This document shows positions 1 to 32,511 of a stretch of DNA of 32,511 nt, piece after piece. The notes under the pieces were generated by a model. The model did no database searches. It saw nothing but the letters and a program-made list of their open reading frames with translations, and had not been told where the DNA came from. This stretch comes from Verrucomicrobia bacterium ADurb.Bin118. GTDB lineage: Bacteria; Verrucomicrobiota; Verrucomicrobiia; Limisphaerales; MWDV01. The stretch covers positions 1-32,511 of the forward strand of contig MWDV01000068.1 of NCBI GenBank assembly GCA_002070715.1, written 5' to 3'. The first letter of the stretch is position 1. The number at the start of each line of letters is the position of its first letter. The position numbers were made by a program, and so were the translations under genes.

Positions 1-170
1 GGCCTGGACGACGCGCTTTTTTACGGCTGGAAAACTGAAGACTTCCGCGTTACAAACTGTCCCCGTCGCAGCGGTGTGGTTTTCTTTCATTTAACCCAAT
101 AGATATTGGGCCGAAACCTCCGTTGCGACTTTCTTTAATGAAATTTTCGGGTTAGCCGCTTTCGCACACC

Positions 171-470
171 ATGACATTTCTACGCTATTTTCTCTACGTG
201 TTAGGAGCGGCTCTATTGTCGGCGGCGATGGGCGGTGGGTTCGCTTTTTTGGTGGCGCTGATTTCACCAGAGTTCGTCAAGGAGTTGTTCGTTACATCCG
301 CTGACGCCGCTGCACTGCCGCGCTACGCGGCAGCGGTGGGGATGATTTGGGGAGTGTTTATCGGTGCGGCGGTGATGGGGTTTTGTCTGGGTTTGATCAC
401 ACTCGTTAAAATTGCCAAAGTGTTCACCAAGAAAAAGACAGAGGATGAGACACACATCGCCTCCCGATAA
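171..470 (+). CDS. Small two-helix membrane protein, function unknown
   Basis: I do not recognise a family. The 99-residue product has two clear hydrophobic segments, roughly residues 8-32 and 52-80, joined by a short polar loop. It ends in a lysine-rich, hydrophilic tail (residues 82-99), so it looks like a small integral membrane protein with a cytoplasmic basic end. The start is the first ATG; no good ribosome binding site precedes it. It stands alone between a gene-less left edge and a transposase remnant, so context says nothing about its job. The hydrophobic pattern makes it more likely real than a chance frame, but no homology can be shown here. Confidence 0.55.
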   Translation: MTFLRYFLYVLGAALLSAAMGGGFAFLVALISPEFVKELFVTSADAAALPRYAAAVGMIWGVFIGAAVMGFCLGLITLVKIAKVFTKKKTEDETHIASR

Positions 471-484
471 GTTGATGGTGCAAG

Positions 485-799
485 TCATTGAGCGGGGACG
501 AGTTTGAGGCCGAGGGCGGCGGCGCGCCCCAGGCCGTCGCGATGGTGCAGGAGCGCGCGCACGGCGCAGACGGTTGCGGACGGACGGAAGCTGCCGCGCA
601 ACAGGCTGACCGAGTGGAGATATTGCCGCCGTTGACAGTCCTGCACGGCGGTCTTGCGGCCGGGCAGATTTTTGCAGTGGCGCGCGTTGACCAGGCACAC
701 CTCGAAGCCGGCGGTTTCGAGGATCTGGAAGAGCGGGATCCAATGGCCCCCGGTGGACTCCATGGCCACGGCGGTGACGCCGGACGATGCCGCTCCGAA
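485..799 (-). pseudogene. IS110-family transposase remnant
   Basis: The minus-strand frame reads VAMESTGGHWIPLFQILE, then LVNARHCKNLPGRKTAVQDC and QYLHSVSLLRGSF. This is the central part of IS110-type (DEDD, RuvC-like) transposases, where the family has VAMESTG-YW-P and VNARHVKN-PGRKTD--D. A key Asp of the family PGRKTD motif is Ala here (PGRKTA). The N-terminal part and the whole C-terminal Transposase_20 domain are missing: homology fades upstream of about 790 and the frame stops at 485. It is therefore a dead fragment of roughly 100 codons, between a small membrane protein and the end of the DUF3160 gene. No terminal repeats were seen. Confidence 0.8.
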
Positions 800-872
800 C
801 GGAGCTGGGGAATTGTTTGCGCCTGTTTCTACCGAGATGCCGCCGCTAACGGGGCTTGCCTATTTTCCGGCG

Positions 873-3596
873 TTAGGGTTTGGGCACGAGATAACTGCGT
901 GTCCATTCCGGTTGGGGCGGCAGCAGGCCGGCACGCACCCGGTCCTTCCACTCGGCATCGGTGAGGCGCGTCGTCGGCCCCAACTCGAATTCGTAGTGGC
1001 TCAAGACCGGGCCGGCATAGACCGCACGGTCGTCCGGGCCGCAGTCCACCGCGATCCAGAGCATTTGCACGTTGCCAATGCCTTCATGCAGGATGCTCCC
1101 CGGGTCCGGAGTGAGCTGGTCCGGTGGATCGGTGTGGACATCGGTGACCAGCGCATCCCAATAATCCGAACCCTCGTTGTCCCCGCTCACTTGAATTCCG
1201 GACGCGGGGTCCAGGGGAACGATGTCTTTTCCCGGCTGGTAAAACAGCGCGGGATACCAGCCCGTATAGGTTCGGGCTCCGGTATAGTCGAACTCCACGA
1301 GGTGTTGCAGGAACAGGCTCTCATCGAGCGAAAGCGGCTGCCGGGACAGTTCTTTCTCGGAGATGGTCTGCAAGGTTCGCGTGGTGTTGACAAACTCGTC
1401 CATCACCGCCAGACGGTTGGAAAACATGGTGGCCCCACTCACCGACACCTTGAGATATTCCGGGAAACCGGCCGAGTTGGTTATGGAATGGGTGTACGTG
1501 TACACCCCGCTGGCGGGCAGCGTGGCCAGGACCGCTTTGGTCGCCTGCGCCATGCTCCGCATCCGCGCCCAGAACGTCGGACGCGGCTCGACATAGCCAT
1601 CCGGATAGGCACAGAGCAGGATCGGTGTGTAGGATGGTTTTGCGTAGAGCACCGTGTTGTGCCGGAGTTGAGTCCACGAGGCGAGCTGCGTGTTCAAGGT
1701 CTTCATGGCCCAAGCCTGTGTGCGCATGGCCTCGGGATATTCCCGGTCCGTGGTGGGGGCGGACAATTCCCGCAAGCAAGCCAGCCAGTGATGGTAGATG
1801 CTGTGGGTCCAGGCAGCGGGGCACTGGCGATCAAGGACATTGCGCACCGCGGCGAGGTTGTGCTGATACTGCAGGCCGTCCCGCCAGAACGGCCGGCCAT
1901 CGGCAAACGTGAGATGCGTCCGGGAGATCCGGTCCGCGAGCAACGGAACGGTCTGGTCGTTGCCCAGTACGGCGAACGCCACATCCAGCGCGCTGGGCAC
2001 CCGTCGCATGACCAGATCCTCCACGCCCGGGAAGCCGTCTTCATCCCACAGGATCTCTTTGACCAGGCATTTCTGAAACGCCCAACTGTCCATCACGAAT
2101 CGCTGACCCATCACCGTGAACGACCGCGGCAGTTTCAGCGCTTCGGCAGCGAACGGCGCGTAGTAATAGTCGCCGGTAATTTGTTGCAGACCCAGTTGGC
2201 CGGACATGAGTTGCCCTTGCAGTTGGATCAACGCCTCCCGGCTGGGCAGGTTGGCCGGCGAATGGATGCCCGCGGACGACAGCAGCCCGTGCAACTGGGC
2301 GAAATTGAGCGAGTCGGGGACGCCCACAAACATCTCCAGGGTCCGGTTGAAATCAAGCCAGGCGTTGAAGGAGCCGGAATCTTGGAGCAGGAATTCCAGC
2401 GCCACCGCCCCGGCCAGTTCGCGCAAATTATTCGTCGCCCAATTGCCATCGGCCCTCATCGCGGCACCGGCGTAGCGAAAATCCGCCCGCGCACACCACA
2501 TCATGGTGCGAAAGTAGTTGGATAGCCCTTCGGAGCTGGCGTAGTGCCCGCGCACTTGAAACTGCGAGAAATCCACGGCGCGCGGCTCGCCAAACAGGTT
2601 AAACCACACCACCGGCTGTTGGTTGTTGATGGCGGCCAGCGTCGCCGCAACGCGCGCCTGCTGTCCCAGGAAGCCGTCATGGGTCGCCCCGCTGATGAGC
2701 GAGCGGGCCACCGCCAGAAAATAGTCAGCGTCCAGAACCCCGTCTGTCAGGGCGGTCCCTTGCGCCCGCGCCCAAAGCGACGGCACTTGCGCGGACATCG
2801 CGACCACCAAATTCGACAAGGTCGGGTGAAATCCGGTTTCTTCGATCTCCGCGAGCAGGGTGACGAACGAACGGTGCCAGGCATGCAGGATCGCATCCGT
2901 CGTGACCAGGACCGGGAGATCGTCCGTGTAGAGGTCATAAAAGACATCCGCGAAACTGTCGCGCTCCATCCGCTGGCTGACAACGAATCCGTTCGTTTGA
3001 AAGACAGCAAATTCCGCCGGACTGAGCCGGAAATCATACAGGCGCTGATTGTTCCAACTGTTGGTCGCATTCCAGACAGCCGGGTCCACGTTGAACCAAT
3101 CCCAAAACTCCGCGGTGGTCGGATCGAACGAAATCTGCGGCAGGTATTCGTTCGTCGGCGTATAGATCGCGATGAAATCCGCCAGTGGCAACTGGCCGAG
3201 CGTTTGCAGTTCCCGCTTGAACTCCGTGTCATACCCATAAATGGCCGCGCCATTGTCGTCCCCGTCAGCATTGAGTTTGACCTCGGCAATTGCCCGGTAG
3301 AAGGCCTGATCGCCCGCCGGCGACACCGCCACCCGCAGCCATTCGTCGGATACCCCCTGGCTTCCGACGATCGGTCCAGCCACCGTCTGCCAGTTCACCA
3401 AATCCGGACTGCCCTGAATGGTGTATTCCGGATACATCACACTGACCGGCAGCGCCATCCGGGAATGGATGTCCACCGCCGCCTGGGCGCCGGATTTCTT
3501 CAATTGCAGCGTGACCTGATCAGCACCCCCGCCAGCCGCCGAGGTGGGCCCGACCGTGAACGCCATGAAAATCGCGAAGAAAGCCGGCAGTTTCAT
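873..3596 (-). CDS. Secreted DUF3160-domain protein
   Basis: A 907-residue protein that starts with a signal peptide (MKLPAFFAIFMAFTVGPTSA) and is probably exported. The ATG at 3596 is preferred over an upstream start at 3668 because the signal peptide begins there. Residues about 50-105 form a small domain ending in FYR, with a SPDLVNWQ motif, which recurs in exported Verrucomicrobia proteins. The rest matches DUF3160: residues about 227-244 carry the hallmark TTDAILHAWHRSF, followed by several hundred helical residues and, near the C-terminus, segments such as VDCGPDDRAVYAGPVLSHYE. The biochemical role of DUF3160 is unknown. The gene stands alone, transcribed away from the cytochrome locus and sharing a 0.5-kb upstream region with it. 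Confidence 0.88.
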   Translation of the reverse strand: MKLPAFFAIFMAFTVGPTSAAGGGADQVTLQLKKSGAQAAVDIHSRMALPVSVMYPEYTIQGSPDLVNWQTVAGPIVGSQGVSDEWLRVAVSPAGDQAFYRAIAEVKLNADGDDNGAAIYGYDTEFKRELQTLGQLPLADFIAIYTPTNEYLPQISFDPTTAEFWDWFNVDPAVWNATNSWNNQRLYDFRLSPAEFAVFQTNGFVVSQRMERDSFADVFYDLYTDDLPVLVTTDAILHAWHRSFVTLLAEIEETGFHPTLSNLVVAMSAQVPSLWARAQGTALTDGVLDADYFLAVARSLISGATHDGFLGQQARVAATLAAINNQQPVVWFNLFGEPRAVDFSQFQVRGHYASSEGLSNYFRTMMWCARADFRYAGAAMRADGNWATNNLRELAGAVALEFLLQDSGSFNAWLDFNRTLEMFVGVPDSLNFAQLHGLLSSAGIHSPANLPSREALIQLQGQLMSGQLGLQQITGDYYYAPFAAEALKLPRSFTVMGQRFVMDSWAFQKCLVKEILWDEDGFPGVEDLVMRRVPSALDVAFAVLGNDQTVPLLADRISRTHLTFADGRPFWRDGLQYQHNLAAVRNVLDRQCPAAWTHSIYHHWLACLRELSAPTTDREYPEAMRTQAWAMKTLNTQLASWTQLRHNTVLYAKPSYTPILLCAYPDGYVEPRPTFWARMRSMAQATKAVLATLPASGVYTYTHSITNSAGFPEYLKVSVSGATMFSNRLAVMDEFVNTTRTLQTISEKELSRQPLSLDESLFLQHLVEFDYTGARTYTGWYPALFYQPGKDIVPLDPASGIQVSGDNEGSDYWDALVTDVHTDPPDQLTPDPGSILHEGIGNVQMLWIAVDCGPDDRAVYAGPVLSHYEFELGPTTRLTDAEWKDRVRAGLLPPQPEWTRSYLVPKP

Positions 3597-4140
3597 AAGA
3601 TTTTTTTCTGTCGCAACCAATATCGGCCGTGGTTTTTGAATGTCAAGCAGGGTTACGCAAGGCGGCATGGCCGCAGCTTTCGGCTTGGAGAAGAGGCTGA
3701 CGCACGCGGTTCACACGGCAATTGGCGTGGTGCTGGCCAACTTAAATTGTCATGGACAACCAGTGATTTCCGGCGCAGTTGCCCGGATCGAACGCGCCGG
3801 TGATTATGCCCAAGCCAAAGATTCCCCGGGCGATTCTGCTGTCGGCGGGCGGTTTTGGGGGCCTGACAATTAAAGGTGTTTCTTTGACAAGATAGGCAAA
3901 GCGGTGAATGCGGGCGCGGTTAAATTCGTCCGCGTTAGTGATGGTTCTGGTTCCGGACACTGCGGATGGACTAGGTTGGGTCTGCGTGCAAGCGGCTGGG
4001 GTGTGCGGGGTCTGCACAGTGGCTGAGGCTGCTTGCTGGTTTGGGTAATGGGTTGAGGAAACGCAGGCTGAGGGTTGGGTCTTCCCGCAGGCCGGACCAG
4101 AACCGCCTTTAACAAACAATGAATAGCCGATAAAGCAACC
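3597..4140. other. Gene-less divergent region between DUF3160 gene and cytochrome c gene
   Basis: No convincing gene lies in these 544 bases; the open frames have poor codon use and no recognisable product. The stretch must hold the promoter of the DUF3160 gene (minus strand) and of the cytochrome c gene (plus strand). A TTGACA hexamer at 3884-3889 is a candidate -35 box for the plus strand, but the sequence 17 bases further on (AATGCG) is a poor -10 box. The segment from about 3950 to 4090 is G/T-rich on the plus strand. Confidence 0.4.
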
Positions 4141-4473
4141 ATGAAGAAATTGTTAACACTGACCGCGGTCCTTCTCGCCGGCATGGTTTGCATCGCCCAT
4201 GCCGATGCCGCCAAAGCCAAGGCCCTGTACACCAAAGAATGCGCCAAATGCCACGGTCCCGATGGCAAGGGCGACACCAAGATGGGCAAAAAAGCGGGTG
4301 CCAAGGATTACAGCAATCCCAAAGTCCAGGCCGAATTGAAGGACGACAAAGCGTTCAAAGCCATCAAGGAAGGCCTCAAGGAAGACGGCAAAACCGTCAT
4401 GAAACCCTTGGAAGGCGTGTCGGACGACGAGATCAAAGCGCTCGTCAAACACATGCGGACTTTCAAGAAGTAG
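4141..4473 (+). CDS. Periplasmic monoheme cytochrome c
   Basis: A 110-residue class I cytochrome c. Residues 1-21 are a signal peptide ending AHA-D, so the mature protein is periplasmic. One heme-attachment motif, CAKCH, is followed by GPDGKGD. The likely methionine axial ligand is in KTVMKPLEG about 60 residues later, followed by a C-terminal helix (SDDEIKALVKHMRTF). This is the layout of small c6/c553-type electron carriers. The protein is very lysine-rich. It lies 223 bases upstream of the heptaheme inner-membrane cytochrome on the same strand and is a good candidate to shuttle electrons from it across the periplasm; the partner assignment is inference. Confidence 0.9.
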   Translation: MKKLLTLTAVLLAGMVCIAHADAAKAKALYTKECAKCHGPDGKGDTKMGKKAGAKDYSNPKVQAELKDDKAFKAIKEGLKEDGKTVMKPLEGVSDDEIKALVKHMRTFKK

Positions 4474-4475
4474 TT

Positions 4476-4491
4476 CCTCCGGCGCCGGAGG
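4476..4491 (+). terminator. GC-rich palindrome after the monoheme cytochrome gene
   Basis: A perfect 16-base palindrome, CCTCCGGCGCCGGAGG, begins two bases after the stop codon. It could form a hairpin ending or attenuating the cytochrome c transcript. No T-tract follows, so classical intrinsic termination is doubtful; it may act as an mRNA 3'-end stabiliser. Nothing else recognisable lies between it and the next gene at 4697. Confidence 0.35.
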
Positions 4492-4696
4492 GGCGGCGGT
4501 TGGCCGCCTCTCCGGTCCGCCATGCGCCGCGCGCTCCGGTGGCGGGTCGCCGGTTTTAATTGCCGCCGGAACGGGTCGGACAGGAAGTAATCCGCGCGGC
4601 CGAACGGCGCTTCAGAAGTTCGCGGTTCATCGGATTGAACCCCGTCCTTAACACCTAAGCATTTTTTTCACAGTCCCGCACCCCGGCCCCCATTGC

Positions 4697-6169
4697 ATGA
4701 CTTCTCCAGCGGCTTCTCCTCCTCCGCGCCGGCAATTTTACCGAAACTGGCTGACCCTCACCGGGCTGGTCGTGATGGTGGCCAGCTTGTTTGCGTTTCT
4801 GTTGTTGTTCGTCATGGATTCGCTGGCGCGCGGCTCGAATCCGTATATCGGCGTGCTGACCTACTTGGTGGCGCCGATTTTCACCACGATGGGCCTGGTC
4901 TTGGTGGCCGTGGGCTTGTGGCTGGCCCGGCGCAAGCTCATCCGCTCGCCACAGGGCCGGCCGGGATCGTTGGTGATTGATCTGGCGCGTCCCCGGGACC
5001 GGCGGTTGTTGGGGGGGTTCATTTTGGCGAGTGTGGTGTTCTTGTTGATCACCGCCATCGGCAGCTATCACAGCTATCACTTTACAGAATCCGTGACCTT
5101 CTGCGGGGAGGCCTGCCACACCGTGATGGAGCCGGAAAAGGTCCGCTACGAACATTCGGTCCATGCCCGGGTGTCGTGCGCCGAATGTCACATCGGCCCG
5201 GGGGCCTCGTGGTTTGTGCGTTCCAAATTGTCCGGGTTGTACCAGGTGTACGCGGCCGCCGCCAACAAGTATCCCCGCCCGGTCCCCACGCCCATTCGCA
5301 ATTTGCGCCCGGCGCAGGATACCTGCGAGCAATGTCACTGGCCGCAGAAGTTTTCCGGCAACATCGTCAAAACCTACCGCCATTTTTTGAGCGACGAGGA
5401 GAACACCGAGTATTCCGTGCGGTTGTTGCTGCGGGTGGGCGGCGGCGATCCGCAACGCCACCACGAGGGCGGGATTCACTGGCACATCAACAACCATGTC
5501 GAATACGTCGCCGCCGACGACAAACGCTTGAAAATTCCCTGGGTGCGGTACCGGGATGAGCGGGGCGAACTGGTGGAATACCGTGCGAAAGATTTCACCA
5601 ATGACCTCGCGGGAATGGAAATCCGCAAGATGGATTGCATGGATTGCCACAACCGGCCCTCGCACCGTTACGAGACGCCCAACGAGGCGGTGGACCTGGC
5701 GCTGGCGAACGGGCGGCTGGATCGCACGTTGCCGTCCATTCGCGCCAAGGCCACGGAGTTGCTGGTGCAAAAGTATCCCACCGTCCAAGCCGCGCTGGAC
5801 CAGATTGAGAAGGAACTGCAAGCCGCCTATCCCGATGATGCGCGCACCCGGACGGCGGTGGCCGCCGTGCAGGAAATCTACCGGCAGAATTTTTTCCCGC
5901 TGATGAACGCCGACTGGCGGGCGTATCCCGAGCATATCGGCCACAAGGATTGGCCCGGCTGTTTCCGGTGTCACGACGATCAACACCTCTCCGCGGACGG
6001 CACCCGGAAAATCACCTTCACCGACTGCAATACCTGCCATGTGATTCTGGCCCAGGGCACCGAAGCGGAACTGGAAAATCTCAGCGGCGCCGGCCAGCCG
6101 TTCAAGCATCCCGAAGACGAATATGACCCCGCCTATCTCTGTAATGACTGTCACGACGGCGGACCTTGA
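4697..6169 (+). CDS. NapC/NirT-family heptaheme inner-membrane cytochrome c, ImcH-like
   Basis: A 490-residue quinol-dehydrogenase-type cytochrome. Three hydrophobic helices (about residues 19-41, 50-76 and 104-124) anchor it in the inner membrane, and the rest faces the periplasm. The heme motifs are CGEACH (C136, CX3CH), then CAECH (161), CEQCH (210), CMDCH (314), CFRCH (422), CNTCH (444) and CNDCH (482), seven in all. The FCGEACHTVM context after the last helix is the NapC/NirT quinol-site heme. Seven hemes, about 500 residues and N-terminal helices match Geobacter ImcH, which passes electrons from menaquinol to periplasmic carriers in metal reduction. The stop lies 6 bases before the next gene, so the two are almost certainly co-transcribed. 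Alternative: another NapC/NirT-type reductase partner. Confidence 0.87.
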   Translation: MTSPAASPPPRRQFYRNWLTLTGLVVMVASLFAFLLLFVMDSLARGSNPYIGVLTYLVAPIFTTMGLVLVAVGLWLARRKLIRSPQGRPGSLVIDLARPRDRRLLGGFILASVVFLLITAIGSYHSYHFTESVTFCGEACHTVMEPEKVRYEHSVHARVSCAECHIGPGASWFVRSKLSGLYQVYAAAANKYPRPVPTPIRNLRPAQDTCEQCHWPQKFSGNIVKTYRHFLSDEENTEYSVRLLLRVGGGDPQRHHEGGIHWHINNHVEYVAADDKRLKIPWVRYRDERGELVEYRAKDFTNDLAGMEIRKMDCMDCHNRPSHRYETPNEAVDLALANGRLDRTLPSIRAKATELLVQKYPTVQAALDQIEKELQAAYPDDARTRTAVAAVQEIYRQNFFPLMNADWRAYPEHIGHKDWPGCFRCHDDQHLSADGTRKITFTDCNTCHVILAQGTEAELENLSGAGQPFKHPEDEYDPAYLCNDCHDGGP

Positions 6170-6175
6170 GGCGCT

Positions 6176-8347
6176 GTGAATCTCCCCGCTATTTCTTTTC
6201 CCAATCGGCGCCGGGGGGTGTCCGCCGTGCTGGCGTTGTTCGTGGCGGCGGGCATTGCGGCGGTGAACGCCGAACCGTTGCCCAACTCCCACTGCTGGGA
6301 TTGTCACGAAGACGATACCCTCACCAAGACCGACGCGCAGGGCCGGGAAATCTCCGTGTTCGTGGACGCCGGCTTGTTGTCGAATTCCGTCCACCGCGCC
6401 GTGCTGTGCGTGAATTGTCACGCCGACATCACGGACAAACACCCGGATGACGATGTCCCGGCCAAGCCCGCGACTTGCGTCGGCTGTCACGAGAGCCAGG
6501 CGAATCACGAACAGGCCCAGCGCGAATACCTGCGCAGCATCCACGGCTCCAGCCACACCCAGGGGGCGGCGGCGGCGGCCACGTGCGCCAGTTGCCACGG
6601 CAGTCACGCCATTTTGTCTTCCCGGCATCCCGGCTCGCCCGTGTTCAAATTGAACCTCGCCCGCACCTGCGCGCAGTGTCACACCAATCCAGCGCTGGCG
6701 GCGAAGTTTCACATCAAATATCCCGAGGTTGCGGCGCAGTATCAGGACAGTATTCATGGCCGCAAGCTGGCGCAGGGCTTGATTGTTGCTCCAAGTTGCA
6801 GCGATTGCCATGGCGTGCATGACATCGCCCGCGCGACGATCCCCACTTCTCCGATTGCCCCGGAAAATGTGGCCAAGACCTGCGGTCAATGTCATTTCGG
6901 CGTGGAACAAACCTACGCCGCGAGCGTTCACGGCCAACTGGCGGCCCAGGGGCATGCCGACGCCCCGGTGTGTACCACCTGCCATTCCGCGCACGAAATT
7001 GAATTGCCCGCCTCCGGCCATTTCAAGGCCACGAGCGATCAGAAATGCGGCCAGTGCCATGAAGACCGGCTCGTTCACTACCGCGATACTTACCACGGCA
7101 AGGCCATGGCTTTGGGCCGCCCGAACGTCGCGCCCGACGTGGCGGCGTGCTACGACTGCCACGGCCACCACGACGTGTATCCTCCGTCCGATCCGCGTTC
7201 CCGGCTTTCCTCCACCAATATCCTGGCCACCTGCCAGAAATGCCATCCCGATGCCACCGCAGGTTTCACCCAATACAAACCGCACGCCAACCCGTTGGAT
7301 CGGGCCAATTATCCGCTGTTGCACGCCGTCTTTGTCGGGATGACGGCGCTTGTGGTCGGGGTGTTTGCCTTCTTTGGTTTGCACACCCTGGCCTGGCTGG
7401 TCCGGGCCATTTACCTATACCTCAACGATTCCAAAACCTTCCGCGAAGCCAAAATCGAGATTCAGGAGGATGACGAGTGGTTCTCGCGCTTTGCGCCGTT
7501 TGACCGGTTCCTGCATTTCCTCGTGGTGACCAGTTTCCTGCTGCTGGTCATCACGGGAATGCCGCTCAAGTTTTACTATACGAATTGGGCGAAGGTGATG
7601 TTCGACGTGATCGGCGGCCCCGATACGGCGCGGGTGCTGCACCGGTTTGGCGCGATCGTGACGTTCCTTTACTTTGGCTTGCATCTGATTGCGCTGGCCG
7701 GCAAGGCGTGGCGGGGACGGAAAGCGGTGCGGGATCCAGTCACGGGCCGGTTTCAGATGCGGCGGTTGTGGGGGGTGCTGTTTGGCCCTGATTCCATGGT
7801 GCCGACCCTGCAGGATTGGCGTGATTTTGTGGCTCATAACAAGTGGTTTTTCGGCAAGGGACCCAAGCCGCAGTTCGACCGCTGGACGTATTGGGAAAAG
7901 TTCGATTACTTCGCCGTTTTCTGGGGCGTGTTCATCATTGGCGCCTCCGGGGTGATCATGTGGTTCCCCGCCTGGTTCACTCAATTCCTACCCGGCTGGA
8001 TCATCAACGTGGCGTTGATCGTTCACTCGGACGAGGCGCTGCTGGCCGCCGGCTTCATTTTTTCCATCCACTTTTTCAATACCCATTTCCGCATTGAGAA
8101 GTTCCCCATGGACACCGTGATTTTTTCCGGGCGCGTCTCGAAGGCGGAATTGTTGCACGAACGCAAACGCTGGCACGACCGGTTGGTCGCCGAGGGGCGG
8201 TTGGACCAGCACCGCGTGAAGGACGAGTGGGAACGGTGGAAATCCATCGCCCGCACGTTTGGCTATCTGTTTTTCGGTCTCGGTGTGTTTTTGTTGGTGC
8301 TGATCATCTACGCAATGGTGCGGCGCTTGACGCATGGAGGCGTCTGA
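6176..8347 (+). CDS. 11-heme cytochrome c fused to b-type membrane cytochrome, CbcL-like
   Basis: A 723-residue protein starting at GTG. After a signal peptide (to about residue 32), eleven CXXCH motifs lie between residues 40 and 357, with repeated SIHG/SVHG and GVHD/GHHD histidines that probably serve as distal ligands. A membrane domain follows with about six helices (near 382-412, 444-468, 488-510, 578-600, 607-637 and 692-716). His447, 489, 503, 617, 632 and 637 are candidate b-heme ligands, as in HydB/cytochrome b561-type subunits. A c-domain followed by a b-domain is the layout of Geobacter CbcL, a quinol oxidase used with low-potential metal acceptors; CbcL has nine c-hemes, so this one is larger. 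It is probably an inner-membrane quinol:periplasm electron exit. The next gene is a paralogue. Confidence 0.85.
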   Translation: MNLPAISFPNRRRGVSAVLALFVAAGIAAVNAEPLPNSHCWDCHEDDTLTKTDAQGREISVFVDAGLLSNSVHRAVLCVNCHADITDKHPDDDVPAKPATCVGCHESQANHEQAQREYLRSIHGSSHTQGAAAAATCASCHGSHAILSSRHPGSPVFKLNLARTCAQCHTNPALAAKFHIKYPEVAAQYQDSIHGRKLAQGLIVAPSCSDCHGVHDIARATIPTSPIAPENVAKTCGQCHFGVEQTYAASVHGQLAAQGHADAPVCTTCHSAHEIELPASGHFKATSDQKCGQCHEDRLVHYRDTYHGKAMALGRPNVAPDVAACYDCHGHHDVYPPSDPRSRLSSTNILATCQKCHPDATAGFTQYKPHANPLDRANYPLLHAVFVGMTALVVGVFAFFGLHTLAWLVRAIYLYLNDSKTFREAKIEIQEDDEWFSRFAPFDRFLHFLVVTSFLLLVITGMPLKFYYTNWAKVMFDVIGGPDTARVLHRFGAIVTFLYFGLHLIALAGKAWRGRKAVRDPVTGRFQMRRLWGVLFGPDSMVPTLQDWRDFVAHNKWFFGKGPKPQFDRWTYWEKFDYFAVFWGVFIIGASGVIMWFPAWFTQFLPGWIINVALIVHSDEALLAAGFIFSIHFFNTHFRIEKFPMDTVIFSGRVSKAELLHERKRWHDRLVAEGRLDQHRVKDEWERWKSIARTFGYLFFGLGVFLLVLIIYAMVRRLTHGGV

Positions 8348-8375
8348 CCGGCGGACGCGGCCGGGCGGTGGATTT

Positions 8376-10157
8376 ATGAATGGAAAGGCCATTGGTGCCT
8401 GTTGGTTGTTGGGTGTGGTGTTGACGGTGGCGGCGGCCCCGGAAATTAAAAACAGCCATTGCCTGGATTGCCACGAGGACGAGACGTTGACGAAGACCGA
8501 CGCCTCCGGGCGGGAAGTCTCGGTTTTTGTGGACGCCGCCAAGCTGGCAGCGTCGGTCCACCGGACGAATACCTGCGTGAGCTGTCATACGGACGTGACC
8601 GAGGCACATCCGGATGACGATGTCCCGGCCAAGCCGGTGAATTGCAGCGCCTGCCATGAGCGGCAGTCGGCCAGTTACGGTGCCAGCGTGCATGGCCGGG
8701 CACTGGCGGCTGGCGTCGCCGGCGCCGCCACCTGCCAGGATTGCCACGGCGCCCATGAAGTCGTGTCGCCCAAGTTCGCAGCTTCGCCCCTGCACGTTAC
8801 CCGTCAGGCGGAGATGTGCGGTGAATGCCACGCGCAAGCGGCGGAAGATTATGCCGCGAGCGTTCACGGCCGTGCGCTGGCGGCCGGCGTGCGCGACGCG
8901 CCCACCTGCACGGACTGCCATTACGAACATCAGATTGCCTCGTTCACCGGCTCGCAGCCCCAGACGATTTCCGAGGAGGTCTGCAGCCGGTGTCACGCGT
9001 CGGAACGGTTGAATACCCGTTACAATCTGCCGCGGGACCGCGTCAAAACGTTCTTTGAGAGTTACCACGGATTGGCCGCGCAATACGGCTCGACCGTGGC
9101 CGCCAATTGCGGGAGCTGCCACGGGTATCACAAGATTCTGCCGTCCAGCGACCCCGATTCGATGATTCATCCCACCCATCTGGTGGAGACCTGCGGCAAC
9201 TGTCATCCGGGCGCCACGGAGCGTTTTGTCACCGGCAAGATTCACGTGGATCTGACGTCGGCCACGCGCGGCGAGGATTGGGGGAGCGCCATCAACTGGT
9301 GGGTGCGGCGCATTTATTTGCTGCTGATCGTGGGCGTGATCGGCGCGATGTTCACGCATAACCTGCTATTGCTGGTCAAAAAGGTGAAGGCCCATCTCAG
9401 CTCCGCCGGGCGGCCGATTCTGCGGATGAACGCCTCCCAACGCTGGCAACATGCGGTGCTCGCCCTCAGTTTCATCGTGCTGGCGGTCACCGGTTTTGCC
9501 CTGCGCTTTCCCGATTCGTGGGTGGCGCGTCTGCTGGGGTCGAGCGAGCCGTTCCGGCGCTGGACGCATCGCGTCGCCGGCGTCGTGCTCCTGGCGGTTG
9601 GGTTGTATCATATCGTCTACATCTTGGCCACCCGGGAGGGGCGGCGGCTGATCAAAGATTTTCTGCCCACCCGCCAGGACCTGGCCGATGTGGTCGGCGC
9701 GTTGAAGTATCTCGTCGGATTCAGTGCCACCAAACCCCGGATTGGCCGGTTCGGCTACGCGGAGAAAATGGAGTACTGGGCCGTGGTCTGGGGCACGATC
9801 ATCATGGGCACCACCGGTTTGATGATCTGGTTCAAGATGGATGTGACCGTTTGGCTGCCGCGATGGGCGGTGGACGTGGCTTTGACCATTCACTACTACG
9901 AGGCCATCCTTGCGTGTCTGGCCATCGTCGTCTGGCATTTCTATCACGTCATGTTTGATCCGGATGTTTATCCGTTGAATCTCGCGTGCTGGGATGGCCG
10001 GGTGAGTGAACACTGGCATGCGGAGGAACATCCTTTGGAAACACCGCAACACGAGACTGCCGGGAAGCAACCGGTTGCGCCAACGGCCCCCGCCTCCGAG
10101 GCTGCTCCGTCTTCTTCATCCAGTTCCGACGACAAAAATCTAAAAACCGGCGGGTGA
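8376..10157 (+). CDS. Nonaheme cytochrome c fused to b-type membrane cytochrome, CbcL-like
   Basis: A 593-residue paralogue of the preceding gene. The ATG at 8376 is chosen because a signal peptide (MNGKAIGACWLLGVVLTVAAA) starts there; the upstream ATG at 8334 overlaps the previous gene and adds only charged residues. Nine CXXCH motifs (about residues 29-277) are followed by four or five helices with histidines in RWQHAV, WTHRVAG, LYHIVYI, TIHYYE and VWHFYHVMF, suited to bind b-hemes. With nine c-hemes plus a b-type membrane domain it is closer in layout to Geobacter CbcL than its larger neighbour. The first about 70 mature residues (three heme motifs, including HPDDDVPAKP) are nearly the same in both, so they arose by duplication. 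The Ser-rich C-terminal tail is unusual. Confidence 0.85.
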   Translation: MNGKAIGACWLLGVVLTVAAAPEIKNSHCLDCHEDETLTKTDASGREVSVFVDAAKLAASVHRTNTCVSCHTDVTEAHPDDDVPAKPVNCSACHERQSASYGASVHGRALAAGVAGAATCQDCHGAHEVVSPKFAASPLHVTRQAEMCGECHAQAAEDYAASVHGRALAAGVRDAPTCTDCHYEHQIASFTGSQPQTISEEVCSRCHASERLNTRYNLPRDRVKTFFESYHGLAAQYGSTVAANCGSCHGYHKILPSSDPDSMIHPTHLVETCGNCHPGATERFVTGKIHVDLTSATRGEDWGSAINWWVRRIYLLLIVGVIGAMFTHNLLLLVKKVKAHLSSAGRPILRMNASQRWQHAVLALSFIVLAVTGFALRFPDSWVARLLGSSEPFRRWTHRVAGVVLLAVGLYHIVYILATREGRRLIKDFLPTRQDLADVVGALKYLVGFSATKPRIGRFGYAEKMEYWAVVWGTIIMGTTGLMIWFKMDVTVWLPRWAVDVALTIHYYEAILACLAIVVWHFYHVMFDPDVYPLNLACWDGRVSEHWHAEEHPLETPQHETAGKQPVAPTAPASEAAPSSSSSSDDKNLKTGG

Positions 10158-10510
10158 GCCTACGCCTCCCAATGAATGCGTTTTTGGGCGGGGTCGGCGA
10201 ATTGGCAAAAAACGCAAAATGATTGGCAAGTGATGGCAAGCCGTCGAAATGTCCGGATTTAGAGTGCTGGCGTGATCAAGACCCTGGCCCTGTTAATCGC
10301 CATCCGTGAGCGGTGGATGCAGGTGTTTCCGCCTTGGCGGACGGATCAAGCCATCTCCCGGGCCGCGTACGGGAATTGGCCGTTTCCCCTGCCGGCGCTG
10401 GCGCGAGTGCCCGCGCCCATTCGCCGTTTCCCCGCGCGGAGCGGTTCTCTCGATTGCCCAAGCCGTTACCCCCGATCGTTTCCTGACCCACTCGAACACC
10501 ACCGAGCCTT
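10158..10510 (+). other. Gene-less region between inner-membrane and surface cytochrome genes
   Basis: These 353 bases hold no convincing gene; one 80-codon frame from 10272 is Arg/Pro-rich, like shadow frames elsewhere. The left part has three TGGCAA words. The region is long enough to carry a separate promoter for the secreted nonaheme cytochrome at 10511, or a structured leader RNA, but I recognise no riboswitch. Confidence 0.4.
10201..10240 (+). promoter_or_regulatory. Three TGGCAA direct repeats, helically phased
   Basis: TGGCAA occurs at 10203-10208, 10224-10229 and 10234-10239, so the spacings are 21 and 10 bases, about two and one turns of DNA. The first two copies share a longer context (ATTGGCAA). 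Phased direct repeats like this often bind a regulator. This is an observation only: no known operator is recognised, and a sigma-54 -24/-12 reading fails for lack of a proper TTGC element. Confidence 0.3.
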
Positions 10511-12709
10511 ATGAACTATCGTATCTTCAGATCACGCACCATCGCGGCCCTGACGGGGACGCTGTTAATGACGTTGTTGCCCTTCGTCGCTTCGGCGCAG
10601 CCCGGTCAGATTGGTACCCGGGCGCTCACCCCACAGGACATTAAGGATTATGGCCTGCCGGCGGATACCCAAGTTTCCGGTGGGTTGTCCACTGTGGGGG
10701 TGGGGCAGCCCGCCTATCTGGAGGCGCAGGTCCTCGCCACCCTGGGCGACGCCGACATCCTGGGCGTCACTTGGGAATTGGTGGCCAAGCCGATCGGGTC
10801 CAGCGCTACGCTTGCGCCCAGTCCGCTCTTGGCCAACATGCCGGTTTACAATCGGGGCGACCGCGAATTTTTCAAGGTGGCCTCGCGTCGGTTGCTGCGT
10901 CCGGACGTGCCGGGGCAGTACCGGGTTCAGGCCACCGTGGCGACCAATGGAGGTCAATTCGTGTTGTCGCGCGAGATCACCGGCGGCACCTATCTGGGCA
11001 AGGACATTTGCCAGTACTGCCACAGCGGCGGTTATCTGCCGGATATGTTGACGCCCTGGTCCCGGACCCGGCACGCCCGGGCTTTGACCAACGCCCTGGA
11101 CGGCTATTACGGCGGCCATTTCAACCAGAATTGCATCAAGTGCCACTCGGTGGGTTACGACACACATGTCGCCGCGACCAACGACGGGTTTGACGATGTG
11201 CAGGCCCAAACCGGCTGGACCTTTCCCGCCACGTTGACCCCGGGGAATTATCAGGCGATGCCCGAAGCCCTGCGCAACAAGGCCAATGTCCAGTGCGAAA
11301 GCTGCCACGGTCCGGGCAGCGAACACGCCTTCGCGCTTGGCAATCCCGAGCGCATCTCCGTCAGCTTCAGTGCGGGTGATTGCGCGCAATGTCACGATTC
11401 CAAACCGTATTACGCCAAGGGCGCCGAGTGGGCGAATTCCGGTCATGCGGTGGCCACGCGTACGCCCACGGGCGCCTCCCGCGCCAGTTGCGTGCGGTGC
11501 CATGCGGCGATGGCGTTTGTGGATCACCTGGATGGCAAACCGCAAAACGAATTGCGCACGGCTTACGAGGCCATCACCTGCGCCGCCTGTCATGATCCAC
11601 ACGGACCGGAAAACCCGTCCATGCTCCGCACCGTGGCGCCGGTGACGCTCGTGGATGGCACCACCGTCACCAACGCGGGCAAGGGCGCGCTGTGCATGAA
11701 TTGCCACCAGAGTCATTACAACGCGGCCACGTATGTGGAAACGGCCGCCGGCGGTCCTTACTTTGGTCCGCATCATGGCCCGCAAGCGGACATGCTCTCC
11801 GGCGTCAGCGGATATACCTATGGAAAGGAGATTCCCAGTTCCGCGCACCGCGAGGTGGTGGCCGATTCCTGTGTGACCTGTCATTTGCAAGAAGTTGAGC
11901 CCGCGCATCCAGCCTTCGGCAACGTGGGCGGGCATACCTTCCGGGTGGGTTGGGATGGCGGAACGCCCGGCGACAAATCCGACGACGTGGCACTCACCGG
12001 CGCTTGTGTGCAATGTCACGGCAATATCACGTCTTTCAACCTCAAACGCGTGGACTACGATGGCAACGGCGTGGTGGAAGGCGTGCAAACCGAGGTGAAA
12101 AATTTGCTCGATCAGTTGGGGCGCCTGTTGCCGCCGCTGGGGTCTCCCACGGTCACCGTCACCGCCGGTTATACCCGCCAACAGTTGCGGGCCGCTTTTA
12201 ATCACATGTTTGTGAGCGAGGACGGCAGTTATGGCGTCCACAACGTCAGCTACGCGGTGGGCCTCCTCAAGGCTTCCATCGCCGATCTGACCGGGGATGG
12301 GAACAACGACGGTTTGGCCGATGCTTGGCAGATTCAATACTTCGGGTCCGTCACGCATCCGGATGCCGCGCCCAACGCAACGCCGGCGGGAGACGGGATT
12401 CCGAACTGGCTGAAGTTTGCGCTGGGGTTGAATCCCACCGTCCCGGGCTTGGTGCTGCCCGACGGTGTGATCTGGGCGAATGGCACCCCCGGCACGGGCG
12501 GCTCCGACCAGATTCAAATCTTCACCGCCGCCGAGATCGTGTTCCACACCGAAATCGGCAAGAACTATCAATTGCAATCCATCTCCTCATTGGGTGGGGG
12601 CTGGCAAAACATCGGCGCCCCGGTGACGGGCACCGGCGAGGCTTATAGTTTTGTGACCCCGACCCGTAATCATCCTCAGCAGTTTTACCGGGTGGTCAGT
12701 ACTCCGTAG
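10511..12709 (+). CDS. Secreted nonaheme cytochrome c with Ig-like and C-terminal Verrucomicrobia-type domains
   Basis: A 732-residue exported protein. It has a signal peptide to about residue 29, then an Ig/PKD-like domain at about 55-155 (WELVAKPIGSSATL ... PDVPGQYRVQATV). Nine heme motifs follow: CQYCH, CIKCH, CESCH, CAQCH, CVRCH, CAACH, CMNCH, CVTCH and CVQCH. After these comes a segment rich in Asp/Asn (GDGNNDGLADAW ... GDGIPNW), like calcium-binding repeats common before terminal domains in Verrucomicrobia, and then a final domain ending QQFYRVV. The spacing of the first hemes (CHSVGYD, CHGPGSEH, CHDPHGPE) resembles cytochrome c554/octaheme families. Built-in adhesive domains suggest a surface location, as the terminal or receiving end of the EET path; the acceptor is unknown. 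A strong hairpin follows the gene. Confidence 0.85.
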   Translation: MNYRIFRSRTIAALTGTLLMTLLPFVASAQPGQIGTRALTPQDIKDYGLPADTQVSGGLSTVGVGQPAYLEAQVLATLGDADILGVTWELVAKPIGSSATLAPSPLLANMPVYNRGDREFFKVASRRLLRPDVPGQYRVQATVATNGGQFVLSREITGGTYLGKDICQYCHSGGYLPDMLTPWSRTRHARALTNALDGYYGGHFNQNCIKCHSVGYDTHVAATNDGFDDVQAQTGWTFPATLTPGNYQAMPEALRNKANVQCESCHGPGSEHAFALGNPERISVSFSAGDCAQCHDSKPYYAKGAEWANSGHAVATRTPTGASRASCVRCHAAMAFVDHLDGKPQNELRTAYEAITCAACHDPHGPENPSMLRTVAPVTLVDGTTVTNAGKGALCMNCHQSHYNAATYVETAAGGPYFGPHHGPQADMLSGVSGYTYGKEIPSSAHREVVADSCVTCHLQEVEPAHPAFGNVGGHTFRVGWDGGTPGDKSDDVALTGACVQCHGNITSFNLKRVDYDGNGVVEGVQTEVKNLLDQLGRLLPPLGSPTVTVTAGYTRQQLRAAFNHMFVSEDGSYGVHNVSYAVGLLKASIADLTGDGNNDGLADAWQIQYFGSVTHPDAAPNATPAGDGIPNWLKFALGLNPTVPGLVLPDGVIWANGTPGTGGSDQIQIFTAAEIVFHTEIGKNYQLQSISSLGGGWQNIGAPVTGTGEAYSFVTPTRNHPQQFYRVVSTP

Positions 12710-12746
12710 CGGAATTTGTCGCCTGCTCCGGGGCTTCGCCCGCACA

Positions 12747-12777
12747 AACCCCTCCGCGCTTCCGGCGTGGAGGGGTT
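12747..12777 (+). terminator. Hairpin terminator between convergent genes
   Basis: The arms AACCCCTCCGCGC and GCGTGGAGGGGTT pair over about 13 base pairs, with one G-T pair and a short TTCC loop, followed by a T-rich GTTGTTGTTG. It sits 37 bases after the nonaheme cytochrome stop and before the end of the reverse-strand gene at 12882, so it can end either transcript. Confidence 0.7.
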
Positions 12778-12881
12778 GTTGTTGAATGGGGTAATGCGGT
12801 GATTTTTGAGGGTCGGCAATGGGGAGACCGTTGGTGTTGCCGGGTTGGCGGATGTGGGCAAGAGCGAACGGGGTTGCGCGC

Positions 12882-13793
12882 TCAATCGCGTTTCAGATGG
12901 TCCAGAGCTTCCACTTGCGCTTGAAGGCGCCGGGCATTTTCCCCCAGCCATTCCGTGTGCCGCGCGCGGATTTGCTGCAGTTCCTGTAAGCCCGCTTGGC
13001 GGGCCGCCTCGTCGCCCGCGGCTTCTGCCTTCTTGATGCGTTCTTGGACAACCTGCAATTCTTTCTGCATGGCGGCGACGGCGGTTTCGAAGGCCTTCCG
13101 CCCGTCCTCGCGCAGGCGGTCGCGCGCTTCCTCCAAAGACAGCGACGCTAGGTTGGGTAATGCCCGTTGCACGGCTTCACGGGCGGCGGCCGCCTCGGCT
13201 TCCGTGTCCGTCGCAGGCGGGAGCGTGGATGGTTGCGTCAACCGGTCCAGCGCCCGGGCCAGATCAAATTCCAGTGCGGCTTCCCATTCGGGACGCAGGT
13301 GAGACAGCGCCTCGCGACGCGTCTCCGCCAGCAAGGCAACGCCCAGATAAAACGGTTCGTCTCGGTCCAGATTTTGCGGGCGAATCCCGTCCGCTCCGGC
13401 ACTTTGTGCGGCTTCCGCCGACCATTCCTCGCGGCGGACGACGGTGATTTTGCCGCGCCCCGCTTGCTCGAAGGCCGTCAACAAACTGCCGATCCGCACC
13501 GCAAAATCCCGCAGGGTGTCAGATGGAGGTTTATCGTTGAACAAGGCGTAGAACCGAATTTCCACCGGGACTGGTAAATTGGTGATTTGCCGGATGGTGC
13601 TTTCGGCTAATCCAAGATTATGGGCGGGTGCCATCCCCGGCGGCTGGCGGAGGGCCGTTTGATGGCGCTGCCAGAAAACGCCCGCCACAAAGCCGGCGAC
13701 CACCAAGGCACCCAAGACAATCAGTGGCACCCGTCCGCGGGCATGGGGGTTGCGCTGGGGCAATCCCGCCTGTTTTGGCAACCGTTCTTCCAT
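12882..13793 (-). CDS. Membrane-anchored GldG-like protein with C-terminal coiled coil
   Basis: A product of about 303 residues with one transmembrane helix near its N-terminus (VPLIVLGALVVAGFVAGVFW), a basic stretch before it, and the rest presumably periplasmic. Residues about 80-165 (PVEIRFYALFNDKPPSDTL ... RIGSLLTAFEQAGRGKITV ... GIRPQNL ... FYLGVALL) resemble the extracytoplasmic domain of GldG-type ABC transporter components, though shorter and without the usual transporter partners nearby. The last about 110 residues are Ala/Glu/Arg/Gln-rich and predicted coiled coil. The start is uncertain: ATG at 13793 is used, and a TTG at 13829 is possible. It lies in reverse orientation between the two cytochrome clusters, so it is probably not part of the electron-transfer operon. 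Function unknown. Confidence 0.65.
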   Translation of the reverse strand: MEERLPKQAGLPQRNPHARGRVPLIVLGALVVAGFVAGVFWQRHQTALRQPPGMAPAHNLGLAESTIRQITNLPVPVEIRFYALFNDKPPSDTLRDFAVRIGSLLTAFEQAGRGKITVVRREEWSAEAAQSAGADGIRPQNLDRDEPFYLGVALLAETRREALSHLRPEWEAALEFDLARALDRLTQPSTLPPATDTEAEAAAAREAVQRALPNLASLSLEEARDRLREDGRKAFETAVAAMQKELQVVQERIKKAEAAGDEAARQAGLQELQQIRARHTEWLGENARRLQAQVEALDHLKRD

Positions 13794-14049
13794 GGCCTCA
13801 TAAACTGTCGGGTGCCGGCCGGAAAGCAAGTGTTCCGAAAACCGCTCTCCATCACGCGGGCCGCAGACGTCCGGCGCGGAGGCTTGGGGCAGGGCAGGAC
13901 GGAAGAAATCTGGCTGTCGAACTGCCCGGAGTCCCCTTCGGACGCCGGCTTATGGATTGCCTTCTCTCGCGGGGGACAATCAAAGGTAAGAATCTGACAA
14001 TTAACGGATAGTCCCCATTTTGCGTTGCGCGTTAGTTTGCCTTCCAGCT

Positions 14050-15726
14050 ATGGCCACACGTTTTACGTTTTTGCACCGCTATTGGCGCGTCTGCAACTCG
14101 CTGTGTTCTCCTCGTGTCCGGTCGGTTTTTTCTCAATCTGTGGCCATCCGGATGGCCGTCGCCGCTGTTGGGCTGGGCGGGAGTTGTTTGGCCCTGGCCC
14201 AGGAAGTGCCGCATTGGAGTATTCCCCAAGCCGGAGGGATGCCGGGGTTGCCGGTGATGACCGGCTTGGAACAACGTACCAATGGCGTGCGGGTTACGTG
14301 GGACGGGCCGCCGGGCTATTACCACGTCTTCCAGCGCACCAACGTCCACAGCGGCTCGTGGCAGGCGGTGACTGGACCGTTACTGACGCGGAATGCAACG
14401 TTGCCCGTTGGGCTGGACAACGCTTTTTTCCGGGTGGCCGGTCCAGCCCCGCGATATGCCGGGGCGCAGGCTTGTGCGGAATGCCATGAACCGATGCATC
14501 ACCTGACCGCCCACACGGGGCATGCGCACGCCTTGGATACCCTCAAGCGAATTGGTCAGGATAAAAATCCCGCCTGTCTCCCGTGTCACACGGTGGGTTA
14601 CGGATTGCCGACCGGGTTTATCAGTGAAACCGCGACGCCGCATCTGGCCGGAGTACAGTGCGAAAATTGCCACGGCCCGGCGGCCAACCACGCGGCGAAT
14701 GAGTTGGATCGGGCTGCCCGCCCGCGCGCCGAACTGGCTGCGCAAGTGTGCGGTGGTTGTCACACCGACTCGCACCAACCCACTTGGGAGGAATGGAAAT
14801 CCAGCCGTCACGCGGTGGTGACCGAGGACTTGAATCCGCCCGGACGCATCAACAGTTGCGGGCGATGTCATTCGGGTTCGGTGCGGCTGGCCTTGGGGAA
14901 GGGGCGGGATCCCGCGGTCGCCGTGACCAATGACGCGAACGTGCCGATCACTTGCGCCGTCTGCCACGACCCGCACGGGCGCCATGTCTGGACCAATGTG
15001 CTCACCGGCACCGTCACCACCAATCAACTGCGCCATCCGGTGGCTTCCACGAATCAATACGCGATGGGAACGGGCGGTGACTTTACCGCCCAATACAATC
15101 CGGACATCAACCTGTGCGCCCAGTGTCACAACGATCACGGCGCAACATGGTCGGGCAATGCCCGGGCGCCGCATCATTCTCCGCAGTACAACATGTTGTT
15201 GGGTACTGCGGGGGTGTTGGATGCCGGGTTCACCCCCCGAGCGGCCACTCACGCCCTGCAAATCGGGAAACAATGCGTCGGCTGTCACATGCCCACGGCG
15301 CCCTATCAGAGCGAGGACCAGCCTGCGATGACCGGTCATTCTTTCAAAGTGGAGTCGTTCGCGTCCTGCCGCGATTGTCATGTGTTCCCGGAATTGTCCA
15401 CGCCGTTTGCCATGATGTCGGTGGCCAACCAGATCGGGCAGCTCAAGGACGCGCTGGATTTGTGGGCGACCACCCGGGCGCCGGACACCTTGCGGACCAA
15501 ATACGGTCCGCGCGCCTGGGAATACAGTATCCCGGGGGATCTGTCGCCCGGAGGCGAGGGCCCGACCAGTGTGGAACAAGCCCAAATCCCGGAGGCCATC
15601 CGGAAAGCGCGCTTCAATTTGTATCTCGTCAAATACGACGGCAGCTATGGCACGCATAACCCGCGGCACACAATCAATCTGCTGGAGCAGGCGCGGATAT
15701 GGATTCAAGCGGAGTTGAACCCATGA
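14050..15726 (+). CDS. Secreted nonaheme cytochrome c with N-terminal Verrucomicrobia-type domain
   Basis: A protein of about 558 residues. The export signal is the hydrophobic stretch AVAAVGLGGSCLALA; ATG 14050 gives a long n-region, ATG 14152 a short one, and both are possible. A small domain follows (GYYHVFQRTNVHSGSWQAVT ... NAFFRVAGP), the same kind found at the C-terminus of the cytochrome at 10511. Nine heme motifs are CAECH, CLPCH, CENCH, CGGCH, CGRCH, CAVCH, CAQCH, CVGCH and CRDCH. Their order and context (CHTVGYG, CHGPAANH, CHDPHGRH, and YDGSYGTHN near the end) parallel the 10511 protein, so the two are homologues with the accessory domain at opposite ends. It probably works outside or at the outer membrane with the porin complex encoded just downstream. 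Confidence 0.83.
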   Translation: MATRFTFLHRYWRVCNSLCSPRVRSVFSQSVAIRMAVAAVGLGGSCLALAQEVPHWSIPQAGGMPGLPVMTGLEQRTNGVRVTWDGPPGYYHVFQRTNVHSGSWQAVTGPLLTRNATLPVGLDNAFFRVAGPAPRYAGAQACAECHEPMHHLTAHTGHAHALDTLKRIGQDKNPACLPCHTVGYGLPTGFISETATPHLAGVQCENCHGPAANHAANELDRAARPRAELAAQVCGGCHTDSHQPTWEEWKSSRHAVVTEDLNPPGRINSCGRCHSGSVRLALGKGRDPAVAVTNDANVPITCAVCHDPHGRHVWTNVLTGTVTTNQLRHPVASTNQYAMGTGGDFTAQYNPDINLCAQCHNDHGATWSGNARAPHHSPQYNMLLGTAGVLDAGFTPRAATHALQIGKQCVGCHMPTAPYQSEDQPAMTGHSFKVESFASCRDCHVFPELSTPFAMMSVANQIGQLKDALDLWATTRAPDTLRTKYGPRAWEYSIPGDLSPGGEGPTSVEQAQIPEAIRKARFNLYLVKYDGSYGTHNPRHTINLLEQARIWIQAELNP

Positions 15727-15812
15727 CGCGCCCGGCGGCCGGCGGAGTGTTCGCGCTGATGATGCCGTCGCCCGGCTGCCGTTCGACGAAAACCGACAAA
15801 TGAAATGTCATC

Positions 15813-16655
15813 ATGAAACTCAATTTTGAGGGGTTGAAACGTCCGCCCGCGGTGGTGGCGCTGGCCGGAATCGCAGCGCTGGTTTTCACCGCGATTTCCT
15901 GCCGCACCGTCAATCGCCACGCCGTGTTGTTGCCGCGGGTGCCCGGCGCGGAATATGTCGGCTCGAAAGAATGCGAGCAGTGCCACGAGGAGATTTGCCG
16001 GGATTTCGTCACGGCTGATCATGCGCGGCTGATCGCCGAAGGGCCGCGGGCGCTTCCCGCCGGGTGCGAATCCTGCCACGGCCCGGGCAGCGCCCATTCG
16101 GAATCGGGCGGCGAAATCCTGCCGCCGTACAGTTTCACCGCGGGCCGTCCGCCCGCGAGTGGGCGGGGCCTGCGTTTGGCGGCGCCGCCCGCGCGGGCCA
16201 CGGAAACGGTTTGCTATGAGTGTCACGCGAACGTGCGCGGCCAGTTTAATCTGCCCCACCACCATCCCGTGCCCGAGGGGGAGATGACCTGTTGGGAATG
16301 TCATCCCCCGCACCAAGGCCGGGCGCGAGCCGGCGGCAGCACGCTTTTGCGTTCGGAAAACGAAACCTGTTTGCAATGCCATCCCGCCCAGCGCGGTCCG
16401 TTTGTGTTCGAGCACGAGGCGATGCGCGAAGGTTGCACCACCTGCCATCAACCGCACGGGACCATCCAGGCGAAGATGTTGACCGTGCGCGACGCGAATT
16501 TGTGTTTGAAATGTCACTTCCAACAGGTCCGCGGCGGGGCTGTCTGGATCGGCGGCTCGGATCACACCGCGCGATTGCGCCAGGGCACTTGTTGGACCGC
16601 AGGCTGCCATGAAGCCGTGCATGGTTCGCGGGTTAGTTCATCGCTCCGCTTCTGA
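15813..16655 (+). CDS. MtrA/DmsE-like octaheme c-type cytochrome, probable lipoprotein
   Basis: A 280-residue protein with an N-terminal export signal ending in TAISC, a plausible though imperfect lipobox (Cys about 30). The heme motifs are CEQCH, CESCH, CYECH, CWECH, CLQCH, CTTCH and CLKCH, plus a final CX4CH motif, CWTAGCH, followed by EAVHGS; eight hemes in all. The CESCHGPGSAH, CHQPHG and CHxxVHGS signatures match the DmsE/MtrA family of periplasmic cytochromes that insert into an outer-membrane barrel. MtrA itself has ten hemes, so this is a shorter relative, like the eight-heme proteins of Geobacter conduits. The beta-barrel gene starts 17 bases downstream, the expected porin-cytochrome pairing. 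It likely conducts electrons through the outer membrane. Confidence 0.87.
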   Translation: MKLNFEGLKRPPAVVALAGIAALVFTAISCRTVNRHAVLLPRVPGAEYVGSKECEQCHEEICRDFVTADHARLIAEGPRALPAGCESCHGPGSAHSESGGEILPPYSFTAGRPPASGRGLRLAAPPARATETVCYECHANVRGQFNLPHHHPVPEGEMTCWECHPPHQGRARAGGSTLLRSENETCLQCHPAQRGPFVFEHEAMREGCTTCHQPHGTIQAKMLTVRDANLCLKCHFQQVRGGAVWIGGSDHTARLRQGTCWTAGCHEAVHGSRVSSSLRF

Positions 16656-16672
16656 AGTCCACCCGAATACCG

Positions 16673-18904
16673 ATGAAAACTTTCGATTCACCAAACGACT
16701 GGACGCCGGGCGCGGCCCGGATGTTGGGACGCGGTTTGTGGCTGCTCCTGATCGTCTGCCTGGGCTGGGGAATCACCCCGGCGCGGGCTGAGGATTCGCC
16801 AGCCAAACCCGCCGAAGCCGCGGCGGAGGAAGTGGCCGAAGCCGCCGAAGACGAAGCCCAGGACGAGGATACGTCAGACGCGGAAGAGGAAGACGCGGAG
16901 GAATCCGATACGGCATTGACGCCCGCGCAATTGTTTGAGGGCGGCGAGGATGCCTTGGAAAACTGGATGGAATTTTCAGTCGGCGGCCTGATCACCCGCG
17001 GCAACCGGGCCCAGGCCGAACAACGCCACCGCCTGACGCGGGGAATGATGGGGGGCCTTGAGGATTTGCATCTGCAGCGCGATCTCGACAAGAAAACCAC
17101 CTTGCTCGTGGATGGCCGGGCACTCTTTGATTTGGATGATTACAAACTGCGCCTGGAACTCCGGCGCGAGGACTTGGGTTATCTGCGGTTTGGCTACGAA
17201 AACTTCCGCGTCTGGAGCGGCAGCACGGGCGGCTATTTTCCCGCCGCCGGTTCGCCCGGAATGTGGTCGCGCGACGCGTTGACCTTGGATCGCGGCGAGA
17301 TTTTCTTTGAAACCGGACTGACCTTGCCGAAGCTGCCGGTGCTGACCTTCAAATACACGCATCGCTATCGCGACGGCGAAAAAGACTCCACGATCTGGAG
17401 CCCCACCCGCCCTTCCGCGACGGATTTCTCCCTCGTGCGGGGATTGGCCCCGGCGATTTATGACTTGGACGAGCGGGTGGACATTTTTGAATTAAACGCC
17501 ACCCATCAGATCAAGGCGACAGAGCTGGGCTTGGGATTGCGTTATGAAACCGGCGACCTGGACAACACCTACCGGACGGTTGTCTGGCCGAGTGATCCCG
17601 CGAAATGGTCGCTCACGGACCGCCAGAAAACCACGTATGATTGGTTCAACGTCCACGCTTTCACGGAAACCTGGCTGAAGAAAAATCTGTTCTTCTCCAC
17701 CGGGTTTTTGTTCAGCGACCTCGACACGGATTTTTCCGGCCGGCGCATTTACGGGGATGATTTTGATGTGGGCTATGTGCCCAGCGCGCTCGGATACACC
17801 GATTTGTCCGGCGGCTCGCAAAAACGGGAATACGTCCTGAATCTGAATCTGATGGCCATTCCCGTCAAAAATCTCACCTGCGTCCCGTCCATTCGGGTGT
17901 TGCGGGAGGATTGGGATGCGGTCTCGGGGGGCTACGGCACCCTGGGCGCGTCCGGGGAAACATTTCGGGGCCGCAGCGAAGGTGATTTGCTGGACGTGCG
18001 CGAGCGGTTGGAAATGCGGTACACGGGCGTCACCAACTGGGTCTTCACCGGCGCCGGAGAGTGGACGCAAGGCGAGGGAAATCTCAAGGAAGCGGGAGGC
18101 TTGAGCCGCATTGGCAGTGTGGGCGTGGCACCGATTGCCCGCGCCACCGAGGACGAGCGGTTTTTCCAGAAATACTCCCTGGGCGCGCGGTGGTATGCGG
18201 CTCCCGGATTGACCCTGGACCTCGGCGGGTACTACAAGATTCACGATTACGATTACGACCATTCTTTCGACGACACCCCCAACAATTCCGGAAACCGTTA
18301 CCCGGCTTATTTGGTGATGCAGCGCTTTGAAACTTTGGACGGCAATCTCCGGGTCACCTGGCGGCCGTGGTCCCAACTGACCCTCGTCAGCCGCTACGAA
18401 TTTCAACGATCCACGATTGACACGAAACCCGACGCGATTTCCGGCCTGCGCCGCACCGAAACCTCCGCGATGACAAGCCACATCTTCGCGCAGAACGTGA
18501 GTTGGACGCCGTGGACGCGGCTCTACCTGCAAGCCGGGTTCAATTATGTTTGGAGCGAAACGGAGACGCCCACCTCCGATTACACGCGGGCGGTGTTGGA
18601 TGCGCAAAACAACTACTGGACGCTCCACTTCAACTCCGGGTTGACGTTGGATGACAAAACAGATTTGAACCTCGGTTACTTTTACTACCGGGCGGATAAT
18701 TTTAAGGATCATTCCGCCGCGGGTTTGCCGCTCGGCTTGGGCGCGGAGGAACACGGGGTCACCGCCGCGTTGACCCGCCGGATCAATAAAAATCTCCGGC
18801 TCACCTTGCGATACGGTTACTTCCATTACGATGAGGCAAGCGTCGGCCATCGCAACGACTACGAAGCCCATTTCGTTTCGACCGGCTTGCAATACCGCTT
18901 CTAA
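16673..18904 (+). CDS. MtrB/PioB-like outer-membrane beta-barrel of porin-cytochrome complex
   Basis: A 743-residue outer-membrane protein. A signal peptide (hydrophobic core LWLLLIVCLGWGI, cleavage near ARA-E) is followed by a strongly acidic, alanine-rich stretch (about residues 43-80). The rest is alternating amphipathic strands rich in Tyr, Trp, Arg and Asp, ending in a C-terminal Phe (LQYRF), the Bam recognition signature. Segments such as GYLRFGYENFRVWSGSTGGYFP and FKYTHRYRDGEKDSTIW are typical of large MtrB/PioB-type porins that sheath a multiheme cytochrome. Position directly after the MtrA-like gene supports this. It lacks an N-terminal CXXC motif, which is present in Shewanella MtrB. 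Alternative: an OmbB-type Geobacter porin, which has the same role. Confidence 0.83.
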   Translation: MKTFDSPNDWTPGAARMLGRGLWLLLIVCLGWGITPARAEDSPAKPAEAAAEEVAEAAEDEAQDEDTSDAEEEDAEESDTALTPAQLFEGGEDALENWMEFSVGGLITRGNRAQAEQRHRLTRGMMGGLEDLHLQRDLDKKTTLLVDGRALFDLDDYKLRLELRREDLGYLRFGYENFRVWSGSTGGYFPAAGSPGMWSRDALTLDRGEIFFETGLTLPKLPVLTFKYTHRYRDGEKDSTIWSPTRPSATDFSLVRGLAPAIYDLDERVDIFELNATHQIKATELGLGLRYETGDLDNTYRTVVWPSDPAKWSLTDRQKTTYDWFNVHAFTETWLKKNLFFSTGFLFSDLDTDFSGRRIYGDDFDVGYVPSALGYTDLSGGSQKREYVLNLNLMAIPVKNLTCVPSIRVLREDWDAVSGGYGTLGASGETFRGRSEGDLLDVRERLEMRYTGVTNWVFTGAGEWTQGEGNLKEAGGLSRIGSVGVAPIARATEDERFFQKYSLGARWYAAPGLTLDLGGYYKIHDYDYDHSFDDTPNNSGNRYPAYLVMQRFETLDGNLRVTWRPWSQLTLVSRYEFQRSTIDTKPDAISGLRRTETSAMTSHIFAQNVSWTPWTRLYLQAGFNYVWSETETPTSDYTRAVLDAQNNYWTLHFNSGLTLDDKTDLNLGYFYYRADNFKDHSAAGLPLGLGAEEHGVTAALTRRINKNLRLTLRYGYFHYDEASVGHRNDYEAHFVSTGLQYRF

Positions 18905-18988
18905 ACGCGCCTCTACCAACCGCCTCGCTTTCAACTCTTCAACCGGCGGCGGATAAAGCCGTTGCCAAACGCCGGGCCCCGGCCCAGC

Positions 18989-20083
18989 ATGCGGAGCGTG
19001 ATTGCAAATGACACCGCACCCCGCCCGATCACGGATCGGCAACGTTTTTTGAACGCCTGCCACTGCCGGCCGGTGGATCGTCCGCCCGTCTGGCTCATGC
19101 GCCAGGCCGGGCGCGCCCTGCCCGAATACCGCGCTCTCAAAGAAAAACATACCTTCGTGGAACTGGTGCAAACGCCGGATCTTGCCGCCGAAGTCACGCT
19201 CCAGCCGGTCCGCCGGTTTGGCTTTGATGCCGCGATCCTTTTCAGCGACATCCTCGTGGTCAACGAGGCGCTGGGCCAGCCCTACCGCTTTCGGGAAACG
19301 GGCGGGATTCAAATGGAGTTTGCCGTGCGCAGCGCGGCGGATATGGAGCGCTTGCAAGTTGACGGTGTGCGCGAGCGGCTCGATTACCAGGCGCAGGCGC
19401 TCCGCTTGGTCCGGGCGCAGTTGCAGGATCGCACGGCGCTGCTCGGGTTTGCCGGCGCGCCGTGGACGCTGGCCAACTTCATGATGGAAGGCGGCAGTTC
19501 CCACGCGTTCACCTCCGCCAAAACGTTGTTTTATCAAGACCCGCTCTTGTTTGGCCGGCTGATGGAAAAACTGACCACCGCCGTCACCGAATTACTGCGC
19601 CTGCAAATCGAGGCGGGCGCGGATGCGGTGCAACTGTTCGACAGCCTCGGCGGTTTGCTGGCGCCGGGCGATTACGCCGAAGCCTCCGCGCGCTGGATGA
19701 AAGAAATCATCGCTGGATTGGGGGCGCGCGTGCCCGTGATCGTGTTCGGCCGCGGCGTGCATGCCAGTTGGGATGCCTTGGTGGACACCGGCGCGCAAGT
19801 GCTGGGGATAGACTGGCAATTGCGCCTTGGCGAAGCCGCCCGGCAGATACCGCCCGGAGTTGCCGTGCAAGGCAATTTGGATCCCTTCCTGTTGACCGCG
19901 ACGCCCGACCGTGTGGCGCGGGCCACCCGCGAACTGTTGCAGGAGATGCGCGATCGTCCGGGCTACATCTTCAATCTTGGCCACGGCGTGCCGCCTGCGG
20001 CGAAACTGGAAAACATCGCCTGTCTGGTCGAAACCGTGCGCGGGTTGGTGCCGGCGGGAGCTTGCGGTAATCTACCCTCATGA
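18989..20083 (+). CDS. hemE: Uroporphyrinogen decarboxylase
   Basis: A 364-residue cytosolic enzyme that removes four carboxylates from uroporphyrinogen III to give coproporphyrinogen III in heme synthesis. Family motifs are complete: PVWLMRQAGRALPEYR (substrate-binding arginines), LFSDIL (catalytic Asp about 87), GFAGAPWTLANFMMEGGSS, QLFDSLGG, VQGNLDP and FNLGHGVPP. The ATG at 18989 is taken as start; an in-frame TTG at 18962 would add nine residues of no apparent value. It begins 84 bases after the outer-membrane porin gene and overlaps hemN by four bases (ATGA), so hemE and hemN are translationally coupled. Placement after the cytochrome cluster suggests heme supply for its many c-hemes. 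Confidence 0.96.
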   Translation: MRSVIANDTAPRPITDRQRFLNACHCRPVDRPPVWLMRQAGRALPEYRALKEKHTFVELVQTPDLAAEVTLQPVRRFGFDAAILFSDILVVNEALGQPYRFRETGGIQMEFAVRSAADMERLQVDGVRERLDYQAQALRLVRAQLQDRTALLGFAGAPWTLANFMMEGGSSHAFTSAKTLFYQDPLLFGRLMEKLTTAVTELLRLQIEAGADAVQLFDSLGGLLAPGDYAEASARWMKEIIAGLGARVPVIVFGRGVHASWDALVDTGAQVLGIDWQLRLGEAARQIPPGVAVQGNLDPFLLTATPDRVARATRELLQEMRDRPGYIFNLGHGVPPAAKLENIACLVETVRGLVPAGACGNLPS

Positions 20084-21459
20084 CGACGCTGAACGTAGAT
20101 CTTGCTCTGGTTGAAAAATACAACCAGCCCGGGCCGCGCTACACCTCCTATCCACCCGCCACCAAGTTCACCGAGGCGGTGACCTGGTCCGACCTCGCTC
20201 CATTGATTGAGGCCAACAACCGCACCCGGCGCGATCTCTCGCTCTATTTCCACATTCCCTTTTGCGAGACGCTCTGCTGGTTTTGCGGCTGCACCACCGT
20301 CATCACCCTCAATCACGCCAAAGGAACGCGCTACGTCGAAATGCTCGGCCGCGAAATCGCGCGGATGGCCGCGGAACTCAATCCCGATCGCCGGGTGGTG
20401 CAACTCCACTTCGGCGGCGGTTCGCCCACCTTCCTGCGGCCCGACGAAATCCGCCGGCTGGGCGAACACATCCACCGGCATTTCACCTTCGCGGCGGATG
20501 TCGAAGCCAGTGTCGAGGTGGACCCGCGCCGCCTGACCCGCGATCATCTCGTGGCTTTGCGCGAACTGGGATTCAATCGCGCTTCAATGGGGGTGCAGGA
20601 TTTCAATCCCCAGGTGCAGGCCGCGGTCCATCGCATCCAGCCGGTGGAATTGACCCGCCAAGCGATGACTTGGCTGCGCGAACTGGGTTACACTTCCATC
20701 AATCTGGACCTCATCTACGGGTTGCCCCATCAAACCGTGCAATCGTTCAGCGAGACGCTCGATCTTGTGCTGGCGATGGAACCCGAACGGCTGGCGGTAT
20801 TCAGTTATGCGCACGTTCCTTGGATCAAGCCGGCGCAAAAAATTCTCGAACAACAGCAGCATTTGCCCCCGCCCGCCACCAAACTGCAACTGCTCAAACT
20901 GGTCATCGAACGGCTCACCGCGAACAATCGTTACGTTTATATTGGTATGGACCATTTTGCCCGGCCGGAAGACGAATTGGCTGTGGCCCAGCGCAACAAA
21001 CAGTTACAACGAAATTTTCAGGGGTACAGCACCCGGAGCGGCACGGACATCTATGCGTTTGGCATGTCGGGTATCTCCCAGATCCCGGAGGCCTATTGGC
21101 AAAACGAAAAAGACCTGCCCCGGTGGCAGGCGGCGGTGGAAGCTGGACAGGTCCCGCTGCACAAGGCGTATCGGGTGACGGAGGAGGACCAGCGCCGCCG
21201 CGAAACCATCATGCGCCTGATGTGCGATCTTTCCCTCGATTTCGCCGCGATGTCGCGTCATCTCGGCATCAATTTTACCGGACATTTTGCCCGGGAACTC
21301 GCTTCGCTCGACGACATGGAAGCGGACGGACTCCTCCGGCGCACTCCGACGGGGTTGGAGGTCACGGAGACGGGCCGCCTCTTCATTCGCAATATCGCCA
21401 TGCGGTTTGACAACCAACTGGCGCCGCCGGACGAGCGCCGTCATTCCCGCACGATCTAA
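20080..21459 (+). CDS. hemN: Oxygen-independent coproporphyrinogen III dehydrogenase (radical SAM)
   Basis: A 459-residue radical-SAM enzyme converting coproporphyrinogen III to protoporphyrinogen IX without oxygen. The start overlaps hemE. The cluster motif is C62-X3-C66-X2-C69-X-C71, including the fourth cysteine typical of true HemN rather than HemW. Other HemN marks are GPRYTSYPPA at the N-terminus, FHIPFC, HFGGGSPTFL, GVQDFNPQVQ, NLDLIYGLPHQT, HVPWIKPAQ and the C-terminal DNQLAP. Length is normal for HemN. It fits a lifestyle with anoxic phases, in line with hydrogenase and extracellular electron transfer nearby. The gene meets the hypF fusion tail to tail with only 14 bases between the stops. 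Confidence 0.96.
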   Translation: MTTLNVDLALVEKYNQPGPRYTSYPPATKFTEAVTWSDLAPLIEANNRTRRDLSLYFHIPFCETLCWFCGCTTVITLNHAKGTRYVEMLGREIARMAAELNPDRRVVQLHFGGGSPTFLRPDEIRRLGEHIHRHFTFAADVEASVEVDPRRLTRDHLVALRELGFNRASMGVQDFNPQVQAAVHRIQPVELTRQAMTWLRELGYTSINLDLIYGLPHQTVQSFSETLDLVLAMEPERLAVFSYAHVPWIKPAQKILEQQQHLPPPATKLQLLKLVIERLTANNRYVYIGMDHFARPEDELAVAQRNKQLQRNFQGYSTRSGTDIYAFGMSGISQIPEAYWQNEKDLPRWQAAVEAGQVPLHKAYRVTEEDQRRRETIMRLMCDLSLDFAAMSRHLGINFTGHFARELASLDDMEADGLLRRTPTGLEVTETGRLFIRNIAMRFDNQLAPPDERRHSRTI

Positions 21460-21473
21460 CGCCCGAGCGCCGG

Positions 21474-24428
21474 CTAATCTACCGTCAAGCCCCGGCGCGC
21501 GGCGACCACCTGGCCCAGTGCGATCCCGCCGTCGTTCGGCGGCACGCGTTGATGCCAGTAGGGTTGAAAGCCTTCCGCCCGCAACCGGGTCACGGTGTGC
21601 TCCGTCAGATACCGGTTCTGAAAACAACCGCCGGAAAGGACCACGCGAGCCTGCGTCACGTGCCGGGCCACTGCGACAATGGTTTCCGCCAGCGTGTTAT
21701 GGAACCGGGCGGAAATGACGCCCACCGCAACGCCCGCTGTCACATCGGCGAGCAGGGCTTCCACCATCGGTCCCCAATCCACCCGCACGGGGATCACGCC
21801 GGTTTCGGATTGGCCGCCCGGTTGGGGGGATAACTGGATCGGATACGCTTCCGTCGTGTCCACGCCGTCCAAGGCGAACTCCAGTTCCATGGCCGCCTGT
21901 CCCTCAAACCGGGCCGCGTGTCGCAGGTTGACCAGCGAAGCAACGGCATCGAACAACCGTCCCACACTGGAACAGAGCGGCGAGTTGATGCCGCGCTGCA
22001 GCATGGCGCGCAGCGTATTCAACTCCGCCTCCGAAAACACTCCGACCAGACTGGAGAGCGTAATTGGGCCCTGCCCTTGCCCCAGCTCATGGAGCAGGCC
22101 GAGCGCCGCGCGTCGGGGTTCTTTCACAGCGGCGTCGCCACTGGTCAGGGGGAAAGGACGAAAATGGGCGACCCGCTCCACGGCGTGTTCGGTGAGGAGA
22201 AAAAATTCGCCTCCCCAAATTGTCCCGTCCAAGCCGTAACCGGTGCCATCCCAAGCCACGCCCAGCAGCGGCGGGGACTGTTCGTTTTCAGCCATGCAGG
22301 CGAGGACATGGGCGACATGGTGCTGGACATGTCGCAAACCCGGGCGCGGCTGGGGCGGGGGACTGGCGGCGGATGAATTTTGAACCGTCGCCCTGGCCAT
22401 CGCTTGCGCGTATCGGGTGGAGAGATAATCCGGATGCCGGTCGGCCACCAGCACGGTAGGCGTGGCGGCGTAGAGTTGTTGGAAATCGGCGAGCACGCGG
22501 CGGAAGGCGGCGTTGGCTGGTTCTGTCTCCAGATCGCCGATGTGCTGGCTGAGAAATACCTTGGGGCCTACCGCCAGGGCGACGGTGTTTTTCAAATGCG
22601 CGCCGACGGCCAGAACGGTTTCCGTTTGTGGACCCCGGTTTGCGGATTCCAAAGTGACGGGCAACGGCGCATAACCCCGGGTGCGCCGCAGCACCATTTC
22701 CCGGTCCAACAGCACGCGGGCAATCGAATCATCCACCTGCCGCGCGATGGGCCGGTTGTGCACCAAGAACAAATCGGCAATATCCCGCAACCGCTCAAAC
22801 GCTTCGTTTTCGTCAGTGCAAATCGGTTCATCGCTCAAGTTGCCGCTGGTCGCCACCACCGGAAAACCGAGTTCAGCGAGCAAGAGATGATGCAACGGCG
22901 TGTAAGGCAACATCACTCCCAGTTGGGGATTTCCCGGGGCAATGTTGGCAGCTAGGGGCGATTCTTGCGCCAGCTCCGTCGCAGCGCATTCCTGTTCCGG
23001 AGAGGGTTGCTGCGCCGATAATTCATCCAGTGTCCCCGAAATTTTTCGGCGGCGCAAGAGAACAATGGGAGCTTCCGGAGCGCACAGCAGCCGGGCTTCC
23101 GCCGCCGATACTTCGCAAATCTGTTTCACGCTCTCCAGCGAAGGAAACATGAGAGCCAGTGCTTTCTCCTCGCGATGTTTGCGTTCGCGCAGCCGCTGGA
23201 TGGCGTCCTCGTTGCGGGCGTCCACCATGAAGTGAAATCCACCCAGGCCTTTGACGGCGACAATCTGACCAGCCCGAATGGCGGCGGCGGTCGCGAGCAA
23301 TGCGTCGTGGCCGCGTTCGAGAACGCGGGATGCCAACGACCCAGCGTCGTCGGCTTCCCTCGCGGGGGTGCGGCCGCGCCAGAGTTCCAGTTGCGGCCCG
23401 CAGGCGGGGCAGGCGTTGGGTTGGGCGTGGAAGCGGCGGTTGGTCGGGTCGTCGTATTCCGCGCGACAAGCCGGGCACATAGTGAATCCGGCCATCGTCG
23501 TATTGACGCGATCGTAGGGGAGCGCGGTGAGAATGCTGAATCGCGGGCCGCAGTGGGTGCAATTGGTGAACGGATAGCGGTAGCGACGGTTCGTGGGATC
23601 GAAGATTTCGCGTCGGCATTCCGGACAGGTGGCAATGTCGGGCAGGATCAGCGCGGTCTTGTCGCCGCCGGGAGTGCTGGGGCGGATTTCGAATCCGGTA
23701 TAACCGGCCGGATCAAGCCAGGAACTTTCCAGACTTTGGATGAAACTGTGCGGCGGTCGTTCCGCTTCGAGCCGCAGCAGAAACGATTGCAAAACCGTGT
23801 CCGCCCCCTCGACTTCGATCGTTACGCCTTGCGCCGAGTTGTTGACCCAGCCGGCGAGGGCTAGTTCCGTGGCGAGGCGATGTACGAACGGACGGAAACC
23901 GACGCCTTGCACCGCGCCGCGCACATTCAGGCGCAGCCGCGCGGTGGGTTTTTGGTCCGCTTTGCTGGAGGGCATTTGTCCGTCGGCGGCGAGACGGCGG
24001 ATCATCTTCAATGCCTGCGCCAAACCTTCTTGGGCGAGCGGTGACAACTCCTCCCCAAAACCGAGTTCGGCAATGGGGATCGTCAACCACCACGCGGCGG
24101 GGGTGTGCCCAAAGACATCCCGGGCCAGCGCGAGCATGGTCCGTGGATCGGCGGCGTGAGCCAGGATCTGTGCGGAGGGCGCCGCGGTCAGGGGGCGGAG
24201 TTGCACCTCACGCGGCGCATCCACGGCGGCGTCCACAAAAACCACGCGGCGTGCCTGCGCAATCGGCGCGGCGATTTCCGGCGTGAGTTGCGGACAGGCC
24301 AGCGGTTGGACGCCCGGCAAATTCTCCGTCGCCAGCGCTTCAACCACTTTCGGGCCCACGCCGTCGTCGCGGCGCAGCGTGTTGCCGTAGCCGATGACGA
24401 GCAACTCAATGACGGGTTGCGTGGACAT
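21474..24428 (-). CDS. hypF: Fusion of [NiFe]-hydrogenase maturation protease (HycI/HoxW type) with carbamoyltransferase HypF
   Basis: A 984-residue fusion. Residues 1-145 are a hydrogenase maturation protease: GYGNTLRRDDGVGPKVVE (Asp21/22, nickel-sensing) and FVDAAVD. Residues about 163-250 are the acylphosphatase domain (RGAVQGVGFRPFVHRLA). Two zinc fingers follow, C268-X2-C271-X18-C290-X2-C293 and C318-X2-C321-X18-C340-X2-C343, then a YrdC-like domain (from about 375, VKGLGGFHFMVDA) and a Kae1/TobZ-like carbamoyltransferase domain (HHVAHVLACMAE, DGTGYGLDG, LSGGCFQNRYL). HypF makes the thiocarboxamide precursor of the active-site cyanides; the protease trims the large subunit after nickel insertion. 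It is the last gene of the hox operon, 108 bases after hoxH. HypF alone is usually about 750-800 residues, so the extra 160 are the protease. No stop or frame break lies at the joint. Confidence 0.94.
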   Translation of the reverse strand: MSTQPVIELLVIGYGNTLRRDDGVGPKVVEALATENLPGVQPLACPQLTPEIAAPIAQARRVVFVDAAVDAPREVQLRPLTAAPSAQILAHAADPRTMLALARDVFGHTPAAWWLTIPIAELGFGEELSPLAQEGLAQALKMIRRLAADGQMPSSKADQKPTARLRLNVRGAVQGVGFRPFVHRLATELALAGWVNNSAQGVTIEVEGADTVLQSFLLRLEAERPPHSFIQSLESSWLDPAGYTGFEIRPSTPGGDKTALILPDIATCPECRREIFDPTNRRYRYPFTNCTHCGPRFSILTALPYDRVNTTMAGFTMCPACRAEYDDPTNRRFHAQPNACPACGPQLELWRGRTPAREADDAGSLASRVLERGHDALLATAAAIRAGQIVAVKGLGGFHFMVDARNEDAIQRLRERKHREEKALALMFPSLESVKQICEVSAAEARLLCAPEAPIVLLRRRKISGTLDELSAQQPSPEQECAATELAQESPLAANIAPGNPQLGVMLPYTPLHHLLLAELGFPVVATSGNLSDEPICTDENEAFERLRDIADLFLVHNRPIARQVDDSIARVLLDREMVLRRTRGYAPLPVTLESANRGPQTETVLAVGAHLKNTVALAVGPKVFLSQHIGDLETEPANAAFRRVLADFQQLYAATPTVLVADRHPDYLSTRYAQAMARATVQNSSAASPPPQPRPGLRHVQHHVAHVLACMAENEQSPPLLGVAWDGTGYGLDGTIWGGEFFLLTEHAVERVAHFRPFPLTSGDAAVKEPRRAALGLLHELGQGQGPITLSSLVGVFSEAELNTLRAMLQRGINSPLCSSVGRLFDAVASLVNLRHAARFEGQAAMELEFALDGVDTTEAYPIQLSPQPGGQSETGVIPVRVDWGPMVEALLADVTAGVAVGVISARFHNTLAETIVAVARHVTQARVVLSGGCFQNRYLTEHTVTRLRAEGFQPYWHQRVPPNDGGIALGQVVAARRGLTVD

Positions 24429-24536
24429 GATCTGCCAAATTGTGGCGGAAGAGGATGCCGTCGGCAGGACAAAAAGTCAGCGGGGAAACCGCGTTCGGCG
24501 TTTCCCTGCGGCAAAGAGCGCGCTCCCGGAGGGGAT

Positions 24537-25967
24537 TCAACCGCGTGCCGCCTCGCGGATCACCGTTCCGTCGGGACCGATGAGTTGCACGCGCAGCGGC
24601 ATCTGCCCCACCGCGTGCGTGGAGCAACTGAGGCAGGGATCATAACACCGGATGCCGTGTTCGATCCGGTTGAGCAGGGGTTCCGGAATGTCGTTTTGCT
24701 GGCGGCGGATGTAATGCCGCGCAATCTGCGCCACCGTCTGGTTCATGGCCAAGTTGTTCTGGCCGGTGGCAACGATCATGTTCACCTTGCGCAACAGGCC
24801 GTTCCGATCCACGGTGTAATCGTGGAACAGCGTCCCGCGCGGCGCTTCGCTGACGCCGACCCCGTGAAAACTGTTGATCCCGGCGTCGGCCCGCAGGTCT
24901 TCGCTGAAAATATCCCGATCGTCCATGTACCGCTCGACCCGTTCCAGCGCCGCCAGGATTTCAATGAGCCGCGCGTAATGGTAGAGGAAGGAGGAAGTGA
25001 CCGCGCCGCGTCCGAGTTTCTTGAATCGCGCCAGTTCGGCATCGGCTTTGGGGGTGCCCATTTGTTCGGCGACATTGAGCCGCGCGAGCGGGCCGACGCG
25101 ATACATGCCCTCGGGCAGATCCAGCGGCAGGTAATAAGGCGACTTGAGGTAGGACGTGTTTTGTACCGATTCACCGATGAACTCGGCGTAGTTCTGCGGA
25201 TCCAACTGGTCGGCGATGATGCTACCGCTGCTATCCACGAAACGCAGTTTGCCGCCGTGATGTTCCCAGGTGCCGTCCGGATCCACCAGCCCCATGAACA
25301 GCGACGGGAAATTCCCGAAGACCTGGACCTCGCGGCTGTGTGTTTGGAGTGTGGCTTGGAAGAGGTCAAACGCCGTTTGCACCGTCGCGTAAGCCTCGGG
25401 CAACCACCGCAAAATGCGTTCGCGATCCTCCGGGTCCAGCGGACTGCGAACCCCGCCGGGCACGGCCCAGGCCGGATGGATTTTCTGGCCGCCAAGAAGC
25501 TCGATGATCTCCTGGCCGAACTGCCGCAGGCGGATGCCGGCGCGGGCCAGTTCCTTGTTTTGGCCGATAAGGCCGAAGACATTGCGCTGAGGTTGCGGGG
25601 TGTCCCAGCCCAGCAGGAAATCCGGCGCACTGAGATGAAAGAAACTCAGGGCGTGGCTCTGGATAAACTGGCCCAGGTTCATCAGCCGGCGGAGTTTGTC
25701 CGCCGCCGGCGGGATGCTGACGGCCATGATGGCGTCGCCGGCCTTGGCGGACGCCAGCAAATGGCTCACCGGACAGATGCCGCAGATCCGCGGCGTGATG
25801 CCGGGCATTTCATTGTAGGGACGGCCCTCGCAGAATTTTTCAAAGCCGCGAAACTCCACGACATGGAACTCGGCGTCGGAGACGTGGCCTTCATCGTCGA
25901 GAAAGATGCTGATCTTGGCGTGCCCTTCGATGCGGGTCACGGGATCAATGAGGATGCGTTTTGCCAT
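24537..25967 (-). CDS. hoxH: [NiFe]-hydrogenase large subunit HoxH (group 3d)
   Basis: A 476-residue catalytic subunit holding the NiFe(CN)2CO centre of a cytosolic bidirectional hydrogenase. The L1 motif is [10 protein letters not shown] (C62, C65) and the L2 motif [10 protein letters not shown] (C445, C448, H451); all four nickel cysteines are present. The N-terminus ([12 protein letters not shown]) is typical. A tail of 25 residues follows H451, the expected cleavage site, so the protein needs an endoprotease; one is encoded next in the operon, fused to HypF. The HoxEFUYH neighbours place it in group 3d, which couples H2 oxidation or production to NAD(H). A lone group 3b or F420-type enzyme is unlikely because of the HoxE/F/U partners. 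Confidence 0.95.
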
Positions 25968-26044
25968 GATTCGTATTGCGTGTGGCGGAGGCGGTCAGCG
26001 CCGGGATGGCGCGGCGCCCCGCCGGGACGCCTGCTGCGTTCGCT

Positions 26045-26593
26045 TCATCCAAATTTCAAGTCCGCGCCTTCCAGTTTTGGGGTCTCCCCCGCCAGGACCT
26101 GGAGCATGAGGGTTTTGATCCGGCTCGCCGGGGGCGGGCATCCCGGCAGAAAATAATCCACCTCCACCGCTTCATGCACCGGCATCACCCGCGCCAGCAA
26201 CTCGGGCACGATGCCGGGCGCCTTGGGGATGCCGGGATTATGCCGGGCATGCTCGATGTAGGCGTGTTGCAGCACGCTCTCCGCGTTGTCCAGGCCCAGT
26301 TGATTGCGGATGGCCGGCACGTTGGCGGTGACCGCGCAATCGCCGAAGGCGACCAGGACCTTGGTGCGGGCGCGGATTTTGCGCGCCAGTTCCAGGTTGT
26401 CCTCGTTGCAAACAGCGCCCTCGATGAGGCAGACATCCACGTTTTCGGGATACTCCTTCATGTCCACGACGGGGCTGTAAACCAGCTCGATTTGGTCGGC
26501 GAGCTCGAGCAGGAACTCGTCGAGATCGAGAAACGACATGTGGCAACCGGCGCAGCCGCCGAGCCAGACCGTGGCAACTTTTAGGCGATCCAT
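26045..26593 (-). CDS. hoxY: [NiFe]-hydrogenase small subunit HoxY
   Basis: A 182-residue short small subunit carrying one [4Fe-4S] cluster next to the NiFe site. The proximal-cluster cysteines are C14 and C17 (GGCAGCHMS), C86 (FGDCAV) and C152 (LPGCPPP). The ferredoxin-like C-terminal region of membrane-bound hydrogenases is absent and there is no Tat signal, as usual for cytosolic group 3d HoxY. It starts 13 bases inside the end of hoxU and is followed 77 bases later by hoxH, so it is part of the same operon. It links the diaphorase module (HoxEFU) to HoxH. Confidence 0.95.
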   Translation of the reverse strand: MDRLKVATVWLGGCAGCHMSFLDLDEFLLELADQIELVYSPVVDMKEYPENVDVCLIEGAVCNEDNLELARKIRARTKVLVAFGDCAVTANVPAIRNQLGLDNAESVLQHAYIEHARHNPGIPKAPGIVPELLARVMPVHEAVEVDYFLPGCPPPASRIKTLMLQVLAGETPKLEGADLKFG

Positions 26594-27297
26594 TGTTTCT
26601 TCTCCCGGGCGGTGACGATGAATTCCAGTTTACTGCGGTCGCGTTCCATTTCGGAGACGGTGGAGCCTTTGTAGTACAACGCGCCGGTGGGACAGGACAT
26701 GACGCACTTGCCGCAGCGGGTGCAACTGTCGGCCAGCCCCCACGGCTGGTTGAGATCGGTGATGATGTGCGAGCCCGCGCTGCGGCCGGAGACGTTCAGG
26801 GTGCCCGCCCCCTCGATGTGCCAGCACGCCCGCACGCAACGGGTGCAGAGAATGCACCGGTGCGGGTCCATGCCGAAGAGCGGATGCGTGTTGTCCACCT
26901 CCCAATGCGGGAACCGGTACTCATAGCGGACATGGTCCATGCCCTGGCTGTACGCCAGACTTTGCAACTCACAATGCCCGTTGGCCACGCACACGGCGCA
27001 GACATGGTTGCGCTCGGCGAAGAGCAGTTCCAACGTCATCCGCCGGTACTTTCGCAGCCGCTCGGTGTCGGTTTTGACGTCCATGCCCTCGGTGACCCGG
27101 GTGGTGCAGGCGGGCAGCAACTTCGGCGTGCCGGCCACCTCCACGAGGCACAGGCGGCAGGCGCCGACATCGTAAACGCCGTCGAGGTGGCAGAGCGTCG
27201 GCATGGTGATGCCGTGCTCCTCGGCGGCTTGCAGGATGGTCGCGCCTTCCTCAGCGCTGATTTCCTTGCCGTCAATCGTCAGTGTTTTTGCAGCCAT
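26581..27297 (-). CDS. hoxU: Hydrogenase diaphorase subunit HoxU
   Basis: A 238-residue iron-sulfur subunit, homologous to the N-terminal part of NuoG. It has a plant-type [2Fe-2S] site (C36, C47, C50, C64), a His/Cys [4Fe-4S] site (NHVCAVCVANGHC, about H98-C109) and two further [4Fe-4S] motifs (CILCTRCVRAC at 148-158 and CTRCGKCVMSCP at 192-202). It wires electrons between HoxF (NADH/FMN) and HoxY. It begins 113 bases after the hoxF stop and overlaps the hoxY start. Confidence 0.95.
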   Translation of the reverse strand: MAAKTLTIDGKEISAEEGATILQAAEEHGITMPTLCHLDGVYDVGACRLCLVEVAGTPKLLPACTTRVTEGMDVKTDTERLRKYRRMTLELLFAERNHVCAVCVANGHCELQSLAYSQGMDHVRYEYRFPHWEVDNTHPLFGMDPHRCILCTRCVRACWHIEGAGTLNVSGRSAGSHIITDLNQPWGLADSCTRCGKCVMSCPTGALYYKGSTVSEMERDRSKLEFIVTAREKKQWIA

Positions 27298-27410
27298 GGC
27301 TCACTTGAAAACGCGGTTCAAAATCCGGGCCCTTTTTTCCGCCGGAAGGATCAGCGCGAAAACCGGCGCGCCGGGGGGGATGGTTAAAATTGTGGTGCGC
27401 AGGTCCGGCT

Positions 27411-29051
27411 TCATGGAGTAACGAGATGATTGGCCGGCGTGGCGCGGGCGCCGTTGGGCAGTTCCGGTTGCAGCAACGCTTCGTATTCCGAGCGGAAGAA
27501 CCGCAGAGTGCTGAGGGTGGGATTCGGCGCCGTCTGGCCCAAACCGCACAGGCTGGTGTGTTTTACCAGGTCGCAGAGTTCCTCCAAGATTTGCAAATCG
27601 CGGGCGGTGGCCCGCCGTTCGATGATTTTGGTGAGCAGGGCGTACAACTGCGCCGTCCCCGCGCGGCAGGGCACGCATTTGCCGCAGGATTCATCCTTGC
27701 AGAATTCCATGAAGAACCGCGCGATCTCCACCATGTTGGTGGTTTGATCCATCACAATCATGCCGCCGGACCCCATGATGGAACCCAGTTGCCCCAGCGA
27801 TTCGTAGTCCACGGGAACATCGAACGCTTCCGCCGGAATACAGCCGCCGGACGGCCCGCCCGTTTGCACGGCTTTGATCCGCCCGCCGTCCGGAGCGCCC
27901 CCGCCCATTTCCTCGACAATGGTGCGGAGCGAAGTGCCCATCGGCACTTCGATCAACCCGGTGTTGGTAATCTTGCCCGCCAACGCAAAGACTTTCGTTC
28001 CCTTGCTCTTCTCCGTGCCAATGCCCGCAAACCAATCGGCGCCGTGGCGGATGATGGCCGCGACGTTGGCAAAGGTTTCGACGTTGTTGATCAATGTGGG
28101 ACATTCCCACAACCCGCTCTCCGCCGGGAAGGGCGGGCGGGGCCGCGGCGTGCCGCGCCGGCCTTCGATGGACATCATCAACGCCGTTTCTTCGCCGCAA
28201 ACAAAGGCCCCGGCACCGATGCGGATATCCACGTTGAAATTAAAGGGAGACCCAAAGATGCCGCTGCCCAACACCCCGAGTTGTTTGGCCTGTTTGATGG
28301 CGAGTTGCAGCCGGCTGATGGCGAGCGGGTACTCGGCCCGCACGTAGATGAAACCCTGATCAGCGCCCACGGCGAACCCGGCGATGGCCATGCCTTCCAG
28401 GATGTTGTGCGGGTCGCTTTCCAACACGCACCGATCCATGAACGCGCCGGGATCGCCCTCGTCGGCATTGCAGATCACATACTTCTTCGTGCCCGGTGAC
28501 TTGGCCACCGTTCCCCATTTCAAACCCGTCGGAAAACCCGCGCCGCCCCGCCCGCGCAACCCGCTGGCGTCAATGGCGTCGAGCACTTCTTTGGGGGTCA
28601 TTTCGGTCAGCGCGTGATGCAGCGCGAGATACCCGTCGGCGGCGATGTACGAATCAATCCGTTCCGGATCCACCTGGCCGCTGTTGGCCAGGACAATGGC
28701 TTGCTGCCGTTCAAAGAACGGATGATGCGGATCGGCCTGGGAGAGATTGGCCTTGCCGCCTTTGAGGGAGCCGATGATGGCGGGCGCCGTGTCCGTCGTG
28801 ACTTTTTCATACAACGGCCCCCGGGGATCCACCTGCACCAACGGCCCCTGGCAACACAGTTTCAGGCAACCCACGCCGCGGACTTCGACGTCATCGGCCA
28901 TGCCCAAGTCGGCCACCGTTTTTTCGAGCTGGGCTTTGACCGCTTCGGCATTGGCGGAAATGCACCCGGCGGCCATGCAGCAGCGCAGCGTGAATTTCTT
29001 GCGGCGGGCGAGTTCCCGTTCTTTGATTTTAAGGAGATCCTGGCGGTCCAT
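27411..29051 (-). CDS. hoxF: Hydrogenase NADH-binding diaphorase subunit HoxF
   Basis: A 546-residue flavoprotein subunit, homologous to NuoF. Residues about 20-85 are a thioredoxin-like [2Fe-2S] domain (RCCMAAGC and GCLKLCCQGP, four usable cysteines). The NADH/FMN domain follows (RGRGGAGFPTGLKWG at about 167-181, NADEGDPGAFMDR at about 195), and then the N3-type [4Fe-4S] site (CGKCVPCRAGT with CGLGQ). It oxidises NADH or reduces NAD+ in exchange with H2. The start at 29051 is chosen because the domain begins there and the codon lies 2 bases after hoxE; the open frame runs further upstream only as an Arg/His-rich shadow within hoxE. Confidence 0.95.
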   Translation of the reverse strand: MDRQDLLKIKERELARRKKFTLRCCMAAGCISANAEAVKAQLEKTVADLGMADDVEVRGVGCLKLCCQGPLVQVDPRGPLYEKVTTDTAPAIIGSLKGGKANLSQADPHHPFFERQQAIVLANSGQVDPERIDSYIAADGYLALHHALTEMTPKEVLDAIDASGLRGRGGAGFPTGLKWGTVAKSPGTKKYVICNADEGDPGAFMDRCVLESDPHNILEGMAIAGFAVGADQGFIYVRAEYPLAISRLQLAIKQAKQLGVLGSGIFGSPFNFNVDIRIGAGAFVCGEETALMMSIEGRRGTPRPRPPFPAESGLWECPTLINNVETFANVAAIIRHGADWFAGIGTEKSKGTKVFALAGKITNTGLIEVPMGTSLRTIVEEMGGGAPDGGRIKAVQTGGPSGGCIPAEAFDVPVDYESLGQLGSIMGSGGMIVMDQTTNMVEIARFFMEFCKDESCGKCVPCRAGTAQLYALLTKIIERRATARDLQILEELCDLVKHTSLCGLGQTAPNPTLSTLRFFRSEYEALLQPELPNGARATPANHLVTP

Positions 29052-29053
29052 GG

Positions 29054-29575
29054 TTACATCCACTTCTTGAGTTGGGCGACGGCATCCGCCGGCGACTGCC
29101 GCGGCGTGACGGTGCCATCGTAAACCACCGCCGGGGCGATCCCGCACGCGCCGATGCAGCGGGCGGTCAACAGGGACACCTGTTTGTCCGGCGTGGTTTC
29201 GCCGGGTTTGATCCGGATGGCGTCCTGAATGGCGGCGATGACCTTGTCCGCACCCTTCACGTAACAGGCCGTGCCCATGCAAACCACGCAGGTGTGCGCG
29301 CCCTTCGGTTTCAGGGTGAAGAAATGATAAAACGTGGCGACCCCATACACGCGGCTGGGCGGCAGGGCGAGCTTGGCGGAGATGAAGAGCAACAGATCAT
29401 CCTCCAGATAGCCGAAGAGTTCCTGCGCTTTGTGCAGCACCTCGATCAGCGCATCGTGCCGGTGTTGATGCTTCTTCATGTGGACTTCGAGGATTTTGAA
29501 ACGTTTGTCCTTGCTGGCGTATTCCAGCACGGCGTCCACGCGTTTCAGCTTCTTGCTGGTGAGTGTCGCAATCAT
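29054..29575 (-). CDS. hoxE: Hydrogenase diaphorase subunit HoxE
   Basis: A 173-residue NuoE-like subunit, first gene of the hox operon. The thioredoxin-like [2Fe-2S] site has C99 and C104 (CMGTAC) and C140 and C144 (CIGACG); VYGVATFYHFF is a NuoE/HoxE signature. The N-terminal about 30 residues (SKKLKRVDAVLEYASKDKRF) are longer and more basic than in many NuoE proteins. The ATG at 29575 is preferred; an upstream extension of the frame has no similarity to the family. HoxE is found in five-subunit Hox enzymes, as in cyanobacteria, and may give an extra electron entry point. The stop is 2 bases from hoxF. Confidence 0.93.
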   Translation of the reverse strand: MIATLTSKKLKRVDAVLEYASKDKRFKILEVHMKKHQHRHDALIEVLHKAQELFGYLEDDLLLFISAKLALPPSRVYGVATFYHFFTLKPKGAHTCVVCMGTACYVKGADKVIAAIQDAIRIKPGETTPDKQVSLLTARCIGACGIAPAVVYDGTVTPRQSPADAVAQLKKWM

Positions 29576-29947
29576 AGGCCAATTCCAACGCCCGGTTGCC
29601 CTGGCCACCCCCAACCCGGACTCCTGGTGGTCACGGCAACAATCCGTTCCGTCGAGGCACAATTTAGCCGGGGCGCCGGAACTGACTCTGCGGAAATTGC
29701 AAAAGACTGTACTTCTATTGCAGATGGCTGGTTCAAAATTTCCGTAAAGCAAGGCGGGAACGGCGGTCCATTCCCGCCCCGTAATCCTGTTAAAACCGCT
29801 TTCCCATCAACGAGTTGCTGGAATGGGACCGGCGATTGCTGGTTCAGAGTTGCCGCGCTCGGGAGCGAAGGGAATCAGGCTTGAACGCCCCCTCCGTTCG
29901 CGTAAGTTCAAACCGCGCGGACGCAGCCCGTCCAAGCTAGATCAATC
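29576..29947. promoter_or_regulatory. Divergent hoxE / hisF intergenic region
   Basis: No gene is seen in these 372 bases, which separate the hox operon (minus) from hisF (plus) and must hold both promoters. A hairpin with 8-bp arms (GGCGGGAA and TTCCCGCC, 29753-29778) lies in the middle. Two imperfect direct copies of a 22-base word (GCTGGTTCA core; 29723-29744 and 29834-29855, 18 of 22 identical) flank it. These could be regulator sites, but no known operator is recognised and no clear -35/-10 pair was found. Confidence 0.4.
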
Positions 29948-30712
29948 ATGAACCTGATCCATATCATGCCCTGCCTCGACATGAAGGAAGGCCGGGTGGT
30001 GAAAGGCGTTCACTTCGCCGGATTGCGCGACGCGGGGGATCCTGTCGCCAGCGCCGTGTTTTATCAAAACGAGGGCGCGGACGAGCTGGCGATGCTCGAC
30101 ATCGCCGCCACGGTGGAAAACCGCAAGACGCGCCTGGCCTGGGTCAAGCAAGTGGCGGCGGCCATCACGCTCCCGCTCACGATGGGCGGCGGGATTGGGT
30201 CCTTGGAGGACATCGAACTGGTGTTGGCGGCGGGCGCGCGCAAGGCGGCGATGAACAGCGCGGCGGTGAAACACCCCGAACTGGTGCGGGACGCGGCCCG
30301 GCGGTTTGGCGCGGACCGCATCGTCGCGGCCCTGGATGCCCGGCGCAATCCCGCCATGCCTTCCGGTTTTGAACTGGTCATCGCCGGCGGCACCCAACCG
30401 GTGGGACTCGACGCGGTGGAGTGGGCCAAACACTGCGAAGACCTGGGCGCGGGCGCGTTGTTGCCGACCAGCATGGATGGCGACGGCACGCGCGCCGGTT
30501 ATGATCTCGAATTCACCCGGGCGATTGCCGACGCCGTACGCGTGCCGGTGATCGCCTCCGGCGGCGCGGGCAAGCTGGAGCATTTTTACGAGGCGGTTGC
30601 CCGGGGCGGTGCGCAAATTTTACTGGCCGCCTCGGTCTTTCACTTCCGCACATTAAGCATCCGCCAGGTGAAGGAATACCTGCGGAATCGCGGGGTGCCG
30701 GTCCGGCTCTGA
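29948..30712 (+). CDS. hisF: Imidazole glycerol phosphate synthase cyclase subunit HisF
   Basis: A 254-residue (beta/alpha)8-barrel enzyme of histidine synthesis, closing the imidazole ring with ammonia from HisH. Key residues sit at the canonical numbers: Asp11 (MPCLDM) and Asp130 (AALDA) are catalytic, and Lys19 and Lys99 are present. The two phosphate-binding loops are recognisable (GGGIGSLED; ASGGAGKLEHF), as is TSMDGDGTRAGYD. Length is standard. No other his genes lie nearby. It is divergent from hoxE and convergent with the serpin gene, 29 bases away. An adaptation other than histidine synthesis is not indicated. Confidence 0.95.
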   Translation: MNLIHIMPCLDMKEGRVVKGVHFAGLRDAGDPVASAVFYQNEGADELAMLDIAATVENRKTRLAWVKQVAAAITLPLTMGGGIGSLEDIELVLAAGARKAAMNSAAVKHPELVRDAARRFGADRIVAALDARRNPAMPSGFELVIAGGTQPVGLDAVEWAKHCEDLGAGALLPTSMDGDGTRAGYDLEFTRAIADAVRVPVIASGGAGKLEHFYEAVARGGAQILLAASVFHFRTLSIRQVKEYLRNRGVPVRL

Positions 30713-30741
30713 TCCGCCGCCCGCCGCGCTCGCGGATGCCC

Positions 30742-31967
30742 TCAGCGGGTGGGATCCACCACGCGCCCGAGGAAGAGCACGCTGCCGGACGATTTCTCGC
30801 GGATCAGGAAAATGAACGGATGATCCGCCCGAAAGACCCGGGGCGGCGGCGGCAAATCGGTCAGCGCGACCACCACGCCTGTGGCCGCGGCGGCTTCGGT
30901 TCCTTGCTCGTTCACCTCGACCACGGCTTGATGGATCACGGCGGAGATGAACAGATCACGGTTTCCGGTCATGCCGGAAAAATCCGCGCGGGCGTCAAAC
31001 GCCACGCCCCGGCTCATGGCCGCCAGGGTGCGCGTGAGATTGGATTTCCATTCCAACTTGAATTTCGGGAGATACACCATCGCTTCTTCGGGTTGCGCCG
31101 CGTCCAATGCCGCCAGCCAGTCGTGGAGTTGGTTGGCCGTGAGCGTGGCTTCCAGTGCGGCCAGGCCGTCCCGGGCCTCCGGCAGCAGCACGATCATGGA
31201 AAGCGTTTCGCCTTGGTAGGGCAGTTCAAAGGCGCTGAAGCCATCAAATGATTGGCCGCGAATCTTTGTTTTAAATACATGAGCGGCGCTTTCACGGAGC
31301 GGGTCGGGGTCACAAAGAAATCCGCCGGCGCCGTGGCGGAGCGGTCAAAGGGCCGCGCCCAGTCGTCTTTGAAATAAATGGCGTTGCCCAACACTAGCCG
31401 GGTCGTTGGTCCCACCGCGCCCGGGGCCAGCAGGTTTTGGATCTTGGACCCGGTTTTCCGGGCGACCCAAGTGTTGATTTTTTGGCGGGCCCGTTCGGCC
31501 GCGCCGACGAAATCCACCAAGCCGATCTGCGCGCCGAAGTGTTGCCGGTTCACCGCCAGGAATTGATCGGTGAAATGCTGATCGCGCTGGCCCCAGAGCG
31601 AATTGGCGACGCTCAAGCGAACTTGTTTTTGTTTGCTGATTTCGCCCAACCGACGGTCCAACGCCCCGAATGCGCCCGGCACTTGGTCGGGCGGCAGCGT
31701 GAAATGCAGCAGGGCGGCCAGATCGCGTTCCGTTTCGCCGCGCGCCCCGGCATGGGTCATGGCCAGCGCCGTCGAAAGATTGTGCGGAGAGAAGAACAAA
31801 TTGCCCTCCAAGACCGCGAGTCGGTGGTACAAGTCCAGGGCGAACGCTGTGTTGCCGGCCACCAAGTCCGGCGGCACGGCCATGAAGTCGTTGCCGGATT
31901 GATCTTTGGCACAGGCGGTGAGCATGACAGCGAGGGCGACAATCAACGATGCTGACTTCAGTTTCAT
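30742..31967 (-). pseudogene. Lipoprotein serpin, split by a one-base frameshift
   Basis: Two adjoining frames make one serpin of about 410 residues. The first (from ATG 31967) has a lipoprotein signal with a perfect lipobox (LTAC) and the serpin body: NLFFSPHNLSTALAMTHAGARGET, SVANSLWGQ, INTWVARKTGSKI and LVLGNAIYFKDDWARPF. It loses frame at about 31255-31275, after MYLKQRF. The correct continuation (FDGFSAFELPYQGETLSMIVLLP) is in another frame, ending with the hinge VNEQGTEAAAATGVVV, the reactive loop and HPFIFLIREKSSGSVLFLGRV. Adding one base after the RF codons restores the reading. The canonical hinge indicates an inhibitory serpin acting on a protease outside the cytoplasm. It could be a real inactivation or a base-calling error. 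Confidence 0.88.
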
Positions 31968-32176
31968 GGGCATGGTTTGGGTCAAAAATTTCGCGTCGGC
32001 AACGGGAACAAATTCCCGCGTCGGACAAATCATGCGCCAAGCCCCGGGCGTCTTCAATTTCTTTCCGCACGACCCGCGCGCAAAAGAGCAGGGCGGTGCT
32101 TTCTGTGCGATTGGTCGTGCGCTCTCCGGTGCGGCGTGTCGGGGGGCGCGGACGGGCGGTAAATGGGCGCAAAAAA

Positions 32177-32203
32177 AGCGCAGGGCTTGAAGTGCCCTGC
32201 GCT
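32177..32203 (-). terminator. Intrinsic terminator of the VPDGG-protein gene
   Basis: A perfect 10-bp stem (AGCGCAGGGC / GCCCTGCGCT) with a 7-base loop. On the minus strand it is followed by seven T residues (plus-strand A-run 32171-32177). It lies about 30 bases after the stop at 32235, as expected of a rho-independent terminator for that minus-strand gene. Confidence 0.85.
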
Positions 32204-32234
32204 GTGTTGAATCGTGTGAGTGCTGGATTACCGA

Positions 32235-32410
32235 TTAGCCAAGCTTCCGGCGAACCACCGACAGCCCCGCCATGGCCGAGCCCAAGAGCAGGAGCGTGAA
32301 ACCGCCATCGGGAACACCCCCGCCACCTCCGGTCGGGATTTGGCAGTAGAGAATATCTTGGGCCGGCTCCCACTTCTCGTCCAAAAGATGGAGAACATAA
32401 ACGCCCCCAC
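32235..32410 (-). pseudogene. C-terminal piece of a VPDGG (PEP-CTERM-like) sorted protein
   Basis: This minus-strand frame ends in a C-terminal sorting signal: GVPDGGFTLLLLGSAMAGLSVVRRKLG, written here as VPDGG, a hydrophobic helix (TLLLLGSAMAGLSVV) and the basic tail RRKLG. This is the VPDSG/PEP-CTERM layout read by exosortases, with a Gly-rich spacer before it. About 58 codons remain, including DEKWEPAQDILY. Upstream the frame hits a stop (TAA) at about 32421, just where the sequence changes to a different, AT-richer character that looks like an insertion-sequence end. The gene therefore seems cut off from its N-terminal part. A terminator follows. These signals are common in Verrucomicrobiota, and the protein would be surface-attached or exported. 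Confidence 0.7.
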
Positions 32411-32511
32411 TAGTGTCCGGTTAAATTTGAACCAATATTGATTTTACCTCGATAAAACGGGCCTGAAACGACGCTCATGACTTTTTTCGATTTCATTTTC
32501 CAACGGCTCCT
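32411..32511 (+). mobile_element. Probable insertion-sequence terminus at the window edge
   Basis: From about 32410 the sequence becomes much richer in A/T than its flank and begins TAGTGTCCGGTTAAATTTGA, which has the look of an IS terminal inverted repeat. It breaks the VPDGG gene. A short open frame starts at ATG 32477 (MTFFDFIFQRL) and runs off the window, and may be a transposase start. The family cannot be fixed (an IS4/IS5-like DDE element is my guess), and the other end is outside the window. Confidence 0.4.

Follow-up and report, generated by a model that had tools for sequence, protein, structure and literature searches.

The Nonaheme Locus and Its Putative Conduit Genes

The window analyzed here, a 32,511-nucleotide contig from Verrucomicrobia bacterium ADurb.Bin118, encodes two nonaheme cytochromes, NON1 and NON2, preceded by NapC- and b561-type multiheme cytochromes and followed by an MtrA-type cytochrome and a putative outer-membrane barrel (Table 1). 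The host, a member of the Verrucomicrobiota, is a soil or water bacterium. By BLASTP, residues 161-587 of NON1 align with residues 136-546 of NON2 at 28% identity (94.7 bits), and the whole heme region is covered. In an alignment of 18 NON1 and 21 NON2 homologues, eight additional histidines are invariant and correspond one-to-one between the families (188, 272, 312, 364, 421, 446, 475 and 577 in NON1; 158, 214, 254, 309, 375, 401, 430 and 536 in NON2). The collinear alignment and these histidines bear out an earlier note on this DNA, which had described nine hemes in matching contexts in both proteins. The two are not duplicates that arose within this genome, since on the tree each falls in a clade of its own and their relatives belong to different phyla.

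Table 1. Features of the nonaheme locus, with positions in the window.
Feature	Position	Strand	Basis and remarks
NapC/NirT-type multiheme cytochrome	4697..6169	+	PF03264; syntenic in relatives
Multiheme c + b561 cytochrome	6176..8347	+	Pfam; syntenic in relatives
Multiheme c + b561 cytochrome (quinone side)	8334..10157	+	Pfam; syntenic in relatives
NON1, nonaheme cytochrome, predicted OcwA/NrfA-type core	10511..12709	+	732 aa; 9 CXXCH; profile match OcwA 6i5b
NON1 signal peptide, SPI type (..FVASA/QPGQ), no lipobox	10511..10597	+	Sequence, lipobox scan
NON1 N-terminal domain, possibly Ig/PKD-like	10613..10984	+	Sub-threshold PKD matches of two distant homologues
NON1 nine heme motifs (residues 167-503)	11009..12019	+	Motif count, homologue alignment
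NON1 C-terminal helical region with DGSYGVHN distal-His motif (NrfA/OcwA three-helix bundle region)	12023..12280	+	Aligned to OcwA
NON1 Asp-rich TSP3-like linker	12287..12445	+	PF18884 in relatives; two helices in AF2
NON1 C-terminal FYR domain (beta domain, possibly FN3-like)	12509..12706	+	AF2, Foldseek, hhalign
GldG-like DUF7088 protein, conserved opposite-strand neighbor of NON2	12882..13829	-	Pfam 1.9e-4; in many relatives
NON2, nonaheme cytochrome, predicted OcwA/NrfA-type core, MtrC slot	14050..15726	+	558 aa; 9 CXXCH; profile match OcwA 6i5b
NON2 N-terminal FYR/FN3 domain (residues ~66-134)	14245..14451	+	AF2, Foldseek, conservation
NON2 nine heme motifs (residues 142-444)	14473..15381	+	Motif count, homologue alignment
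MtrA-type conduit cytochrome, 8 hemes (7 CXXCH + CX4CH)	15813..16655	+	Lipobox Cys30; profile match 6r2q_A
Putative MtrB-like outer-membrane barrel, ~743 aa, C-terminal Phe invariant	16673..18904	+	Weak barrel matches

The profile of the 8-heme protein matches MtrA (6r2q_A) with an E-value of 1.2e-33, and its lipobox Cys30 is invariant (17/17). The barrel matches Porin_O_P at E 4e-4 in 3 of 17 sequences and MtrB_PioB (PF11854) at E 0.1 in one of 17, with no detectable homology to MtrB or any PDB chain. The gene order NON2-MtrA-MtrB recurs in most loci from the host's order, and among named genomes the MtrA and MtrB genes lie directly downstream of 28 NON2 genes of Verrucomicrobiota, mostly at a spacing of less than 100 bp, as compared with 0 of 30 NON2 genes in other phyla. 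About ten verrucomicrobial NON2 genes with room downstream have no MtrA or MtrB in the locus. By this gene order, NON2, the 8-heme MtrA homologue and the barrel form an operon conserved across the order. In other classes NON1 adjoins a different conduit, consisting of a ~460-aa barrel and a 12-22-heme lipoprotein, which a search lacking an internal positive control did not find in 78 genomes of the host's order.

Porin-multiheme cytochrome clusters of Verrucomicrobia have been reported by He et al. (2017), who called them non-homologous to known conduits (PMC5615132). These clusters likewise pair a large porin with an 8-heme cytochrome, joined in some cases by an extracellular multiheme cytochrome, and the operon described here is very likely the same system. 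It differs from the published account in that a profile search ties the 8-heme protein to MtrA, while the outer cytochrome is assigned to the OcwA type and its terminal domains are described.

Core Family of the Nonaheme Cytochromes

Profile searches against the PDB place both nonaheme cores closest to OcwA of Thermincola potens (6i5b), with E-values of 2.1e-25 for NON1 (18 homologues) and 1.1e-32 for NON2 (21 homologues); OcwA is also the top PDB match of the single sequences (4.9e-11 and 4.1e-16, respectively). NrfA, ONR and MccA are also among the profile matches. The nine CXXCH motifs of both proteins are collinear with those of OcwA, and the alignment spans the DGSxGxHN motif of the three-helix-bundle region, where the invariant H577 (NON1) and H536 (NON2) align to GSNGVHN of OcwA, as well as both OcwA His-His pockets, HH281/282 and HH380/381 (PMC6703420). 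In the homologue alignment, the first His of the heme-5 pocket is invariant and the second is mostly retained. The His pair of the heme-2 pocket is retained in part of the family, and reads SHQ in the NON2 of the window and is missing from its NON1. Bis-His coordination is predicted for seven hemes, and an open site for hemes 2 and 5. The invariant His446 (NON1) and His401 (NON2), which are missing in OcwA, suggest that the ligand of heme 9 is His rather than Met, whereas heme 9 of OcwA is His/Met. Unlike the window proteins, OcwA belongs to a Gram-positive cell surface and has neither a porin nor an FN3/FYR domain.

On sequence comparison, the cores are thus best assigned to the NrfA superfamily, nearest to the nonaheme cell-surface reductase OcwA, and not to MtrC/OmcA. 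MtrC is a decaheme lipoprotein of another fold, and membership of its family is ruled out for NON1 and NON2, which have nine hemes rather than ten and no lipobox, do not match TIGR03507, and whose profiles match no MtrC or OmcA chain of the PDB at E 0.01. The MtrC-like Pfam profile PF22113 scores above its cut-off, yet it also matches the b561-multiheme proteins of this locus. The comparison with OmcA/MtrC drawn in the earlier note therefore holds for the operon slot, as NON2, like MtrC in the MtrCAB system of Shewanella, is the first gene ahead of the MtrA homologue and the barrel, and fails for the fold. In addition, lipidation is reversed, with the lipobox on the MtrA homologue and none on the outer cytochrome.

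Terminal Domains

No Pfam family matched the NON1 N-terminal domain, proposed to be Ig/PKD-like, either in the window protein or in 17 homologues; PKD matches under the cut-off came from two distant homologues (E 9e-4 and 3e-3), and the proposal is plausible for that reason. Toward its C-terminus, NON1 carries the expected Asp-rich linker, identified as TSP3_bac (PF18884) in 13 of 24 family members and degenerate in the window copy, followed by a folded beta domain (residues ~667-732; AF2 mean pLDDT 80.7) with two short helices and then strands. Foldseek matches of this domain are weak or poor, and include the My5 domain of myomesin, which we take to be an FN3 domain. The NON2 N-terminal domain, conserved in 20 orthologues, models as an FN3 fold, a seven-strand beta-sandwich: five strands are assigned at a mean pLDDT of 80.8 (~90 in the core), and nearly all top Foldseek PDB matches are FN3 domains, at probabilities up to 1.00, TM ~0.5-0.6 and E 0.0065 or worse. 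Both terminal segments are folded in AF2, and the check named in the earlier note, in which models with unrelated folds or disorder would have counted against it, thus came out in its favor.

Neither Pfam nor NCBIfam contains a model for the FYR domain. In profile-profile comparison (hhalign), the NON1 C-terminus matches the generic FYR profile at 98% and the NON2 N-terminus at 94%, which together with the FN3-fold model supports the placement of an FYR domain at the NON2 N-terminus. The direct comparison of the two termini gave 42%, and column-shuffled controls at most 0.3%. In separate searches of the host genome, 17 of 25 non-self matches of the NON2 profile coincided with matches of the NON1 profile, as compared with a chance expectation that we estimate at ~0.1.

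About 50 copies of the domain occur in the host genome, in proteins of many sizes and within 10 residues of the C-terminus in 24 of 28 inspected, and the NON1 FYR region matches proteins in more than 100 of 289 genomes of the phylum. To judge by this distribution, FYR is a generic, promiscuous module of Verrucomicrobiota, and finding it on a cytochrome may not be informative about cytochromes as such. To call it a signal for C-terminal sorting alone does not suffice, since the domain is N-terminal in NON2 and possibly in the DUF3160 protein at 873. In the latter, residues 81-126 match the FYR profile weakly (E 0.003 in the host genome), and the FYR domain suggested there is weakly supported. 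No BLAST match to this protein lies within about 20 kb of nonaheme loci in other genomes, and a shared role was rejected because no neighborhood is conserved; the link is weak and carries no functional information.

Lipid Anchors and Possible Surface Attachment

A lipobox scan found none in NON1 or NON2. Among 129 nonaheme homologue entries, 100 of the 102 with an FYR/FN3 domain have no lipobox, while a lipobox is present in 22 of the 27 without the domain. One of the two apparent exceptions (L114) is followed by a clear SPI site, and the other (L147) is ambiguous. The contrast occurs in three separate places on the tree. NON1 forms one clade there, and supported branches require two changes of the FN3-bearing NON2 label. 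Such a distribution would be expected of a domain that takes the place of a lipid anchor, as had been suggested. The two nonahemes look like the outer ends of electron wiring across the outer membrane, and an FN3-like domain where relatives from other phyla have a lipobox suggests that such a wire is attached to the surface differently. However, every switch from lipobox to domain coincides with membership of Verrucomicrobiota, and host biology is therefore confounded with the domain. The idea of replaced anchors thus gains from the near mutual exclusion and loses from the generic nature of the module. We tentatively suggest, at less than even likelihood, that FN3/FYR (~60-70 residues), which dozens of secreted proteins carry, serves Verrucomicrobiota as a general non-lipid domain for surface attachment or sorting. 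On OcwA-type nonahemes it would have taken over from the lipid anchor more than once, which here leaves the MtrA homologue lipidated and the outer terminal cytochrome not.

Proposed Electron Route and Alternatives

Taken as a whole, the explanation that we favor, and consider somewhat probable, is a porin-cytochrome conduit across the outer membrane, made up of NON2, the MtrA homologue and the barrel, with surface nonahemes held by FN3/FYR domains. The NapC and b561-multiheme cytochromes would carry electrons from quinol to the MtrA homologue, which would be lipid-anchored and sit inside the barrel. NON2 would fill the outer-face slot, that of MtrC in Shewanella, and pass electrons to extracellular acceptors, for which humics, Fe(III), flavins or a partner are candidates, and NON1 may be a second surface nonaheme on the same conduit. 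The FN3/FYR domain would retain the nonahemes on the cell surface through contact with the barrel or with a glycan or protein exposed there, a role proposed because they lack the lipid anchor of their relatives in other phyla.

OcwA became known as a surface reductase of a Gram-positive bacterium, with no relationship to MtrC. Now that relatives of OcwA consistently take the place of MtrC in a Gram-negative conduit, two unrelated heme folds apparently serve at the same outer site, and the conduit that was reported for Verrucomicrobia in 2017 acquires an outer component of known type. The near exclusion of lipobox by FN3/FYR makes the anchoring guess directly testable, and it hints that Verrucomicrobiota, about whose surface biology little is known, may have a general domain for surface attachment.

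The conduit could also be real with FYR/FN3 as a generic stabilizing cap or a secretion-related module, the nonahemes being held by docking on MtrA-MtrB. The abundance of the domain, its usual position near the C-terminus, its spread through the phylum and its occurrence at opposite ends of the two nonaheme lineages are in keeping with such a cap, which we nevertheless regard as rather unlikely in view of the near-perfect exclusion in three tree contrasts and of N-terminal copies that cannot be C-terminal sorting signals. Disorder in the terminal segments, or folds that are unrelated or alike by chance, is very improbable and already largely refuted: Foldseek E-values are weak for such small domains, the NON1 matches poor and the direct profile match low, but both model cores are confident, NON2 matches FN3, 17 of 25 genomic matches are shared, and the shuffled profile controls stay at or below 0.3%.

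The function of the conduit may also be read differently. Known MtrAB-type conduits work both ways (PMC6344600; PMC8805035), and the flow could be inward, to the quinone pool, with Fe(II), reduced humics or partner cells as electron donors; we consider this improbable, as the terminal nonahemes resemble reductases and the iron-oxidizing MtoAB/PioAB systems have no outer cytochrome (PMC6344600). Slightly harder to sustain is the view that the nonahemes, supplied through the outer membrane, act as enzymes on a soluble substrate (nitrite, hydroxylamine or another oxyanion), as would accord with the NrfA superfamily, and contribute little to extracellular electron transfer. The matches to NrfA, ONR and MccA and the invariant heme-5 pocket His would suit it, as would the slow nitrite reduction by OcwA and its activity on hydroxylamine (PMC6703420); against it, the closest match is a surface reductase, the CXXCK catalytic motif is absent from NON1 and NON2, and the fixed place beside an MtrA-type conduit would be needless for a periplasmic enzyme. 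With regard to secretion in 20 relatives, SprA of type IX secretion had no match, but its control also matched nowhere, and secretins were found in all 20.

Probable Conduit Genes and Their Setting

The two nonaheme cytochromes, NON1 (732 aa) and NON2 (558 aa), are genuine, intact genes with nine CXXCH motifs apiece, and can be aligned with one another across the entire heme region. Full-length orthologues of NON1 were found in about 10 genomes of other verrucomicrobial classes or orders (41–46% identity); those of NON2 (42–61% identity) are spread over many families within the order to which the window belongs. Among named genomes, the nearest are Limisphaerales/Pedosphaera MAGs (Verrucomicrobia subdivision 3); the host genome is a 3.8 Mb draft, 81% complete.

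NON2 is followed by an MtrA homologue and then by a 743-aa barrel-like protein whose last residue is an invariant Phe; this trio is conserved, and the upstream NapC-like and b561-multiheme genes reappear in the same loci. In Shewanella, the lipoprotein is the outer cytochrome MtrC, whereas here the arrangement is reversed, the MtrA homologue bearing the invariant lipobox Cys (17/17). The conduit itself was already known, since He et al. 2017 described verrucomicrobial clusters in which a large porin is encoded with an 8-heme cytochrome and, in some cases, an extracellular multiheme cytochrome (PMC5615132). Measured against the open-access literature, the present analysis adds three things: the link of the 8-heme protein to MtrA, the identification of the outer cytochrome as OcwA-type, and the description of that cytochrome's terminal domains.

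NON1 in other verrucomicrobial classes has another kind of barrel, of ~460 aa, after it, together with a lipoprotein cytochrome of 12–22 hemes (12 in loci L062 and L068); the two apparently form a second type of conduit. As that barrel was not found among 78 genomes of the window's order, NON1 there probably shares the MtrA–MtrB conduit. Most likely, electrons from quinol would reach the lipid-anchored MtrA homologue inside the barrel by way of NapC/b561 multiheme proteins of the inner membrane, and would then move outward to NON2 and NON1, which would reduce extracellular acceptors.

Between NON1 and NON2 lies a GldG-like DUF7088 gene, which stays near NON2 in 21 named-genome loci and about 10 others. 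Just downstream of the conduit genes and hemE/hemN are HypF and apparent bidirectional NiFe hydrogenase genes, as read from their translations; hydrogen could be an electron source or sink.

Features in the window and in loci (L) of other contigs
Feature	Position	Strand
NON1	10511-12709	+
GldG-like DUF7088 protein	12882-13829	-
NON2	14050-15726	+
MtrA homologue, 8 hemes (match to MtrA, E 1.2e-33)	15813-16655	+
Barrel-like protein, putatively MtrB-like	16673-18904	+
HypF and HoxH/Y/U/F/E-like genes	21474-29752	-
~460-aa barrel and 18-22-heme lipoprotein after NON1	L063:11343-14140
~460-aa barrel and 18-22-heme lipoprotein after NON1	L067:14464-17552
~460-aa barrel and 18-22-heme lipoprotein after NON1	L070:9300-12040
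NON1 homologue, genome G114	L069:14-2155
Tandem nonaheme protein, Phycisphaerae	L201:5060-11305
717-aa protein with 32 heme motifs, Armatimonadota	L180:8636-10789

Heme Cores

Both as single proteins and as family profiles, NON1 and NON2 have as their top solved structure 6i5b, which we take to be OcwA of Thermincola potens. This reading is also favored because the His-His positions of 6i5b fit the published pockets HH281/282 (heme 2) and HH380/381 (heme 5), the numbering differing by 29 throughout (PMC6703420). The alignment takes in both pockets as well as the GxHN motif found in the C-terminal helices. Across 18 NON1 and 21 NON2 sequences, eight distal histidines never vary and correspond one-to-one; read against OcwA, one would be the heme-5 pocket His and the other seven would belong to the seven low-spin hemes. 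The heme-2 pocket is HH in part of the family, SHQ in the window's NON2, and lost in its NON1. Heme 9 is predicted to be bis-His, because OcwA has Met there and lacks a counterpart of NON1 His446/NON2 His401.

Giant tandem nonaheme proteins with 24–34 hemes per chain occur in Phycisphaerae (also L199, L206, L208 and L209), and the Armatimonadota locus encoding the 32-motif protein also holds a NON2-type nonaheme.

Terminal Domains and Lipoboxes

AF2 predictions, made for the two terminal segments because the earlier note's refuting condition concerned them, show both as folded: NON2 residues 50–140 model as an FN3 domain, and NON1 residues 590–732 as a short helical TSP3-like linker (TSP3_bac in 13/24 family members) followed by a beta domain. 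By profile searches, the two beta domains are related via a common pool: each matches generic FYR domains at 94–98% probability, and when each was searched separately in the host genome, 17 of 25 hit sites were common to both. That genome holds about 50 FYR copies at E<0.01 (e.g., L116–L143). Of the 28 copies looked at, 24 stop no more than 10 residues short of the protein C-terminus. Neither Pfam nor NCBIfam has a model for the domain, which may be a family of its own.

N-termini of nonaheme homologues from Verrucomicrobiota, Planctomycetota, Armatimonadota and Eisenbacteria were scanned for a lipobox by pattern, some near-identical entries being counted twice. A lipobox is missing from 100 of the 102 with an FYR/FN3 domain, and present in 22 of the 27 without one; the other five comprise two QGC variants, two truncated at contig ends and one with another N-terminal domain. 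This exclusion fits the earlier suggestion that the domain replaces a lipid anchor, but falls short of proving anchoring, because each switch coincides with a change of phylum: on a quickly built tree, NON1 against Eisenbacteria, the main NON2 clade against Armatimonadota, and L194 and L207, Verrucomicrobiota sequences nested with Planctomycetota. The nonahemes may be kept on the surface by docking, the FN3/FYR domain, or both. The NON1 homologue of L069 has neither a convincing FYR segment nor a lipobox; where TSP3/FYR would be, it carries a Trp-rich C-terminal extension (..WIYSDWFGWYSP..), perhaps another surface domain.
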